Assembly (NCBI RefSeq): GCF_004154955.1
Contig: NZ_CP011524.1
Coordinates: 3,100,001 to 3,164,000 of the forward strand
Source of the DNA: Intestinimonas butyriciproducens
Lineage (GTDB): Bacteria > Bacillota > Clostridia > Oscillospirales > Oscillospiraceae
DNA: 64,000 bases
Direction: 5' to 3'
Below the pieces are notes generated by a model. It was not told the DNA's origin, searched no databases, and was given only the letters and a program-made list of their open reading frames with translations. Of the stretch, positions 1-64,000 are shown piece by piece (positions within the stretch are counted from its first letter, which is position 1; the number at the start of each line of letters is the position of its first letter). The translations under genes were made by a program, and so were the position numbers.

Positions 1-130
1 TCTTGTTGGTAAAGCTGTAGAAGATGCTGGACATCACCGGATAGAGCAGCAGAAGCAGCACCACCAGCATTGCAGGGAGTATGAAGCAAAAGCCGGTAAC
101 TTTTGCTATCATTCGTTTACGGCTTCGCAT
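1..130 (-). CDS. Sugar ABC transporter permease, N-terminal part (runs off the window)
   Basis: The minus strand reads from an ATG at 128-130 to the window edge without a stop. It gives a basic start (MRSRKRMIAK) followed by a hydrophobic segment ending in LLLLYPVMSSIFYSFTN. This is the usual first membrane helix of binding-protein-dependent sugar permeases of the MalF/UgpA type. The gene follows the solute-binding protein on the same strand with an 87-bp gap, the normal order for these transporters. It probably forms the membrane channel for the binding protein at 218-1597. Only about 43 residues are visible, so the EAA loop that would confirm the family is outside the window. Confidence 0.75.
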   Translation of the reverse strand, partial: MRSRKRMIAKVTGFCFILPAMLVVLLLLLYPVMSSIFYSFTNK

Positions 131-217
131 ATTGCCAACCCCTTTCAGAACCACGGCGGGGACAAATATTCGCCCCCGCCGTATCCTGGGTTCCTTGTTT
201 CCTTTTCCGGGCGTCCT

Positions 218-1597
218 TTAGCCGGTTGCAGTTGCAAACAGGTCGTTGAGCTGGTCATTGGCCGCCTTGGCCGCCTGTTCCACCGGCGTGCCGTTGAGTA
301 CAATGTCCTGGAACATGTTCTCCACCACCCGCTGATTGGCCAGGATACCGGCCTCCACACAGGGGCCGTATTCCATGCCGACATAAGTGCCGTGACTCAG
401 GGCATCGCTGATGACCTCCATCGCGTGCTGGTACTTCTGAATGGTGGGATCGGCTAGGAAAGCGGGATCATCGGTGATCTCTTTCAGTGCGGGCAGCATA
501 CCTACGGGGACGGAGTGCAGGAAGGGGATGTACACGTCGGGCTGGTAGAAATACTCAATGAACGCCTTGCAAATCTCCGGATGCTTGGAGTTCTTCCATA
601 CCACCAGGGGCATGTTGTTGACGATGTAGTCGGGCTGGTCTCCCTTGTTGATGGTGGGTACAGGGGCGCAGTCGATATAGTCCATCAGCTCGGGGGTGTT
701 GGACTCCACGCCGCCAATATGGAAACCGGAGTTAAAGTCGAACGCATTCTTGCCCTGGTAGTACAATGTCGCCTGATCCAGAGTATTATAATTGATGGAA
801 TCGGCAGGGGAATTGTTCTTGTACATATCGGTCCAGAACTTGATCCCCTGTATGGCGGTATCGCTGGTCAGATTGGCTTTGTGCTCGGGCGTCAGCAGCG
901 ACTCGCCGTGGCTGCCTACATAGACATCCAGGAAACAGGTGGCGTAGAGGTCGTTGGTGCCCATAGGCACGGAACAGCCATATACGGCGCCGTTCTCGCC
1001 CTTGGTGATCGCGGTGGCCGCGGTGTTAAACTCGTCCCAGGTGGTGGGGACCTCCAGATTGTACTTCTCCAGCAGATCTTTGCGGTACCACATGACGAAA
1101 GCGTGGGAGTAGATGGGCACGGCGTAGCAGTTGCCGTCGGAGTAGGTCATCTCCTGAAGGGGAGACTCATAGAAGCGGTCCCGGCCGATATCGTCGATCA
1201 GATCGTCCAGGGGTATGATGGCATCGGCGTTGATCATCTCCACCACTTGGCCCGCCTGGGCGGTGGACATATCGGGGACGTTGCCGGAGGCCAGACCCGT
1301 GGTCCACTTGGTATAGAAGTCGGCCCAGGAAAAGGTCTCGATATTGATTTTTACCTTGGGATGATCTGTCATGAACTGATCCGCCGCAGCCTGAATGGTC
1401 TCCAGCCGGGGACCCTGGGTAAAAGAATGCCAGAACGTGATCTCGCCCTCAAGCTCGTCGGTTTGGGCAGACTGGCTGGCGGAGGGTGCCTGAGTGTCAG
1501 GGGTCTGGGAAGAGGGAGTTGAACCGGACGGGCCGCACCCCGTGAGCAGTGTCGCCGCCATCAGGACGGCCAGAAACAGAGACATAGCCTTTTTCAT
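218..1597 (-). CDS. Sugar ABC transporter solute-binding lipoprotein (family 1)
   Basis: The 459-residue protein has a lipoprotein signal peptide (MKKAMSLFLA...LLTGC, lipobox Cys 21) and a low-complexity Ser/Thr/Gln linker. It then has the family 1 solute-binding fold, with ITFWHSFTQGPRLETIQAAA at the first strand and VPTTWDEFNTAA in the central part. It should sit outside the membrane, tethered by lipid, and deliver a sugar or oligosaccharide to the permease that follows. The ATG has a strong GGAGG five bases upstream. Its position, divergent from the nan operon and next to an AraC regulator, suggests that the ligand is sialic acid, N-acetylmannosamine or a sialylated glycan. The ligand cannot be read from the sequence. 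Confidence 0.85.
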   Translation of the reverse strand: MKKAMSLFLAVLMAATLLTGCGPSGSTPSSQTPDTQAPSASQSAQTDELEGEITFWHSFTQGPRLETIQAAADQFMTDHPKVKINIETFSWADFYTKWTTGLASGNVPDMSTAQAGQVVEMINADAIIPLDDLIDDIGRDRFYESPLQEMTYSDGNCYAVPIYSHAFVMWYRKDLLEKYNLEVPTTWDEFNTAATAITKGENGAVYGCSVPMGTNDLYATCFLDVYVGSHGESLLTPEHKANLTSDTAIQGIKFWTDMYKNNSPADSINYNTLDQATLYYQGKNAFDFNSGFHIGGVESNTPELMDYIDCAPVPTINKGDQPDYIVNNMPLVVWKNSKHPEICKAFIEYFYQPDVYIPFLHSVPVGMLPALKEITDDPAFLADPTIQKYQHAMEVISDALSHGTYVGMEYGPCVEAGILANQRVVENMFQDIVLNGTPVEQAAKAANDQLNDLFATATG

Positions 1598-1649
1598 AAT
1601 TTCCTCCTTCTATCTCGCGCATTGTTTGTGCAAACCGTCTTACAAGTTT

Positions 1650-1678
1650 ATTATAGGAAAGAGCTTCCAAGTTTCATA
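1650..1678 (-). promoter_or_regulatory. Probable promoter of the solute-binding protein gene
   Basis: On the minus strand a perfect TATAAT lies at 1650-1655. The element 17 bp upstream (TATGAA, 1673-1678) is a poor -35. A good -10 with a weak -35 is typical of activator-dependent promoters, which fits the AraC-family gene next door. No regulator site was identified with confidence. Confidence 0.5.
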
Positions 1679-1739
1679 GACCATAGCTAGCTTAAAATTA
1701 GCATAAAACAATCAAAAAACTGTTGTTTTAACATCAGGG

Positions 1740-2618
1740 TTACTCCCGGGATGCCTTTCTGTATTGGTTGGGTGAGACACCGAACACCGATTTGAACATG
1801 CGGGCAAAATAGTTCTGGTCGTCAAAGCCCAGCTCGTATGCAATGGTGGAGACCCGGTCATTCGTCACCAGCAGGCGGCGGGCCGCCGTCACCATCCGCA
1901 GTTCTTTGACAAAATCACCCGGCGATTTGCCCGTGTGCTCTTTGAAATGGCGCCGGAGGGAACTGGGGCTCATCTGGGCCATGTCGCTCAGAAATTTGGT
2001 ATCAAAGGGCTCCGTGGGATGGGCGATAAAGTAGTCCACCACCACTTGGATGCGCGGGTCCTGTTTGATGGCAGAGGACCGTGCCTCCCGATGCCGGATA
2101 CTTTCAATAGAAAAGTCGGCTTCATGACCTTCGCTCTCCTCCAACACGGCCTCCGGGGTCTGCTCTACCAGCCAGGCCAGGATAAGCTCCAAGTTCCCCC
2201 TGATGCGGAACAGACGGCTGGAGTTTCTGCTGGTTGCGTTGCAGTGGACCTCCTGAAAATAGGAAAGGACCGCTTGCTCGGCGTTTTCGGTGACCGGCGG
2301 GATATGGAAAAACTCCGCCAGGAAATCGTTGTCGTTAAGGCGCACGGTAACGGTAAAGCGAATGCTGATGAACTCAAAATCATCCCCCAGTGCATGGCAC
2401 TCCAGCATACAGCTATCCGGAATATACGCCACCTGGTTTTCGTGGACCTGGTATTCCACTCCGTTGATGGTAAACACGGCACTCCCTTTCAGAATGTAGC
2501 GCAGCATGCAGTAGGGAACGTAGGTCTCAGGGTAAACCCATCCCTTGTGGAACACGTATCGGTCGACATACAAAAAGTTAAAGCGCATGGCGGAATATAA
2601 CGACGGTGGTATATGCAT
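1740..2618 (-). CDS. AraC-family transcriptional regulator
   Basis: The protein has 292 residues. The N-terminal half is a cupin-like sensing domain (for example AVFTINGVEYQVHENQVAYI). The C-terminal ~100 residues hold the two AraC helix-turn-helices, seen as LSDMAQMSPSSLRRHFKEHT and VSTIAYELGFDDQNYFARMF, ending in SPNQYRKA. The ATG is preceded by AAGGAGGCC. The gene lies between the transporter genes (same strand, downstream) and the divergent nan operon. It is well placed to activate both in response to a sugar, probably a sialic-acid catabolite. The family call is firm; the ligand and targets are inferred from position. Confidence 0.9.
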   Translation of the reverse strand: MHIPPSLYSAMRFNFLYVDRYVFHKGWVYPETYVPYCMLRYILKGSAVFTINGVEYQVHENQVAYIPDSCMLECHALGDDFEFISIRFTVTVRLNDNDFLAEFFHIPPVTENAEQAVLSYFQEVHCNATSRNSSRLFRIRGNLELILAWLVEQTPEAVLEESEGHEADFSIESIRHREARSSAIKQDPRIQVVVDYFIAHPTEPFDTKFLSDMAQMSPSSLRRHFKEHTGKSPGDFVKELRMVTAARRLLVTNDRVSTIAYELGFDDQNYFARMFKSVFGVSPNQYRKASRE

Positions 2619-2755
2619 GGCGAGGCCTCCTTAACAAATGTATGATTGACGCAAAAATTGCTCGAATCATCCTAATTATAGGCATATAGCACATAGAAAA
2701 GCAAGCGTACTTTCGATATAATATATACAATGACAGTTGTGCGAGGGGATATACC
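2619..2755 (+). promoter_or_regulatory. Divergent control region of araC-type gene and nan operon
   Basis: This 137-bp AT-rich gap separates the AraC gene from the esterase-nan operon. On the plus strand TATAAT lies at 2717-2722, with no recognisable -35 at the right distance. The operon therefore probably needs activation. A strong GAGGGG ribosome site precedes the ATG at 2756. Confidence 0.5.
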
Positions 2756-3697
2756 ATGGATAAATTGTCGAGGATGCGCCGGGAGGCGGAATCCGCCTAC
2801 CCGTCACCCGGCGAGGTGGACGCCTGGGCGGAAGGACTTCTCATAGGAAGCGAAAAGGTAGCGGTGGAGGGGGCGGTGCTGGATGATATGCCTATCCGCG
2901 TCCCCTTTGGCAACAGCCCGAATACTTTGGTGAACCGCTATGTGAAATTTACTGCCAGCGACGGGCGGAGGCCTTTTTATGGCTATTGGCAGCCGGCGCT
3001 GAACACACCAGCTCCACTTCTCATCAACCTGCCGGGGTACGGCGGTTCCATTACCATGCACCCCCAGATAGCCGACTTAGGCTATCACATCCTGCACGTC
3101 TCGCCACTCGGGTATGTGACCCCAGAAAAGACAAGAGATGAGCTGGCGCTCCCGGACGGAAACTGGCCGGTCTTGCCCAACACTGCCGCCGGGATACCGG
3201 GCGGCTACGGGGACTGGCTTTCCGACTGCTTGCTGGCCATCCGCTGGGCCCAGGCCCGGCCGGAGGTTCTGCCACGGCGCCTGTCTCTGTTCGGCACCAG
3301 TCAGGGGGGCGGGGGCTCACTGCTCCTGGCGTCTATCCTAGGGCCTGAAAGGGTGCGCTGCGTCTGTGCGGATCTCCCGTTTCTAACCGACTTTCCGGGT
3401 TCCGGCTTGGAGGGCGACGCCTATTCCCTGCTTCAGCCAATTTATGAGGCTGTCCCGGCGGCTGACTTTTGGAGGAGGCTGGGGTATGTGGATACCGTGA
3501 GCCATGCCCATCGGCTGACGATGCCGGTACTGCTCTCCGCCGGCGGTGAGGATGCGACCTGTCCGCCCCGCACCGTTGAACGGCTGTTCCAAAGCCTTTC
3601 TGGCACGAGGCAGTATACCTATCTCGAGCACCAGGAACACACCCATTCCCGGTCCAGCATGTACCTCTTTTCCGCTTGGCTGCGGTTATACGCATAA
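2756..3697 (+). CDS. Acetyl-xylan-esterase-like alpha/beta hydrolase, possible sialate O-acetylesterase
   Basis: The 313-residue protein has the alpha/beta-hydrolase order of carbohydrate esterase family 7. The oxyanion segment is LPGYGG (93-98), the nucleophile elbow is GTSQGGGG with Ser 182, and the acid is in SAGGEDATCPP with Asp 266. A His-rich end (EHQEHTHS) supplies the base, probably His 295. No signal peptide is visible, so it acts in the cytoplasm. It is the first gene of the nan operon, 26 bp before nanE. An esterase here would make sense for removing O-acetyl groups from imported sialic acids or amino sugars. CE7 enzymes are known for acetylated xylo-oligosaccharides and cephalosporin C, so the sialate role is inference from context. 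Confidence 0.75.
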   Translation: MDKLSRMRREAESAYPSPGEVDAWAEGLLIGSEKVAVEGAVLDDMPIRVPFGNSPNTLVNRYVKFTASDGRRPFYGYWQPALNTPAPLLINLPGYGGSITMHPQIADLGYHILHVSPLGYVTPEKTRDELALPDGNWPVLPNTAAGIPGGYGDWLSDCLLAIRWAQARPEVLPRRLSLFGTSQGGGGSLLLASILGPERVRCVCADLPFLTDFPGSGLEGDAYSLLQPIYEAVPAADFWRRLGYVDTVSHAHRLTMPVLLSAGGEDATCPPRTVERLFQSLSGTRQYTYLEHQEHTHSRSSMYLFSAWLRLYA

Positions 3698-3723
3698 GGT
3701 TTCCTACCAGAAGGGAGGGCAAT

Positions 3724-4419
3724 ATGAAACTCGGCAATGAAGAGACGCTTCAGAGGATCAAGGGCGGGCTTATCGTTTCCTGCCAGGCGCTGCCGGAGGA
3801 GCCGCTCCACAGCTCATTTATCATGGGGCGTATGGCACTGGCGGCTTCTCAGGCAGGAGCCGTGGGAATCCGGGCTAATACCGTTGCGGATATTAAGGAA
3901 ATTCGCAACATGGTGGACCTTCCCATCATCGGAATTATAAAAAAAGTCTATGACGACTGTCCGGATGTCTATATCACCCCCACTATAGCGGAGGTGGATG
4001 CCCTGACGGCCTGCGGCGTGGAGATCATCGCCACAGACGCCACACGCAGGGGCAGACCAGGCGGTGAGACCATCGAGACCTTCTTTCCCAAAGTCAGGGC
4101 CAAGTTCCCGGATCAGCTCTTTATGGCGGATTGCTCCAACGTGGAGGAGGGTATGGAGGCCGCCGCGCTGGGCTTCGACCTCATTGGCACCACCATGGCC
4201 AGCTATACCCCTTACACCAGGGGCTGCCCGCTGCCTCCCTTTGATATGATCGAATATCTGGTCAAAAATTGTGGAAAGCCCGTGGTGGCCGAGGGCAATA
4301 TCATTACGCCCGAACATCTGCGCCATGCCATGGATCTGGGTGTCCTGACGGCAGTAGTGGGCAGTGCTATCACCCGCCCTCTGGAGATCACAAAGCGTTT
4401 TGTGGCCGTACTGAAATGA
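3724..4419 (+). CDS. nanE: N-acetylmannosamine-6-phosphate 2-epimerase
   Basis: This 231-residue TIM-barrel protein converts ManNAc-6-P to GlcNAc-6-P, the third step of sialic acid catabolism. The family signatures are GLIVSCQALPEEPLHSS at the start, GIIKKVYDDC, ATDATRRGRPGGE, FMADCSNVEEG and PVVAEGNI near the end. The start at 3724 is chosen because AAGGGAGGG lies just upstream and the protein then begins MKLGNEETLQRIKGG. The last four bases (ATGA) overlap the start of nanK, which implies translational coupling. Confidence 0.95.
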   Translation: MKLGNEETLQRIKGGLIVSCQALPEEPLHSSFIMGRMALAASQAGAVGIRANTVADIKEIRNMVDLPIIGIIKKVYDDCPDVYITPTIAEVDALTACGVEIIATDATRRGRPGGETIETFFPKVRAKFPDQLFMADCSNVEEGMEAAALGFDLIGTTMASYTPYTRGCPLPPFDMIEYLVKNCGKPVVAEGNIITPEHLRHAMDLGVLTAVVGSAITRPLEITKRFVAVLK

Positions 4420-5333
4420 GTGGCAGATATCGAATTGCCGCGTTAGACATTGGCGGCACAAAAATCAAGGCCTGCCTTTTTGAGGGGGAGGTCCCCACTC
4501 AGACGGTCGAAGGGGATACCTTAGCCCGCAAGGGCGGTGCCCCCGCTGTCCTGGAACGTGCTGCAGCTCTGCTGCGCCCATTGCTGCCCTTTGACTTCAT
4601 CGGCGTCAGCACGGCCGGACAAGTGGACCCAGGTACCGGGGTCATCCGATACGCCAATGAAAACCTGCCTGGCTATACCGGCATGGATGTAAAGGGATTC
4701 TTTGAGGCGCGGTTCCATGTCCCCGCCGTCATCCTCAACGATGTCTGCGCGGCGGCGCTCGGAGAGGGGGCCTATGGCGCCGCCCAAGGTGTACGGGACT
4801 ATCTCTGTATCACCTACGGCACCGGAATCGGCGGCGGCGTGGTTCTGGATGGCCGTCTCTACTACGGGTCCGGCCCCTCTGCCGGGGGAATGCTGGGCGG
4901 CCTGATCCTGCACCCCGAGGATATGGACCCCCGGGACCCTTTCGCCGGTACTTATGAGCGGTATGCCTCTGCGACGGCCCTCTGTTTGGCCGCCAGCCGT
5001 TTGGACCCCTCTTTGACGAGTGGACGGGCCGTCTTCCAACGCATGAAGGACCCCTCTGTCCGGGCTGTCGTTGACGCCTGGCTCGACCAGGCGGCGGCCG
5101 GAATCGTCAGTCTGATCCATGTGTACAATGTCCCCCGTGTGGTTCTAGGCGGCGGGGTCATGGAGCAGCCCTACGCCATCCAAGGCGTCCAGGCCCGGAC
5201 GAAGGCGCTTCTGATCCCCGGATTCCACGGCGTCCAAGTGGTAGGCGCCAAGCTTGGAAATATGGCCGGTCTGTATGGCGCGGCATATCAAGTGCTTCAG
5301 ACCGGGTTAGGAGAAGGCTGCTATGATTTATGA
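4416..5333 (+). CDS. nanK: ROK-family N-acetylmannosamine kinase
   Basis: This 305-residue ROK-family sugar kinase is expected to phosphorylate ManNAc, from NanA, to ManNAc-6-P. The phosphate-binding loop ALDIGGTKIKACL is at the N terminus. ILNDVCAAALGE and YGTGIGGGVVLDG follow in the usual order. The start ATG overlaps the nanE stop (ATGA). Most ROK kinases carry a CxCGxxGC zinc motif after the active-site His. Here that stretch reads GGLILHPEDMDPRDP and has no such cysteines, so zinc is probably not bound. The ManNAc specificity is taken from the operon, since ROK kinases also include glucokinases. Confidence 0.88.
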   Translation: MSGRYRIAALDIGGTKIKACLFEGEVPTQTVEGDTLARKGGAPAVLERAAALLRPLLPFDFIGVSTAGQVDPGTGVIRYANENLPGYTGMDVKGFFEARFHVPAVILNDVCAAALGEGAYGAAQGVRDYLCITYGTGIGGGVVLDGRLYYGSGPSAGGMLGGLILHPEDMDPRDPFAGTYERYASATALCLAASRLDPSLTSGRAVFQRMKDPSVRAVVDAWLDQAAAGIVSLIHVYNVPRVVLGGGVMEQPYAIQGVQARTKALLIPGFHGVQVVGAKLGNMAGLYGAAYQVLQTGLGEGCYDL

Positions 5334-5775
5334 TAAGCTCTCTGAGATAGCCCGTTATCGTGGGCTGTCGGAAAATCTGGATATGGGGATCCGCTTTCTC
5401 CAGTCTACCGACCTTTTTTCCCTGCCCATGGGGCGGACTGAAATCTTGGGCAGCGACGTGTACTGCAATCGCTTTAACTACACCACTGTCCCCATCTCCC
5501 AGTCATCCCTCATGGAAGCCCATGAGCGTTACCTGGATATCCACATCGTTCTGTCTGGGCTTGAACAGGTAATGGTGGCCCCGATAGAGACGCTGACGGA
5601 GGTGGAGATCCGTGCTGATGAGGATTCCATTATGTACCGTGGAGCGCCAGAGTACACGTTCACCCTGGAGCCGGGACGGTTCCTTCTTGTCTACCCCGGT
5701 GAAGGTCACCTGCCGAAGCTTGCGCCCAAGGCCCCGGAGGACGTTGACAAGCTGGTCCTGAAAATCGCCTTTTAA
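5323..5775 (+). CDS. nanQ: YhcH/YjgK/YiaL (DUF386) family protein, NanQ-like
   Basis: The 150-residue cupin-like protein carries family marks such as EAHERYLDIHIVLSGLE (the His/Glu/Asp metal-site region) and FLLVYPGEGHLPKLAP. Members found in nan operons (YhcH/NanQ) speed the anomer interconversion of N-acetylneuraminate before the lyase acts. The start overlaps the nanK stop by 11 bases, with AGGAGAAGG as ribosome site. The fit of family and operon is good. The exact reaction is inferred from the E. coli homologue. Confidence 0.85.
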   Translation: MIYDKLSEIARYRGLSENLDMGIRFLQSTDLFSLPMGRTEILGSDVYCNRFNYTTVPISQSSLMEAHERYLDIHIVLSGLEQVMVAPIETLTEVEIRADEDSIMYRGAPEYTFTLEPGRFLLVYPGEGHLPKLAPKAPEDVDKLVLKIAF

Positions 5776-5794
5776 AAAGAAAAGAGGAAATGAC

Positions 5795-6700
5795 ATGGAG
5801 CTCAAAAAATATCTGGGTGTCATCCCTGCGTTCTACGCATGCTATGATGATGCAGGCAATATTTCCCCCGAACGCACCCGCGCCCTTGCCCGGTACCTGC
5901 TGGGCAAGGGGGTCAAGGGCCTCTATGTAGGCGGCTCCTCCGGCGAGTGCATCTACCAGTCCGTCCAAGAGCGGAAGGTCATCTTGGAGAATGTGATGGC
6001 CGAGGTGGGGGGCAAGCTCACCGTCATCGCCCATGTGGCCTGCAACAACACTCTTGATTCCCAGGAGTTGGCCCGCCACGCTGAGAGCTTGAAGGTGGAC
6101 GCCATCGCGGCTATCCCGCCCATCTACTTCCATCTGCCCCCTTATGGCATTGCGGAATACTGGAACGATATCTCCGCCGCCGCCCCCAACACCGACTTCA
6201 TCATCTACAACATCCCCCAGCTGGCGGGGGTGGCCCTCACCCCGGCACTGCTGGCCGAGATGCAGAAGAACCCCAGAGTCATCGGCGTGAAGAACTCCTC
6301 CATGCCCACCCAAGATATCCAGATGTGGAAGGACCAGGGCGGCCCAGACTTCGTGGTGATGAACGGCCCCGACGAACAGTTTGTCTCCGGTCTGGCCATG
6401 GGCGCCACCGGAGGGATCGGCGGCACCTTCGCCGTCATGCCGGAGCTGTTCCTGAAGGTATGGGGCCTGTTCTACGCCGGAAAGGTGGCAGAGGCAGCCG
6501 CCGTCCAGAATGACATCTGCCGCATCATCTACAAAATGTGTTCCGCCCATGGCAATCTGTACGCTGTGGTGAAGGCCATCCTGAAGAAGCACGGCTGCGA
6601 TATCGGTTCTGTCCGCAAGCCCTTGCCCGCTCTTATCGACAGTGATTTGACTGTGGTGGACGAGGCTTCCGCCATGATCGACGCCGCCATTGCAAAATAG
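5795..6700 (+). CDS. nanA: N-acetylneuraminate lyase
   Basis: The 301-residue class I aldolase of the DapA/NanA family cleaves N-acetylneuraminate to ManNAc and pyruvate. The carboxylate loop GGSSGE is at 46-51, with the Ser-Ser form typical of sialic acid lyases. The active-site Tyr 138 lies in FIIYNIP and the Schiff-base Lys 166 in GVKNSS. It follows nanQ by 19 bp with an AGAGGAAA ribosome site. The second DapA-like protein in this window (59.1-59.9 kb) has GSNGE in the loop and belongs to another branch. The call is supported by both motif and operon. Confidence 0.93.
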   Translation: MELKKYLGVIPAFYACYDDAGNISPERTRALARYLLGKGVKGLYVGGSSGECIYQSVQERKVILENVMAEVGGKLTVIAHVACNNTLDSQELARHAESLKVDAIAAIPPIYFHLPPYGIAEYWNDISAAAPNTDFIIYNIPQLAGVALTPALLAEMQKNPRVIGVKNSSMPTQDIQMWKDQGGPDFVVMNGPDEQFVSGLAMGATGGIGGTFAVMPELFLKVWGLFYAGKVAEAAAVQNDICRIIYKMCSAHGNLYAVVKAILKKHGCDIGSVRKPLPALIDSDLTVVDEASAMIDAAIAK

Positions 6701-6739
6701 TGCTGGGCCGTTTGGAACGAATAAAGGAGATACAAAGCC

Positions 6740-7492
6740 ATGCGAATCTATCAGGAGTCGGACTACGAGGCCATGAGCCGTCGCGCCGCCAACCTCATTT
6801 CCGCAGAGGTCATCCGTAATCCCGCCTGTGTGCTGGGTCTGGCCACCGGCTCCACCCCCGTGGGGACCTACAAGCAGTTGGCCGTCTGGAGCCAGAAGGG
6901 CGACTTCAGCTTCAAGGAAGTTACCACTGTGAACCTGGACGAATACAAGGGCCTGGCACCCACCCATGACCAAAGCTACCGCTACTTCATGCAGGCCAAC
7001 TTCTTCGACCACATCGATATCGACGCGGCCAAGACCCATATACCCGACGGTCTGGCCGCCGACCCCGGTGCCGAGTGTGCCCGGTATGACGAGCTAATCC
7101 GCTCCCTGGGCTACGCGGACCTGCAGCTGCTGGGCCTGGGTCATAACGGTCACATCGGTTTCAATGAGCCCTGCGACAACTTTGTGAAGGCGACCCACGT
7201 GATAGACCTGGCCGAAAGTACCATCGCCGCCAACGCCCGTTTCTTCTCCTCTGCCGACGATGTGCCCCGCCAGGCGCTCACCATGGGCATAGGCTGCATT
7301 ATGGCCGCCCGCCGGGTGCTGCTGATCGCCAGCGGCGCCGACAAAGCCGACGCGGTGTACAATGCCTTCTGCGGTCCCATCACCCCTTTCTGCCCCGCTT
7401 CTATTCTTCAGCTCCACAACGACATGGTACTGGTGGGCGACAAAGCAGCCCTCAGCAAGCTGGTCGCCGCAGGGGTGCCTGTGTACGAATAG
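6740..7492 (+). CDS. nagB: Glucosamine-6-phosphate deaminase
   Basis: The 250-residue enzyme converts glucosamine-6-P to fructose-6-P and ammonia, feeding the sugar into glycolysis. Signatures are LGLATGSTPVGTY (phosphate loop), VNLDEYKGLAPTHDQSY with the catalytic Asp, and GLGHNGHIGFNEP with the catalytic His. The length is normal for the short bacterial form. AAAGGAGAT lies upstream of the ATG. It closes the nan operon. The deacetylase NagA, needed between NanE and NagB, is not in this window and must be encoded elsewhere. Confidence 0.95.
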   Translation: MRIYQESDYEAMSRRAANLISAEVIRNPACVLGLATGSTPVGTYKQLAVWSQKGDFSFKEVTTVNLDEYKGLAPTHDQSYRYFMQANFFDHIDIDAAKTHIPDGLAADPGAECARYDELIRSLGYADLQLLGLGHNGHIGFNEPCDNFVKATHVIDLAESTIAANARFFSSADDVPRQALTMGIGCIMAARRVLLIASGADKADAVYNAFCGPITPFCPASILQLHNDMVLVGDKAALSKLVAAGVPVYE

Positions 7493-8061
7493 CCGGCTTT
7501 CAGGCCTTTGGCCTGGACAGAGTTTTGTCTCCCGGGACTTCTTTTTCGCCGAAGCGGCGACGGGCAGGCGCTGGATGCGCCCGACCGCTGTGTAACTCCC
7601 GGTCTGAAGAAGAATGGACCGGAAATACCTAGAAAGCCCCAGCAATCGCGCAAGGGAACCCATAAGGGAAAAAGCGAACGGGAGCCGCCCAGCCGCAATA
7701 GCCAGGGGACTCCCGCCTTTTTGTTTGCGCCGCACTCTTATGCGCATAACAATGTAATGTCAGGTTTTATTAGTTTTCTACTTCCACTGGACTCAGGCAT
7801 GAGCCACCCGTGTTTTCCTCCTGAGGACGGTCAGCTCGAAACAGGATCGCCACCTGAATCGTAGTTTTCTTAGTTCGCTGATTCCTCCTCTACGGGGCTC
7901 AACTTTGGGCTCGCTGCCTTCTACAGCGAGTTTTTCCCGCAAATACCAGCGCAACGCTCGGCTTCCTTTTTAGATGGTTGTACAGTCCCTGACTGCCCAT
8001 GCTGTTTGTAAAGGTCGTGTGCTCCATTTTTGTTCCGCTATTCTCTTCCAACAAAAGCAAA
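7493..8061. other. Non-coding or decayed stretch after nagB
   Basis: No convincing gene was found. A short inverted repeat CGGGAG...CTCCCG followed by CCTTTTTG near 7680-7722 could terminate the nan operon. Several short open frames have no recognisable content. This is where ordinary chromosome gives way to the accessory block. Confidence 0.5.
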
Positions 8062-8091
8062 AACCCGTCATCCCTTGCAGGATAACGGGTT
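8062..8091 (-). terminator. Rho-independent terminator next to the first tRNA-Thr 3' copy
   Basis: On the minus strand a 12-bp stem (AACCCGTTATCC with its complement, one G-U pair) is followed by TTTTTGCTTTT. It directly follows the tRNA-Thr 3'-half copy at 8097-8139. The intact tRNA-Thr at 35 kb has the same arrangement. Confidence 0.75.
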
Positions 8092-8096
8092 CCGTC

Positions 8097-8139
8097 TGGA
8101 GCTGCTACCCAAATTCGAACTGGGGACTTCATCCTTACG
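8097..8139 (-). repeat. Displaced tRNA-Thr 3' half, copy A (putative outer att site)
   Basis: Read on the minus strand this is the anticodon-arm end, T-arm (CCCCAG TTCGAAT TTGGGT), acceptor strand AGCAGC and TCCA of a tRNA-Thr, with no matching 5' half. It shares TGGAGCTGCT and CATCCTTAC (plus-strand reading) with the intact tRNA-Thr at 35092-35167. Its T-stem differs from that gene and matches copy B at 27295. This is the pattern left when an integrase inserts an element into a tRNA and pushes the old 3' end away. Confidence 0.75.
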
Positions 8140-8459
8140 AACAGCTTGGGAGCTATCCATGCGCTGCTACAGAAGACTTTCCGGCCCTTTTGCCCCGGAA
8201 AGATGAGGTCTTGAGTGCTTTCCTGTCCACCCTATCCATCCGGTCATTTCCCCGTGTGGGTCAGACATGAGTCTTGATATTGCTCTGCGAGAAAAGCCCT
8301 TACGCAATTTAAACATTCTTCTGCCTCACGGCGTAGCCGTGCTGCTTTTTTAATGTAGATATAAGCTTATCAATATCAACAACTTAAGGTCGGATATTGG
8401 ATTTGCGGTTAAAGCAGAATTTGGCCTTTCTAGGCCCGGGGCCGCGGCAGAAAGAACGA

Positions 8460-9046
8460 TTAGGGCGAATGGGAGAAACAAGCACCCGCAATCTCATCAA
8501 CGACATCTTAGATGGCACGGCGGCAATATTGGCCAGGTGGATACTTGCCTAGAAGTCCTGAAGGATTGCGTTGGGGGAGCAGCCCTTAAAATTGCACAGT
8601 TCCAGTTTGTTTCTCAAAATGTCGTATTTGGTTTCCACCGGTCAGCGGCGGAAGTACAAGGGCATAAACTGCTCATAGCGCAGGTCAAGCAGGTTTATCA
8701 TGAGAGTTTCCGTCTCGCCGGAGGGCAGCCAAACCCGGATGACACGCAAGGAAACGTCCTGGTTTAAGTCCAACATGAAATCGTCGCTTTGTGTTTCATC
8801 TATCACATAGTTCCACTTCATTTTGCAGCGCATCGGGAAGCGGCTCCCATTGCCCTGGAGGAAAGCGAGGAATTTTGCGTCCGGATAGCCCTGGTCGAAC
8901 AGAATCAGGCTTTGCGGGACAATCTTCAATTCTCTTTTAGGCGCTGGATGTGCCCCATTGCCTGTGCCCTCTCCATCCATTGATAAAAAGCGTTTCAGGC
9001 CCAGGTACGCAATCTCTTTACCGAGATGAAGTATGTAATACACCTA
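8460..9046 (-). pseudogene. IS4-family transposase relic
   Basis: An open stretch of about 133 residues contains LILFDQGYPDAKFLAFL and SGETETLMINLLDLRYEQF, the second catalytic Asp region and following strands of IS4-family DDE transposases. It continues, through an in-frame TGA, into PVETKYDILRNKLELCNF, the Y-R-E-K signature region, where the usual Trp is now a stop. A second stop (TAG for Tyr) follows at FQ-DF. The N-terminal half and both ends are gone, so the copy is inactive. Confidence 0.8.
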
Positions 9047-9333
9047 TTCCGAAAAACTCATGGTTCTTGTCCGGGTAAAATAGCCCGGTTTTGTCCTGGA
9101 TTCCCGTTTGTTGTCGTCTGCCTCTGCTGTTTTCTTGATTAGATCACATTTTTTCTCCCGTTTCATCTCGGCATCCCCTTATCGCAATTGCTTCCTTTGC
9201 AATTTTGAATGCCTTTTTCATTTTTCAATGCGCCATTTTACCAAAGTATTTCCACTTTTTTGTGTAATGCGTTATTTGTCCTTCAGTTGTTGGCATTGAT
9301 AAGCTTATCGGCGCGAAGCACACCTTTGCGGAA

Positions 9334-10302
9334 TCAATCGCCGCAGAGGTGGCAGGCAACGAAGTGGCCGGGGGAAACTTCTTTCAAAACGGGAGCCTCC
9401 TGGTGGCACCGCTCCTGGCAATGCTCGCAGCGGGCGGCAAAGCGGCAGCCGGGCTTGGGATCCACGGGGCTGACCACCTCGCCCTTGATGACCTTAATCT
9501 CCTTGTTGCGCATGGAGATATCCGGCTCCGGAATGGCGGACAGCAAAGCTTGGGTGTAGGGATGCACAGGCTTTGCGAACAGCTCGTCGGAACTGGTGAG
9601 CTCCAGGCACTGGCCAAGGTACATAACCATGATGTTATCAGAGATGTGCTTGACAACGCTCAGGTCATGGGTCACGAACATATAGGTCAGGCCCATGTCA
9701 TCCTGCAGGTCCATCAGCAGGTTGAGGATCTGTGCCTGAATCGAGACATCCAGAGCGGAAACAGGCTCGTCGCAGACGATGAACTTGGGGTTGACGGACA
9801 GCGCACGGGCAATGCCGATACGCTGACGGCGACCGCCGTCCAGCTCGTGGGGATATGCTGTAGCATAGCGCCGGGCCAGACCGACCACGTCCATCAGATG
9901 TGCAGCGCGGTTAAAGATTTCGCGCTTCTTGGGCAGCGTCTTGTTGATGATCATGTACTCGGCAATGATCTCAATGACGGACTTGCGGGGATCAAGACTT
10001 GCGTACGGGTCCTGGAAGATAATCTGCAGTTCCTGACGCATTTTCTTCATCTGCCTGGTATTGTACTTGGTAATATCATCGCCATTATACAGGATCTGTC
10101 CGGAAGTGGGCTCAATCAGGCGCAGAATGGTGCGACCCAGCGTGCTCTTTCCGCAGCCAGACTCGCCGACCACGCCGATGGTCTCGCCGGCGTATACTTT
10201 CATGTTGATACCGTCGACTGCGTGCAGGAAGGATTTGTCGCCTACCTTAAAATACTTTTTCAGGTCTACGGTCTCAATCAGAGGGATTCTCTCTTCTGCC
10301 AT
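9334..10302 (-). CDS. dppF: Peptide ABC transporter ATP-binding protein DppF/OppF
   Basis: This 322-residue ATPase pairs with DppD to power peptide uptake. Walker A is GESGCGKST, the Q-loop is IIFQDPYASLDP, Walker B is FIVCDEPVSALD, and the C-terminal cysteine cluster (CRFAARCEHCQERC) is typical of OppD/F proteins. The ABC signature reads LDGGRRQRIGIARAL instead of the usual LSGGQ. The strongly conserved Ser is Asp, so the partner subunit may supply the better signature. The ATG has AAGGAGGAC upstream and starts 3 bp after the dppD stop. It is the last gene of the dpp operon. Confidence 0.93.
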   Translation of the reverse strand: MAEERIPLIETVDLKKYFKVGDKSFLHAVDGINMKVYAGETIGVVGESGCGKSTLGRTILRLIEPTSGQILYNGDDITKYNTRQMKKMRQELQIIFQDPYASLDPRKSVIEIIAEYMIINKTLPKKREIFNRAAHLMDVVGLARRYATAYPHELDGGRRQRIGIARALSVNPKFIVCDEPVSALDVSIQAQILNLLMDLQDDMGLTYMFVTHDLSVVKHISDNIMVMYLGQCLELTSSDELFAKPVHPYTQALLSAIPEPDISMRNKEIKVIKGEVVSPVDPKPGCRFAARCEHCQERCHQEAPVLKEVSPGHFVACHLCGD

Positions 10303-10305
10303 AGC

Positions 10306-11295
10306 TTAGTCCTCCTTTTCCTGGTGAAAGAGATGGCAACGGATGGAGTGCGTGCCATCGGTATAGACCTCCGGAGGTACCTCCTTGCAGATCTCCATGC
10401 ACTTGCCGCAGCGCGGTGCAAATTTGCAGCCCTTAGGCAGATTGGTGGGATCCGGCATCAACCCAGCGATGGGCTGCAGACGGGTCGTTTTCGACTTGAG
10501 ATTGGGCAGAGAGGCAAACAGACCGTCTGTGTAGGGGTGGTGCTTGGCGTGGGTAAAGATATCCTCAGCGGTGCCGAGCTCGATGATCTCACCGGCGTAC
10601 ATAACAGCCACATTATCGCAGGTCTGCGCCACGATACCCAGGTCATGGGTGATCATAATCATGGAGGTGCCCAGACGGTCACGCAAATCGCGGATCATCA
10701 TCAGCACCTGTGCCTGAATGGTAACATCCAGGGCGGTGGTGGGCTCGTCTGCGATCAGCAGATCGGGCTCGCAGGACAGCGCAATAGCAATCACGACACG
10801 CTGACGCATGCCGCCGGAGAACTGATGGGGATACTCGGACTTTCTGGCAGGGGGAATACCCACCAGGGTCAGGGTTTCATCGACGCGTGCCTCGATCTCC
10901 TCCTTGGAGCGGCCCGCCTCGTTGTGGACTTGCAGCGCCTCGGCGATCTGCTCGCCCACGGTCAGCACCGGGTTCAGGGAGGTCATGGGATCCTGGAAGA
11001 TCATGGCGATCTTATCACCGCGGATCTTGCGCATATGTGCCTCCGGCAGATCTACGATGCTCTCGCCCTCGAAGGTGATGGAGCCGGAAGTGATTTTGCC
11101 GGTACGCTCGGGCAGAAGGCGCATGAGCGTCAGTGCCAGCGTGGTTTTACCAGCGCCGGTCTCGCCCACCAGACCCAGCGTGGCCCCCTTTTCCAGAGAG
11201 AGAGTGACGTCGTTGACGGCGTACACAGTCTCCAAGTCGGTTTTGTAGATGACGCTCAGATCCTTAATGTCTAACATCTTTTCTGTGTTACTCAT
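10306..11295 (-). CDS. dppD: Peptide ABC transporter ATP-binding protein DppD/OppD
   Basis: This 329-residue ATPase has Walker A GETGAGKTT, Q-loop MIFQDPMTSLNPV, signature FSGGMRQRV, Walker B LLIADEPTTALD and the OppD/F C-terminal cysteine motif (CKFAPRCGKCMEIC). It forms the cytoplasmic motor with DppF. The gene lies 24 bp after dppC, with AAAGGAAT as ribosome site. Its signature motif is normal, in contrast to the altered one in DppF. Confidence 0.95.
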   Translation of the reverse strand: MSNTEKMLDIKDLSVIYKTDLETVYAVNDVTLSLEKGATLGLVGETGAGKTTLALTLMRLLPERTGKITSGSITFEGESIVDLPEAHMRKIRGDKIAMIFQDPMTSLNPVLTVGEQIAEALQVHNEAGRSKEEIEARVDETLTLVGIPPARKSEYPHQFSGGMRQRVVIAIALSCEPDLLIADEPTTALDVTIQAQVLMMIRDLRDRLGTSMIMITHDLGIVAQTCDNVAVMYAGEIIELGTAEDIFTHAKHHPYTDGLFASLPNLKSKTTRLQPIAGLMPDPTNLPKGCKFAPRCGKCMEICKEVPPEVYTDGTHSIRCHLFHQEKED

Positions 11296-11319
11296 GATGA
11301 TAATTCCTTTCTGCCGGCA

Positions 11320-12228
11320 TCAACTCTTCAGACGTGGGTCCATAGCGTCGCGCAGGCCATCACCCAACAGGTTCACGGAGAAAGCAGTCAGAACGATGGC
11401 CAGTGCGGGGAACAGCACCAGCAAAGGAGCACGCAGCATATCAACACGGGCACTGGACAGCATGGAGCCCCACTCAGGTGCGGGGGCAGGCAGGGACAGT
11501 CCAATGAAGCTTAGGGTGGACTGATAGATGACCAGGCTGGAGACATTCAGGGTCACGTTGACCAGGATGATGCCCAGCGTGTTGGGGATGATATGGCTGA
11601 TGATGATACGGGCAGAACTGGATCCGCCGGCGCGGGCAGCCTCAACATACTCCTGGTCGACCAAATTCAGAACGCCGGAACGAACCAGACGGACATAGTT
11701 TGTGAAGTATGCCAGGGTCATTGCGATGATCAGCACGGGGATGCTGGAGCCCAGGGCGGCCACGACCACCATGGTGAACAGCAGATCGGGGATAGACATG
11801 AAGATGTCCAGAGCACGCATGATCAACATATCGACCTTGCCGCCGAAGTAGCCGGCGATAGCGCCCAGCGTGCAGCCGAACAGGCAGGAGCTGATGGAAG
11901 ACGCAACTGCCACCAACAGCGAGTTACGGGCGCCATGCACCAGACGGGACAGAACGTCACGGCCATAGCTGTCGCAGCCCAGAGGATGCTCAGAGGACAT
12001 GGGGGCCAGCTTGTTGTCGGCGATCTGGACAACACCAGCCTCATAACTGGCGATAACGTCCGCAAAAATGACGACCAGAATAATGCAGATCAGCAGAAAC
12101 AGACCGATCATTGCGCCCCTATTCTTTTTCAGTCGGCGAAGGATCTCTTTGGCCTGACTGGGACGCTTGAAGTTGATATCCTCGCCATCGAGCATATTGC
12201 TGGCAGGACAAGTATAAGTTTTAGCCAT
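11320..12228 (-). CDS. dppC: Peptide ABC transporter permease DppC
   Basis: The permease is 302 residues from the preferred ATG at 12226-12228, which has AGGGAGG nine bases upstream. A GTG at 12237 overlapping the dppB stop is possible, but its ribosome site would be too close. One N-terminal helix (NRGAMIGLFLLICIILVVIF) is followed by the OppC-type domain with the PLGCDSYGRDVLSRLVHGAR motif. The inner-membrane coupling loop is EAARAGGSSSARIIISHIIP. It pairs with DppB to form the channel. Confidence 0.94.
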   Translation of the reverse strand: MAKTYTCPASNMLDGEDINFKRPSQAKEILRRLKKNRGAMIGLFLLICIILVVIFADVIASYEAGVVQIADNKLAPMSSEHPLGCDSYGRDVLSRLVHGARNSLLVAVASSISSCLFGCTLGAIAGYFGGKVDMLIMRALDIFMSIPDLLFTMVVVAALGSSIPVLIIAMTLAYFTNYVRLVRSGVLNLVDQEYVEAARAGGSSSARIIISHIIPNTLGIILVNVTLNVSSLVIYQSTLSFIGLSLPAPAPEWGSMLSSARVDMLRAPLLVLFPALAIVLTAFSVNLLGDGLRDAMDPRLKS

Positions 12229-12233
12229 CGAGA

Positions 12234-13172
12234 TCACCCTCCCTTACTGTACTTGGCCCGGATACGCGGGTCAATGAACGCATAGATCACGTCTACGCCG
12301 ATCATCAGCAGCGTGAAGCAGATGGACACCATAACGGCGCAACCAATGATCATGGGCTCATCCTTCGTGCTGATGGACTCAACGATCAGAGATCCGACGC
12401 CCGGGATGGAAAACAGCTGCTCAGTGGTGACCATGCCGGCCAGCAGGCAGCCGAAACGCATACCGATGGAGGTGACCACGGGCAGCAGCGCGTTCTTTAG
12501 AGCGTGCTTCCAGATAACCGTGCGCTCGGCAACGCCCTTGGCGCGGGCGGTGCGGACATAGTCCTGACGAATGGCCTCCAGCATGGAGGACTTGGTGAAA
12601 CGCAGATAGGCAGACAGCTCACAGATCGTGGCTGCAATAACCGGCAGTACATAGTGCTTCGCTGATTTCAGGCCGAAGGATGGGAACCAGTTCAGCTTCA
12701 AAGCGAAGATGTACATAAGTAGGATACCGACAACAAAGCTAGGCACGGCAGCCAGGAAAAAGGCGATCATCGTGGGGATGGTGTCCATCAGCGAATTCTG
12801 TTTCACTGCTGACAAAATACCCAACGGGACGCCTATGCTTATCGATAGTATAAGAACTAAAATGGCAAGACGCAAAGTGACCAAAAACCGGGGCCAAAGT
12901 TCATCAAAAACGTCCAACTTGGTAGAGTAGGACTGACCAAAGCTGCCCTTGGTGACGATATCTTTCAAGTAATTAAACCAACGGACAACAACCGGATCAT
13001 TATAGCCCAGCTCTTCGTTCATTGCCTCGACCTCCGCCGCATTAGCGTTGGGTCCCAGGATCATACGACCGGGGTTACCGGGCGTAATACTCATAACAAT
13101 GAAGATGATCAGGGTAACACCAAGCACGGTGGGGATCAGGAACAATAACCGCTTGATAATATATCGATGCAT
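12234..13172 (-). CDS. dppB: Peptide ABC transporter permease DppB
   Basis: The 312-residue permease has the DppB/OppB layout. It begins with the helix IIKRLLFLIPTVLGVTLIIF, continues with the SLGYNDP-like periplasmic segment, and carries the EAA loop YVRTARAKGVAERTVIWKHA. The end (DVIYAFIDPRIR) is the classical DppB terminus. GAAAGGAAGG precedes the ATG. It is separated from dppA by about 170 bp containing a hairpin, which may set the higher level of the binding protein. Confidence 0.95.
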   Translation of the reverse strand: MHRYIIKRLLFLIPTVLGVTLIIFIVMSITPGNPGRMILGPNANAAEVEAMNEELGYNDPVVVRWFNYLKDIVTKGSFGQSYSTKLDVFDELWPRFLVTLRLAILVLILSISIGVPLGILSAVKQNSLMDTIPTMIAFFLAAVPSFVVGILLMYIFALKLNWFPSFGLKSAKHYVLPVIAATICELSAYLRFTKSSMLEAIRQDYVRTARAKGVAERTVIWKHALKNALLPVVTSIGMRFGCLLAGMVTTEQLFSIPGVGSLIVESISTKDEPMIIGCAVMVSICFTLLMIGVDVIYAFIDPRIRAKYSKGG

Positions 13173-13262
13173 GCTTTCCTTCCTTTCTAACGGAAGATCT
13201 TCAGTAAAAACGTGTGTGAATAAAGGTGCGCAACATCCCTGCGGATATTCAGAATAGAAGTT

Positions 13263-13296
13263 GTGTGCAGGCGACTTTCTTCAGCCACCTGCACAC
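13263..13296 (-). promoter_or_regulatory. Intercistronic hairpin between dppA and dppB
   Basis: A near-perfect 14-bp stem (GTGTGCAGG...CCTGCACAC) with a six-base loop lies just after the dppA stop. No T-run follows on the minus strand, so it is more likely an mRNA-stabilising or attenuating hairpin than a full terminator. Such structures commonly keep binding-protein mRNA more abundant than permease mRNA. Confidence 0.6.
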
Positions 13297-13345
13297 GACT
13301 CGTCACTAAATAACGTCCTTAGTTGAAGCGAATCAGATGCGCCGA

Positions 13346-14929
13346 TTACGCCTTCCAGCTCCAGTCATAGACACGATAACTGGTTGGGACCGCGATAGCA
13401 TTCAGATCCTTGTTGTAAGCAGCGCAGAAAGGAATGGTGATGACGGGCGTCAGAGTATGGGTATCATAGTAAGCGTTATACAGTTCAGTGTAGATCTCGA
13501 TACGCTTCTCCTCGTCAGCGGTGGAGGCACCTTCCTCCAGCCACTCATCGAACTTCTCGGACAGGTCGTTAAACTTGCCGGAAGGACCATCGTAGACGCA
13601 GTTTTTGATGCCCACAGCGCTGGAAGAGCTCTGCTGCTCGAAGTTGTTGAAATCGTAGTTACCGCAGTCATACGCCATAGCCAAGTCGTACTCCTGCGCG
13701 ACCAGACGGTCACCGGCCACGGAGTAGTCCTGAACGACCAGCGTGGAGTGGATGCCAGCAGCCTCCAGCTGAGCGTGGATCGCAATGGCATAGCTCTCGT
13801 TACGGCCGGCAGCGGCGATAAAGTCACCGAGCTGAATTCCATCGGGATAACCGGCATCCGCCAAGAGCTGCTTCGCCTTCTCCAGATCGAAGGGGATGGG
13901 GTTCTTCAGGGAGTCAGCAGCGGGAGCCGCGGCAGCATAGTTGGGGTTGATGTACATATAGGTGGGAGTGCCGTAGCCATCGCAGACCAGCTTGTTGACG
14001 CCGTCACGGTCAATGGCGTACATGATGGCCTCACGGACCAAGTCATTCTGCAGAATCGTGCCAGCGGTCGGGGACTCGATGTTGATGCAGAAGGTCATGA
14101 CTTCGTTAGACTCCTTCTCAACACAGGTGAACTTGTCGGTAGACTTGATGTCCTCCCAGTAGGAGATGGGGACGACCATGTAATCGACTTCGCCATTCTG
14201 CAGAGCGGTGATAGCGGAGGTATCATCCTCGATCACGTTCCAGACGATCTTATCGATCTTGGCCCTGCCGCGGTAGTAATCCTCGAAAGCAACGGCACTC
14301 CAAGAGGTCTTGGGATTGTAGTTGTCTTCATCCCACATGTAGGGGCCAGTACCAGCCTTATTGGCGACCTTACCAAAGTTGTCGCCCTGCTCGGTAACTT
14401 CCTTCTGAGACAGGATCTTCACCTTGTGAAGCATGTGGCCGATGGGGGAGAAGGACTGATTCATAACGATCTTAACGGTGTGCTCATCGACCTTCTCGAC
14501 GTGGTCCAGAGGACGGACGTAAGAGGCCTGCTTGGGGCTGGCCTGAGCTAGGTCATAGCTGAAGACAACGTCATCAGCGGTCATGGACTCGCCATTGTGG
14601 AACTTGACGTCCTTTCTCAGGGTAACAATGTACTCGGTGGCATCGTCGTTGGCCTCGATCTTCTCAGCCAGACGCAGATCGTAGCCACCCTCGGCCTCAT
14701 TTAAATCATACAGGCCCTCATAAATGTTTTCGAAAACGGTGTACTCGTGGGTGTTGGTGGTTTGGTTGGGGTCACTGGTGGTCAAGAAGCCGGTGTTGCG
14801 AAGCGTAACAATGTTCTCGCTCGCATCGCTTCCCTGTTCACCGCCGCCGCCGCTGCCGCTGCCGCCGCAGCCAGCCAGAACAGCGACCAGCATCAGAGCG
14901 GACATGAGTAGAGAGATAAACCTTTTCAT
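13346..14929 (-). CDS. dppA: Peptide-binding lipoprotein DppA (family 5)
   Basis: The 527-residue protein has a lipobox (VAVLAGC, Cys 21) and a Gly/Ser linker, then the family 5 solute-binding fold. The signature region is LAEKIEANDDATEYIVTLRK followed by VKFHNGESMTADDVVFSYD. The length is normal for DppA/OppA. It captures peptides or related small molecules outside the cell for DppBCDF. GGAGGAGG precedes the ATG. It is the first gene of the operon and has its own promoter with an operator-like palindrome. Confidence 0.94.
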   Translation of the reverse strand: MKRFISLLMSALMLVAVLAGCGGSGSGGGGEQGSDASENIVTLRNTGFLTTSDPNQTTNTHEYTVFENIYEGLYDLNEAEGGYDLRLAEKIEANDDATEYIVTLRKDVKFHNGESMTADDVVFSYDLAQASPKQASYVRPLDHVEKVDEHTVKIVMNQSFSPIGHMLHKVKILSQKEVTEQGDNFGKVANKAGTGPYMWDEDNYNPKTSWSAVAFEDYYRGRAKIDKIVWNVIEDDTSAITALQNGEVDYMVVPISYWEDIKSTDKFTCVEKESNEVMTFCINIESPTAGTILQNDLVREAIMYAIDRDGVNKLVCDGYGTPTYMYINPNYAAAAPAADSLKNPIPFDLEKAKQLLADAGYPDGIQLGDFIAAAGRNESYAIAIHAQLEAAGIHSTLVVQDYSVAGDRLVAQEYDLAMAYDCGNYDFNNFEQQSSSSAVGIKNCVYDGPSGKFNDLSEKFDEWLEEGASTADEEKRIEIYTELYNAYYDTHTLTPVITIPFCAAYNKDLNAIAVPTSYRVYDWSWKA

Positions 14930-14999
14930 TTTTCCTCCTCCTTAAATTTGAATCCCGTCCATATATGTACCACAGTACATGCTGGTTGGTCACAAGCGA

Positions 15000-15029
15000 A
15001 TTATATACTTGTATATACAGCATTGTCAA
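15000..15029 (-). promoter_or_regulatory. dppA promoter with GTATATAC operator in the spacer
   Basis: On the minus strand TTGACA (15024-15029) and TATAAT (15000-15005) stand 18 bp apart. GTATATAC (15011-15018) lies inside the spacer, flanked by CTT and a partial CAAG. The palindrome fits the HutC-type GntR consensus GTxTAxAC, and its position would block RNA polymerase. The same octamer occurs at four other promoters in this window. Confidence 0.8.
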
Positions 15030-15435
15030 GTGGAACAAGCCACTGTTTTCAAAAATTGTCTGTTTCGACAAAGTTACCAACAAAAATATGGACGTATCGG
15101 CCAAAGGCTCGGATAAAATTTCTTTATTTGGAAGTCTCATTATCGTCTGAACCTGTCTTCACCCTATCCGTAGCCACCGGATATTTCGGAACAGTCTCGT
15201 GGCCGCTTGCCACCTTGCTCACCATATTGCGGATTGAAATAACTACCCCCAAAAAGAGCTGCAGACGGTCATGACAGAGATACGGCAAAACCCGCAAAAG
15301 TACAAACTTTCTGCGTAAAGCAAAACACGGTGCAGCCCTTACAACCATGAACTATACCGTATCCTACATGAAAACGTCGCTATTGGTCTGTGCCAAAGCA
15401 GGACTTCACTTAAAAATATGGATCAGGCCAGCGGC
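15030..15435. other. Intergenic stretch between dppA promoter and ridA-like gene
   Basis: About 400 bp with no supported gene. A short open frame on the minus strand (15124-15348) has no recognisable domain and no good ribosome site. The region may hold gene debris. Confidence 0.45.
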
Positions 15436-15822
15436 TTACACACCGGCGACACAGGTGATCTCGAACAGGTAGGGCTCGGCAACGGTGGGAGCCACGACGG
15501 TGTAGCGGGCGGGGCCCACATCCATGTTCAGGAAGAAGCGATCCCACACCTCGTTGGCGATGGCGCGGTCCTCACGCTTGGCGATGAAGATCTGGCAGAA
15601 CAGAACCTTCTCCAGACTGGAGCCGGCAGCTTCCAGAACGTTCTTCATGTTGATAAAAGCCTGCTCGCACTGAGCTTCCAGACCCTCCTTCAGGACTTCG
15701 TTCTCGTCCTCACCGACCATACCCGAGACGAACACCAGGTTGCCATACTTGATGGCCTGGGAGACGTTGTGGGTGGGAGTGGCAGCCAGGGGAGTATAAA
15801 CCTTTTCCTTCTTGAATTCCAT
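15436..15822 (-). CDS. RidA (YjgF/YER057c/UK114) family protein
   Basis: The 128-residue protein has the RidA fold marks. HNVSQAIKYGNLVFVSGMVG is near the start, QAFINMKNVLEAAGSSLEKV is in the middle, and a short end (LFEITCVAGV) follows. RidA proteins hydrolyse reactive enamine/imine intermediates made by PLP enzymes and dehydratases. The catalytic Arg of true RidA normally lies near GPARYTVV, which is present. It follows the aconitase X small-subunit gene by 23 bp with AAAGGAAG upstream. It probably clears an unstable product of that dehydratase. Confidence 0.9.
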   Translation of the reverse strand: MEFKKEKVYTPLAATPTHNVSQAIKYGNLVFVSGMVGEDENEVLKEGLEAQCEQAFINMKNVLEAAGSSLEKVLFCQIFIAKREDRAIANEVWDRFFLNMDVGPARYTVVAPTVAEPYLFEITCVAGV

Positions 15823-15845
15823 AGTGGTACTTCCTTTCAGTTGAA

Positions 15846-16280
15846 TTATTTATCTTCGGCCGGTACCAGGATCTCCACAGTACCGTTGATGCCGTCGAGT
15901 CTGATGTAATCGCCGTCATGGATTTCCACACAGGGATCGCAGTCGGCAGGGAAATCGGCGACACAGGGACGTCTGGTGTTGAAGATGGCAGTGCCGCACT
16001 TGGAGTCCATCGTGGTGAAGACGTAGCCGCTGGGGCCGACGCCGTTGTACTCGCTGTTGCGGAACATATCGGACCAGCCCAGAGAGCCGCGGCTGCAGGG
16101 CAGCACAATGATTTTGCCGGCAAAGCTGTCGCCATAGTGGACGTTATCCTTTTCGGTCACCACGCCGGTCTTCACATCAGCGCCATTCCAACCGACGATG
16201 CTGTCGGGGCAGACGAAAGCATAACCTTCTACCACAGGGCCCCAGGCAGGACGGCCCCGGATAATCTTATTCTTACTCAT
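15846..16280 (-). CDS. Aconitase X swivel-domain subunit (AcnX small subunit)
   Basis: The protein has 144 residues from the ATG at 16278-16280 and matches the DUF126 swivel domain. It opens with IIRGRPAWGPVVEGYAFV, contains GKIIVLPCSRGSLGWSDMF with the conserved Ser-Arg-Gly, and has GTAIFNTRRPCVADFPA. It completes the active site of the large subunit, whose gene it overlaps by 8 bases. Bacterial AcnX pairs include cis-3-hydroxy-L-proline dehydratase; archaeal ones act on phosphomevalonate. The substrate here is not decided by sequence. Confidence 0.9.
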   Translation of the reverse strand: MSKNKIIRGRPAWGPVVEGYAFVCPDSIVGWNGADVKTGVVTEKDNVHYGDSFAGKIIVLPCSRGSLGWSDMFRNSEYNGVGPSGYVFTTMDSKCGTAIFNTRRPCVADFPADCDPCVEIHDGDYIRLDGINGTVEILVPAEDK

Positions 16281-17592
16281 ATCTCCTCTTAACCTCCCAA
16301 TAACCGCTGATGGCAGCGTCAATGACCTGCTCATCAGAACCGTAGTAGATTGGGCAGTCCCGCTCATCCTTGCTGCCGTTGCACAGCTTGAAGGAGGACA
16401 GGCCGAGGGACTTGGCCCCCTTTGCCACGTTGATCGTGCGGAGGATGCAGCCGCTGGTCAGGATCTCCACGCCCCAGTCCTTCAGGTCCTGGATGATGTG
16501 GGCCTGCTCGGCCATAGCGTACTGGGCAATGTTGGTGAACACGCAGAAGCGGACGCCTTTCTTCACCTTTCTGCCGTTCATGTAACGCCAGATATTGATC
16601 AGCTCCTCGGCGGAGCAGTTGGGGCAGCCGATCTGCAGATAGTCGGCCGGGCCGGATTCCTTGTGGCAGACCTCATCCCAATAAGTCTGCAGGATCTCGT
16701 TGGTGATGGTAAACTCCGCCACAGGCTCGTGGCCACCCATAGCCATCTCATAGGTCTGCGCCTCGGGGGATACACCCACGATCAGGCACAGCTCACAGCC
16801 GCTGGTCACGGCCAGAGCGGTGAAGAACGTCTTCAGCTTGATCAGGTCAGGCCGCTCGAAATCGCCGCAGATGACGGGGACGGCATTGGGGGCCAAGCGA
16901 CGGCCCACAGCAGCGCCCAACAGATCCCAGTCGGTCTTGTCCTTGGTATCACAGGCCACGTGGAACACGTGAGTGCCGTGGCGATTCTCGGGCAGGTGCA
17001 GGCCCCACTTGGGAGCTCGACCGCAGATTGCGGCGCAGAAAGTGGTGTTGCCGCCGCCGCCGTAGCCGCGGGCGCCCAGGATGGAGTTGCTGTAGAGCAC
17101 GTTGCTGGACTCGGTGGTGACGAAATACTCGCCCATCACAGGCAGCCATCCGGCCAGATAGGGGGCGCAGGTGGAGCCGATCATCACGCCGCGGTCAGCC
17201 GCGTCAGAGAGGATCTGGCGGTTGTTCTCATAGAACTCCTTGGTCTGCTGAGTCCACTGCCACTGGAACGTGTCGCAGCAGTGCACGTCATCCATGACGT
17301 AAGTGCTTTCGTTGAAGCTGTTGAAGGTGGCTGGGTCCAAACCTGGGCATTTTAGCTTGGTCTGCCAGTCGTGATAGCCCATGGCTAGGATGTCAGGCCG
17401 ATCCAGATTGCCATCGGGGAAGTCAGCCGGCTCGCAGGTGGAGCCGCAGCACAGATGAGCCTTGGTGATGGGCACCAGCTCCTCGGCGCCCAAGATTTGT
17501 GCATAGTCGATAATCTTCTGCAGAGCAACCTGCTTGGCAGCGCCGAACTCGCCGTCGAGCATGCGCTGCTCGTAGGGAGTCAACCGAATCAT
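16273..17592 (-). CDS. Aconitase X catalytic subunit (AcnX large subunit)
   Basis: The protein has 439 residues from the ATG at 17590-17592, which has GAGAGGAG upstream. It begins with RLTPYEQRMLDGEFGAAKQV, typical of AcnX. Candidate Fe-S cysteines are in HLCCGSTCEP, in the C-terminal half at IGCPNCSAEE, and in TSGCILRTINVAKGAK. AcnX enzymes dehydrate small hydroxy acids; bacterial forms are known cis-3-hydroxy-L-proline dehydratases. With a RidA protein and a peptide transporter next to it, use of a hydroxyproline-like amino acid from peptides is a reasonable guess. The split into two genes matches one known AcnX layout. Confidence 0.9.
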   Translation of the reverse strand: MIRLTPYEQRMLDGEFGAAKQVALQKIIDYAQILGAEELVPITKAHLCCGSTCEPADFPDGNLDRPDILAMGYHDWQTKLKCPGLDPATFNSFNESTYVMDDVHCCDTFQWQWTQQTKEFYENNRQILSDAADRGVMIGSTCAPYLAGWLPVMGEYFVTTESSNVLYSNSILGARGYGGGGNTTFCAAICGRAPKWGLHLPENRHGTHVFHVACDTKDKTDWDLLGAAVGRRLAPNAVPVICGDFERPDLIKLKTFFTALAVTSGCELCLIVGVSPEAQTYEMAMGGHEPVAEFTITNEILQTYWDEVCHKESGPADYLQIGCPNCSAEELINIWRYMNGRKVKKGVRFCVFTNIAQYAMAEQAHIIQDLKDWGVEILTSGCILRTINVAKGAKSLGLSSFKLCNGSKDERDCPIYYGSDEQVIDAAISGYWEVKRRYE

Positions 17593-17660
17593 ATCGTGCA
17601 ATCTCCTCTCGTAGTTGGTTTGTGATTTTATGTACGATTGTGTGCAACCTACGTATGCTG

Positions 17661-17714
17661 GTATATACAGGTTGCCTTGTAAGTCTATCATAGATGCATT
17701 TATCTAAAAGTCAA
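17661..17714 (-). promoter_or_regulatory. acnX promoter with downstream GTATATAC operator
   Basis: On the minus strand TTGACT (17709-17714) and TATGAT (17687-17692) are 16 bp apart. GTATATAC (17661-17668) lies about 20 bp after the -10, near the expected transcript start and 69 bp before the acnX ATG. This geometry suits repression by a HutC-type GntR protein. The racemase promoter at 23.5 kb has the same arrangement. Confidence 0.75.
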
Positions 17715-17847
17715 GACATTTTTTGAGGGTAAGGGACATTTGACGGGCAATCGCAGGCCAAAAATTTGGAATATTTTTTGGCAAGACTGCACAATTTGCC
17801 GCGACAGGATGATTTAAAATGCGGCTTGACTGTTCACACCCAACGAG

Positions 17848-18789
17848 CCAACTTGTATACATAAGGAAATGTCACAAAAATGCTAAGAAGAGGAAAACCA
17901 ACGAAAATTGCGATTGGTAACGGTCAGCATGGTCTGGCCTACAAGCAGATGATCATGAAGACGTTCCCCGAGAGCGAGTATGTGGATGTGGGCTCCTTCG
18001 ATATGTAGCCTGTCAGCTGTTATCCCGGCGTGGCAGAAATCGAGGTGGGTATCCGCAAATAGAACGCGGTGAGCCTGTGTGCCGCCATGGCACGCCAGGG
18101 GTCTGCTGCCCGTGCCGGTCTTCATCAACCCTTTCCTGAGCATGCATACCTATGAGCAGGTGCGCGATGATCTGGGCTATATGAACAACAAGGTCGTGAT
18201 CGTCAGCTCCGGCGGCAGCCCGGCCTATCCCCCCTGGGTTCCACCCATATTGCGGTGGAGGCCATGAAGGCCTGCCGTGCCGGATCCTGAAGGAGCAGGG
18301 CATCTCCTTGTCCGTTCTGAACTTCACCATCATCAAGCCCCCGGATACCGAGGCCACCTCGACCCATGCCAAGAGGACTTCGAGACCATGCCGGGCATCA
18401 AGGCCGACAACACCGACGAGAACTATTCCAAGATCGATCCCATGTGCTACAAGAAGGCGGACGAGAAGGTCATGGAGAAGTATCCCAATGTCCAGGTCGC
18501 GGGTAACTCCCTGCGTGAGGTCACTTCCGCTTGCCTGAACAACTGGCAGTGTGTCATGATGACCCGCAACGGTTGCTTTGTCTCCCGCAAGCACATGAAC
18601 CTCGAGATCTATTCCTTCGCCTCCGGTCTGATCTGGTGCCTGATGGAGGGCAAGCCCGAGCTGGAGTGCATCGACTTCGCTGCTGCTCATTCCGCCATGT
18701 GCCATACCATCCGCAATGACTGGAACCTGGTCATCACGTAAGAGGTCTGTGACGTGATGACCGGCGCCTCCGCCCGCGTGAAGCGCTAA
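17848..18789 (+). pseudogene. Fused relic of an rpiB-transketolase-KDG kinase operon
   Basis: The plus strand carries three gene pieces with stops and frameshifts. KIAIGNGQHGLAYKQM (from about 17905) matches the first ~55 residues of the RpiB at 63.2-63.6 kb. Then EVGI...NAVSLCAAMARQG, INPFLSMHTYEQVRDDLGYM and LKEQGISLSVLNFTIIKP match the C-terminal transketolase subunit at 61.4-62.3 kb. From about 18379, DFETMPGIKADNTDENYSKI to ARVKR* match the kinase at 57.9-59.0 kb. Several stops are one base from the intact codon. A shortened operator (ACTTGTATACATAAG, near 17850) precedes it. It is inactive. Confidence 0.88.
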
Positions 18790-18929
18790 ATCGGCAAAAG
18801 CCAAAACATATGAAAAGAGGACACCCGATGGGTGTCTTCTTTTTGTTGCTTGTTGAATTTTGTCGTCTGTCAAAGGCGGGTATATCTGCGACGATGCGCC
18901 GCTGGCCCAATCCTGATGTCGGGCAACGC

Positions 18930-19670
18930 TCAGATCTCCATGGTGATCTTGATCTTCTCTCCGCGGAAGATCACCTTGCTGTATTCGAAGGTGCGTCCGT
19001 CGGCGTCCAGAATCTGATCCTGCAACAGCAGCAGCGGCTGGCCGGGAAAAATGTTCAGCAGGGATGCCTCGGCTGGCTTGGCTGCCACGGACTCCAGAGT
19101 TTCCACCGCCTTGGCACGGTTCAAGCCATATGCCTGACTCAGCACAGTGCACAGTTGCTCACTGCTCAGGTCATACCGGTCAATACCGGGGCAGTAGGAC
19201 TGGGGCAGGTAGGAGATGTGGATGCTCAGCGGTTCCCCCTTCAGAATACGCAGGCGGCGGACCACATAGAAATAGGGGGCATCCAAGCCGGGAAAGTACT
19301 GGAGTATCTTCTGATCCGCGGTTTCCAGGTCGAGGGAGATCAGCTGGGTGGTGACCTCATAGCCCATCTGCTCCAGCTGTTCGCGGATGCCGGCATAGGA
19401 CAGGGAGTGTGCCACGATCTTCGGTTCGGCCACATAGGTGCCCTTGCCGGGGATACGGAACAAAAGCCCCTCCTGCACCAGCTTGGTGATGACATTGCGC
19501 ACCGTGGTGCGGCTTACTCCATAGATATGGCTCAGCTCGTTTTCCGAGGGGATCAGTTTGCCGGGCGCCCACTCCTTGGACTCCAGTTTCTGGAGGATCG
19601 ACTCCTCAATCTGGATATGTAGGGGCTTGGCATTGGTCTTGTCAAGAGCGAACAGTGTACCACATTCCAT
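18930..19670 (-). CDS. GntR-family regulator, HutC subfamily (UTRA), copy 1
   Basis: The protein has 246 residues from the ATG at 19668-19670, which has GGAGGT nine bases upstream. The N-terminal winged helix has IPSENELSHIYGVSRTTVRN and LLFRIPGKGTYVAEPK. The C-terminal UTRA ligand domain follows, with YFYVVRRLRILKGEPLSIHI and a closing EYSKVIFRGEKIKI. It is a clear paralogue of the regulator at 57.1-57.8 kb. It converges on the sugar-operon relic just as the other converges on the intact operon. The likely operator is GTATATAC, which fits the HutC consensus and occurs at dppA, acnX, racemase and rpiB promoters. The ligand is unknown. Confidence 0.93.
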   Translation of the reverse strand: MECGTLFALDKTNAKPLHIQIEESILQKLESKEWAPGKLIPSENELSHIYGVSRTTVRNVITKLVQEGLLFRIPGKGTYVAEPKIVAHSLSYAGIREQLEQMGYEVTTQLISLDLETADQKILQYFPGLDAPYFYVVRRLRILKGEPLSIHISYLPQSYCPGIDRYDLSSEQLCTVLSQAYGLNRAKAVETLESVAAKPAEASLLNIFPGQPLLLLQDQILDADGRTFEYSKVIFRGEKIKITMEI

Positions 19671-19821
19671 AAGTTTGTGACCTCCGAAAGAAAAATCAGC
19701 GTTCACCTTGCACGATACCGCAAAAGGCATAAAACAACCAACTATACGGCAATGGACAGAACAGTCATGTGTATAATTCTACATTATATTAGGGCTTGTT
19801 TGAAAAAAGGCGGAGATTGTG

Positions 19822-20277
19822 CTAAAGCAACAAAATAGCGATGGAGGCAAGATACACAAAGGCCAGGAAGGAAGCATCCGACTTGTCATATCGGGTGGCG
19901 ATTCTGCGAAACCACTTGATTTTCTGGAAAAAACACTCCACCAGATGGCGTTCTTTATACAGATGCCAGTCAACCGGCCAGGGATCGGAAACGTTGCTTT
20001 GCGGCGGGATCACATAGCTGGCCCCGTGCGCTGAGATATATTCCCGAATCGTCCGGGCACCATAGGCCCGGTCTGCCAGCACGGCACTCCCGCCGATTCT
20101 GACCTTTTTCAGCAGTTCAACAGCGTGAACCGAATCGTGGTCATTTCCAGCGGAGAGCAGGAACTCCACCGGGTTTCCCAGACCGTCTACGACAGCGTGG
20201 AGTTTTGTGTTCCACCCGCCTTTGGTACGGCCAACCGCCTTATCCGCCGTTTTTTTCCCCGCCATTTGCGCTTTCAT
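19822..20277 (-). CDS. IS5-family transposase, C-terminal frame (copy 1)
   Basis: The 151-residue second frame carries the DDE core after the first Asp. GGWNTKLHAVVDGLGNPVEF and GNDHDSVHAV come first. LADRAYGARTIREYI holds the second Asp, and HLVECFFQKIKWFRRIATRY holds the Glu and the Y-R-E-like end. It overlaps the first frame, and the run of seven A in the overlap is the likely frameshift site that makes the full transposase. Its own ATG would give a protein lacking the N-terminal domain. Confidence 0.9.
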   Translation of the reverse strand: MKAQMAGKKTADKAVGRTKGGWNTKLHAVVDGLGNPVEFLLSAGNDHDSVHAVELLKKVRIGGSAVLADRAYGARTIREYISAHGASYVIPPQSNVSDPWPVDWHLYKERHLVECFFQKIKWFRRIATRYDKSDASFLAFVYLASIAILLL

Positions 20278-20581
20278 GCACCTTTACGCAAGTGGAGTCC
20301 ATGCTCAGGTTCTCCATATCCGCGTCCGCAGACAGTGTGTGGAATACCGCTTCCAGAGTGCCGTCATCCCGCCATTTGGCGAATCGGGCGTATATAGACT
20401 GCCAAGGGCCATAGGTCTCCGGCAGCTCACGCCACTGCGCACCGCTCCGGACGATCCAGAGCATTCCGTTGAGCATGATCCGGTTATCCTTCCGGGGACG
20501 ACCCCGCTTTCCCGTTTCTTCCGGTGGCAGCAGCGGCTTGATCCGTTCCCATTGTTCTTTTGTTAATTCATATCGTTTCAT
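20240..20581 (-). CDS. IS5-family transposase, N-terminal frame (copy 1)
   Basis: The 113-residue first frame has LTKEQWERIKPLLPPE, the GRPRKDNR motif and LWIVRSGAQWRELPETYGPW, the N-terminal DNA-binding region of IS427-type transposases. It ends MDSTCVKVHESANGGEKNGG, where the first catalytic Asp lies in MDST. It reaches the second frame through a slippery A7 in GGGGAAAAAAACGG. Two-frame layout is normal for this group, so it is not a pseudogene. Confidence 0.9.
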   Translation of the reverse strand: MKRYELTKEQWERIKPLLPPEETGKRGRPRKDNRIMLNGMLWIVRSGAQWRELPETYGPWQSIYARFAKWRDDGTLEAVFHTLSADADMENLSMDSTCVKVHESANGGEKNGG

Positions 20582-20653
20582 GCTCGTAGCTTCGCATAAC
20601 TTGGTTTCTTGTGCAACTTTTATTTTTCAAACAAGGCCTAACCCCTCCTGACA

Positions 20654-20697
20654 AGCAGTTTTCCGTGGCAAGAAAAATCTTGCCACGGAAAACTGCT
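20654..20697. terminator. Perfect 19-bp hairpin after the IS
   Basis: AGCAGTTTTCCGTGGCAAG and its exact complement are separated by six bases (AAAAAT). It lies between the IS right end and the stop of the minus-strand secreted-protein gene, so it may end that transcript. No long T-run follows, and it could also be a protein-binding palindrome. Confidence 0.55.
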
Positions 20698-20733
20698 ATG
20701 AAGCTTCTTAGAAGTATACGTCTGTGGTGTTTC

Positions 20734-21279
20734 TTAGCCTACATCCACCGTAAGTCGTACGTTTTGCAGACCGGAGCCTTGGTGGCTTATGAATAGATTG
20801 TATTCATGGGTAGGGTCAACGTTAAAAGACTTTGAGACAGGAGCAGTGCTGTTATAGGCCAGCGAGAAATAATCGGAAATCAACTGCTCATCTTTGTCAT
20901 AAATCGAAACGTTCACATCCGATTTGCTCGGGTCCTGTGAATCGGTGAAAGTAACTGTGACTACACCAGTTTCATCACTTTCAAATGTCAGTCCAGTAAC
21001 CAAGGTGGTATTGCTTGTACCCGGATAAGGATTAGCAGGGACACCCCTCACCCATCCGCTAAAAACATTTCTGTCAGCGGTTGCCAGCATAGAGATAGGA
21101 CTCTGAGGATACCGATGATACTCGGTTCCAGGAATACACATAGACGTATCGACCTGGCTCCAATCAATACCAAAATAATAGGGGTCATCCTCAAGAGATG
21201 CGGCACTAGCGGAAACGGCCAGAGAAAGCATCATGCAGACGGCGCACAGGACACTCAGGAGCTTTTTGAACTTTTTCAT
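20734..21279 (-). CDS. Secreted protein of unknown function between two IS copies
   Basis: The 181-residue protein has a clear signal peptide (KKFKKLLSVLCAVCMMLSLA, predicted cut after SASAA). The mature part is acidic and Thr/Ser-rich, with SDETGVVTVTFTDSQDPSKS and a C-terminal beta-rich stretch ending VRLTVDVG. This resembles a small beta-sandwich, but no family is recognised. The ATG has AAGGAGAT upstream. It is the only gene between two same-orientation IS5 copies, so it may be the cargo of a composite transposon. Confidence 0.7.
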   Translation of the reverse strand: MKKFKKLLSVLCAVCMMLSLAVSASAASLEDDPYYFGIDWSQVDTSMCIPGTEYHRYPQSPISMLATADRNVFSGWVRGVPANPYPGTSNTTLVTGLTFESDETGVVTVTFTDSQDPSKSDVNVSIYDKDEQLISDYFSLAYNSTAPVSKSFNVDPTHEYNLFISHQGSGLQNVRLTVDVG

Positions 21280-21591
21280 TATGATATCTCCTTATTCTCG
21301 TTTGGGAAATGAATCCTCATGGATGAACGGTACTGGGATACTTGTGCTACGGAGTTTGATTTGCTGAATCTTCTGACGGCCTCACCGCTTTTTAGTCTAT
21401 AGGGAAAGCCGCGGACCGTCAAATTTCTACCCCATTGGACTCCCCTCCGATCCTCACCGCCCGTCGGCGGGCCATTGGCGTATTTGTGTCCCAAGCTGGG
21501 ACAGAACTTGAAGCGCCCTATTTATGCTCTCATCCAATAAAACGATTTTCTGCGAAAAGTGCAACGGGCTTTTTTCAAAAGATTTTATTTA
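21280..21591. other. Upstream region of the secreted-protein gene
   Basis: About 310 bp with no supported gene. It should hold the promoter of the minus-strand secreted-protein gene. I did not find a clear -35/-10 pair. Confidence 0.4.
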
Positions 21592-22077
21592 GGCCTTGTT
21601 TGAAAAAAGATAGAGAATGTGCCAAAGCAACAAAATAGCGATGGAGACAAGATAAACGAAGGCGAGAAAGGAAGCATCCGACTTGTCATATCTGGTGGCG
21701 ATTCTGCGAAACCACTTGATTTTCTGGAAAAAACACTCCACCAGATGGCGCTCCTTATACAGATGCCAGTCAACCGGCCGGGGATCGGAAATGTTGCTCT
21801 GCGGCGGGATCACATAGCTGGCCCCGTGCTCTGAGATGTATTCCCGAATTGCCCGAGCGCCATAAGCCCGATCTGCCAGTACAGCACTCCCGCCGATTCT
21901 GACCTTTTTCAGCAGTTCAACAGCGTGAACCGAATCGTGGTCATTTCCAGCGGAGAGCAGGAACTCCACCGGGTTTCCCAGACCGTCTACGACAGCGTGG
22001 AGTTTTGTGTTCCACCCGCCTTTGGTACGGCCAACCGCCTTATCCGCCGTTTTTTTCCCCGCCATTTGCGCTTTCAT
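21589..22077 (-). CDS. IS5-family transposase, C-terminal frame (copy 2)
   Basis: This is the same DDE core frame as in copy 1, with ADRAYGARAIREYISEHGAS and the Glu region HLVECFFQKIKWF. A base change removes the stop used in copy 1, so this frame is 162 residues and runs through the IS end by three bases. It needs the frameshift from the upstream frame to make full transposase. Confidence 0.88.
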   Translation of the reverse strand: MKAQMAGKKTADKAVGRTKGGWNTKLHAVVDGLGNPVEFLLSAGNDHDSVHAVELLKKVRIGGSAVLADRAYGARAIREYISEHGASYVIPPQSNISDPRPVDWHLYKERHLVECFFQKIKWFRRIATRYDKSDASFLAFVYLVSIAILLLWHILYLFSNKA

Positions 22078-22438
22078 GCACCTTTACGCAAGTGGAGTCC
22101 ATGCTCAGGTTCTCCATATCCGCGTCCGCAGACAGTGTGTGGAATACCGCTTCCAGAGTGCCGTCATCCCGCCATTTGGCGAATCGGGCGTATATAGACT
22201 GCCAAGGGCCATAGGTCTCCGGCAGCTCACGCCACTGCGCACCGCTCCGGACGATCCAGAGCATCCCGTTTAGCATGGTCCGGTTATCCTTCCGGGGGCG
22301 GCCCCGCTTCCCCGTTTCTTCCGGTGGCAGCAGCAGCTTGATTCGTCCCCATTGTTCTTTTGTTAGTTCATATCGTTTCATGCTATTAGCTTCGCATAGC
22401 TTGGTTTATTGTGCAACTTTTATTTTTCAAACAAGGCC
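21592..22438 (-). mobile_element. IS5-family (IS427-like) insertion sequence, copy 2
   Basis: The element is 847 bp with ends GGCCTTGTTTGAAAAA and a matching right end, flanked by TA. It differs from copy 1 at only scattered bases, mostly in the last third of the transposase. The two frames are intact. Confidence 0.9.
22040..22381 (-). CDS. IS5-family transposase, N-terminal frame (copy 2)
   Basis: The 113-residue first frame differs from copy 1 by a few residues (for example WGRIKLLLPPE for WERIKPLLPPE). It ends at the same A7 slippery run. Both frames look functional, so at least one copy may still transpose. Confidence 0.88.
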   Translation of the reverse strand: MKRYELTKEQWGRIKLLLPPEETGKRGRPRKDNRTMLNGMLWIVRSGAQWRELPETYGPWQSIYARFAKWRDDGTLEAVFHTLSADADMENLSMDSTCVKVHESANGGEKNGG

Positions 22439-22498
22439 TAGTTATTTTACATGATTTCTCAGCCGGATTCAAGTAATTTTTCGAAAAATAGCGCAGAG

Positions 22499-22924
22499 CT
22501 ATCCATTATCATTAAACGCACAGAGACTCCACCGAGTCCGCTGTGCGTTTTTCTTTACCTCGCTGCCGGTCACATCGAGAGCCACCAGGTTGGTCTTGCT
22601 GGCCTCGTTTCCCTGAACGGCGGGCATATTGACGGCGCTTACCGTGCCATAGATATCCAGCTTCGGCTCATAGGTCTTGTTATCGGAGCCCTGTCCGATG
22701 ATCATACTGGCGGGGTGGATGTTAGAGGTGCTGGCAGATGTGGCGGTGATCTTGGAGTCCTTGTCGATGGTGACGGCCTTCTGAATGTCCAGCGAGCTGT
22801 AGAGGGTCACGTTATCCTGCAACGTAATGGTCTGGCCTTCCTTGAACGTCTCAATGGTGCCACTCGGCTTGGTGAATGAAGGAACGATCTCCCTTGCCCC
22901 TGCTGCGGAGCTTTCGTATCCCAC
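22499..22924 (-). pseudogene. Fragment of a secreted or surface protein
   Basis: The minus-strand frame of 141 residues contains PSGTIETFKEGQTITLQDNV and SSLDIQKAVTIDKDSKI. This resembles the repeated beta-strand turns of surface or pectate-lyase-like proteins. It has no signal peptide, no start context and a sudden end, and its first part overlaps the ParB relic on the other strand. It is probably an internal fragment left by rearrangement next to the IS. The family is uncertain. Confidence 0.45.
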
Positions 22925-23170
22925 CCATGATGAGAAACGGCGGTTCCTTGAAGCGATGGACTATTCGCAGAACACGCCATCATTGTCACAGGTACAGCGG
23001 CTCAAAAAGCTCGGCCGCTAGGGCAAATGCACGCAGGACGCTATGTTTCCGTCATGTCTGAGGAAAAGAAACGCGAACTTGACCGCATAACCATCATCAG
23101 AAAGTATTTTCCCAAGTCCTACACACCAATGTAAATGCAGCAGACCATTATCAAACTGCTGGAAGCATGA
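22885..23170 (+). pseudogene. ParB-like partition protein relic (conjugative-element type)
   Basis: The plus strand reads LAPAAELSYPTHDEKRRFLE, AMDYSQNTPSLSQVQRLKKL, then a stop. After frame changes it shows matches to the region normally reading KLTEDVMFAIMSEEKK and the C terminus PKSYTPKQMEETIIKLLEAWQ (here KSYTPM...QQTIIKLLEA*QKKRTRQ). This is the C-terminal half of the ParB protein carried by Tn1549/CTn-type integrative conjugative elements. It is broken by stops and lacks the N-terminal nuclease-like domain. It shows that a conjugative element once occupied this block. Confidence 0.7.
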
Positions 23171-23516
23171 CAGAAAAAACGAACGCGCCAGACAGTTCAC
23201 GTTCGTTCCCCCAATACAAAATTTGCAACCGGGACCCATCTTTTTCTCGCTGTCGATTCAATCTATTGGGGGACGCGAACTCAAGGCTTAACCTGTTTAA
23301 CCTGAACGCTGCAATAAGAGGATGGCTGACAATCTCCGTCACAGACTTCATAGCCCAGGAAAGGAGCGGACAGCCAGTTGCTCCTCTTATTGTAGCTTTG
23401 GCACAAGACGGACAAAACCCTCGGCTGGCTGCCGAGGATTCCAACCAAATTATATTGTAATAGAGAAGGGAGGATTGGCGAAATCATAGAAAAGCGGCGG
23501 GCCGGGAAAATCATGC

Positions 23517-23570
23517 TTGTCAATTCCCGGGATTTGTGTATAAATTATAGTTATAGAGCTTTGTATATAC
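23517..23570 (+). promoter_or_regulatory. Racemase-gene promoter with GTATATAC operator
   Basis: TTGTCA (23517-23522) and TATAAA (23539-23544) are 16 bp apart. GTATATAC (23563-23570) lies about 18 bp after the -10 and 58 bp before the ATG. The layout copies that of acnX and suggests shared HutC-type control. Confidence 0.7.
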
Positions 23571-23627
23571 AGGTACAGGTGTCTGCCCGGCAGTGACCTG
23601 TGCGGAAAATGAAAAGGAGATGTCTTC

Positions 23628-24350
23628 ATGGAAAAAAAGCCCAAGATTTGTATTCTGCGCTGGGAGGAGGGCCAGGTCCTGCCCGCCCAGCTGCAGCTGG
23701 AGTCTCTGCCCGGCAACAGCACCAACCCCGCTTCCTATCCCTTCGAGGTGATGATGCTGCGCGTCAAGGGCGCCAATATGGATACCATCGAAGAGAACCC
23801 CTGCCAGGAGATGCTGGATAAGTTTATCGTCGTGTGCAAGGAGCTGGCGGCTCAGGGCGTGAAGGCCATCACCACCAGCTGTGGCTTCACCGCATACTAT
23901 CAGGAGGGCCTGGCCGCCGCCGTGCCCGAGCTGGTGTTCACCAGCGCCCTGCTACAGGTCCCCTTCATCCAGACCATGGTGGGCCCCAACCGCAAGGTGG
24001 CCGTGCTGACCGCCAACAAGTACCACCTGCGCGAGGAGCATCTGCAGCGCGCCAAGATCGTGGACCGCGATCACCTGGTGATCCTGAGCCTGCACGATCA
24101 GCCTGAGTGGGGCCGCATCTACACCCACCCCAACGAGGAGTTCAATCTGGAGGCCGTCACCGACGAGGTGGTTAGCGTTGTGCGCAAGGGTCTGGAGGAG
24201 AACCCCGACATCGGCGCTGTGGTGCTGGAGTGTACCGACCTGCCTCCCTATTCCGCCCGTATTCGTGACGAGCTGGGTATCCCCGTGTTTGATATCAATA
24301 CCATGATCAGCTATGTGGCTTTGTCTCTGAACGAGTACAAGATGTTCTAA
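23628..24350 (+). CDS. Aspartate/glutamate racemase-superfamily protein
   Basis: The 240-residue protein has the two pseudo-symmetric halves of the Asp/Glu racemase superfamily, each with its catalytic Cys. The first is in KAITTSCGFTAYYQE and the second in AVVLECTDLPPYSARI. LEENPDIGAVVLECTD is the usual motif around the second Cys. Relatives racemise aspartate, glutamate or hydantoins, or act as maleate isomerase or decarboxylase. The AAAGGAGAT site precedes the ATG. It stands alone but shares an operator with the acnX and dpp genes, so it probably serves the same catabolic route, perhaps by changing the configuration of an amino acid. The exact substrate is unknown. Confidence 0.85.
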   Translation: MEKKPKICILRWEEGQVLPAQLQLESLPGNSTNPASYPFEVMMLRVKGANMDTIEENPCQEMLDKFIVVCKELAAQGVKAITTSCGFTAYYQEGLAAAVPELVFTSALLQVPFIQTMVGPNRKVAVLTANKYHLREEHLQRAKIVDRDHLVILSLHDQPEWGRIYTHPNEEFNLEAVTDEVVSVVRKGLEENPDIGAVVLECTDLPPYSARIRDELGIPVFDINTMISYVALSLNEYKMF

Positions 24351-24656
24351 ATGACGGCACTGTGGGGATCACATCCGGTGGTGGTCCCCGCTGTCTGCTT
24401 TTTTCGGCGCACCGTGTCCCAGCTTTGCTGCCTATGGGGGGAGAGACCGTGGAGGAAGCGGTGCCCGCTGAAGGGAAGAGAGATCAAAGGAGAGCGCGCA
24501 AGCGAGAACGTGCAAAGCGTGCGGCCGATCATACCACCGGCGTTGTGTCCTACGCCCACATCGACAACGGTATGTCTCTGAGCAGAAAGAATGTCGATTT
24601 TTCTGAGGTCCAGTCAAATCTGCAAAAGCTTTGCTTCAACTTCAACCGGATAACGT

Positions 24657-24700
24657 ATCACGATGTGCATTTTAAATCAAATGCGCGTCGTGATTTTTTT
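24657..24700 (+). terminator. Rho-independent terminator downstream of the racemase gene
   Basis: A 16-bp stem (ATCACGATGTGCATTT pairing with AAATGCGCGTCGTGAT, with G-U pairs) is followed by TTTTTTT. It is about 300 bp after the racemase stop. The 24351-24656 stretch between them has no supported gene. Confidence 0.8.
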
Positions 24701-24863
24701 GCGCTCTTTCCAGTTCAACAGTGCCGTTTCTGACATTCCTCGTTCTTTTTTTGACGCAATTCAGCGCCACCCGGTATAATTGTCCCGTGATATGGTGCTA
24801 AGCACGCAATTGTTCTGCCAAATCCTTTCGCCGTACTTCCAGAATTTCCGAGGAAACATATCA

Positions 24864-25760
24864 ATGCGCAGAAAAACAAAATTTTACATTGACCATATTG
24901 GCATCTCTTCCAAAGATTTCTTTGACAAACTGGGCTTTTGCATGGGTAATTTTTACAAGACCCATCTGGACAAGCCCTACGTTCCAGACCGGTATTACTC
25001 CTGCCACTACTACATGAGCTTTGGAAGCGCGTATCTTGAGATAGCTGCCTTGACCCCTCAAGGCGACTGCGCCTACCCCAAGAAGCGCATCGAAGAGTTT
25101 TATGAAAGCGTTCCCTTCGGGCCTAAGGGCCAGCCCGGCATTTATGATGCGGAATGTAGTCCTGAACACTCGGGACTTTGAGGTGGTACGCAGGATCTAT
25201 TGCCCCTTGCTATCTGGCCTGTGGACCAGAACCTAAAGATTTTCATGAACAAGCCCGCCTGCGGCGACACCTACTGCAGTTCTATCGGCGGCTCCGTGCT
25301 GTGCGCTTCTACCCTCTTCCCCTGCCACACTGAGCCTTTCCCCAATATCCTGTACGCTTTCATGCAGCACTACGATGGGAGTCAGATCTATTATCCCCGC
25401 CCCATGTGCAGGAGTATCATCCCAATGGCGTGACCGGGATCTCTTCCACCTTTCTCCGGAACAGTTGATAACTGCGCTCAAGCCGCTTGATACGCTCCAA
25501 GATGTGGTCAAGCAGTACCTGGGGATCCCAACCACACTTCTGATACTGTGCTTCTGGATAAGGACGCCTACGAGGAGGAGTTCTGGTCGACGCTCCCAAC
25601 GCTATCAGCAACTTTGTCGCCTTGGAATTCACCGGCGGCGGCCTGGATGACATTATGGAATTCGCCGTGAACCACCAGATTCGTTACTTTGTTCAGGGTT
25701 CCAAGATTTATGTTGATGCCCGGAAGGAAGCGGGGCTCTTCTTAATTCTTGCGTAATACA
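24864..25760 (+). pseudogene. Relic of a VOC/glyoxalase-like domain protein
   Basis: The reading starts with RRKTKFYIDHIGISSKDFF and FGSAYLEIAALTPQGD, the first metal-ligand and second-strand motifs of glyoxalase-like VOC proteins. A frameshift near 25150 joins it to VVLNTRDFEVVRRIYCPLL. After further frame changes, EYHPNGVTGISSTF appears near 25410, matching the HPNG motif of the same family. The last part (LPNAISNFVALEFTGGGLDD) ends near 25760. At least three frameshifts show it is dead. Confidence 0.5.
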
Positions 25761-25831
25761 GACGGTAAGTATGTGCATCGGCGCGACTTGGGTATGGCTG
25801 GCATTTACGAGTTGCTGTACGGAGAGAAAAG

Positions 25832-25981
25832 ATGAACAAGCTGATCATCACCGCCGCCCTGGTGGGCTCGCTGCCCACCGAGGCGCAGAATTCTAAGGTG
25901 CCCATCACACCCCGGACGAGCTGGCCCGGGACACCCTGGCCTTCTATAATGCCGGCTCCGCGGTGACAAATACAAAAAAGA
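25832..25981 (+). pseudogene. N-terminal relic of a beta-keto acid cleavage enzyme (DUF849/BKACE)
   Basis: The frame begins MNKLIITAALVGSLPTEAQN and then, after a one-base shift, PDELARDTLAFYNAGSAV. BKACE proteins, which cleave beta-keto acids with acetyl-CoA, start in just this way. Only the first ~45 residues remain. A ribosome site (GGAGAG) is still visible. It may have belonged to the same amino-acid catabolic block as acnX and the racemase. Confidence 0.65.
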
Positions 25982-26495
25982 GGTGATGGAGCGTGAGTCC
26001 CGCTTACTGGTGCCCCAGAGCAAGACGGTGCAGAACCTATCGACTATGCTGTCTGCGATGGCAGCTCAGACGAAAAAATAGTGATGGCCGTAACAGAGAT
26101 GACATCTCTGCTCCAACAGGTTGGGCGGAAGAAAGAACGGCAGCATTTACGTTTTCCCAAAATACACCTGCCCAATTCCTACCCGTGTGGGTGTGGATTA
26201 TCCCAATTATGGTCGGCTCGTGGGCACTGTGGCCTCTCTGGGCCGTACTCTGGAGCGTGGTCAAGATGTTCATGAGAGATGCCACCGCTGTACACATCCA
26301 CAGCGACCGCAAGGGCCTCTCCAAAGAGCGTCAGAAGAAGATCGCCCAAGATCACAGAGCGGATGACCACGAGGAGCAGCAGACCATAAGCTGCCCCCAC
26401 CCGGTGCCGCCCCTCCCCACACCAGATGCGGAGAACTATATGAACAACACGGATTGCAAGAATAAAAGTATCCTGCGGGAACAGAAAGGACTCCT
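25982..26495. other. Decayed coding debris
   Basis: The plus strand shows short plausible protein stretches in changing frames, for example VMERESRLLVPQSKTVQNLS near 25985 and VDYPNYGRLVGTVASLGRTL near 26190. I cannot assign a family. They probably belong to conjugative-element genes that have degenerated. Confidence 0.4.
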
Positions 26496-26710
26496 ATGAA
26501 CAAACCTACCTACAGATCCTATGATGAGCTACCCCTCACCCTCTCCGCCCTCAATGTGGCGGCAGTGCTGGAGATTAGCCGGGCCGGGGCCTCTGCGAGC
26601 TGGTCCACAGCGAAGGCTGGCTTCCCCCCCTCAACATTGGTAGCCGCATCCTCATCCCAAAGTACAAGTTCCTGGCATGGATCGACGGAAGCTCTTCCAA
26701 AAAGGGATAG
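26496..26710 (+). pseudogene. Excisionase-type HTH protein relic
   Basis: The frame starts MNKPTYRSYDELPLTLSALN and VAAVLEISRAG, the beginning of the MerR-like helix-turn-helix of Tn916-type excisionases. A one-base shift then leads to CELVHSEGWLPPLNIGSRIL and IPKYKFLAWIDGSSSKKG*, the normal second half. The length and order match an intact ~68-residue Xis apart from the frameshift. It sits 54 bp before the integrase relic, the usual place. Confidence 0.8.
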
Positions 26711-26764
26711 CTTTCTAACACCACCTGTGATATGTTTTGTGACTTGGAAGGGAGGGAAAATCTA

Positions 26765-27236
26765 ATGTCAAAGAAAAGAGCCACCGTCGAGGGCAATATC
26801 CGCAAGCGGAAGGATGTCCTCTGGGAAGGGCGGTACACCGCTAGGTACGACCAGACAAGGAAGAGGATCATCAAAAACATATTGGGCAAGACCCACAAGC
26901 CGAGGTCAAGGAAAAAAGGACTTGACCGAAAACGGCAGATCTGACTCCAAGGGCGGCAAAACCGGGCTCAGTACCACCACCGTCCGTAGCGTCCACCTCA
27001 TACTCCGCAACACCCTGGAACGTGCCAGAAAGGAAAAGTTGATTACCGCCAACCCCACTGAGGACTGCATCCCCCCCAAAAATATAGAAAAAGGAAATGA
27101 ATATCCTGAAGCCCGATGACCTAGGTGCCTACCTTCAAGCAGCAGAGAAGCACAACATCCTGCCCAGTACTCTTTTCTCCTTTCCCAGCCTTTCAGCGTG
27201 TGGTCCACGGCGTAGGTCAAACGAAATCACCAGCTT
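26765..27236 (+). pseudogene. Tyrosine integrase relic of the older element
   Basis: MSKKRATVEGNIRKRKD...WEGRYTA and RIIKNILGKT are the arm-DNA-binding domain of Tn916-type integrases. After a shift, STTTVRSVHLILRNTLERAR and KEKLITANPTEDCIPP are the start of the core-binding domain. A second shift gives MNILKPDDLGAYLQAAEKHN. The catalytic domain is missing. The remnant ends about 60 bp before the second tRNA-Thr 3' copy, in the same relation as the intact integrase has to the intact tRNA-Thr. Confidence 0.85.
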
Positions 27237-27260
27237 TTTGTGATAGCTTTTTCAAAAAGA

Positions 27261-27292
27261 AAACCACTCTTTTCGATTGAAAAGAGTGGTTT
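27261..27292 (-). terminator. Terminator next to the second tRNA-Thr 3' copy
   Basis: A 14-bp stem (AAACCACTCTTTTC and its complement) with a four-base loop, followed on the minus strand by TTTCTTTTTG. It immediately follows the tRNA-Thr 3'-half copy B. It gives the same tRNA-end-plus-terminator layout as copies A and C, though its sequence is different. Confidence 0.75.
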
Positions 27293-27294
27293 TC

Positions 27295-27339
27295 TGGAGC
27301 TGCTACCCAGATTTGAACTGGGGACCTCATCCTTACCAA
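27295..27339 (-). repeat. Displaced tRNA-Thr 3' half, copy B (att site between the two elements)
   Basis: On the minus strand it reads TTGGTAAGGATGAGGTC, then the T-arm CCCCAG TTCAAAT CTGGGT, AGCAGC and TCCA. The 17 bases GACCTCATCCTTACCAA (plus strand) are identical to the intact tRNA-Thr at 35 kb and span the anticodon stem-loop, the likely crossover. Its T-stem matches copy A rather than the intact gene. Confidence 0.85.
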
Positions 27340-27481
27340 TTATTTTTTGGGTGATGCACCCTATCGTAACCTTTCGTATGCTTACGCCTTTTAATGCCCG
27401 AAAGCCCTTGAGATACGGGCACTTTCTTCTATCTTCTGCTGACATCTGACGTATGCTTTTGCATACGTTTTTTTCTTGCTG

Positions 27482-27502
27482 GTTACGACTTTGGTTGCGA
27501 CT
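27482..27502 (+). repeat. Paired 12-bp-spaced repeats, left-end arm-type sites
   Basis: GTTACGACTTTGGTTGCGACT contains TTRCGACT twice, 12 bp apart. The same 21 bp with two mismatches occurs at 34972-34992, inside the other end of the element. The position about 150 bp inside att copy B fits integrase arm-binding sites. Confidence 0.55.
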
Positions 27503-27608
27503 CGCTCAGAGACAACGCCGCCTGACCTCATCCTTTTTTGCGGTAGCTTCTTCGTGCTGAGTGGATGGACGTCACTCACATTCACATAGCAAGGTACTTT
27601 GAAATGCC

Positions 27609-27764
27609 CTATTGACAACTACGGTAAAATCGTATATAGCCTCTTTTGAAGCTGTATAGTGAAGCCTCGCTAATCCCGACCTGTTGGGCAAGGAAATTTG
27701 CTCGCAGCCCTCTTCGCTCCAAAAAGCTATTCAGCTGTTTCATCACGGCAACCTGTTCTTGCAT
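27609..27764 (-). CDS. Small HTH protein, probably truncated
   Basis: The 51-residue frame starts at the ATG 27762-27764 with GGAGGT nine bases upstream. It reads MKQLNSFLERRGLRANFLAQ and QVGISEASLYSFKRG, a Cro/Xre-like helix-turn-helix. It then ends abruptly in an unrelated tail. The start and ribosome site look real, but the domain is shortened, so it may be a remnant at the left end of the element. Confidence 0.5.
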   Translation of the reverse strand: MQEQVAVMKQLNSFLERRGLRANFLAQQVGISEASLYSFKRGYIRFYRSCQ

Positions 27765-27943
27765 CACGTAAACCTCCTTTCACGTAAAAATTTCCTTACA
27801 ACTTGGGCATAAATGAAGCAGTCCAGCGTTTGCCAGACTGCTTTATGTTTGTGGGAGAAGTGATCCGCCACGGCAATGCGGCCTTGCCCCCCTCATAATA
27901 TAGGTACCGGTTACGATACAAAGTCGTTGCATTTTCGTCATTC

Positions 27944-28744
27944 TCAACAGACTATTTTACTATTTTTTAGTGCTTTTGCTATATGCGCCACTCTGGTACG
28001 CACTTGCTGCTCCGTTAACCTGTATCGGCGCTCAATATCCCGTTTTGTTAATCCTCTTGAAAGATCGTAGGCAATGGAGCGTTCCAGTCGGTCGCTAATA
28101 CACTCCAAGAACTCGTCAGCAAAATACACATCATAGAACGGGTGGCTGTAGCCGGCGTGCAGAGAAATGATTTCTGCCGCCTCCTGATCTGTGAATTGTG
28201 CCCCACCATCATCAGTTAAGAGGGGAATGCTCAGGCTGGACAATGTATTTGTGTTGCACTTACGGCGAGGATCATAATACCGCCGCTGCAATCCCCGCTC
28301 GGTATAGACATTAGCACTATCCGTTGTCGGCGCATCCGGGGCAGTCAAGAGGTAGTCGGCAAGCTCGTCCACCGTCCTCCATGCGTTCTGAAAATACTTC
28401 CACCCTTCTTCCTGTGTGCGGAGCGGGAGACCGGAGCTAACCTCCTCAATAAAACTGCCGTAGCTCCGCTCTACCTCATCATAGCTCTTGCGCCATCCAG
28501 AGCCTACGGCACACAAATCGGCCACCCGCTTGTGCCGGCTCCCGTAGGCCAGTGTAGGTTGGTGTTTCTTCCAGTCTGGCCCACTCCCGCAAACAGGGCA
28601 GGCGATACTTCCATCGGGCTGGATCTCACTTGTACGCCACTGACGACAAGTATTGCAGTACCAATATGCGTTTTCGCCAGCAAATCCGCTTGTATCATTT
28701 TGGCCGATTCTCCGGGGCAACGTCCCCTTATCCAATGCTATCAT
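27944..28744 (-). CDS. Zinc-ribbon and C-terminal HTH protein of the integrated element
   Basis: The protein has 266 residues from the ATG at 28742-28744, which has AGGAG six bases upstream. Near residues 32-54 a zinc ribbon (CNTCRQW...ACPVCGSG) is visible. The C-terminal ~45 residues (LSRGLTKRDIERRYRLTEQQ and VRTRVAHIAKAL) look like a sigma-region-4-type helix-turn-helix. The middle has no known domain. It is the last gene of the leftward set in the integrative element and could regulate element genes. I know no characterised family with this layout. Confidence 0.6.
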   Translation of the reverse strand: MIALDKGTLPRRIGQNDTSGFAGENAYWYCNTCRQWRTSEIQPDGSIACPVCGSGPDWKKHQPTLAYGSRHKRVADLCAVGSGWRKSYDEVERSYGSFIEEVSSGLPLRTQEEGWKYFQNAWRTVDELADYLLTAPDAPTTDSANVYTERGLQRRYYDPRRKCNTNTLSSLSIPLLTDDGGAQFTDQEAAEIISLHAGYSHPFYDVYFADEFLECISDRLERSIAYDLSRGLTKRDIERRYRLTEQQVRTRVAHIAKALKNSKIVC

Positions 28745-28788
28745 GATAATCTCCTGTTGCCCTCGTGACCTCCGGGGTGGGGCAGTGT

Positions 28789-29157
28789 TCACTGCGGAAG
28801 CTCCATTTCCCTCAAACGTTTGATTTCCTTTTCCATACGCTCAATGCCCTTGCGAGCGTCCTTTGTATCCGACTTCCACTGGGGGAAAGCGCCATACGCC
28901 GCCAAAAACGCTTGATACCGCTGTATCCATTCATGCAGTGAAGCTATCATATGCCCACGATCTTCGTCATTAACAGGGTGCATTTTCGCATTCAGCACAG
29001 CAACGGCGTTAGCCGGATTGCTATTTGTCAAAGTACAGATTTGCTCTTTATCAGAAGCCGTCCAGGTACCATTTGCCTCGAACCGCAGATATTCAGTTTC
29101 ATTGACGCCAGAGGGAAAGATAAGTTTTGACATCTTCCGCCAATCAAAGTTTTCCAT
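28789..29157 (-). CDS. Conserved-looking hypothetical protein of the integrated element
   Basis: The 122-residue protein opens with MENFDWRKMSKLIFPSGVNE. The C-terminal third is a charged, probably coiled-coil helix (DARKGIERMEKEIKRLREME). It is soluble with no signal peptide. It lies 44 bp upstream of the zinc-ribbon gene on the same strand and is probably co-transcribed. The family is not recognised. Confidence 0.55.
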   Translation of the reverse strand: MENFDWRKMSKLIFPSGVNETEYLRFEANGTWTASDKEQICTLTNSNPANAVAVLNAKMHPVNDEDRGHMIASLHEWIQRYQAFLAAYGAFPQWKSDTKDARKGIERMEKEIKRLREMELPQ

Positions 29158-29379
29158 TGAAAATCACCTTGCTTTATTATGAGAAAGTCCTTTTTTCTAT
29201 CGTCCATTGCTTCACTTTACTAAAGTCTCCACCGAACCCAACAATTTAGTATGTTAAAGCGCTAAATTGCTCGACAATAGATGATTCTTTCCGAGTGGTG
29301 CACCGAGACCGCCATTTGTTTGATTTTTGGGTACTTAATTTACTCAAATCTCCGACAACAGACGAAAGAATGACGAAAT

Positions 29380-30480
29380 TTACATCAAAATTGCCGCAAC
29401 ATCACCAGTCCAGGGGGTAAACTCGTCATCGTTTGCCTGCAGCAGCCCTTCTATGATATTGAACTGATCTCCATGGTACTCCCGCCCATCATCCATCAGC
29501 ATTTGTGACAGACAAGCTGTTTTTGTGCGGTCTTCCGGCCTGGGCAGCATCTCCCCGCTGCTCTTTGCAGTATCCCTGAACTGTCTGAGAAAGTCTAAGA
29601 GTTCATCAACACCATGGCAAATGACACGACGGATAGTTACATCTTCGCCGTTAATTTTTCCGCACAAAACTCTAAAATTGCCACCAACACGGACAGGAAT
29701 GAAAAAATACGGATAGTTTATCTGTACAATTAGATCGCGCTTCGAGTTATTTTTTGTCCTTTCCATAGCTGTAAGGTTATGGACACAGCTGTTTCGGGTA
29801 TTATTCCGGAGGTGATCAATTTGCAACTCACTTTTAGATAGCTCGTCACTTCCATCTTTAATTGACTGTATCAGATCATCCATACGGAGCTTATCGCTAT
29901 GGTAGAGCCATACTACTGTATGTAGGCCAATCGCAGAACCGTCTATTCTACAGAAAAGGTACTCCGATCCGTTTTCTGAAAAGATATACCATGAGGCGAG
30001 TTTCGTGTTGCATAGAATCGAATACAAGGCCGGATCATAGTCGGTGAAAAAAATTTGATCTCGATCTAAGAGTTTAATCCAGATTCTGTATTCATCATGC
30101 CAAATACGACGGCACTGGTTACAGGCAACTTCATCTCCGTAAACATACAGATTGCTGCTGGTCAAATTGTAGGGGTTCCCATCGCATAAATACACATACC
30201 GTTCATCTTTTGGCATTGCACAATCAATATCACGCCCATAAGCGCGATATGCTTTGTATACTGTCAGTCTCAAAGAGCCATGTTTGCCAGCTCCCTCCTT
30301 TCTCCCGTCGAGCCAAAAGTAACCCCATCGTTCAATATGCGATTTCAACGCCTCGACCGCTCTCAAATCACGGTCAAGCGTGAATTTCTTTTTGTGCTTT
30401 CGTGCATTGATCTCAAAGTAGCAATGCTTTTTGTCGATTGTGATACGGTTAGATCCGTACACAAATAATTCTTCTGCCAT
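29380..30480 (-). CDS. HNH-type protein with two HNH_3-like modules
   Basis: The protein has 366 residues from the ATG at 30478-30480, which has AAGGAGAT upstream. Two similar modules are visible. The first (about residues 80-120) has VYLCDGNPYNLTSSNLYVYG but lacks the catalytic His. The second (about 215-275) reads HTVVWLYHSD...LQIDHLRNNTRNSCVHNL and AMERTKNNSKRD, an intact D-H...N...N pattern of phage homing-type HNH_3 endonucleases. A CNQCRRIWH element follows the first. It may be a DNA nuclease or a DNA-binding regulator derived from one. The 220-bp gap below it (29158-29379) is AT-rich and empty. Confidence 0.6.
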   Translation of the reverse strand: MAEELFVYGSNRITIDKKHCYFEINARKHKKKFTLDRDLRAVEALKSHIERWGYFWLDGRKEGAGKHGSLRLTVYKAYRAYGRDIDCAMPKDERYVYLCDGNPYNLTSSNLYVYGDEVACNQCRRIWHDEYRIWIKLLDRDQIFFTDYDPALYSILCNTKLASWYIFSENGSEYLFCRIDGSAIGLHTVVWLYHSDKLRMDDLIQSIKDGSDELSKSELQIDHLRNNTRNSCVHNLTAMERTKNNSKRDLIVQINYPYFFIPVRVGGNFRVLCGKINGEDVTIRRVICHGVDELLDFLRQFRDTAKSSGEMLPRPEDRTKTACLSQMLMDDGREYHGDQFNIIEGLLQANDDEFTPWTGDVAAILM

Positions 30481-30743
30481 AAAGCATCTCCTTTCTGGTT
30501 GAAATATTCGCACACCAGTTGGTTATACGTGCGAAACTGACAGCGAAGTAGAAAAGAAATATTTTTCTTCCTTTTCGCTCTGGCAGTAGGTACGGTGTAT
30601 GCAGATTTTACTATGATTTGGGGTGTTGGCCTCCACACCTTATACCACACCTTTTATGCCTCTGTCCTCTTAAGCAGATGCCCTCAAATCGCCGTCAGTA
30701 AATGGGGGTTTCTCGCCAGTTTTGGATGACCCCTCATCCAAAG

Positions 30744-32093
30744 CTACCGCTTTCCGTCCAGCCATTCAGTGAACAGCTTGTACATACGGGGTGACGGCAA
30801 GAACAGAGTTATAGGCTCTCCCTTGCGGATTGCAGAGCGCCATACCCACTGAATAAGCCCAGCAAGTGCAAAGGTATCCCGGCTAAGAGATGCACCCTGC
30901 TTACCAAAATATTTGGAAACCTCCGGGTTTGGATTAAGGTTGAGCATATATGCCAGCACGTGTCTATCACTGTAACTGTTGGTAGCGCGAGCATTTGACG
31001 CAACCCAGCAGCGCAGGCCATTATTATCTGCATACTCATCCTGCTGTACTTGACTGCGACCACGTTTCTCCTCATCAGTAAGCTCTCGAATCAGCTTGTA
31101 TCCACCGGGGGCAATACTGTTACGGCTGTCCTTGGGACAACTCCACATGATGTCGTATGGCTTGGCTTGTACCGCTATAAAGAACCGTCGCAGAGCACGG
31201 CGCAGCTCGGACGCCTCTTGGGACTTGGGGTGATCCTTAACACAGTTTTTGTACCAGGTAGCAGACAGGCTTCCGAAATCCGCTATTTTTTTGTCTTGGT
31301 ACAGGGTAATAAGCCGCCTCCATTCCTTCCGCTGGTTTAGATCCACCATGTAGGGAGCGAGTTCAAAACCTTTCTCGTAAGTGCCACAAACACTTGATTT
31401 TGTGTAATTCAACCCGTGCAGTTGCAGGTATGGACACAAAAAACTCCCTTCCAGTTGATAGGTCAGAATGGTGATCGACTCCATAGCGCTGAATACTTCT
31501 GGTGAAAACTCCCAGATAAAGAACCGACCATCAATCAGTAGCAAGTTCCCATTTTCGGCGTGGCGCTGAACTTCACAGAAAGAGTGCCGCTCTTCACCGT
31601 CAATGGGCTGAGGCCCACCAGTCCAGCGGACACGACAATCCTCATCCACTGCTATGATGTTATTATCGAGCATCAGTTTGACGTTTTTCTTGTTGACCCG
31701 GTAGTTTGCGGAGTCAATAATATCGTTAAGTGGGAGAAGCACGTCAACAGCCTCATCAAGGATCAAGTGATAGGAATTGTCTTGCAAGATGGCGATAGTG
31801 TCCGGTGTTGCATTGGTAAAAGTCGTGTGTGTCGTGACAATGTTTCGCCCCTCAGCAAGTAAATCATTGAAGTCCTCCAACTTAGTCTTAGAACCAGCCA
31901 CACCACCCAGCAAATCCGTACGTTGGTAGTGCTGTGGATCGTAAAACGCCGCTGTCGTGCTCTGTTTGATACGCTCAACCTCACTGAGAAATGGCGTAAC
32001 GAAAATAAACGCCTCCTGCGGATGGGCGTTCATGTAGGATATCGCCCATTCTGTCTTTCCTGCGCCACAAGGGGCGTCAACTACGTTAATCAT
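30744..32093 (-). CDS. Superfamily II helicase-like ATPase of the integrated element
   Basis: The 449-residue protein has Walker A at the very N terminus (DAPCGAGKT, 6-14), a VTTHTTF motif (86-92) and a DEAV box (LILDEAVD, about 110-117). A C-terminal part contains SNARATNSYSDRHVLAYMLN and QWVWRSAIRKGEPITLFLPS, which has the look of helicase motifs V-VI. It probably unwinds DNA during element replication. The gene lies 18 bp after the 110-residue gene and is followed by a 260-bp gap. No origin repeats were seen. Confidence 0.65.
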   Translation of the reverse strand: MINVVDAPCGAGKTEWAISYMNAHPQEAFIFVTPFLSEVERIKQSTTAAFYDPQHYQRTDLLGGVAGSKTKLEDFNDLLAEGRNIVTTHTTFTNATPDTIAILQDNSYHLILDEAVDVLLPLNDIIDSANYRVNKKNVKLMLDNNIIAVDEDCRVRWTGGPQPIDGEERHSFCEVQRHAENGNLLLIDGRFFIWEFSPEVFSAMESITILTYQLEGSFLCPYLQLHGLNYTKSSVCGTYEKGFELAPYMVDLNQRKEWRRLITLYQDKKIADFGSLSATWYKNCVKDHPKSQEASELRRALRRFFIAVQAKPYDIMWSCPKDSRNSIAPGGYKLIRELTDEEKRGRSQVQQDEYADNNGLRCWVASNARATNSYSDRHVLAYMLNLNPNPEVSKYFGKQGASLSRDTFALAGLIQWVWRSAIRKGEPITLFLPSPRMYKLFTEWLDGKR

Positions 32094-32111
32094 CCATATC
32101 CGCCTCCTAAT

Positions 32112-32444
32112 CTAACCAAATATTGTCGATCTGGAACGAGATACGGCGGCGAGCACCACTCCGTCAGCCTTGTTCATAATAGCTGTCAGCGCCGCCGTCT
32201 CCTCTTTATCCAGAGTTGCGGCAAATCTCAATTCGAGCCAGAGCATGGCGTGCTTCTCTTTTGCGTTTGGAGCAAAGCCATCCATCAATCGCACCTCGTC
32301 GCAAGACTGCATAAACTCCACCAACTCAGCTTTAATCTCGTTGTAAAGTAGGATTTTGGCAATGTTGGCCTGTCTGCCGTGGAAATTCTCGTTGCGATCG
32401 TGCATTTCTGCAATCTCCTCCGGTGTATAGTTATCTCGTCTCAT
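32112..32444 (-). CDS. Hypothetical protein upstream of the helicase gene
   Basis: The 110-residue, mostly helical and acidic protein starts MRRDNYTPEEIAEMHDRNEN and has no membrane segment. It precedes the helicase gene closely on the same strand, so it may be a replication accessory protein. The family is not recognised. Confidence 0.5.
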   Translation of the reverse strand: MRRDNYTPEEIAEMHDRNENFHGRQANIAKILLYNEIKAELVEFMQSCDEVRLMDGFAPNAKEKHAMLWLELRFAATLDKEETAALTAIMNKADGVVLAAVSRSRSTIFG

Positions 32445-32580
32445 ATGCTACCTCCCGGCTTATAGTGCGGTCATCCCGTCTATCCGCATATCAAAGCAAA
32501 AAGCCTATATGCTAACCTGAGAGAAAAATCTTGCTAACCCATTTCTGCTGTATGCGTCCCCATCGTGACGCCCCATATAA

Positions 32581-32793
32581 TCACGCTTTTGCCTGAGCAC
32601 CGACCTCTGATTGCTCATTGAGGCGCTGCATCATGAGCGGAACATTGATTAGGTATTTCGTAGCCCCGGCGCGAATATGTGGGATACTGTTATCCCAGCA
32701 ACCACGCCGGAGGAAATACTGCGACAACCCCGTTGTTCGCGAGGCTTCTGCGATAGTTTGGAATTGGCGTGACGGATCATATTGCTTGCTCAT
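32581..32793 (-). CDS. AlpA/excisionase-like HTH protein
   Basis: The 70-residue protein has FQTIAEASRTTGLSQYFLRR and ATKYLINVPLMMQRLNEQ, the layout of MerR-like helix-turn-helix excisionases and AlpA regulators. It is the first leftward gene, divergent from the Xre repressor, as in many temperate phages and satellites. It has a GGAGAT ribosome site. It likely directs excision or switches on the leftward genes. Confidence 0.7.
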   Translation of the reverse strand: MSKQYDPSRQFQTIAEASRTTGLSQYFLRRGCWDNSIPHIRAGATKYLINVPLMMQRLNEQSEVGAQAKA

Positions 32794-32852
32794 AAAATCA
32801 TCTCCTTTTTTAATTTTCCTATTGCAGTCTTTCGTTGCTTATGGTATCATTA

Positions 32853-32920
32853 TAGCAGTTAATAGCTGATTGGTCAATCAATATCAGCTACCTCTATAAA
32901 AGTGCAAGCAAAAACTGCTA
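32853..32920. promoter_or_regulatory. Candidate operator region of the element's genetic switch
   Basis: Two nested inverted repeats lie between the divergent HTH and repressor genes. TAGCAGTT (32853-32860) pairs with AACTGCTA (32913-32920), and AGCTGAT (32864-32870) pairs with ATCAGCT (32883-32889). Nested repeats in this position are what a repressor acting on both directions would need. Binding is inferred. Confidence 0.5.
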
Positions 32921-32937
32921 ATCGAGGTGATATAGAT

Positions 32938-33726
32938 ATGCCACGCAAGCGAACCAGTATTCCAGAGAATTATAATGCTCCGCTTCCTACAATGTTACGA
33001 GAACTCATGTCATCTTCTGGGTACACTCAAGCAGACTTGGCCACTCATCTTGGTATTACACGCCAGTCTGTATCTGCTTATATGGATGGCAGTGCAAATC
33101 CAACTCCTACTACAATCGTCAATATTGCAAGTTTTCTTGGCGTTTCCACTGACTATCTTCTGGGTGTATCAAGTTATGGAAAGGAGGAGACAGCACACCT
33201 CACCGCTGAGGAAATCGGACTTTCTGAGCACGCTGCCTCTGTTTTGAAATTGGAAAACAGCCAAGAAGACAGGTCAAAACTGATAGTTTTGAACTATTTG
33301 ATAGAAAATGGTTTATTTTTAGAAAAAATTACATCCTATTTTGCATTTTCTGCTGAGGATGTGGCACAGAAAAAGCCATTTTCTCTAATCCCGTATGATA
33401 AGCGAAATATAGATGTCCGGCTCTATTTTGCTGATATTATAGAGAACCTTCAAAAATTCAAGTCGGATTTCTATGACCGTATTAAAAATGACACCACCGC
33501 CACAGAGCAAACGGCATTTGCCTTAATCAGCAAGTGCGTTGACGATGCTACTGCGGTACAATGGTGCCAGTTACTTTACGATCATCGGGATGACCCAGCT
33601 AAAAATACACAACTCAGCATTATTGCAAAATTCCTGCGTTTTTACGGCTACTCAGATTTTATGCACCGCTTGGGTTGTGATCTGGAACAGTTTATTATCT
33701 CCGAAGACGAAAAGGAGGCTGAATAA
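32938..33726 (+). CDS. Xre/cI-type repressor of the integrated element
   Basis: The protein has 262 residues from the ATG at 32938, which has GAGGTGAT upstream. The N-terminal HTH_3 domain reads SGYTQADLATHLGITRQSVS and AYMDGSANPTPTTIVNIASF, with FLGVSTDYLLGV closing the fold. The C-terminal ~180 residues are helical with no recognised domain and no LexA-like peptidase motif. The gene overlaps the integrase ribosome site, so repressor and integrase are co-expressed. It probably keeps the leftward genes silent. Confidence 0.85.
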   Translation: MPRKRTSIPENYNAPLPTMLRELMSSSGYTQADLATHLGITRQSVSAYMDGSANPTPTTIVNIASFLGVSTDYLLGVSSYGKEETAHLTAEEIGLSEHAASVLKLENSQEDRSKLIVLNYLIENGLFLEKITSYFAFSAEDVAQKKPFSLIPYDKRNIDVRLYFADIIENLQKFKSDFYDRIKNDTTATEQTAFALISKCVDDATAVQWCQLLYDHRDDPAKNTQLSIIAKFLRFYGYSDFMHRLGCDLEQFIISEDEKEAE

Positions 33727-33727
33727 T

Positions 33728-34921
33728 ATGGCGTCCTACAAGAAAACAACTGATGCCGGCGGCGCAACGGTCTATAAAGTCCAGGTATCCAATGGCCGAG
33801 GCCGCAAGGTTACACGAAGCTGGAGGCCAGAGCCAGGATGGAGCGCCAAAACGATTAAACGCGAACTCGATAAATTTGCGGCCAATCTGGAAAATGAACT
33901 GGCTGAAGGAACCCTTAAAACTCGGCAGGAGGATCTGGAGGAAAGACGCTTAGCTGCTTTGGAAGCGGCAAAGATAAAAACGCTGAGACAGTATGCGGAT
34001 GGTGTCTTCATGTCGGCAAAAGAAGCCACATTCTCCGAAAACTCGCGTTCAAACTATCGTCAATGCCTCGATAAACACATTCTCCCTGTACTGGGCGACT
34101 TCCCCATGAGGGATATTACTCCATCCATGCTCACAAAGCTGCTGCTTGACTTCCAAAAGAGCGGAAAAGCTCACTCCTCGGCAGTCAAGCTATACAATAT
34201 CCTTAACGGCGTCTTCAAAATGGCATTTCTTGATGATTCAATTCAGGAAAATCCCATGCTACGGGTTACTCGTCCCAAGCCCAGAAAGAATGAACACGTC
34301 AAAGAAGAGAGCGAGAAGGCCTATACTGTCCAGCAACTCCGCCACATTCTCAAATGCCTGGATAATGAGCCTCTAAAATGGCAAGCCTATATCAATCTTG
34401 TTGCCGATACCGGAATGAGACGTGGTGAGGCTTGTGGCCTGCAATGGACAGACGTAGACTTCAAGAAGGGCTGTATTACTATTCGGCGTAATCTTCAATA
34501 TACGTCCGCTGCAGGTATCTACGAGGATACCCCCAAAAACAGAAAATCCCGGCCTATTGATATCGGCCCGGATGTGGTCAAGCTCCTGCGCCAGCTCCAG
34601 ACTGAGCAGTCAAGCAAGTGTATTAGCAAATGGATCTTTACTCAGGATGGTTCTTCTGATCCGATGCACCCTCAAAGTCCTACCCGTTATTTTAAGAAAT
34701 TCGGTCAGCGATACGGCGTAGAGGATTTCCACCCACACAAGCTCCGGCACACATCGGCCTCCCTTGCTCTTACCAACGGGGCAGATGTCGTATCGGTTAG
34801 TGAACGCCTTGGGCATAGTGATACCGCTGTTACTCTGAGAATGTATGCCCACGCTAATGAAGAATCCATCAGACGCGCCGGACAGGTCGTCCGAGACGCC
34901 CTCAAAGCAGAGGGTGAATAA
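33728..34921 (+). CDS. int: Tyrosine recombinase (integrase) of the tRNA-Thr element
   Basis: The protein has 397 residues from the ATG at 33728, which has AAGGAGG nine bases upstream. An N-terminal arm-binding domain (YKVQVSNGRGRKVTRSWRPE) and a SAM-like core-binding domain (about 85-190) come first. The catalytic domain has Arg in DTGMRRGEACGLQW, H-x-x-R in HPHKLRHTSASL, and LGHSDTAVTLRMYAH with the nucleophile Tyr. All catalytic residues are present. It ends 171 bp before the 3' end of tRNA-Thr, its likely target. Confidence 0.95.
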   Translation: MASYKKTTDAGGATVYKVQVSNGRGRKVTRSWRPEPGWSAKTIKRELDKFAANLENELAEGTLKTRQEDLEERRLAALEAAKIKTLRQYADGVFMSAKEATFSENSRSNYRQCLDKHILPVLGDFPMRDITPSMLTKLLLDFQKSGKAHSSAVKLYNILNGVFKMAFLDDSIQENPMLRVTRPKPRKNEHVKEESEKAYTVQQLRHILKCLDNEPLKWQAYINLVADTGMRRGEACGLQWTDVDFKKGCITIRRNLQYTSAAGIYEDTPKNRKSRPIDIGPDVVKLLRQLQTEQSSKCISKWIFTQDGSSDPMHPQSPTRYFKKFGQRYGVEDFHPHKLRHTSASLALTNGADVVSVSERLGHSDTAVTLRMYAHANEESIRRAGQVVRDALKAEGE

Positions 34922-34926
34922 AGAAA

Positions 34927-34964
34927 AACCGGGCAGGGAAACACCCCCTACCCGGTTATTTTTT
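34927..34964 (+). terminator. Rho-independent terminator after the integrase
   Basis: A 12-bp stem (AACCGGGCAGGG and CCCTACCCGGTT, one G-U pair) is followed by ATTTTTT. It starts six bases after the integrase stop. Confidence 0.85.
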
Positions 34965-34971
34965 AAGCCAT

Positions 34972-34992
34972 GTTGCGACTTTTGTTGCGACT
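34972..34992 (+). repeat. Paired 12-bp-spaced repeats, right-end arm-type sites
   Basis: GTTGCGACTTTTGTTGCGACT contains TTGCGACT twice, 12 bp apart, in the same orientation as the left-end pair at 27482-27502. It lies 100 bp inside the intact tRNA-Thr end. Confidence 0.55.
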
Positions 34993-35054
34993 AACAGCAA
35001 TACAATATTTTGCTGATTTTTCAAAAAAGAGAAAATTGTTATAAAACTAAAGCA

Positions 35055-35088
35055 AAAAGCACCCAAACCGTTAAGTTTGAGTGCTTTT
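35055..35088 (-). terminator. Terminator of the rRNA/tRNA operon after tRNA-Thr
   Basis: On the minus strand AAAAGCACTCAAAC pairs with GTTTGGGTGCTTTT, leading into TTTTTGCTTT. It follows the tRNA-Thr CCA end by four bases. It was probably brought in by the element, because it lies on the element side of the crossover. Confidence 0.75.
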
Positions 35089-35091
35089 CGT

Positions 35092-35167
<76 letters not shown>

Positions 35168-35193
35168 ATATGAGGCGCGATTGCACCCCATGA

Positions 35194-35270
<77 letters not shown>

Positions 35271-35305
35271 ATCTTTTGTATCAGACAGCAATGCTGGAAA
35301 AGTTC

Positions 35306-35381
35306 TGGCAGGGGCAGAAGGAATCGAACCCTCGGCACGCGGTTTTGGAGACCGCTGCTCTACCTGCTGAGCTATACCCCT
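35306..35381 (-). tRNA. tRNA-Trp (CCA)
   Basis: 76 nt with encoded CCA end. The anticodon loop CTCCAAA sits on a GCGGT/ACCGC stem. Confidence 0.95.
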
Positions 35382-35384
35382 ATA

Positions 35385-35461
35385 TGGTGGGCCTTCACGG
35401 ACTCGAACCGTGGACCGACCGGTTATGAGCCGGTTGCTCTAACCAACTGAGCTAAAGGCCC
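35385..35461 (-). tRNA. tRNA-Met (CAT), elongator type
   Basis: 77 nt with encoded CCA. The acceptor GGGCCTT/AAGGCCC is fully paired and the anticodon loop is CTCATAA. A fully paired first base pair excludes the initiator form. A tRNA-Ile with modified CAT anticodon cannot be fully excluded. Confidence 0.9.
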
Positions 35462-35532
35462 ATCTTGCCGGTTTGCGGTTCCTATAGTAATGGTTTGCCG
35501 TCACGTCACCGTGACGGCAATCCCTATATTTC

Positions 35533-35608
35533 TGGCTCCCCAAGTTGGACTCGAACCAACGACCCTGCGGTTAACAGCCGCATGCTCTACCAACTGAGCT
35601 ATTGAGGA
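35533..35608 (-). tRNA. tRNA-Asn (GTT)
   Basis: 76 nt with encoded CCA. The anticodon loop is TGTTAAC. It directly follows the 5S gene in the operon. Confidence 0.95.
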
Positions 35609-35651
35609 ATATCGAAGGGTCTGGTCTGGTCAGACCAGACCCTCATTTTGT

Positions 35652-35766
<115 letters not shown>

Positions 35767-35930
35767 TACTTTTCTTCAGAAAGAAAAGTAAGCAAAAGAA
35801 ACTTTGTAAAACTTTCTTCTCCTTACCGTTCTTCCCAACGACAAGTTATTATATTCACTTTTTCAAAAAATGTCAAGCAAAACCTTAACAAAACTTCACT
35901 GGTCCCCACCGAGCACACACCCGGTAGAAA

Positions 35931-36007
35931 TGGTGCGCCTTCACGGATTCGAACCGAAAGACCCACTGATTAAGAGTTAGTTGCTCTACCAACTGAGCTA
36001 AAGGCGC
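35931..36007 (-). tRNA. tRNA-Lys (CTT), degenerate copy
   Basis: It has the same sequence as the tRNA-Lys at 36103 except for an extra base before the T-arm, a T-stem changed to TTCGG (T-T mismatch with CCGTG) and an A-C pair in the anticodon stem (ACTAA/TCAGT). The anticodon CTT and CCA are kept. It could be a decaying duplicate. Confidence 0.7.
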
Positions 36008-36024
36008 ATATAACCCGTCAAAAA

Positions 36025-36099
36025 TGGTGACCCGTGCGGGAATCGAACCCACGTTTGCGGCGTGAGAGGCCGCCGTCTTAGCCGCTTGACCAACGGGCC
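36025..36099 (-). tRNA. tRNA-Glu (CTC)
   Basis: 75 nt with encoded CCA. The anticodon loop CTCTCAC sits on a perfect GCGGC/GCCGC stem. Confidence 0.93.
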
Positions 36100-36102
36100 A
36101 TA

Positions 36103-36178
36103 TGGTGCGCCTTCACGGATTCGAACCGGGGACCCACTGATTAAGAGTCAGTTGCTCTACCAACTGAGCTAAAGGCGC
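36103..36178 (-). tRNA. tRNA-Lys (CTT)
   Basis: 76 nt with encoded CCA. The anticodon loop CTCTTAA sits on ACTGA/TCAGT. One C-T mismatch is present in the T-stem. It is the first tRNA after 23S. Confidence 0.9.
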
Positions 36179-36251
36179 ATACAAAAGTCTACACCTTCAA
36201 AACCGAACAATGTGAAGAAGTTGAGGACAAGCGCCTGCACAATCATGTTAA

Positions 36252-39091
<2,840 letters not shown>

Positions 39092-39360
39092 TTTCGCAGA
39101 ACCATCTCCTGGTTCTACGTTATGATCATGAATTATGCAGGCCTCAAAGAGTTCTTAATTGGCTTATTGTTTTTACCCTTCACTAGAACAGCTTTCGCCA
39201 TTCTATCTTAAAGTTCCACAACATTTGCTATTAATTGCCCTCTGTTGCTTGCTCTCAATACTTTCTTTCACATTGTTCAGTTTTCAAGGTGCAGACCTCT
39301 GTCCCTTTCAGGACAGATTTCAGTCCTCAATCTCCATCGAGCACTGAAATCTGTTCTAAA

Positions 39361-39436
39361 TGGTGGAGGTAATCGGACTCGAACCGGTGACCCCCTGCTT
39401 GCAAAGCAGGTGCTCTACCAACTGAGCTATACCCCC
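39361..39436 (-). tRNA. tRNA-Ala (TGC)
   Basis: 76 nt with encoded CCA. The anticodon loop is TTTGCAA. It stands in the 16S-23S spacer after tRNA-Ile, the classical arrangement. Confidence 0.96.
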
Positions 39437-39502
39437 GCGTCCGGTGTGCCAAGCTCTGCTAAAGCTTCCTTTGCCTTCCTTCTTTCTCCAAAGAAAGAAA
39501 GT

Positions 39503-39579
39503 GGTGGGCCCAAGTGGACTCGAACCACCGACCTCACGATTATCAGTCGTGCGCTCTAGCCAGCTGAGCTATGGGCCCA
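39503..39579 (-). tRNA. tRNA-Ile (GAT)
   Basis: 77 nt with encoded CCA. The anticodon loop is CTGATAA. It is the first tRNA after the 16S gene. Confidence 0.96.
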
Positions 39580-39680
39580 TATGGCGTGCGCCCTCTAAAT
39601 TAAACAACGTGAAGCGATCCACTCCCCAGAAAAGCCTGACCTTAGGACTTTTCGATGAGTACTTCTCCCCATCGAGCTCT

Positions 39681-41218
<1,538 letters not shown>

Positions 41219-41409
41219 ATGGTATCTAAAGAACTTCCGTTCCTTAAATCATCTTATTGAAGCTTTCCATAGCTTCAAAGAAATTTGTCAAGAGCCTTTC
41301 CAAGTCTTGCGACTTTAGAAAGGACCTCAAGTCCTTTTCTGGTGCTTCGTGTTTCTTCTTCACGTTGTTTAATTTACAAGGTGCACGCCGCTCCAGCGGC
41401 GGGATTTTG

Positions 41410-41728
41410 ATTGTACCACATGGCACTCTCATTGTCAAGCGTTTTCTTCAATTTCTTTCGAAATCATTTCGACACTTGACTCGTTTGCGTCTCACGCGAA
41501 CTTTTATATCTTACCAGATCTTCAAGCCCTTGTCAAGCACTTTTTTCAAATCCCCTTGAATCAGTGCCGCCTCTCGGCTGACGCGAACTTTGTTATTCTA
41601 GCAGATGGCCAAGCTCTTGTCAAGCATTTTTTCAGCCGCTCACGGATTTTTCTTCCGCTCTTTGCCACTGTTTTCCTGCCCGGCGTTTGGCGCTCAGTTA
41701 ATATACCAAACTCCTCCCCAATTGTCAA
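41410..41728 (-). promoter_or_regulatory. Four tandem rRNA promoters
   Basis: Four minus-strand TTGACA elements each have a -10 exactly 17 bp away: 41433-41438 with TACAAT at 41410-41415; 41531-41536 with TAAGAT at 41508-41513; 41618-41623 with TAGAAT at 41595-41600; and 41723-41728 with TATATT at 41700-41705. The spacing between promoters is about 85-105 bp. The array drives the 16S-to-tRNA-Thr operon and overlaps no gene. Confidence 0.85.
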
Positions 41729-41773
41729 CTCCTTTTTCCGTTTTTCTTTCATCTATTTTTACTGCGTCTTTGC

Positions 41774-42865
41774 TTACCCATATCCTGTGTCTTTTCCCCT
41801 CTTCTCCCCACAAGATGTGTCCGTCTTTTTTCTCCCTTTGACATTTGTCACAATCAATGCAAGGGCTGGGACCGGGAACGCCAAGATCAAATTACCCCAA
41901 GGGACCCATGCGGATGAGACCTTTTCCACAGAGAAGTCGTCCGGAAACAGGGTAAGTCCGCCTAAAAACGCGACGATCACTGCCACAGGGGCGGCCCAAT
42001 GTTCCCACCGGGAGCCCAAAACCGCTCCCGCACCTTTTCTGATGGCAAACACCAACAGACCCAGCATTGCAAAATCACTGAGCACCCAGAGGGCCACCAC
42101 AACAGACTCCACCCGCTGGAATGCTCCATCCACTCCCACGCCTCTGGCGACTTCAAAGAAGGGGATATCCATGCGCCCGCACAGCGCAGGGCCCAACTGT
42201 CCCAAGACTCCGAACTGGAGCAGTGTGAGAGCACCGCATCCCGCCAACAGCCAGAGCAGTCCCCGTCCGGCGTCACCAGAACGCCTGGTGACGTTCCCCC
42301 CTAAAAATCCTCCGAACACCCCGCAGCTCAGTACGCCAACCGGCATCAGCGTGGCCGCCGTTACGGCCGGAACGTCCGTTATCCAGACCGGCAGCACATG
42401 CTCGGGGCTCATATCTAGGATGGAAAAAAGCAGTACCAGCCCCAGGGTCAGCGCTAGGACCAGGTAGCAGATCTCCGCCGCACGGGCAAAGGCGCCCAAT
42501 TTGCGCCGTCCCATCCACAGCACCACCCCCAGCAGCACCAGCAGAAATACCCAGGGGGCGGCGCTTCGATATCCGGCAGAGAGCATCCGTTCGGCGTAGA
42601 GCCGCCCCTCGGCGCACAGGAGAAAAAGCGCCCAGGACAGGTAAATTACAATGACCACCTTTCCCGCCAGAGGACCAAAGGCATCCTGATAGGCCTGTGC
42701 CAGCCCTCCGCTCCGGCGGCAAAGCGAAAAAACCATCCACCCCAGCAGCAGAAAGGGCGGAAAGGCCAGTATGCCGGTGAGCCATGCGCTCTCTCCTGCC
42801 GTCCCCACCGTCCAGCCCGGCAGCGCCCGCACCGCCGGGGACAGCAGCGCGGTGAACAGGATCAC
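41774..42865 (-). CDS. gerAB: Spore germination permease GerAB family
   Basis: This membrane protein of at least 363 residues has about ten hydrophobic helices and belongs to the GerAB/amino-acid-permease family, the ligand-binding B subunit of germinant receptors. The reading frame extends upstream of the GTG at 42863-42865 through NSDNISARQLYVILF, a typical GerAB start. Translation may therefore begin at a CTG near 42901 that has AGGTGG upstream. It is last in a gerAA-AC-AB operon. Confidence 0.85.
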   Translation of the reverse strand: MILFTALLSPAVRALPGWTVGTAGESAWLTGILAFPPFLLLGWMVFSLCRRSGGLAQAYQDAFGPLAGKVVIVIYLSWALFLLCAEGRLYAERMLSAGYRSAAPWVFLLVLLGVVLWMGRRKLGAFARAAEICYLVLALTLGLVLLFSILDMSPEHVLPVWITDVPAVTAATLMPVGVLSCGVFGGFLGGNVTRRSGDAGRGLLWLLAGCGALTLLQFGVLGQLGPALCGRMDIPFFEVARGVGVDGAFQRVESVVVALWVLSDFAMLGLLVFAIRKGAGAVLGSRWEHWAAPVAVIVAFLGGLTLFPDDFSVEKVSSAWVPWGNLILAFPVPALALIVTNVKGRKKTDTSCGEKRGKDTGYG

Positions 42866-42937
42866 ATAGAGCTGCCGCGCGGAAATATTATCGCTGTTCA
42901 GAGGATCACCACCTAAATAATAATAACAGGCCCGCCC

Positions 42938-44083
42938 TTACATGCGGGCCACCTGTCCCGTTACGGTCAGGGAGATTGGGAGCGCGGCAAACCCCGCTTT
43001 CCACTGTGTTTCCAGCTCTGCCTTACGCCAGGGCGCCGCCAGGGCGGCTTTCCTCCCCAGGTGGAGATAGTCGGCGTCCAGGGTCTGCGCCAAGTCCAGC
43101 GCCGTATGGATAGCCGCCTCACCTGTCTGCGCAAGGCGTTCCTCCAGCCATATCCTGCCCTCCTCGCTGAGTTCGTCCGCCCCCCGCAGCTCCGCCACCT
43201 GGGCCTCGATCCGGCAGGTGACGGCCAGTCCGGCGAGGACGCCGTCCGTAAAGGACGGCGTCAGCTCCGTCTTCACCTCGGTGAGCCGCAGCGCGGTCTG
43301 TGCAAGGCTGGGCGCGGCAAACTCCAGTATCCGCCCCGGGGCATCCCCGGTCAAAAGGTCCGCCCCAAGCGCGCCTTCCCCCCCAGTCCAGCCCGCCAGT
43401 GCTCCGTTCCGCAGGATCGCATAACCCGCTCCGGCCACAGTATACTCCCCCTCCGCTCCGTCTCCGGTCCTGGCGGGTCGGCGTTCCAGTGCCGGGAGAA
43501 GCGCACAGCCGTTGTCCAGCAGGTCTGAGAGCACCTCTCTCGCTGTCCGCGGCGCGGGGGAAGCCGCCAATTCGGCGTCGGTTTCCAGCGCCGTGAGGCG
43601 ATCCGGTGCGCCTCCGTCAGACGCGGCGTCAAAGAGGATATCCCCGGCTCTGCCGTCTTTTATCACCCAGAGGCGGGCCTCCAGCCGCAGCTCCGGGTCC
43701 CGTGCCATGTGTCCCAGCAGCGACATAACGCCCGTCAGAGCCTGCTCTTCCCCCACCAGGACATGCTCCACATCCCCGAAAAAGACAAAATCCGAACCGA
43801 ACGTCTGTATCTCTGCGCAGGCGGCGGACACAGTTTCAGCCTGTGCGGAGAGCACCACCGGCGACTGCCCGGGCGAGTCCCCCGCGCCGGACCGTCCCCC
43901 GCTGGAGACGGTAACCGCCACCCTCCCCGGAGCCCCCTTTTCCAGATCCACTCCCAGCGCCCCCATGAGGACGGTATCCTCGATCTCATGGGCGTATGGC
44001 AGGGCTGCCTCGGCTCTGGAGCAGCCGGACAGGGGGAGCAGCGCCGCGCACAGCAGCAGGACAGCAGATTTTTTCACTCTCAT
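42938..44083 (-). CDS. gerAC: Spore germination lipoprotein GerAC family
   Basis: The 381-residue protein has a lipobox (LLPLSGC, Cys 21). After it comes the Ger(x)C pattern: YAHEIEDTVLMGALGVDLEK and, later, the C-terminal domain with VKTELTPSF and HTALDLAQTLDADYLHLGRK. It is anchored outside the inner membrane as the C subunit. The ATG overlaps the gerAA stop by four bases. The composition is unusually Ala- and Gly-rich. Confidence 0.92.
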   Translation of the reverse strand: MRVKKSAVLLLCAALLPLSGCSRAEAALPYAHEIEDTVLMGALGVDLEKGAPGRVAVTVSSGGRSGAGDSPGQSPVVLSAQAETVSAACAEIQTFGSDFVFFGDVEHVLVGEEQALTGVMSLLGHMARDPELRLEARLWVIKDGRAGDILFDAASDGGAPDRLTALETDAELAASPAPRTAREVLSDLLDNGCALLPALERRPARTGDGAEGEYTVAGAGYAILRNGALAGWTGGEGALGADLLTGDAPGRILEFAAPSLAQTALRLTEVKTELTPSFTDGVLAGLAVTCRIEAQVAELRGADELSEEGRIWLEERLAQTGEAAIHTALDLAQTLDADYLHLGRKAALAAPWRKAELETQWKAGFAALPISLTVTGQVARM

Positions 44084-45597
44084 CGCTGGTTCCTCCTGTT
44101 CTGGGTCTTGAGCGCCGCCTCCCGCAGCTTGACGCTGGGCAGCGGCTGTCGGATCACGGCATGCCCCTCCACCTGTTCCCCGTCGTTGGCGGCAAAGGGC
44201 GTGAGGTAGGCCACGCCGAAGCTCTCCAGAGAGGCGAGATGACAGATGAGCAGCAGTGCCCCAATGGCCGCGCCGAACATTCCCGCTAGAGAGGCCAGCG
44301 CCGCCAGACCAAAGCGCCAGATCCGCAGCGCGCCCGCGAAATCCTGAGACGGCATAGTATATCCGGCAATACCCGCCACCGCCACCACGATGAGCACCGC
44401 GGGAGAGACGATACGGGCCTCCACAGCGGCGGACCCCACCACCAGTCCCCCCAGAATGGAGACGGTCTGACCGATAGAACTGGGAAGCCGGAGCCCGGCC
44501 TCCTGAATGATCTCAAAGGCCACCAGCATCAGGAGGACTTCGAACACCGTGGTAAAGGGCACATCCTGCTTGGCCGCTATGATGGACAGGGCCAGCTCGG
44601 TGGGCAGCATCTCCAGGTGGAAGGTCACAGCGGCGATATAGACCGCCGGTAGAAAGAGAGTGATGAGCATACACAGGTAGCGCAGCACCATGAGGGCGGA
44701 TGCCGCCATCCAGCCCTGGGACTTATCCTGAGGCGTCTTAAAAAACTGGCTGAGGGTCCCGGGCAGGAGCCAGCCCAAAGGCAGCCCGTCGATAAGCAGT
44801 CCCACGCGGCCCTCCACCACGCCGGCGGAAAAGCGGTCCGGCCGTTCGGTGTACGCCAGGGTGGGAAAGGCGGTGTGGATGTCGTCGGCGATATATTCCT
44901 CCAGATTCCCTGTGGCGATGAGGGCGTCGATGTCGATCTCCGCCACCCGGCGCTCTACGGCGCGGACCGTCTCGGGGTTGGTGATGCCCTCGATCCACAC
45001 AATATCCACGGGGGTCACCGTCTGCCGCCCCACCAGCAGCTCCCTGATCCGCAGATCCGGGGTGCGTACCCGCCGCCGCAACAGGGAGGTGTTGGTACGC
45101 ACGGACTCCACAAAGGAATCCCTCGGCCCTTTGAGCGGAGGCTCGTTCTCCGGATCGGAAATGGACCGCTTCTCCTCGGTCCCTACATTAAAGGAGAGGG
45201 CCTCCTTTTCCCCTGGAAAAAAGAGGATGCAGTTCCCGCCAATCATATCGAATACGGCCTCGTCCATCGTGGCGCGTTTTTCCACCCCTAAATTGTAGAG
45301 GGCGCCTTTCCGGATGCGCTCCATGGCCTGCGCCATGCCGCACCCGCTCAGGACGGTGTCCTGCGCCAGAGGGCGAAGCACGTAGTCGCTGGCCCGCTCC
45401 ATTTTCACCATCCCGCTGATATAGCACAGCGTTACCAGCTTGTCCGGATCTCCACCCAAGGCGGCTTCCCGTTCGGAAAAATCCACACAGTCCGCAAAGA
45501 CCTGTCGGACGCTCTCCACTGTCAGCGGCAGATCGATCCTGGGCTCCCGCCTGGGGTGGGGCGGCACCTCGACCTTTTTTCTCCCAAAAAAGCCCAC
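44080..45597 (-). CDS. gerAA: Spore germination protein GerAA/KA family
   Basis: The protein has 505 residues from GTG 45597. A GTG six bases earlier (45603) would sit only two bases from AAGGAGG, so 45597 is preferred. The soluble N-terminal half contains VWIEGITNPETVRAVERRVA. Then come about five membrane helices with LPAVYIAAVTFHLEMLPTEL and LPSSIGQTVSILGGLVVGSA, the hallmark of GerAA proteins. It is the A subunit of the germinant receptor, which opens as an ion channel. Confidence 0.95.
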   Translation of the reverse strand: MGFFGRKKVEVPPHPRREPRIDLPLTVESVRQVFADCVDFSEREAALGGDPDKLVTLCYISGMVKMERASDYVLRPLAQDTVLSGCGMAQAMERIRKGALYNLGVEKRATMDEAVFDMIGGNCILFFPGEKEALSFNVGTEEKRSISDPENEPPLKGPRDSFVESVRTNTSLLRRRVRTPDLRIRELLVGRQTVTPVDIVWIEGITNPETVRAVERRVAEIDIDALIATGNLEEYIADDIHTAFPTLAYTERPDRFSAGVVEGRVGLLIDGLPLGWLLPGTLSQFFKTPQDKSQGWMAASALMVLRYLCMLITLFLPAVYIAAVTFHLEMLPTELALSIIAAKQDVPFTTVFEVLLMLVAFEIIQEAGLRLPSSIGQTVSILGGLVVGSAAVEARIVSPAVLIVVAVAGIAGYTMPSQDFAGALRIWRFGLAALASLAGMFGAAIGALLLICHLASLESFGVAYLTPFAANDGEQVEGHAVIRQPLPSVKLREAALKTQNRRNQR

Positions 45598-45787
45598 AGC
45601 CACGCCTCCTTTTCTATCCTGCTATTCTCTCCCGGAGCGCGGGCGGATATGCGTCCGCGCGCAGTTGTCGAAAGTCTGTTCCGCTGTCTGCACCCATAGT
45701 ATGGACAACAGCGCATTTGTCCTTTATAATAGTAAAAATCAACGTCTGAACAGTTGCTTTGCAGCGTCTCAAAGGAGTGGTAGTAAC

Positions 45788-46663
45788 ATGGCTTTGATCC
45801 AGCATAAGCGCCGCCTGAATCCCACGGTAACTCTGATGGAGGTGTCCGCCCCCCTTATCGCCAAAAAGGCGCAGCCGGGCCAATTCATCATCCTCCGCGT
45901 AGATGAACACGGCGAACGAATCCCCCTGACCATCTCGGACTATGACCGGGAGCGGGGTACCGTCACCATTATCTTTCAAAAGGTAGGTCTGACCACCGAG
46001 CTGCTGGACCGGCTAGAGGAGGGCGATGACATTCTGGACTTTGTCGGCCCCCTCGGCACTCCCACCGACCTGCTGGACCGTGAACACCCCGGGTTGGAGT
46101 TGGGCCCTGTCAAGCGGGTGGCCGTCATCGGCGGCGGCGTAGGCTGCGCCATCGCCTATCCCCAGGCCAAGTATCTCCACGCCCGCGGCGTAGAGGTGGA
46201 CGTCATCGCCGGTTTCCGCTCCAAGGATATCGTCATTCTGGAGGAGGAGTTCAAAAAAGCCTGCGACCACTTCTATCTCACCACCGACGACGGCTCCTGC
46301 GGGGAAAAGGGGCTGGTCACCGACAAGCTCAAAACGCTCATCGACTCCGGCATCCACTACGACGCCGTCATCGCTATTGGGCCTATCATCATGATGAAGT
46401 TCGTCTGTAAGACCACCGAGCCTTACGGCATCAAAACTTTAGTCTCCCTCAACCCCATCATGATTGACGGCACCGGGATGTGCGGCGGCTGCCGGGTATC
46501 CGTGGGGGGCGAGATGAAGTTTGCCTGTGTGGACGGCCCCGACTTTGACGGGCATAAAGTGGATTTTGACGAGCTGATGACCCGGAACAGGGCTTATCAG
46601 GAGCGCGAAGCGGAGACCCGCCGGACCCATGCCTGCCGGCTGATGCAAAAGGAGGTTGAGTAA
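45788..46663 (+). CDS. nfnA: NfnA-type FAD/[2Fe-2S] subunit of ferredoxin:NADP transhydrogenase
   Basis: The protein has 291 residues from the ATG at 45788, which follows AAAGGAG. The ferredoxin-reductase-like FAD domain has RIPLTISDYD, and the NAD domain has VAVIGGGVGCAIAYPQAK. The C-terminal cysteines of MCGGCRV and MKFACVDGPDF bind the 2Fe-2S centre. With the next gene, three bases away, it matches NfnAB, which couples NADH and ferredoxin oxidation to NADP reduction. The same fold serves as PyrK in pyrimidine synthesis, but no pyrD is nearby. Confidence 0.9.
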   Translation: MALIQHKRRLNPTVTLMEVSAPLIAKKAQPGQFIILRVDEHGERIPLTISDYDRERGTVTIIFQKVGLTTELLDRLEEGDDILDFVGPLGTPTDLLDREHPGLELGPVKRVAVIGGGVGCAIAYPQAKYLHARGVEVDVIAGFRSKDIVILEEEFKKACDHFYLTTDDGSCGEKGLVTDKLKTLIDSGIHYDAVIAIGPIIMMKFVCKTTEPYGIKTLVSLNPIMIDGTGMCGGCRVSVGGEMKFACVDGPDFDGHKVDFDELMTRNRAYQEREAETRRTHACRLMQKEVE

Positions 46664-46666
46664 GCC

Positions 46667-48064
46667 ATGGCGAATATGAGTGCGACCAAACTCCCCATGC
46701 CTGAGCAGGACCCCGCCGTCCGCAGCCGCAATTTTGAGGAGGTGGCCCAGGGCTATACCGCTGAGATGGCCGTGGAGGAGGCCGGACGCTGCCTCCACTG
46801 CAAGAATTCCCCCTGCGTGGCCGGCTGCCCGGTGAACATCCGCATCCCCGAGTTTATCGCTAAGGTGGCGGAGGGGGACTTCCAGGCCGCCTATGAGATC
46901 ATACATACCACCAATACCCTCCCCGCGATCTCCGGCCGCGTCTGCCCCCAGGAGAGCCAGTGTGAATGTCTGTGTGTCCGCGGCAAGAAGGGGGAGCCCG
47001 TTGCCATCGGCCGCCTGGAGCGCTTCGTCGCCGACTGGTATCGGGGGCACGGTACGGAGAAAACCGCCAAGCCCGCCTCCAACGGCGTCAAAGTGGCGGT
47101 GGTGGGTTCCGGCCCCGCCGGGCTCACCTGCGCCTCCGACCTGGGCAAGCTGGGCTATGCCGTCACGATCTTCGAGGCCTTCCACACCGCCGGCGGCGTA
47201 TTGGTCTACGGCATTCCCCAATTCCGGCTGCCCAAGGAGATTGTCCGCCATGAGGTGGAGGGCATTCTGGATATGGGCGTGGAGCTGAGGCTGGATACCG
47301 TCATCGGCAAGACCATCACCATCGACGAACTCTTTGAACAGGGCTACCAGGCCGTATTTGTGGGTTCTGGCGCGGGCCTGCCCATGTTTATGGGTATCCC
47401 CGGCGAGACGCTCAGTGGGGTCTACTCCGCCAATGAATATCTCACTCGTGTCAATCTCATGAAGGCCTATCTGGAGGAATACGACACGCCTATCAAAAAA
47501 AGCAGGGCCGTGGCCGTGGTGGGCGGCGGAAACGTGGCCATGGACGCCGCCCGGTGTGCCAAGCGCATCGGTGCCGAGCATGTATATGTGGTCTACCGCC
47601 GCAGCGAAGCGGAGATGCCCGCCCGGAACGAGGAGATCCACCACGCCAGGGAGGAAGGGATCGAGTTTCATCTTTTGAATAATCCCACCAGGATTCTCTC
47701 CGACGGCAAGGGAAGCATAGCCGGAATGGAGTGTATCAAAATGGAGCTGGGTGAGCCCGACGCGTCCGGACGCCGCCGCCCGGTGGAGGTGCCGGGCAGC
47801 GAGTTCGTGCTGGACGTGGACACCGTCATCATGAGTCTGGGCACCACGCCCAATCCTCTGATCCGCTCCACCACCCCGGGCCTGGAAACCAACCGGAAGG
47901 GATGCCTCGTCGTCCACGAGGACACCATGGAGACCACCCGGCCGCATGTCTATGCCGGGGGCGACGCGGTGACCGGCGCGGCCACTGTGATTTTGGCCAT
48001 GGGCGCAGGCAAGAGGGCTGCCAAGGCCATCCACGAGGCGCTTTCTGCCAAAAATGAGGATTAA
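46667..48064 (+). CDS. nfnB: NfnB-type subunit (glutamate-synthase small-subunit family)
   Basis: The 465-residue protein has an N-terminal double 4Fe-4S region (CLHCKNSPCVAGCPVNI and CPQESQCECLCVRGKK). Next is the FAD motif VAVVGSGPAGLTCASDLGK and an NADP motif VAVVGGGNVAMDAARCAKRI. It ends with GGDAVTGAATVILAMGAGK. Many databases label it GltA/GltD. The pairing with NfnA and the length favour the bifurcating transhydrogenase. It is cytoplasmic. Confidence 0.9.
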   Translation: MANMSATKLPMPEQDPAVRSRNFEEVAQGYTAEMAVEEAGRCLHCKNSPCVAGCPVNIRIPEFIAKVAEGDFQAAYEIIHTTNTLPAISGRVCPQESQCECLCVRGKKGEPVAIGRLERFVADWYRGHGTEKTAKPASNGVKVAVVGSGPAGLTCASDLGKLGYAVTIFEAFHTAGGVLVYGIPQFRLPKEIVRHEVEGILDMGVELRLDTVIGKTITIDELFEQGYQAVFVGSGAGLPMFMGIPGETLSGVYSANEYLTRVNLMKAYLEEYDTPIKKSRAVAVVGGGNVAMDAARCAKRIGAEHVYVVYRRSEAEMPARNEEIHHAREEGIEFHLLNNPTRILSDGKGSIAGMECIKMELGEPDASGRRRPVEVPGSEFVLDVDTVIMSLGTTPNPLIRSTTPGLETNRKGCLVVHEDTMETTRPHVYAGGDAVTGAATVILAMGAGKRAAKAIHEALSAKNED

Positions 48065-48108
48065 GGGTTGATTTTTATAGCAAAACGGATATACTTTTAA
48101 AGGGTGTA

Positions 48109-48138
48109 GCCGGGCCCCCGCCTGTGCGGGGGCCCGGC
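48109..48138 (+). terminator. Terminator after nfnAB
   Basis: A perfect 13-bp GC-rich stem (GCCGGGCCCCCGC) with a four-base loop, followed by CTTATTTTT. It is 45 bp after the nfnB stop. Confidence 0.9.
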
Positions 48139-48203
48139 CTTATTTTTGATGCATGCGTGTACTCCGGCGCCCTGCCGGAGGGAATGCAAAAGAGGGAGCG
48201 GCT

Positions 48204-48983
48204 ATGGAAGCGAAAGATTTTTACGTCAACGCAACGAAAAAGCTCATCATTGAGGTGGATGGCAAGACCTATGCCCGCCACGCCATTCAGATCCCCTTTG
48301 TCAATGTGGGCGACGATTATGACGCGCTGGTGCGGCAGTATGTGGTCCCCCTCTGGCAGAGCGGCGACATCGTCTCGGTCAGCGAGAAGATCGTGGCCCT
48401 GTGCCAAAAGCGGGTGGTCTACGCCCAGGATGTTCAGCCCGGCCTGCTGGCCAGGATCCTCTGCCGCTTTGTGGCCCAGACCAAGGCCGGCCCCGGCGCC
48501 GGCGTCCCCTATAAGATGCAGTTTGCCATCAACCAGTGCGGCACCCCCAAGATCCTGTGGGCCGCTTTCCGCGCCGCCATCGACAAGCTCCGCGGCGTCC
48601 ACGGCACCTTCTACAAAATTGCCGGAGACGAGGTCTATGGCTTGGACGGCTTCTTCGGCCACGATATTGAAGAGTACGCCGAAATGGGTATCCGCATCCC
48701 CGCCGATCCGGACGGCGTGTGCAACAAGGTCTTTCAGGAGACGGGCGTGGTATCTATGATCGTGGACGCCAATGCCCTGGCCCAGGAGATCTTGGGAAAA
48801 TGCGACGCCCTGCGGGATTGGCCGGATGAAACGCTCTCCCGCCTCATCGGCGACAACCCGGCCGGCCAGGTCCGCCAGCTCACCCCCTTCATCCTCATCC
48901 GTGAGGTCCCCCAGGAAGAGGCCGCCGAGCTGGAAGCCAGGGCCCAGGCGGAGATCGCCGCCCGCGGCGAAGGGGCGCTCTGA
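48204..48983 (+). CDS. F420-0:L-glutamate ligase (CofE)-family protein
   Basis: The protein has 259 residues from the ATG at 48204, preceded by AGAGGGAG. Family marks are GDIVSVSEKIVALCQ, PYKMQFAINQCGTPKILWAA and GIRIPADPDGVCNKVF. CofE adds glutamate to coenzyme F420. Firmicutes of this type are not known to make F420 and no other cof gene is in the window. It is therefore probably a relative with another acceptor, a role that is unknown. It is flanked by terminators and stands alone. Confidence 0.8.
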   Translation: MEAKDFYVNATKKLIIEVDGKTYARHAIQIPFVNVGDDYDALVRQYVVPLWQSGDIVSVSEKIVALCQKRVVYAQDVQPGLLARILCRFVAQTKAGPGAGVPYKMQFAINQCGTPKILWAAFRAAIDKLRGVHGTFYKIAGDEVYGLDGFFGHDIEEYAEMGIRIPADPDGVCNKVFQETGVVSMIVDANALAQEILGKCDALRDWPDETLSRLIGDNPAGQVRQLTPFILIREVPQEEAAELEARAQAEIAARGEGAL

Positions 48984-48999
48984 TCGTCTCCCGCAGCTT

Positions 49000-49035
49000 G
49001 GCCCGGACGTGGTCTCCGCCCCGTCCGGGCCTTTT
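49000..49035 (+). terminator. Terminator after the CofE-like gene
   Basis: The stem GGCCCGGACG pairs with CGTCCGGGCC across a 12-base loop, followed by TTTT. Confidence 0.75.
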
Positions 49036-49055
49036 CGTGCGCGGATATTTTCCCC

Positions 49056-49103
49056 TTGACAAGACGGGAGCTGCGATATATATTAAACATACCAACGGTA
49101 TGT
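49056..49103 (+). promoter_or_regulatory. tetR promoter with palindromic operator
   Basis: TTGACA (49056-49061) and TATATT (49079-49084) are 17 bp apart. The palindrome ACATACC-AAC-GGTATGT (49087-49103) begins two bases after the -10, so binding would block the start. A related site lies before the MFS gene. Autorepression by the TetR protein is inferred. Confidence 0.8.
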
Positions 49104-49122
49104 ATATAAAGGAGGGGCCCCC

Positions 49123-49848
49123 ATGGCCCGCAACAAATACCCGGAGGAGACGGTAAAAAAAATCCTGGATGTCTCCCATCAATTGTTTCGGGAAAAAGGC
49201 TACGACCACACCACCATTCAGGACATCACCGATGCCCTGGGCATGTCAAAGGGCGCGGTGTACCACCATTTTAAGTCCAAGGAGGACATCCTGGACAAGC
49301 TGACCGACCGGTACTATGACGAGATGGGCTGGTTTCGGGGCATCCGGCTAGACAGTTCCCTCACAGGACTGGAGAAGGTCCGGCAGGTTCTGCTCCGCCT
49401 GCTCTCCGATCCCGGTAAGCTGGATCTGGATCGGCTCACCAGCTCCACCACCATGGACCCAAAGCTGCTGACCCTGACGCTGCGCGCCTCTGTAGCGGAC
49501 TCCGGCCCCTTTTTGGAGGCTCTGATCCGGGAGGGTATTGCCGATGGCTCCATCGCCGTGGCCCAGCCCAAGGAGTTCTCGGAGGCCTTTATGATCCTCA
49601 TGAATCTGTGGGTGGGCGTTTTCTCCTCCACGCGGGAGGATTTTATGTCCAAAATGCACTTTTTGAAGGATCTTACCGACCATATGGGTCTGCCCGTTCT
49701 GGACGACCACCTGCTCTCGGTCTGCCAGGTCTATTACGAACGCATCCTCGCCCTCTCCTCCCAGCCCCCTCCGCCGGAGGTGGGGATGCCCTCCGCTTCA
49801 GGCAGCGCTCTCCCTGCGCAGGGAGGCGCTCACCGGCCTGGACCGTGA
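49123..49848 (+). CDS. TetR/AcrR-family repressor
   Basis: The 241-residue protein has the N-terminal TetR helix-turn-helix: ILDVSHQLFREKGYDHTTIQ and DITDALGMSKGAVYHHFKSK, followed by an all-helical ligand domain. The last ~25 residues (PEVGMPSASGSALPAQ) are low-complexity. AAAGGAGGGG precedes the ATG. It probably controls itself and the MFS gene 118 bp downstream through ATACC-GGTAT palindromes. Confidence 0.93.
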   Translation: MARNKYPEETVKKILDVSHQLFREKGYDHTTIQDITDALGMSKGAVYHHFKSKEDILDKLTDRYYDEMGWFRGIRLDSSLTGLEKVRQVLLRLLSDPGKLDLDRLTSSTTMDPKLLTLTLRASVADSGPFLEALIREGIADGSIAVAQPKEFSEAFMILMNLWVGVFSSTREDFMSKMHFLKDLTDHMGLPVLDDHLLSVCQVYYERILALSSQPPPPEVGMPSASGSALPAQGGAHRPGP

Positions 49849-49926
49849 GCTGCCCCAGCCCGGCATTCGCGTCCCCGTGCGAAAAAATCCCGGCTCTGCC
49901 CGCCGGGATTTTTCTCCTCCGATTAC

Positions 49927-49943
49927 ATACCAACCGTCGGTAT
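49927..49943 (+). promoter_or_regulatory. Second TetR-type operator before the MFS gene
   Basis: ATACC and GGTAT, as in the tetR operator, stand seven bases apart (ATACCAACCGTCGGTAT), 24 bp before the MFS start codon. The spacing differs from the first site (three bases), so affinity may be lower. Confidence 0.65.
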
Positions 49944-49966
49944 TTAAACTGAAAGGAGTCTTCCCT

Positions 49967-51208
49967 ATGCCTGTTCCCCGTCTCTTTACCCGCGACTTTA
50001 CCCTGATGACCGTGGGTCAGATCATATCTCTGTTTGGAAACGCCATCCTCCGCTTTGCCCTCTCTCTCCATGTGTTGGCGCTGACCGGCTCAGCTGCTGT
50101 TTTCGGCGGCATTTTGGCTCTCTCCATGGTCCCCACCGCGCTGCTCTCCCCGTTAGGCGGTATTCTGGCCGACCGGCTGCCCCGGGCACGCATCATGGTG
50201 ATCCTGGACTTCTCCACCTGTGCGTGCATCCTTGTCTTCGACGCGCTTTTTGCCCGCTCGGGCAATCTGGCCGCCGTCACGCTCTTTATGGTGCTTCTTT
50301 CCCTCATTCAGGCGGTCTATCAGCCCTCTGTCCAGGCCAGCGTCCCCGCCCTGGTTGCGGAGGATCGCCTGAACGCCGCCAACGGTGTTGTGCTCCAGGT
50401 ACAGGCGCTGGCCGGGCTGCTGGGCCCCATCCTCGGGGGCATTCTCATGGGCTTTTTGGGGTTCTATCCGATTCTGGCCGTCTCCGCCGGATGCTTTTTC
50501 GGCTCCGCCGTGCTGGAGCTCTTTCTCCACATCCCCTTTACGCCCCAGCCCCGTACCGCGCCCCTCCTGGCCCAGGCCAGGGACGACCTGGCCGTTGCCT
50601 TCCGCTTTCTCTCCCGGGACTACCCTGCCCTCCTTCGGCTGTTGGGTATCGTGGCCCTCATCAATCTGTTTCTCTCCTCCCTCTTTACCGTAGGCCTGCC
50701 CTATCTGGTCAAGGTCCACCTGGGCCTCTCCGACCAGCTCTACGGGCTGGCCGAGGCGGCCCTGGGCCTGGGCTCCATCCTGGGCGGCCTTCTCTCCGCC
50801 GCCCCCGTGGGGCAAATCCCTTTCGAATCCTCCCACCGCTATCTTCTGTGCAACGCACTGCTCCTGCTCCCCGTCGCCGTTGCCCTGGTCCTTCCGGTCC
50901 CGCCCCTGCTCTCCTATGGCGCGCTCCTGCTCTGCATGGGGCTGGGCCTCACCTGTGCCGCACTCTTCACCATCTCGGCGCAGACCTTTCTTCAAATGCA
51001 GACCCCCGCCCCGCTGCTGGGCAAAGTGGGCGCTCTGGTCACCACGGTCTCCGTCTGTGCAATGCCGGCGGGCCAGGCCCTGTACGGCGTGCTGTTCGAT
51101 GTCCTGGCGCCCGTACCCTGGCTGGCGGTCCTCCTGGGCGGCGGGGCCACCTTCCTGCTGGCACTGGCCGCCCGTGGCGCGCTGTCGCGGAGCGTCCGTA
51201 TTGCTTAG
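49967..51208 (+). CDS. MFS transporter (DUF894/antibiotic-efflux-like)
   Basis: The protein has 413 residues from the ATG at 49967, preceded by AAAGGAG. It has about 12 membrane helices. Motif A-like GGILADRLPRARIMVILDFS lies between helices 2 and 3. SVQASVPALVAEDRLNAANG after helix 4 is typical of the macrolide/enterobactin-exporter branch of MFS. It probably exports a drug-like compound sensed by the TetR protein. The substrate is unknown. Confidence 0.88.
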   Translation: MPVPRLFTRDFTLMTVGQIISLFGNAILRFALSLHVLALTGSAAVFGGILALSMVPTALLSPLGGILADRLPRARIMVILDFSTCACILVFDALFARSGNLAAVTLFMVLLSLIQAVYQPSVQASVPALVAEDRLNAANGVVLQVQALAGLLGPILGGILMGFLGFYPILAVSAGCFFGSAVLELFLHIPFTPQPRTAPLLAQARDDLAVAFRFLSRDYPALLRLLGIVALINLFLSSLFTVGLPYLVKVHLGLSDQLYGLAEAALGLGSILGGLLSAAPVGQIPFESSHRYLLCNALLLLPVAVALVLPVPPLLSYGALLLCMGLGLTCAALFTISAQTFLQMQTPAPLLGKVGALVTTVSVCAMPAGQALYGVLFDVLAPVPWLAVLLGGGATFLLALAARGALSRSVRIA

Positions 51209-51377
51209 GGCCTGTTTGTATATTCGCAATATGCCCGGCACCGAGGGGTCCTTGCCCTCCCGGGCGCCGGTTTACCGCAGGGGACGGATTTCAATTGCAG
51301 GGGGAAACGGCGCCTTCCAGGGCGCAAAAGGTCCGGTGTCGGGCGTGTTTGCAGTTTTAACCAGACCTCAGGCCCTA
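51206..51377. repeat. MITE-like 170-bp inverted-repeat element
   Basis: TAGGGCCTG (51206-51214) and CAGGCCCTA (51369-51377) are exact inverted ends. Inside them GCCCGGCACCG and CGGTGTCGGGC pair, then GGCGCC twice. The left end GGGCCTGTTTG resembles the IS5 end GGGCTTGTTTG in this window and is flanked by TA. There is no coding capacity. It could be a non-autonomous element or a structured RNA. The rest of the 51209-51503 gap shows no gene. Confidence 0.5.
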
Positions 51378-51503
51378 TTCCTTCATTTTTACGCCGGCTT
51401 CGGCCTCTTTTCTTCTTGTCTTTGCCCGGGAAATACGGTATACTGAATTGTAACCTGAATCACGCCCCTGCGGCGAGTCGGATAAAGAATCGGAGATGAC
51501 AGA

Positions 51504-52439
51504 ATGGAACTGAAAAACTTTGACGCGATCCTGGAGCGCGTCCCGAAGATGTCCCGCCCCATGCGGGTGATCCTGGCCGGTTCTGACGGTGAGAACATGC
51601 TCAAGGGCATCTTCGCCGCCCAGGAGAAGGGCCTTGTGCAGCCTGTGCTGGTGGGCGACCGCGCCCGCACCATGACGGTGCTGGAGCAGTTCGGTCTGGA
51701 GAAGGAACCCTACACCATGGTGGATACCCCTCCCGGACACAACATTACCCAGGCGGCCATCGACATCATCAACTCCGGAGACGGAGATGTTCTGATGCGG
51801 GGCAACATCCCCACCCGTGATTTTCTGATGCCGGTGCTGGACGGCAAAAACGGCCTGCGGACCGAGCGGCTGATGAGCCATGTCTCCCTGTGCTCTCTGC
51901 CCGAGTACCCCAAGCTGCTGGCCCTTTCTGACATGACCGTGGTCATCCATCCCAATATGACTCAGAAAAAGGCCATCATCAAGAATACCGCCGATGCCCT
52001 GAAGGCCTTCGGCTATGAGGATCCCAAGCTGGCTCTGCTGTCCCTGGTGGAGAACGTGACCTTCCACATGCAGGACACGGTGGAGGCCCAGCGTCTGGTC
52101 GCCGAGCAGAAGCAAAAGCCCTTTGCCGACTGTGAGCTGTGGGGTCCCATCTCCTACGATCTCATTCTCAGCAAGGAGGCCGCCCGCCTGAAGCACTATG
52201 ACTGTCCCTGGAGCGGCGGCGGTTTTGACGGCATCATCGCCCCCGACCTGTCCACCGCCAACACGCTGGTCAAGAGTTGGCTCATCCATGCCCATGCCGT
52301 CACCTGCGGCGCAGTGGTGGGCGCCAAAGTGCCCATCGCCCTCACCAGCCGCAGCGCCAATGAGGAGGAGACCTATCTCTCCCTGGTGTTCTGTGCCGTG
52401 CTGGACGCTTGGCGGAAGCAGAACCGAGCCGCCGAGTAA
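51504..52439 (+). CDS. Phosphate acetyl/butyryltransferase-family protein
   Basis: The 311-residue protein has the Pta/Ptb fold: VILAGSDGENMLKGIFAAQE, GDVLMRGNIPTRDFLMPVLD, SDMTVVIHPNMTQKKAIIKN and a C-terminal GGFDGIIAPDLSTANTLVK. Members swap phosphate for CoA on acetyl or butyryl groups during fermentation. The short form and GNIPTRD favour phosphate butyryltransferase over Pta. No kinase (ack/buk) is adjacent. The exact acyl group is uncertain. Confidence 0.85.
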   Translation: MELKNFDAILERVPKMSRPMRVILAGSDGENMLKGIFAAQEKGLVQPVLVGDRARTMTVLEQFGLEKEPYTMVDTPPGHNITQAAIDIINSGDGDVLMRGNIPTRDFLMPVLDGKNGLRTERLMSHVSLCSLPEYPKLLALSDMTVVIHPNMTQKKAIIKNTADALKAFGYEDPKLALLSLVENVTFHMQDTVEAQRLVAEQKQKPFADCELWGPISYDLILSKEAARLKHYDCPWSGGGFDGIIAPDLSTANTLVKSWLIHAHAVTCGAVVGAKVPIALTSRSANEEETYLSLVFCAVLDAWRKQNRAAE

Positions 52440-52482
52440 GTCTCTCCCGGGAAAAGCCCGCGCCTTCTTTCAGCAATTGCAA

Positions 52483-52517
52483 ACGCCCGTCCGGCTAAAG
52501 CCGGACGGGCGTTTTTT
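52483..52517 (+). terminator. Terminator between the acyltransferase and the Ca2+ ATPase
   Basis: A perfect 14-bp stem (ACGCCCGTCCGGCT) with a two-base loop is followed by TTTTTT. It serves the plus-strand gene and overlaps the end of the convergent ATPase. Confidence 0.9.
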
Positions 52518-55173
52518 ATCTCCTCCCGGAGCTTGCGGGATGGAAACCCTCCCGTCTGCCCCATCGTTTTCCGATTTCGCAGATCACCACGGGAGCCACG
52601 GCCAAAGCCAGTACGCAGGCCCACTCCGCCGCATCCAGGGGCACTGTGTCGAACACCAACTGCAAAGGCGGCAGGCACAGCACGGCGAGCTGCATGGCCA
52701 TGCCCACCAGAAATGCCTTGTTCATGGCCTTGTTGGAAAAGATCCCGATGTGCAGCAGGGAGTGGTGCTCGCTGCGCACGTCGAAGGCATGGAAGAGCTG
52801 ACACATGGTCAGCGTGGCGAAGGCCATGGTGTTGGCCACTCCATCCGCCGTGCCCGGCGTACCGAGCACATACTCCCCCAGCATATAGGCCGCAAGGGTA
52901 AGGAGCCCCACCATGGCCCCCTGCCAGGCCAGGCGGAACGCGAACCCATGGGCAAAAAGGCTCTCGTGGGCGGCCCGGGGCCTCTCCTTCATGATCCCTT
53001 CCTCTACCGGCTCCATTCCCAGAGCCAGTGCGGGCAGGGAGTCCGTGACCAGATTGAGCCACAGCAGCTGCACCGGCACCAGCGGCATCTGCGCAAAGTC
53101 CAGCACCGTGGCAAAAAAGATGGTGATGATCTCTCCAATGTTGCAGGAGAGCAGATAATGGATGGCCTTTTTGATGTTGGCGTAGATCCCCCGGCCCTGC
53201 TCCACCGCGGAAACGATGGTGGCAAAATTGTCGTCGGTCAGGATCATATCGGATGCGCCTTTCGCCACGTCGGTACCGGACAGGCCCATGGCGCATCCGA
53301 TATCGGCGGCCTTGAGGGCCGGGGCGTCATTCACCCCGTCCCCCGTCATGGCCACGACCTTGCCCCGCTTCTGCCAGGCTTTCACGATTCGCATCTTGTG
53401 CTCCGGGGACACGCGGGCGTAAACTGAGAATTTCTCTACGTCCTGCTCCAGCATCTCCTGGGGCATGAAGTCCAGGTCCTCCCCGGTGACCGCCAGGTCT
53501 CCGGGCCGGAAGATCCCCAACTCCTTGGCGATGGCCAGAGCCGTCAGCCGGTGATCTCCGGTGATCATGACGGGGCGGATGCCCGCCCCATAGCACTGCT
53601 CCACGGCCCGCTTCACCTCGGGCCGCGGCGGATCCATCATCCCCGCAAGCCCCACAAAGGTGAGCCCCCGCTCCAGAACATCGGAGTCCAGCCGCTCGGG
53701 CAGTGCGGGAATATCCTGATAGGCCGTTCCCAGCACCCGAAGGGCCCGCTGTGCCATATCCTCATTGGCGCGGAGGATGTCCCGGCGCAGGGGGCCGTTG
53801 AGGGGCGTCTTCCCCACCCGCCCCAAGGCGGTCCTGCACCGGTCCAGGAGCACGTCCGGGGCCCCCTTTACCATTACCCGAAACCCGCCCCCTGCCAAGG
53901 GATGGACCGTGCTCATCAGCTTCCGCTCCGAATCGAAAGGGAGCTCCGCCCGCCGGGGCTGGCTCCACTCCAGCTCATTCTTGTCCAGCCCTTCCCGCCA
54001 GGCCGCTGCCGCCAACGCGGCCTCGGTGGGATCCCCGGCGGTGGCGATCTCTCCGCCGGGGCTGTAGGTGAGCACCGTGTCGTTGCACAGCGCCCCAATG
54101 GTCAGACACTCCTGCCTGTGCCGGCCGCCGATGGTCCATATGTCCACCACCGTCATCTTGTTCTGCGTGAGGGTACCTGTTTTGTCCGAGCAGATGACCC
54201 CGGCGCAGCCCAGAGTCTCTACCGCGGGGAGACGCTTGACGATGGCGCCCCGCTTTACCATCCGCTGCACCCCCAGAGCCAGCACGATGGTAACAATGGC
54301 CGGGAGTCCCTCGGGTATGGCCGCCACCGCCAGGGAGACCGCAGTCATAAACATGTCCAGCAGTTCCTTGCCCTGGAGAAGTCCTACGCCGAACATTACC
54401 GCGCACACGCACAGGCAGACGAACGAGAGCGTCTTGGAGATCTCCGCCATCTTTCGCTGGAGGGGGGTCTCTCCATCTCCCTCTTCCATCAGCATTCCGG
54501 CAATGCGCCCCACTTCCGTGTCCATCCCCGTGCCCGTGACCACACAAGTGCAGTTTCCTCCTGTGATCACCGTGGCGGAAAGGAGCATGTTTCTCCGGTC
54601 CCCCAGCGGGGTATCCGCGGGCAGGGCTCCACATGCCTCCTTGCTCACAGGAACCGACTCCCCCGTCATGGAGGACTCGTCTGCCTTGAGGCTGTGCGCC
54701 TCCAGCACCCGGGCGTCGGCGGGCACCAGGTCCCCGGCCTCCAGTTGAAGGATATCCCCCGGGACCAGAAGGGCCGTCTCCACCCGGCGTAGCCCCCCGT
54801 CCCGTATCACCTTGGCCAGAGGGGCCGACATATTCCGCAGGGCCTCCAGGGCCTTTTCGGCGCTGTCCTCCTGGGAGATGGAGATGATGGCGTTGACCAC
54901 CACGATGACCAGAATGATCACTGCGTCAATCCAGTCCTCCCCGCCGCTCGCCAGCAGGGAGAGTATCGCGGCGGCGAGCAGGACCAGGATCATCGGGTCC
55001 CGCATCTGGGCCAGAAAACGTCTGAGCATCCCCTCCGGCTCTTGGTGCTCCAGCTCGTTGCGGCCATACCGCCCCAGCCGTTTTCCGGCTTCCGCCTCCG
55101 AAAGGCCCGATCTCCTGCCGGTTCCCAGCTCTTTGAGCACCTCCTCGGTGCGCTTTGCATGCCACGCGCTCAT
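52516..55173 (-). CDS. P-type calcium-transporting ATPase (P2A/P2B-like)
   Basis: The protein has 885 residues from the ATG at 55171-55173, with AGAGGAGA upstream. The order of motifs is complete: TGES (170-173), PEGLP in helix 4 (287-291), CSDKTGTLT with phosphorylated Asp 330, MVKGAPDVLL, MTGDGVNDAPALKAADIG, and six C-terminal helices with NLVTDSLPALALGMEP. PEGLP in helix 4 and an N-terminal cation-ATPase domain indicate Ca2+ (or Mn2+) export. It is monocistronic. Confidence 0.95.
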   Translation of the reverse strand: MSAWHAKRTEEVLKELGTGRRSGLSEAEAGKRLGRYGRNELEHQEPEGMLRRFLAQMRDPMILVLLAAAILSLLASGGEDWIDAVIILVIVVVNAIISISQEDSAEKALEALRNMSAPLAKVIRDGGLRRVETALLVPGDILQLEAGDLVPADARVLEAHSLKADESSMTGESVPVSKEACGALPADTPLGDRRNMLLSATVITGGNCTCVVTGTGMDTEVGRIAGMLMEEGDGETPLQRKMAEISKTLSFVCLCVCAVMFGVGLLQGKELLDMFMTAVSLAVAAIPEGLPAIVTIVLALGVQRMVKRGAIVKRLPAVETLGCAGVICSDKTGTLTQNKMTVVDIWTIGGRHRQECLTIGALCNDTVLTYSPGGEIATAGDPTEAALAAAAWREGLDKNELEWSQPRRAELPFDSERKLMSTVHPLAGGGFRVMVKGAPDVLLDRCRTALGRVGKTPLNGPLRRDILRANEDMAQRALRVLGTAYQDIPALPERLDSDVLERGLTFVGLAGMMDPPRPEVKRAVEQCYGAGIRPVMITGDHRLTALAIAKELGIFRPGDLAVTGEDLDFMPQEMLEQDVEKFSVYARVSPEHKMRIVKAWQKRGKVVAMTGDGVNDAPALKAADIGCAMGLSGTDVAKGASDMILTDDNFATIVSAVEQGRGIYANIKKAIHYLLSCNIGEIITIFFATVLDFAQMPLVPVQLLWLNLVTDSLPALALGMEPVEEGIMKERPRAAHESLFAHGFAFRLAWQGAMVGLLTLAAYMLGEYVLGTPGTADGVANTMAFATLTMCQLFHAFDVRSEHHSLLHIGIFSNKAMNKAFLVGMAMQLAVLCLPPLQLVFDTVPLDAAEWACVLALAVAPVVICEIGKRWGRREGFHPASSGRR

Positions 55174-55304
55174 AAGTACCGTCTCCTCTTTTCCACATTC
55201 TGGTTGTCCCAAAGTATAGCGCCCCGCTTGTCCCCTTTCCAAGGGAAGCGTGACGGACGATTGTGGTCATAAATAAGAGGGACGGCGCATAGACGCATCA
55301 AAAA

Positions 55305-55336
55305 ACCGGACGGACAGCTCTTGCTGTCCGTCCGGT
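55305..55336 (-). terminator. Terminator after the parvulin gene
   Basis: A perfect 14-bp stem (ACCGGACGGACAGC) with a four-base loop is followed on the minus strand by TTTTTTGATG. It ends the 55350-56624 gene. Confidence 0.9.
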
Positions 55337-55349
55337 CATCTTTATCTTC

Positions 55350-56624
55350 TTAGCCCACCGGAGTAGCGGTAGGGACGGGTGTTCCCGTCTCCACAGGGGC
55401 ATCGGTGGCCGCAGGGGCGTCCTCGGCCTCAGCGGCGGCGGTCATGGTCTGCCGGAGCTCCGCAAGGGTATCGTAGAAAGCCTGCACGTCCAAGCCGTCC
55501 AGCGCCTCGGTGCGCTCCACCTTGGCCTCCTCCATCCACTGGTCCACCAGCTCGTTCATCTTTATGTCCGCGTACTTGCTCTGGCCGGCCTCATTGTCGG
55601 CATCCAGACGGAGGATGATATGGTAGCCGTAGTCGCTCTGGATGGGCTGGCTGATCTCCCCCACCGCCAGCGCGGCGGTGCCCTCCTCAAACTCGGTCAC
55701 CATCTCGCCCGGGCCAAAGGTATAGCCGTCGGCTCCGCCGTTCACATTTCCGCTGGAATCCACATCCTCGCTGTTCTCATTCATCAGTTCTTCAAAGCGG
55801 GTCATGGGGTCCTCCGCCACCGTGATCTCATCATAGAGCGCGTTGGCTTTCTCCAGGGCGGATGCCATACCGTCGTCGGTCACGTTACCGGACTCGTCGG
55901 TGACAGGGACCGCCTTGATGAGGATATGTTTGGCGTGGAGCACGCCTGCTGCGTCGATCTTTTCCCCGTCGGGAGCCTCCGTGCCCTTAGTCCCATAGAG
56001 CCCCTGCCGCAGATTCTGGAAAAGATAGGAGACCTCGTTGATGTGGAAAAAGCTGTTTTCCGACAGGCCCATATAGGCCAGGAACCGGACATATTCCGCG
56101 TCCGTCTTTGCAGCTATCTCAGGATCGGGGCTGGCGGACTCGCCGTCGGAGGCGGCGCCAACCCCCATCTGGGCGGCCAGACTGGACTTCAACTGGGACA
56201 GTTGCGCTTCGTAGTCGGCCTCATTTGCCTCGTTCCAACCCATTTTCAGCTCTTCCGCGTGATTGCGTACCACCTGATAGAGGGTCGCGTTTTCCACCGC
56301 GCTGTCCAGATAATATGACCCCAGCGTCTGCCCGCTGCCCATATCCATAGAGAGGTCGGTCATCCCCCATTGAGCATACTGATCTGCAGAATAGGTGACC
56401 CAATAGAGGAGCTCTTCCGCCGGCACACCTGCACCGTCCACAGTGATGAGGGGGGTGTCCTTGGCGATCCCCGCCGCCTCCAGAATCACGTCCTCCGGCA
56501 CCCCCTCGGGCAGGGGGATCGGGGTGGGAGTAGCGGTGGCCGCCCCGCTGGAGCAGCTCGCCAGAGAGGCGGCCAGAACCAGCCCCGCGGTGACCGCGCT
56601 GAGCATCTTTGTTCCAAATTTCAT
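55350..56624 (-). CDS. Parvulin-type peptidyl-prolyl isomerase lipoprotein (PrsA-like)
   Basis: The 424-residue protein has a lipobox (LAASLASC, Cys 24) and a helical SurA-N-like chaperone region. A PpiC rotamase domain (about 225-355) carries VLHAKHILIKAVPVTDESGN, DGYTFGPGEMVTEFEEGTAA and QSDYGYHIILRLD. The tail is Ala/Pro/Thr-rich. It folds exported proteins outside the membrane. The pair of parvulin His motifs (AKHILI and YGYHII) is intact. The rotamase domain is interrupted by an acidic insert. Confidence 0.9.
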   Translation of the reverse strand: MKFGTKMLSAVTAGLVLAASLASCSSGAATATPTPIPLPEGVPEDVILEAAGIAKDTPLITVDGAGVPAEELLYWVTYSADQYAQWGMTDLSMDMGSGQTLGSYYLDSAVENATLYQVVRNHAEELKMGWNEANEADYEAQLSQLKSSLAAQMGVGAASDGESASPDPEIAAKTDAEYVRFLAYMGLSENSFFHINEVSYLFQNLRQGLYGTKGTEAPDGEKIDAAGVLHAKHILIKAVPVTDESGNVTDDGMASALEKANALYDEITVAEDPMTRFEELMNENSEDVDSSGNVNGGADGYTFGPGEMVTEFEEGTAALAVGEISQPIQSDYGYHIILRLDADNEAGQSKYADIKMNELVDQWMEEAKVERTEALDGLDVQAFYDTLAELRQTMTAAAEAEDAPAATDAPVETGTPVPTATPVG

Positions 56625-57098
56625 TTCATAACTCTCCTTAACCGTCGCAATAGACGCTTTTCAATATACCACCCTTTTTCCAAAAACACAACGGGAAAGC
56701 CGTCAAGTTCATGTTTTCTTTACACAGCACAGTTCGCTTGGAGACGCCGGCACACAAATCCGCCCCGCCCTTTCTTTCTCTCACGCTTCAAATTGCACAA
56801 GATATCCCCTGTGTCCATAAGTGTGTTTTTTACACCCTCACAATCGACGCTTGCAAATAATGGCTTTTTGATGTATGATAAAAAATATACAAGGGGGATT
56901 GGTGAGCCCTATTTTCCTGAGCGGAGCCGGCGCACTCTGCATACAGGAAATGTATATTTTACTCCACCCTGTATATATGAGTTTATACCGGTTTATCTGA
57001 ATATTTTTTGAAAGTTTCAGATGCACGGAATGGGAACACACGCGCGGTTGGCAGTGCCATAACCCCGGCTCACCAGCAATTAGAAATGGGGGAGAGAG
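56625..57098. promoter_or_regulatory. Intergenic region before the second GntR gene
   Basis: The 474 bp hold no gene. Near the regulator, ATACAGG (56941-56947) and CCTGTAT (56968-56974) form an inverted repeat, and GTATATTT and GTATATAT are degenerate forms of the GTATATAC operator. Weak autoregulation is possible. Confidence 0.4.
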
Positions 57099-57821
57099 AT
57101 GCTTCTTGATAAAGCAAGCGCGAAGCCACTCTATGTTCAAATGGAAGAGTTATTTTGGGGGAAATTGGATTCTGGTGAGTGGAGCCCCGGAGCTCTGATC
57201 CCTTCCGAAAATGAATTGAGCCATATGTACGGCATCAGCCGCACCACGGTGCGCAACGTCATCACGAAGCTGGTGCAGGAAGAGGTTCTTTTCCGTATCC
57301 CAGGCAAGGGCACCTATGTCGCCGAGCCCAAGATCGTGGCGCAGTCTCTGTCCTACGCTGGAATTCGGGAGCAGTTGGAAAAAATGGGCTATGAGGTCTC
57401 CACCCGGGTCCTGTCTATCACGAAAGAGACGCTGGACAAAAAGACCTTTGCCAAATTTTCCGGGATCAAAAGTCCTGTCTTTTTTGTGGTCCGCCGGCTG
57501 CGGTATCTCAAAAAGACTCCTCTTAGCGTGCACACTTCCTATATTCCCGCCGAACTGTGCCCGGATCTGGGGCGTCATGACATCGCCACAGAGCAGATGT
57601 GCACCATCTTGAGTCAGGACTACGGCCTGCACCGGGCAAAGACCATAGAGACGCTGGAGTCCGTCCCCGCCACCGCCCACGAAGCGGATCTCCTCAATAT
57701 TGCGCCCGGCCAGCCCCTTCTTCTCTTACAGGATGTGATTCAGAACGAGGACGGCCTGACTTTTGAATACAGCAAGGTCGCCTTTCGGGGGGAAAAAATC
57801 AAAATTACGCTGGAGTTTTAA
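57099..57821 (+). CDS. GntR-family regulator, HutC subfamily (UTRA), copy 2
   Basis: The 240-residue protein has the winged helix IPSENELSHMYGISRTTVRN and FRIPGKGTYVAEPK, then the UTRA domain with FFVVRRLRYLKKTPLSVHTS and the ending EYSKVAFRGEKIKITLEF. It closely matches the regulator at 18930-19670. It converges on the kdgK-type gene across a perfect hairpin. It probably represses the rpiB-to-kdgK operon through the GTATATAC site at 63680-63687. The effector may be a sugar phosphate of the pathway. Confidence 0.93.
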   Translation: MLLDKASAKPLYVQMEELFWGKLDSGEWSPGALIPSENELSHMYGISRTTVRNVITKLVQEEVLFRIPGKGTYVAEPKIVAQSLSYAGIREQLEKMGYEVSTRVLSITKETLDKKTFAKFSGIKSPVFFVVRRLRYLKKTPLSVHTSYIPAELCPDLGRHDIATEQMCTILSQDYGLHRAKTIETLESVPATAHEADLLNIAPGQPLLLLQDVIQNEDGLTFEYSKVAFRGEKIKITLEF

Positions 57822-57834
57822 CTTCGGTTTCGCA

Positions 57835-57883
57835 CGCGGAAAACCCCGCCTGCATCCAGAGGATGCAGGCGGGGTTTTCCGCG
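57835..57883. terminator. Perfect 23-bp hairpin between convergent genes
   Basis: CGCGGAAAACCCCGCCTGCATCC and its exact complement flank a three-base loop. The inner part carries A-runs and T-runs, so it can end transcripts from both sides (GntR on plus, kinase on minus). It is unusually long and perfect. Confidence 0.8.
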
Positions 57884-57938
57884 TAAACAAGGTCTCCACA
57901 CAGGGAAAGAGAGCATACAAACTCATTCAGAGCTGCGC

Positions 57939-59009
57939 TCAGCGCTTCACTCGCGCGCTGCCGCCCTTCATCACATCGTAGGCCTCCTCCGTGGTGACCA
58001 GATTCCAGTCATTGCGGATGGTGTGGCACAGCGCGGAGTAAGCTGCTGCAAAATCAATGACCTCCTGCTCCGGATGGCCCTCCAGGAAGCCCCAGATCAG
58101 GGCGGAGGCAAAGCTGTCACCTCCGCCCACACGGTCATAGATCTCGATATTGTCGTACTTGCGGGAGACGAAGAAGCCGTTGCGCGTCATCATCACGGTC
58201 CGCCAGTTGTTCAGGCATGCGGAGGTGACCTCGCGGAGCGAGGTGCCCACACAGATCACATTGGGGTACTTCTCCATGACCTTCTGGGCCACGCCGCGGT
58301 AGCTCTCGGGATCCAGCTTGGAAAAGTTCTGGTCGGTATTGTCGGCCTTGATCCCCAGCATGGTCTCGAAGTCCTCTTCGTTGCCGATGACAACATCCAC
58401 GTAGGGCATGATCTCCACCATGGCTTTCTGAGCATCCTCCCTGGACCAGAGCGTGGAGCGGAAATTCAGATCATAGCTGGTGGTCGCGCCGTTCTTCTTG
58501 GCCGCCCGCAGCGCGGCGGCCACCTCGGTAGCGGTATGCTCGCCCACAGCGGTGATAATGCCGGTCGTGTGGAACCAGCGGGTATCCAGCACAGACTCCC
58601 AATCGATGTCCCCGGGCTGGATCATGGCCACCGCGGAGTGTCCGCGGTCATAGGTCTGATAGCTGGGACGGGGACCGATGCCCACCTCAATAAAGCATTT
58701 GCCGTTGCGCCCGTTCCGTCCGATCTTGTCATACGGAGAGACCACCACATTGGACATATCCACGCCATGCATCTGGGCGTGCTTGATGATGTAGTCTCCG
58801 TCCCAGGCGTCCACCAGCTTGGTCACAAAGCCGGTCTTGAGCTGAGGTTTGAGCAGCTTTCGGCTCAGGTTGGAGATATTCACACAGCAGTTGAGTTCCG
58901 CCGCCGCGATCCCCAGCTGGAGCTCCTCCGCCTGTCCCAGTCTGTCGTGGCCGGGAGGTGTAAACCGGACCATCGCTTCGCCAAAGCTCATGAAATCATA
59001 CTTTGCCAT
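57939..59009 (-). CDS. PfkB-family sugar kinase, KDG kinase-like
   Basis: The 356-residue PfkB/ribokinase-family kinase starts KYDFMSFGEAMVRFTPPGHD. NPPG-like segments are replaced by the 2-keto-3-deoxygluconate-kinase form. It ends with the catalytic loop RVGGGDSFASALIWGFLEG, where the Asp of GGGDS is the base. A pseudogene relative is at 18.4-18.8 kb. The gene is last in the operon, 48 bp after the aldolase-like gene. It probably phosphorylates KDG or a related keto-sugar acid. The substrate is inferred from the family. Confidence 0.85.
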   Translation of the reverse strand: MAKYDFMSFGEAMVRFTPPGHDRLGQAEELQLGIAAAELNCCVNISNLSRKLLKPQLKTGFVTKLVDAWDGDYIIKHAQMHGVDMSNVVVSPYDKIGRNGRNGKCFIEVGIGPRPSYQTYDRGHSAVAMIQPGDIDWESVLDTRWFHTTGIITAVGEHTATEVAAALRAAKKNGATTSYDLNFRSTLWSREDAQKAMVEIMPYVDVVIGNEEDFETMLGIKADNTDQNFSKLDPESYRGVAQKVMEKYPNVICVGTSLREVTSACLNNWRTVMMTRNGFFVSRKYDNIEIYDRVGGGDSFASALIWGFLEGHPEQEVIDFAAAYSALCHTIRNDWNLVTTEEAYDVMKGGSARVKR

Positions 59010-59057
59010 AACATATGCCTCCTATTTTTATGGTAGTAGATCTGCGTCCCACAAGAG

Positions 59058-59945
59058 TCAGAGCAGTCCCTCCGCCGCCAGTTTTTCCCGGATTCCCGCC
59101 TTGTCCTCCTCCGCAAGGGGCAGCAGGGGCAGCCTGGGATATCCTCCCACAAGGCCGTTGAGGTCCATGGCATACTTCACGGCGGCCACACCGCCTTTTC
59201 CGGACACGATCTTATTGATCTGAAGGATCCGGTCATTGAGGGCCGCCGCCTTGTCGTAGTGCTTGGAGGCCAGCAGGCGGTAAAGCTCCACCGTTATCTC
59301 GGGGAAAGAATCCGCCAGGGAGAGCACGCCCCCAGAGGCGCCGGTGATCATTCCCATGAAAAAGTTGTTGATGGAGCCGGCCATCACGTCAAAGTGATTC
59401 CGGACCGCAAACAGGATGCTCTCGATATTGCCAGTCGAGCTGTCCTTCACGCCCACGATATTGGGATGCTGGGCGACCCGCTTGATGAGCGGGATGGACA
59501 GGCCCACACCGCCGGCATACTGCGGCGCGTTGTAGACCAGGCATGGGGTGTGAACGGCCTCCGCCACATCCGTAAAATAGCGGCAGAGGATATCGTCGGT
59601 CATCTGCTTTTTGAAATAGTTGGGAGGCAGCAGGGTGAGGAAATCCGGGTGATAGGCCTCCATTCTATGTGCCATCTCGATGGTTTCGAAAGTGGACTCA
59701 AAGATACAGCCGGCCATCACCACTTGGTCCTCTCTCTTACAGGTACAGATGATCTCCAGGACCTTGAGCTTCTCCTCATTGGTGAGGCTTTTGTTCTCTC
59801 CGTTGGAGCCCAGGGCCAGGAACCCCTTCAGCCCGCTTTTGGCATAGGCGCGGACATTGTGCTCCAGTCCGCTGTAATCCACGGTCCCATCAGCGGTGAA
59901 CGGGGTCGTGATGGGGGCGAACACGCCCATCAGCTTTTCGTTCAT
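59058..59945 (-). CDS. DapA/NanA-superfamily pyruvate-dependent aldolase
   Basis: The protein has 295 residues from the ATG at 59943-59945, preceded by AAGGGAG. The loop is GSNGE (46-50), Tyr 138 lies in LVYNAPQ and the Schiff-base Lys 167 in GVKDSS. It is a class I aldolase or hydro-lyase. The GSNGE loop differs from the sialic-acid lyase at 5.8 kb. With a KDG-type kinase next to it, it may cleave a keto-deoxy sugar acid such as KDG to pyruvate and an aldehyde, or belong to the 4-hydroxy-2-oxoglutarate aldolase branch. Not resolved. Confidence 0.8.
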   Translation of the reverse strand: MNEKLMGVFAPITTPFTADGTVDYSGLEHNVRAYAKSGLKGFLALGSNGENKSLTNEEKLKVLEIICTCKREDQVVMAGCIFESTFETIEMAHRMEAYHPDFLTLLPPNYFKKQMTDDILCRYFTDVAEAVHTPCLVYNAPQYAGGVGLSIPLIKRVAQHPNIVGVKDSSTGNIESILFAVRNHFDVMAGSINNFFMGMITGASGGVLSLADSFPEITVELYRLLASKHYDKAAALNDRILQINKIVSGKGGVAAVKYAMDLNGLVGGYPRLPLLPLAEEDKAGIREKLAAEGLL

Positions 59946-59975
59946 AGACGGCTCCCTTCTCAAATATTGTGTTTC

Positions 59976-61316
59976 CTACTTTTGACCGTTGGCGGCGTTC
60001 ATAAAGCGGCGCTGATACGAGACCACCTGGTTGGTAGCGGTAAACCGCGCCAGATACTGGGGCTCTGCTGTGATGACCACCCGGTCCACCATATCTGCAT
60101 AGGCGGGGTCGGCCATCAGGTTGTCGATGTCGGGGTAGTTATACTCGCCCTCCATGGAGCAGATAATCAGGCGTGTATCCGGCAGGTTGGTCTGGCGCAG
60201 GAGACGGAGGTTATGGCGCACGCCGTCCAGCCCATCGGCCCCTTCGGGGTTCTCAAAATTGCGGTATCTGAGGACATCCCGGCCCAGCTTCAGCACATCC
60301 AGCAGATCCCGGTCCGCCTCCCCGCTGCTGAGGTAATCGTTGGCCAGAAGTTCCGCCCGCAGCGCCTCCAGATATTTGCGGTCCGCCGTCCGGTCATAGC
60401 AGTCCAGCAGCACCTTGATGGCAGAGGACTGTTTGGCGCGATGCCGGACAAAGCTGTTGATGAAATAGGGCTTTGCCTGTAGTGCCATGGCGGTCTGATA
60501 GGGCTCAAACATCAGGGTGTAATTGATGCGGTATCCGTGCTCCCTGAGTCTGAGTGCCAGATTGTGGCCGCGCAGGGCGTCCGCGGTGGACGCCTGGTCG
60601 TACCGGGTGGAGAGCTTCTTGTCGCCCTCCAGCAGCTCATGTACATTGTTGGGGTTGACAGGGCCGGTGTGGGGGACCTTGACCACCAGCCGGTATTCCG
60701 AGAGAATGCTCTTGAAGGTCTCACATTCCTCCAGGATTTTGTCAAAGTCCTCCTCAAAGGGGTTGTTGAGCTCCACGCTGATGTCACAGCCGGGTCCCAG
60801 AATACGTCCCAGCTCAGTCATGACCTCGTCGCGGGTATGGAACGCATTCCCTACATTGGCCTTGGGATTGTTGATAAACAGGTCGTACACGATGCCGGGA
60901 TTGCAGGTGAGGTTTGCAAGCAGCGGGGCGATGGGCGCCACCTCGTAAGGGTTGGCGGAGTCGGCAGAGTAGAGGATACCGGTAGGCCGTTTCACTCCGT
61001 TTTTATCATAAGAGATATCGCGGACTAAATCAATCAGTAAAAGTCCGTCCTCCTGGAGCGTGCTCTCGATGCGAAACCCGGCGGGCGTCTCTCCGGCGGG
61101 AACCGCAAAGGTCTGGATGACATCCTTGAACCGGGGCGTGGCTGCCAGATACTTCACTTTCCCCTCCAGCAGAGAGAAAAGCTGCGGCTCCAGGCACAGG
61201 TCCTTCACCCGCTCGATATATGCCTCCTCACCTTTGGCCGCACCCGCTCCCAGAGCGGTCAGTGGGAAGTGGAGGCCAAGCGTGCCCTCGCCCTGGCTAC
61301 GGTAGTTTACTGTCAT
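59976..61316 (-). CDS. Transaldolase-like protein with N-terminal extension
   Basis: The protein has 446 residues. From about residue 116 the sequence has the transaldolase/FSA pattern: YSADSANPYEVAPIAPLLAN and LTCNPGIVYDLF (the usual D-x-AN...TxNP), VVKVPHTGPVN with probable Schiff-base Lys 213, and INYTLMFEPYQTAMALQAKP ending in INSFVRHRA. The first ~115 residues and an insert after Lys 213 are not found in normal transaldolases. It sits between transketolase and an aldolase, so a carbon-transfer role in pentose phosphate metabolism is likely. It is a divergent member and its activity is unproven. Confidence 0.65.
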   Translation of the reverse strand: MTVNYRSQGEGTLGLHFPLTALGAGAAKGEEAYIERVKDLCLEPQLFSLLEGKVKYLAATPRFKDVIQTFAVPAGETPAGFRIESTLQEDGLLLIDLVRDISYDKNGVKRPTGILYSADSANPYEVAPIAPLLANLTCNPGIVYDLFINNPKANVGNAFHTRDEVMTELGRILGPGCDISVELNNPFEEDFDKILEECETFKSILSEYRLVVKVPHTGPVNPNNVHELLEGDKKLSTRYDQASTADALRGHNLALRLREHGYRINYTLMFEPYQTAMALQAKPYFINSFVRHRAKQSSAIKVLLDCYDRTADRKYLEALRAELLANDYLSSGEADRDLLDVLKLGRDVLRYRNFENPEGADGLDGVRHNLRLLRQTNLPDTRLIICSMEGEYNYPDIDNLMADPAYADMVDRVVITAEPQYLARFTATNQVVSYQRRFMNAANGQK

Positions 61317-61383
61317 TCTGTTTGTCCCCCTAATACTTAATACTTATTTCCAATGCATTACATTACAGCGTCATGGGCGGGCA

Positions 61384-62328
61384 TCAGTCGCCGGAGAGGA
61401 CCGACATGACCCGTCGGGCCACGGCGCTTCCGGAGATGCCGTAATAGTTCAGCAGCGCCTCATACGGCCCGGTCTGCTTCGCCCCCTCCGGTACGCAAAA
61501 GACCTTCAGCGGCACGGATATTCCGCTCCGCGCCAGCACATCGGCCACCGCCGAGCCCAGCCCGCCGTTGGGTGCGTGCTCCTCCAAGACAAAAACCTTT
61601 TTGGCGGAGGACGCGTAGTGTCGGATCAATTCTTCGTCCAGCGGCTTTAAGGTGGTGAAATTGATTACCGACATCGATACCCCCTGCTCCCGCAGGATCT
61701 CTGCCGCCTCTACAGCCTCGGCCGTGCTGGGCCCATAGGTAAAGAGTGCCGCGGCTACACCGCCGTCCGCCAGTACCTCCCCCCTGCCCAGCTCCAGCTT
61801 TCGCTGCGTCCGCTTTGCAGGCGGCTCCTTGGCCTGACGGGGCATCCGGATAAAAACGGGACCGTCTATCTTTATGGCCTCCTCCAGGCAGAACTCCACC
61901 TCGTCGGCGTCGCCGGGACAGAGGACCACCAGATTGGGAACGGTGCGCATCAGGGCCACGTCCTCCAGAGCCATATGGGTGGACCCCAGTGTGGAATAGG
62001 CCAGACCGCCGCCGGAGGCCACCAGTTTGACATTGGTGTGCATATAACCCACGTCATCCCGGATCTGCTCATAGGCCCGCATGGTAAGGAAGGGGTCGAT
62101 GGCGACGACCACTGGAATAAAGCCCTGACGCGCCATCGCCGCGCTGATTCCCACAGCGGTCTGTTCGCTGATGCCGACCTCCACGCTCCGATTGGGATAG
62201 GCCTGGAAAAAGGCGCCCAGGCCTCCGCCGGAGGCGGAGTCACAGGAAATCGCCACAATCGCTTCATTGTCTTTTCCCAGCTCCAGGAGCTTGGCCTCAA
62301 ATGCCTTTCGGGGATCCCGCAAACACAT
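61384..62328 (-). CDS. Transketolase C-terminal subunit
   Basis: The protein has 314 residues from the ATG at 62326-62328 (AAAGGGG upstream). The pyrimidine-binding part has SVEVGISEQTAVGISAAMAR, with the catalytic Glu in GISEQ. It also has GSTHMALEDVALMRTVPNL. The C-terminal domain has VFVLEEHAPNGGLGSAVADV. It forms the second half of a split transketolase with the next gene upstream. A TTG at 62337 is a less likely start. The relic at 18.0-18.3 kb derives from a homologue. Confidence 0.93.
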   Translation of the reverse strand: MCLRDPRKAFEAKLLELGKDNEAIVAISCDSASGGGLGAFFQAYPNRSVEVGISEQTAVGISAAMARQGFIPVVVAIDPFLTMRAYEQIRDDVGYMHTNVKLVASGGGLAYSTLGSTHMALEDVALMRTVPNLVVLCPGDADEVEFCLEEAIKIDGPVFIRMPRQAKEPPAKRTQRKLELGRGEVLADGGVAAALFTYGPSTAEAVEAAEILREQGVSMSVINFTTLKPLDEELIRHYASSAKKVFVLEEHAPNGGLGSAVADVLARSGISVPLKVFCVPEGAKQTGPYEALLNYYGISGSAVARRVMSVLSGD

Positions 62329-62330
62329 GC

Positions 62331-63167
62331 TTACCAACCCCTTTCCGCCGCACGGGCATCCAGTTCCTCCAGGGCGCGGGCCGCTTCGCCCGCATCCGGG
62401 TTCCAGTGGTGATACTTCTGTTGATCCTCCAGAAAGGATATCCCCTTTCCCTTTGTGGTCTTGGCCACCAGGAGCGTGGGCTTTCCCGGCTCCAGAGGGA
62501 TCTGTGCGAAGGCGTCATACAGGGCCCCAACGTCATGCCCGGGGACCGGCCTTACTGCCCACCCAAACGCAGCATATCGGGACTCATAGGAGGTGGGCTT
62601 GCAGATCTCGCTGGTGCGTCCATTGATCTGAAGGGTATTTTCATCCAGGATCGCCACCAGATTGTCCAAATGATTGTGAGCGGCGAAGGCCGCCGCCTCC
62701 CAGTTGGTGCCCTCCCCCTGTTCTCCGTCACCCATCAATACGTAAGTACGGTACGGCAGACCTGCCTTTCTTGCCGCCAGGGCATAGCCGCAGCCCAGCG
62801 GCAGGCCGTGCCCCAGAGAACCTGTGGAAAAATCCAGGCAGGGCAACTTTGTGGCGTCCGGGTGTCCGGGAAAGAGGGTCCCCAATTGGTTATAGGTTTT
62901 CAGTAGCTCCGGCTCCAGCACCCCCAGTTCCACCATCGCTCCATAGAGGGCCAGGCACTTGTGTCCGCCGCTGAGCAGCAGCTTGTCGCGGTGGACGGGG
63001 TCCTCCGGATCATAGTCCATTACAGCGAAGTAGAGCACCGCCAGGATATCCGCAGCGGAGAGCGCGCCGCCGGCGTGCCCCTCACCGTTGCTGGCAATGG
63101 TCCGCACGATGTTGCTCCTGATATGGAAGGCGCTCCGCTCCAGCGCTTCACGGTCAAACGGTTTCAT
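62331..63167 (-). CDS. Transketolase N-terminal subunit
   Basis: The protein has 278 residues from the ATG at 63165-63167 (GAGGTG upstream). The thiamine diphosphate region is present as MGDGEQGEGTNWEAAAFAAH and NLVAILDENTLQINGRT. The N terminus has SNGEGHAGGALSAADILAVL with the active His, and FSTGSLGHGLPLGCGYALAA. It binds ThDP-Mg and pairs with the C-terminal subunit. Its start follows the rpiB stop by one base, so they are tightly coupled. Confidence 0.95.
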   Translation of the reverse strand: MKPFDREALERSAFHIRSNIVRTIASNGEGHAGGALSAADILAVLYFAVMDYDPEDPVHRDKLLLSGGHKCLALYGAMVELGVLEPELLKTYNQLGTLFPGHPDATKLPCLDFSTGSLGHGLPLGCGYALAARKAGLPYRTYVLMGDGEQGEGTNWEAAAFAAHNHLDNLVAILDENTLQINGRTSEICKPTSYESRYAAFGWAVRPVPGHDVGALYDAFAQIPLEPGKPTLLVAKTTKGKGISFLEDQQKYHHWNPDAGEAARALEELDARAAERGW

Positions 63168-63168
63168 G

Positions 63169-63606
63169 TCACACCTCTTCCAGCTGGCGGAGCTGGGCCA
63201 CCTTGGCCGCAGACGGACTGCTGGGATCAAAGCGCAGCGGCAGCCACAGGCGCACCAACTCCTCCGCCGTTTTCTGTCCGATCACTAATGCCCCCATGCA
63301 GAGGATGTTGGCGTCGTTGGAAAGGATGGAGCGCTGTGTGGAGTAGATATCGTGACAGACCGCGGCATATGCGCCCTTGATCTTGTTGGCCGCCATGGCC
63401 ATACCGATACCAGTCCCACAGATGAGGATGCCGCGCTCACACGCCCCGGAAGCCACCTTGCGGGCAACGGCCTCTGCAACGGCGGGATAGCTCACCGCCT
63501 GGGTATCATAGGAGCCCATATCGACAAACTCGTGCTCTGCGAAAGCGCTCAAAAGCATTTGTTTATAGGCCAATCCATGCTGATCGTTGCCAATTGCAAT
63601 TTTCAT
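63169..63606 (-). CDS. rpiB: RpiB/LacAB-family sugar-phosphate isomerase
   Basis: The protein has 145 residues from the ATG at 63604-63606. Signatures are KIAIGNDQHGLAYKQMLLSA, GILICGTGIGMAMAANKIKG with the catalytic Cys, and SNDANILCMGALVIG. It is the first gene of the operon. It probably interconverts ribose-5-P and ribulose-5-P, or an allose-type relative. A 55-residue relic of its homologue is at 17.9 kb. Confidence 0.93.
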   Translation of the reverse strand: MKIAIGNDQHGLAYKQMLLSAFAEHEFVDMGSYDTQAVSYPAVAEAVARKVASGACERGILICGTGIGMAMAANKIKGAYAAVCHDIYSTQRSILSNDANILCMGALVIGQKTAEELVRLWLPLRFDPSSPSAAKVAQLRQLEEV

Positions 63607-63679
63607 AATAGGGCAAATTCCTTTCTGACAAAAAGTGTGGGAGCGCAAAAAAACAGCTTTGGTCAATCTATTTTTACTT

Positions 63680-63716
63680 GTATATACAAGATATATCAAC
63701 CCGGGTAGTTTGTCAA
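63680..63716 (-). promoter_or_regulatory. rpiB operon promoter with GTATATAC operator
   Basis: On the minus strand TTGACA (63711-63716) and TATCTT (63688-63693) are 17 bp apart. CTTGTATATACAAG (core 63680-63687) is a perfect 14-bp palindrome abutting the -10. It is the best operator in the window and probably the target of the GntR regulator at 57 kb. Confidence 0.85.
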
Positions 63717-63788
63717 GGGATTTTTTTAGTCTTTCTTTTAATCCTTAAGCAAGTCCAAATAAAACCGAAAAAAGCTTCAAAAAATATG

Positions 63789-63849
63789 TTGACTTTATCC
63801 AAGAAATCGACTATTATTCAATTTGTAGCTCAATTATACTTGTATATAC
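63789..63849 (+). promoter_or_regulatory. Divergent promoter with GTATATAC operator
   Basis: On the plus strand TTGACT (63789-63794) and TATTAT (63812-63817) are 17 bp apart. ACTTGTATATACATGA (core 63842-63849) lies about 25 bp after the -10. This implies a gene to the right under the same regulator as rpiB. Confidence 0.7.
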
Positions 63850-63873
63850 ATGAATGAATGTACTAGTACTTAC

Positions 63874-64000
63874 CATGCAGCAACCTCGGGCTTATCTGTT
63901 CACCCTGCTGAACCAGCTCTGCAACATAAGCTCCATTGTGCTCTTTGCCCTGGGGACACGCGACGTTGGGGCCTCTGCGGCTACAGCGATCAACATGCTG
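63874..64000 (+). CDS. Possible start of a membrane protein at the window edge
   Basis: An open frame of 42 codons runs to the edge from the ATG at 63874: MQQPRAYLFTLLNQLCNISS and IVLFALGTRDVGASAATAIN. It is hydrophobic enough for a membrane helix but has no ribosome site. The true start could differ or lie outside, and it may be a gene fragment. Position after an operator-bearing promoter is the main support. Confidence 0.35.

Follow-up and report, generated by a model that had tools for sequence, protein, structure and literature searches.

The segment at 17.88 to 18.79 kb of the window (the whole 64,000-nucleotide stretch of the Intestinimonas butyriciproducens genome that was analyzed) is what remains, in its original place, of an orthologous six-gene operon. 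It lies in the slot between the aconitase X genes (acnX) and a regulator gene, regR. The segment holds decayed pieces of rpiB, of the gene for the C-terminal transketolase subunit (tktC), and of a KDG-type kinase gene, in that order. We put at nearly nine in ten the probability that this operon of a gene island decayed where it stood, and that regR was kept for the remaining targets in the island. In-place decay of one island operon is an ordinary process that is unusually clearly seen here, with intact relatives in the same slot that allow a lesion-by-lesion reading. The case shows how a local regulator can persist after the operon beside it is lost.

The window contains a second, diverged operon that is intact (Table 1). 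We compared 17.4 to 20.0 kb with the window by blastn. The rpiB piece (17903 to 18037) matched 63604 to 63473 on the opposite strand, with 74% identity (E 7e-18). Two tktC pieces, 18042 to 18261 and 18283 to 18345, matched 62181 to 61962 (72%, E 1e-26) and 61699 to 61637 (73%, E 0.001), and the second half of the kinase gene, 18371 to 18787, matched 58378 to 57941 (75%, E 1e-84). The regulator gene, 18936 to 19590, matched 57815 to 57161 (71% of nucleotides, E 8e-81). The comparison confirms the order of the pieces given in a preliminary description of this DNA, as well as its account of the 57 to 63 kb locus as having the same gene order and convergent regulator in the opposite orientation. 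The intact, convergent HutC-type GntR regulator that it placed directly after the relic was also found, by Pfam. When 17840 to 19730 was searched against its own genome (one contig, 3,224,506 bases), all four matches fell in the relic or in the 57 to 63 kb locus.

Table 1. Coordinates of features in the window; L numbers are loci in related genomes (see text), and nt is nucleotide identity.
Feature	Position	Strand	Evidence or comparison
Syntenic block: oppFDCBA, ridA, acnX pair, operon slot, regulator, racemase	9324-24360		Shared with L118 and L047, blastn
oppF, oppD, oppC, oppB (oligopeptide-type ABC transporter)	9334-13172	-	Pfam; 88.8% nt to L118
oppA-type solute-binding protein	13346-14929	-	Pfam SBP_bac_5; 85.4% nt to L047
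Operator TTGTATATACAG before oppA	15009-15020		CTGTATATACAG at matching place in L047 and L048
RidA-like protein	15436-15822	-	Pfam; 89.1% nt to L047
Aconitase X small (swivel) subunit, open frame	15846-16367	-	Pfam; start probably near 16282
Aconitase X large subunit, open frame	16273-17691	-	Pfam; 90.0% nt to L047; start probably near 17593
Weaker operator-like site TGGTATATACAG before acnX, two mismatches	17659-17670		Imperfect in relatives too
Decayed operator of lost operon, TTGTATACATAA	17853-17864		Perfect palindrome in L046 and L047
Relic of rpiB leader and 5' part	17880-18039	+	87.3% nt to L047
Relic of tktC, first piece	18039-18261	+	88.3% nt to L047
Relic of tktC, second piece	18252-18377	+	78.5% nt to L047
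Relic of KDG-type PfkB kinase, second half	18373-18790	+	90.2% nt to L047
Operon 3' flank, terminator-like hairpin and T run (hairpin read by eye)	18790-18860	+	Still alignable to L047
regR, intact HutC-type GntR/UTRA regulator, convergent to relic	18930-19730	-	Pfam
3.7-kb insertion relative to L047	19790-23507		Two IS4/5-family transposase copies and a 181-aa ORF
Operator TTGTATATACAG before racemase gene	23561-23572		Perfect palindrome in L047, two mismatches in L048
Asp/Glu-racemase-like protein	23628-24350	+	Pfam just above cut-off; 91.0% nt to L047
regI, GntR/UTRA regulator of intact operon, convergent	57099-57821	+	Pfam
Diverged intact operon: rpiB, tktN, tktC, TAL_FSA-like, DHDPS-like aldolase, PfkB KDG-type kinase	57939-63606	-	Pfam, NCBIfam
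Perfect operator TTGTATATACAA before intact operon	63678-63689		Pattern search
Second operator TTGTATATACAT upstream of intact operon	63840-63851		Pattern search

To find orthologs, we searched genome contigs with two exact peptide patterns derived from the kinase alignment. This gave 21 kinase-bearing loci, although records very near our own genome may be missing from the contig collection searched. All six operon genes and the convergent regulator were present in three of the 21: L046 (Oscillospiraceae SIG496, SVLV01000010.1), L047 (Candidatus Flavonifractor merdavium, DWXF01000006.1, which also carries L118), and L048 (uncultured Flavonifractor sp., NZ_CALWOJ010000003.1, which also carries L120). 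These islands resemble the window in gene order, in the convergent regulator, and in having ridA and acnX beyond rpiB. They differ from it in that all seven frames (six operon genes plus regulator) are open in each. L047 and L048 additionally keep the opp and racemase genes in position; in L046, neither was found by blastn beside the operon within the stretches available. L049 has the last three operon genes, followed by a convergent regulator of lower similarity (about 50% amino acid identity), with less similar rpiB and tkt genes beyond, and the L045 locus is cut off by the end of its contig. Because the island block is syntenic with L118 and L047, the relic occupies the slot where relatives keep the whole operon. 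The block from 9339 to 24352 is likewise syntenic with the Flavonifractor sp. loci L120 and L048, and identity across the block is 81 to 89% of nucleotides by blastn outside the relic and the regulator. A complete operon had been supposed to have once stood here, and three other assemblies do have it complete in this slot.

In the genus sample, acnX was found at E up to 1e-60 in 1 of 11 genomes, our own; of the 10 congeners, 2 reach 90% completeness with no more than 5% contamination. Among 300 family genomes, regR matched at E up to 1e-50 in three including our own, the other two at 45 and 42% identity. In a draw of equal size, the kinase matched at E up to 1e-60 in 61 of 300, with at least 73% identity in only five, own included. 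For the TAL-like protein, 400 family genomes gave matches at E up to 1e-80 in three, again including our own. These counts describe samples in which the genomes of L046 to L048 did not turn up. Five genomes with a kinase at 85 to 88% have one such kinase each, and their further matches are at 38 to 42%. Therefore, by the kinase measure, none of the five holds both operon types.

Island and core genes disagree in their similarities. Nucleotide identities between our genome and G302 were 85.0% for rpoB, 81.9% for gyrB, 90.0% for acnX, and 85.4% for oppA, figures that would by themselves fit common descent too. Those with G301 were 77.2% for rpoB, 76.4% for gyrB, and 87.7% for acnX, and between G302 and G303 they were 90.8% for gyrB and 82.1% for acnX. 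This disagreement, over few genes, favors the view that the island moved horizontally, and the lack of an acnX match at E up to 1e-60 in the ten congeners points the same way. Both observations would also suit an operon that was already decayed when a transferred island brought it in and that was never functional in this lineage. We consider that history unlikely, because L046, L047, and L048 are open in all frames and no decayed copy is known elsewhere (the relic DNA was searched against its own genome only).

The preliminary description took the relic for a mirror image of the 57 to 63 kb operon, and the like gene order, the convergent regulators, and the opposite orientation would indeed suit a decayed duplicate copied in inverted orientation. 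However, a 12-row kinase tree placed the relic inside a 100/100 clade with L045 to L049, and the own operon kinase fell outside that clade. Forcing the relic and own kinases together as sisters cost 30 log-likelihood units and was rejected (AU p 0.00035). Two other groupings absent from the best tree, relic with L047 and relic with L046, L047, and L048, were not rejected (AU p 0.25 and 0.18, respectively). The tree and the AU test cover 435 columns of the kinase piece, and the assignments of rpiB and tktC rest on identities. Every relic piece is closer to L047 (78.5 to 90.2%, over 157, 222, 121, and 418 aligned bases in the order of Table 1) than to the own operon (72 to 75%). The regulator is 93% identical in amino acids to that of L047 versus 68% to the paralog regI, and both L047 and L048 show synteny with the flanks. 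Tree and synteny rule out a duplicate, barring gene conversion that overwrote one copy across all pieces, and we give this origin hardly any weight.

Decay in place can be followed by comparing the relic with L047. The rpiB piece has lost its start codon (17901 to 17903) and has an in-frame stop at 18006 and a 3-bp insertion. The first tktC piece has a stop at 18060 and two frame shifts and the second a 5-bp insertion, for four small indels in total across the rpiB and tktC pieces. In the kinase, a 21-bp deletion at 18612/18613 removes the DRVGGGD stretch, which we take to hold the PfkB catalytic residue, and there is a stop at 18739. Three large deletions, located by mapping the pieces onto L047 coordinates, lie at the rpiB/tktC junction, within tktC, and at the tktC/kinase junction; the one within tktC coincides with a 10-bp near-repeat. 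About 16% of the L047 operon span remains alignable (918 aligned bases versus 5,696, a few of the 918 falling in the leader or counting twice at overlaps). The earlier reading of pieces fused by deletions and cut by stops was thus accurate.

The substitution pattern in the relic is also altered. Private changes in the relic kinase number 4/10/3 at codon positions 1, 2, and 3, compared with 1/2/10 in L046, 0/0/3 in L047, and 0/1/15 in L048. An even pattern alone is no proof of lost function, because the own intact kinase, on a deeper and longer branch, shows 16/14/14. With intact syntenic orthologs, inactivating lesions, and lost codon-position constraint all found, the relic belongs among decayed orthologs, as a pseudogene operon. 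Differences between the relic and L047 kinases are rich in third positions (6/11/23). The kinase dN/dS is 0.15 for relic versus L047, 0.035 and 0.010 for the intact pairs, and 0.22 for the own kinase. The value of 0.15 and the third-position excess therefore argue that the decay is younger than the split. To judge from these counts, the divergence between relic and L047 is mostly older than the decay. That the remnant is still used, for example as a small protein from the 154-codon frame at 18277 to 18741 that spans most of the kinase piece, is scarcely credible, since this frame lacks the kinase first half and the DRVGGGD stretch and starts in tktC debris, and 14 of the 17 private changes in its region are at codon positions 1 and 2.

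The regulator next to the relic has fared differently from the operon. Pfam found both a GntR winged helix and a UTRA domain in regR, as in the GntR/HutC regulators described in PMC4494728, and sites of the form GTMTAKAC precede its candidate target genes, which places it among HutC-type GntR regulators. Its 93% identity to the L047 regulator corresponds to a dN of 0.036 at a pS of 0.32; with the ragged N termini included, the values are 91% identity and a dN/dS of 0.12. In the winged-helix part, regR and the L047 regulator are identical at 62 of 65 residues, and regR and regI at 50 of 65. An eight-row regulator tree split regR, L047, and L048 from L046, regI, and the rest with a support of 92. 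By these measures, regR has evidently stayed under purifying selection.

We then mapped the putative operators. Across the 3.22-Mb genome, we found the exact 11-mer TTGTATATACA at four places: one precedes oppA, one precedes the racemase gene, and two lie at the intact operon (five matches, with one place read on both strands; a reversed control pattern gave one match). Allowing up to two mismatches from TTGTATATACAA, we found seven sites in the window versus 0.5 expected (mean of 20 first-order shuffles), namely, these four, the weaker site before acnX, the decayed site of the relic, and a site at 2719. The operator GTATATAC conforms to GTMTAKAC, the consensus of the HutC subfamily in PMC4494728, with 4 nt between GT and AC. 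The oppA and racemase operators are kept in position in L047 and L048, and that of the relic is altered. An operator precedes rpiB in L046, L047, and L048; it is perfect in the first two and has one mismatch in L048. Alignment of the relic operator with those of L046 and L047 is gapless and shows two substitutions (TTGTATATACAA there, TTGTATACATAA here). The GT-AC spacing is 2 nt in the relic instead of 4 because of these substitutions; the site was not shortened, as had been described. The sites before oppA and the racemase gene agree with the preliminary view that the regulator outlived the operon and stands among genes that share this operator. The site at 2719, which has two mismatches, lies between genes for an AraC-type regulator and an esterase-like protein, beside a NanE/ROK/DHDPS cluster.

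We suggest the following scenario. The island, 15 kb here, comprises an Opp transporter, RidA, a two-subunit aconitase X, the sugar-phosphate operon slot, a putative HutC-type repressor, and a racemase-like gene. The sugar operon decayed in place by deletions, stops, and frame shifts while the other island genes stayed open. The presumed repressor regR would have lost its site at the dead operon and been kept for its remaining targets in the island, most probably the opp, acnX, and racemase genes. The diverged operon about 40 kb away, with its own convergent regulator and the same operator, may have made the first operon dispensable. Because TTGTATATACA is common to both loci, regR and regI probably share one operator set and are likely to have shared targets. 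A further step, which the identical operator makes possible and which we put forward tentatively, is that regR was handed over and now co-controls the diverged operon, so that the two loci would form a joint regulon. Because the genome has just four exact operator sites, such cross-regulation between regR and regI would be easily testable. A limited search of the literature on decayed operons with kept regulators found nothing on this locus.

We also compared the enzymes of the intact operon with known families and structures. Its kinase is nearest to sugar-kinase and KDG-kinase NCBIfam models, all below their cut-offs, as are the NCBIfam matches of the aldolase and acnX. The nearest solved structures are 2-keto-3-deoxygluconate kinase for the kinase and mitochondrial 4-hydroxy-2-oxoglutarate aldolase for the DHDPS-type aldolase. 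The TAL_FSA-like protein (59976 to 61316; 445 to 446 aa) has a weak Pfam match (E 8e-8), a low-confidence predicted structure (mean pLDDT 43.6), and no PDB sequence match at E up to 1. TAL_FSA-like genes near split transketolase and RpiB-like genes also occur in L041, with a class-II FBP aldolase, and in L116. The own intact kinase (57939 to 59009) differs from that of L047 by a dN of 0.096 at a pS of 0.46, and L048 differs from L047 by 0.005 at 0.41; on these values, protein evolution is apparently faster in the kinase of the second operon.

The sulfo-transketolase sulfoquinovose clusters with SqwGH and SqwI, as described in PMC11659671, offer a loose parallel in which a transketolase and a sugar isomerase serve one pathway. 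The counterpart here, likened by description only, is the split transketolase beside an RpiB-type isomerase. The operon differs from those clusters in including a DHDPS-type aldolase and a KDG-type kinase. A limited search of the apulose/apiose and sulfoquinovose literature, which cannot show absence from print, found no matching cluster. This operon type, with an uncharacterized transaldolase-like protein beside a split transketolase, may encode an unnamed sugar route. In the stretch covered by 63863 to 64000 of the window and 63 to 400 of L117, a short open frame on the forward strand, with a translation of about 110 residues, follows the operator at 63840. It may be a gene fragment, and an HAD-phosphatase-like frame (named by eye) follows it.

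Mobile elements lie near the relic. The IS4/5-family transposase copies of the 3.7-kb insertion, at 19822 to 20581 and 21589 to 22381, have two frames each and are 92% identical over the 215 bases compared; the 181-aa ORF between them had no Pfam match. L047 differs in that the regulator and racemase genes are adjacent, without the IS pair. Rfam, at gathering score, gave no RNA element match within 7000 to 35000. The preliminary description had proposed looking in other genomes for an intact copy of the operon inside an integrative element. The intact copies were found in the three assemblies, but no PF00589 tyrosine integrase is present on their contigs, and two of these contigs stop no more than about 6 kb from the operon-regulator unit. 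The idea that the island may be integrative-element cargo found no support on these limited contigs. The window does have a phage-type integrase (33539 to 34921), outside the island. A 17-bp direct repeat at 27323 and 35120, the latter copy inside tRNA-Thr, bounds a 7.8-kb stretch (27323 to 35136) that contains this integrase. This stretch appears to form a small integrative element of its own, apart from the island.
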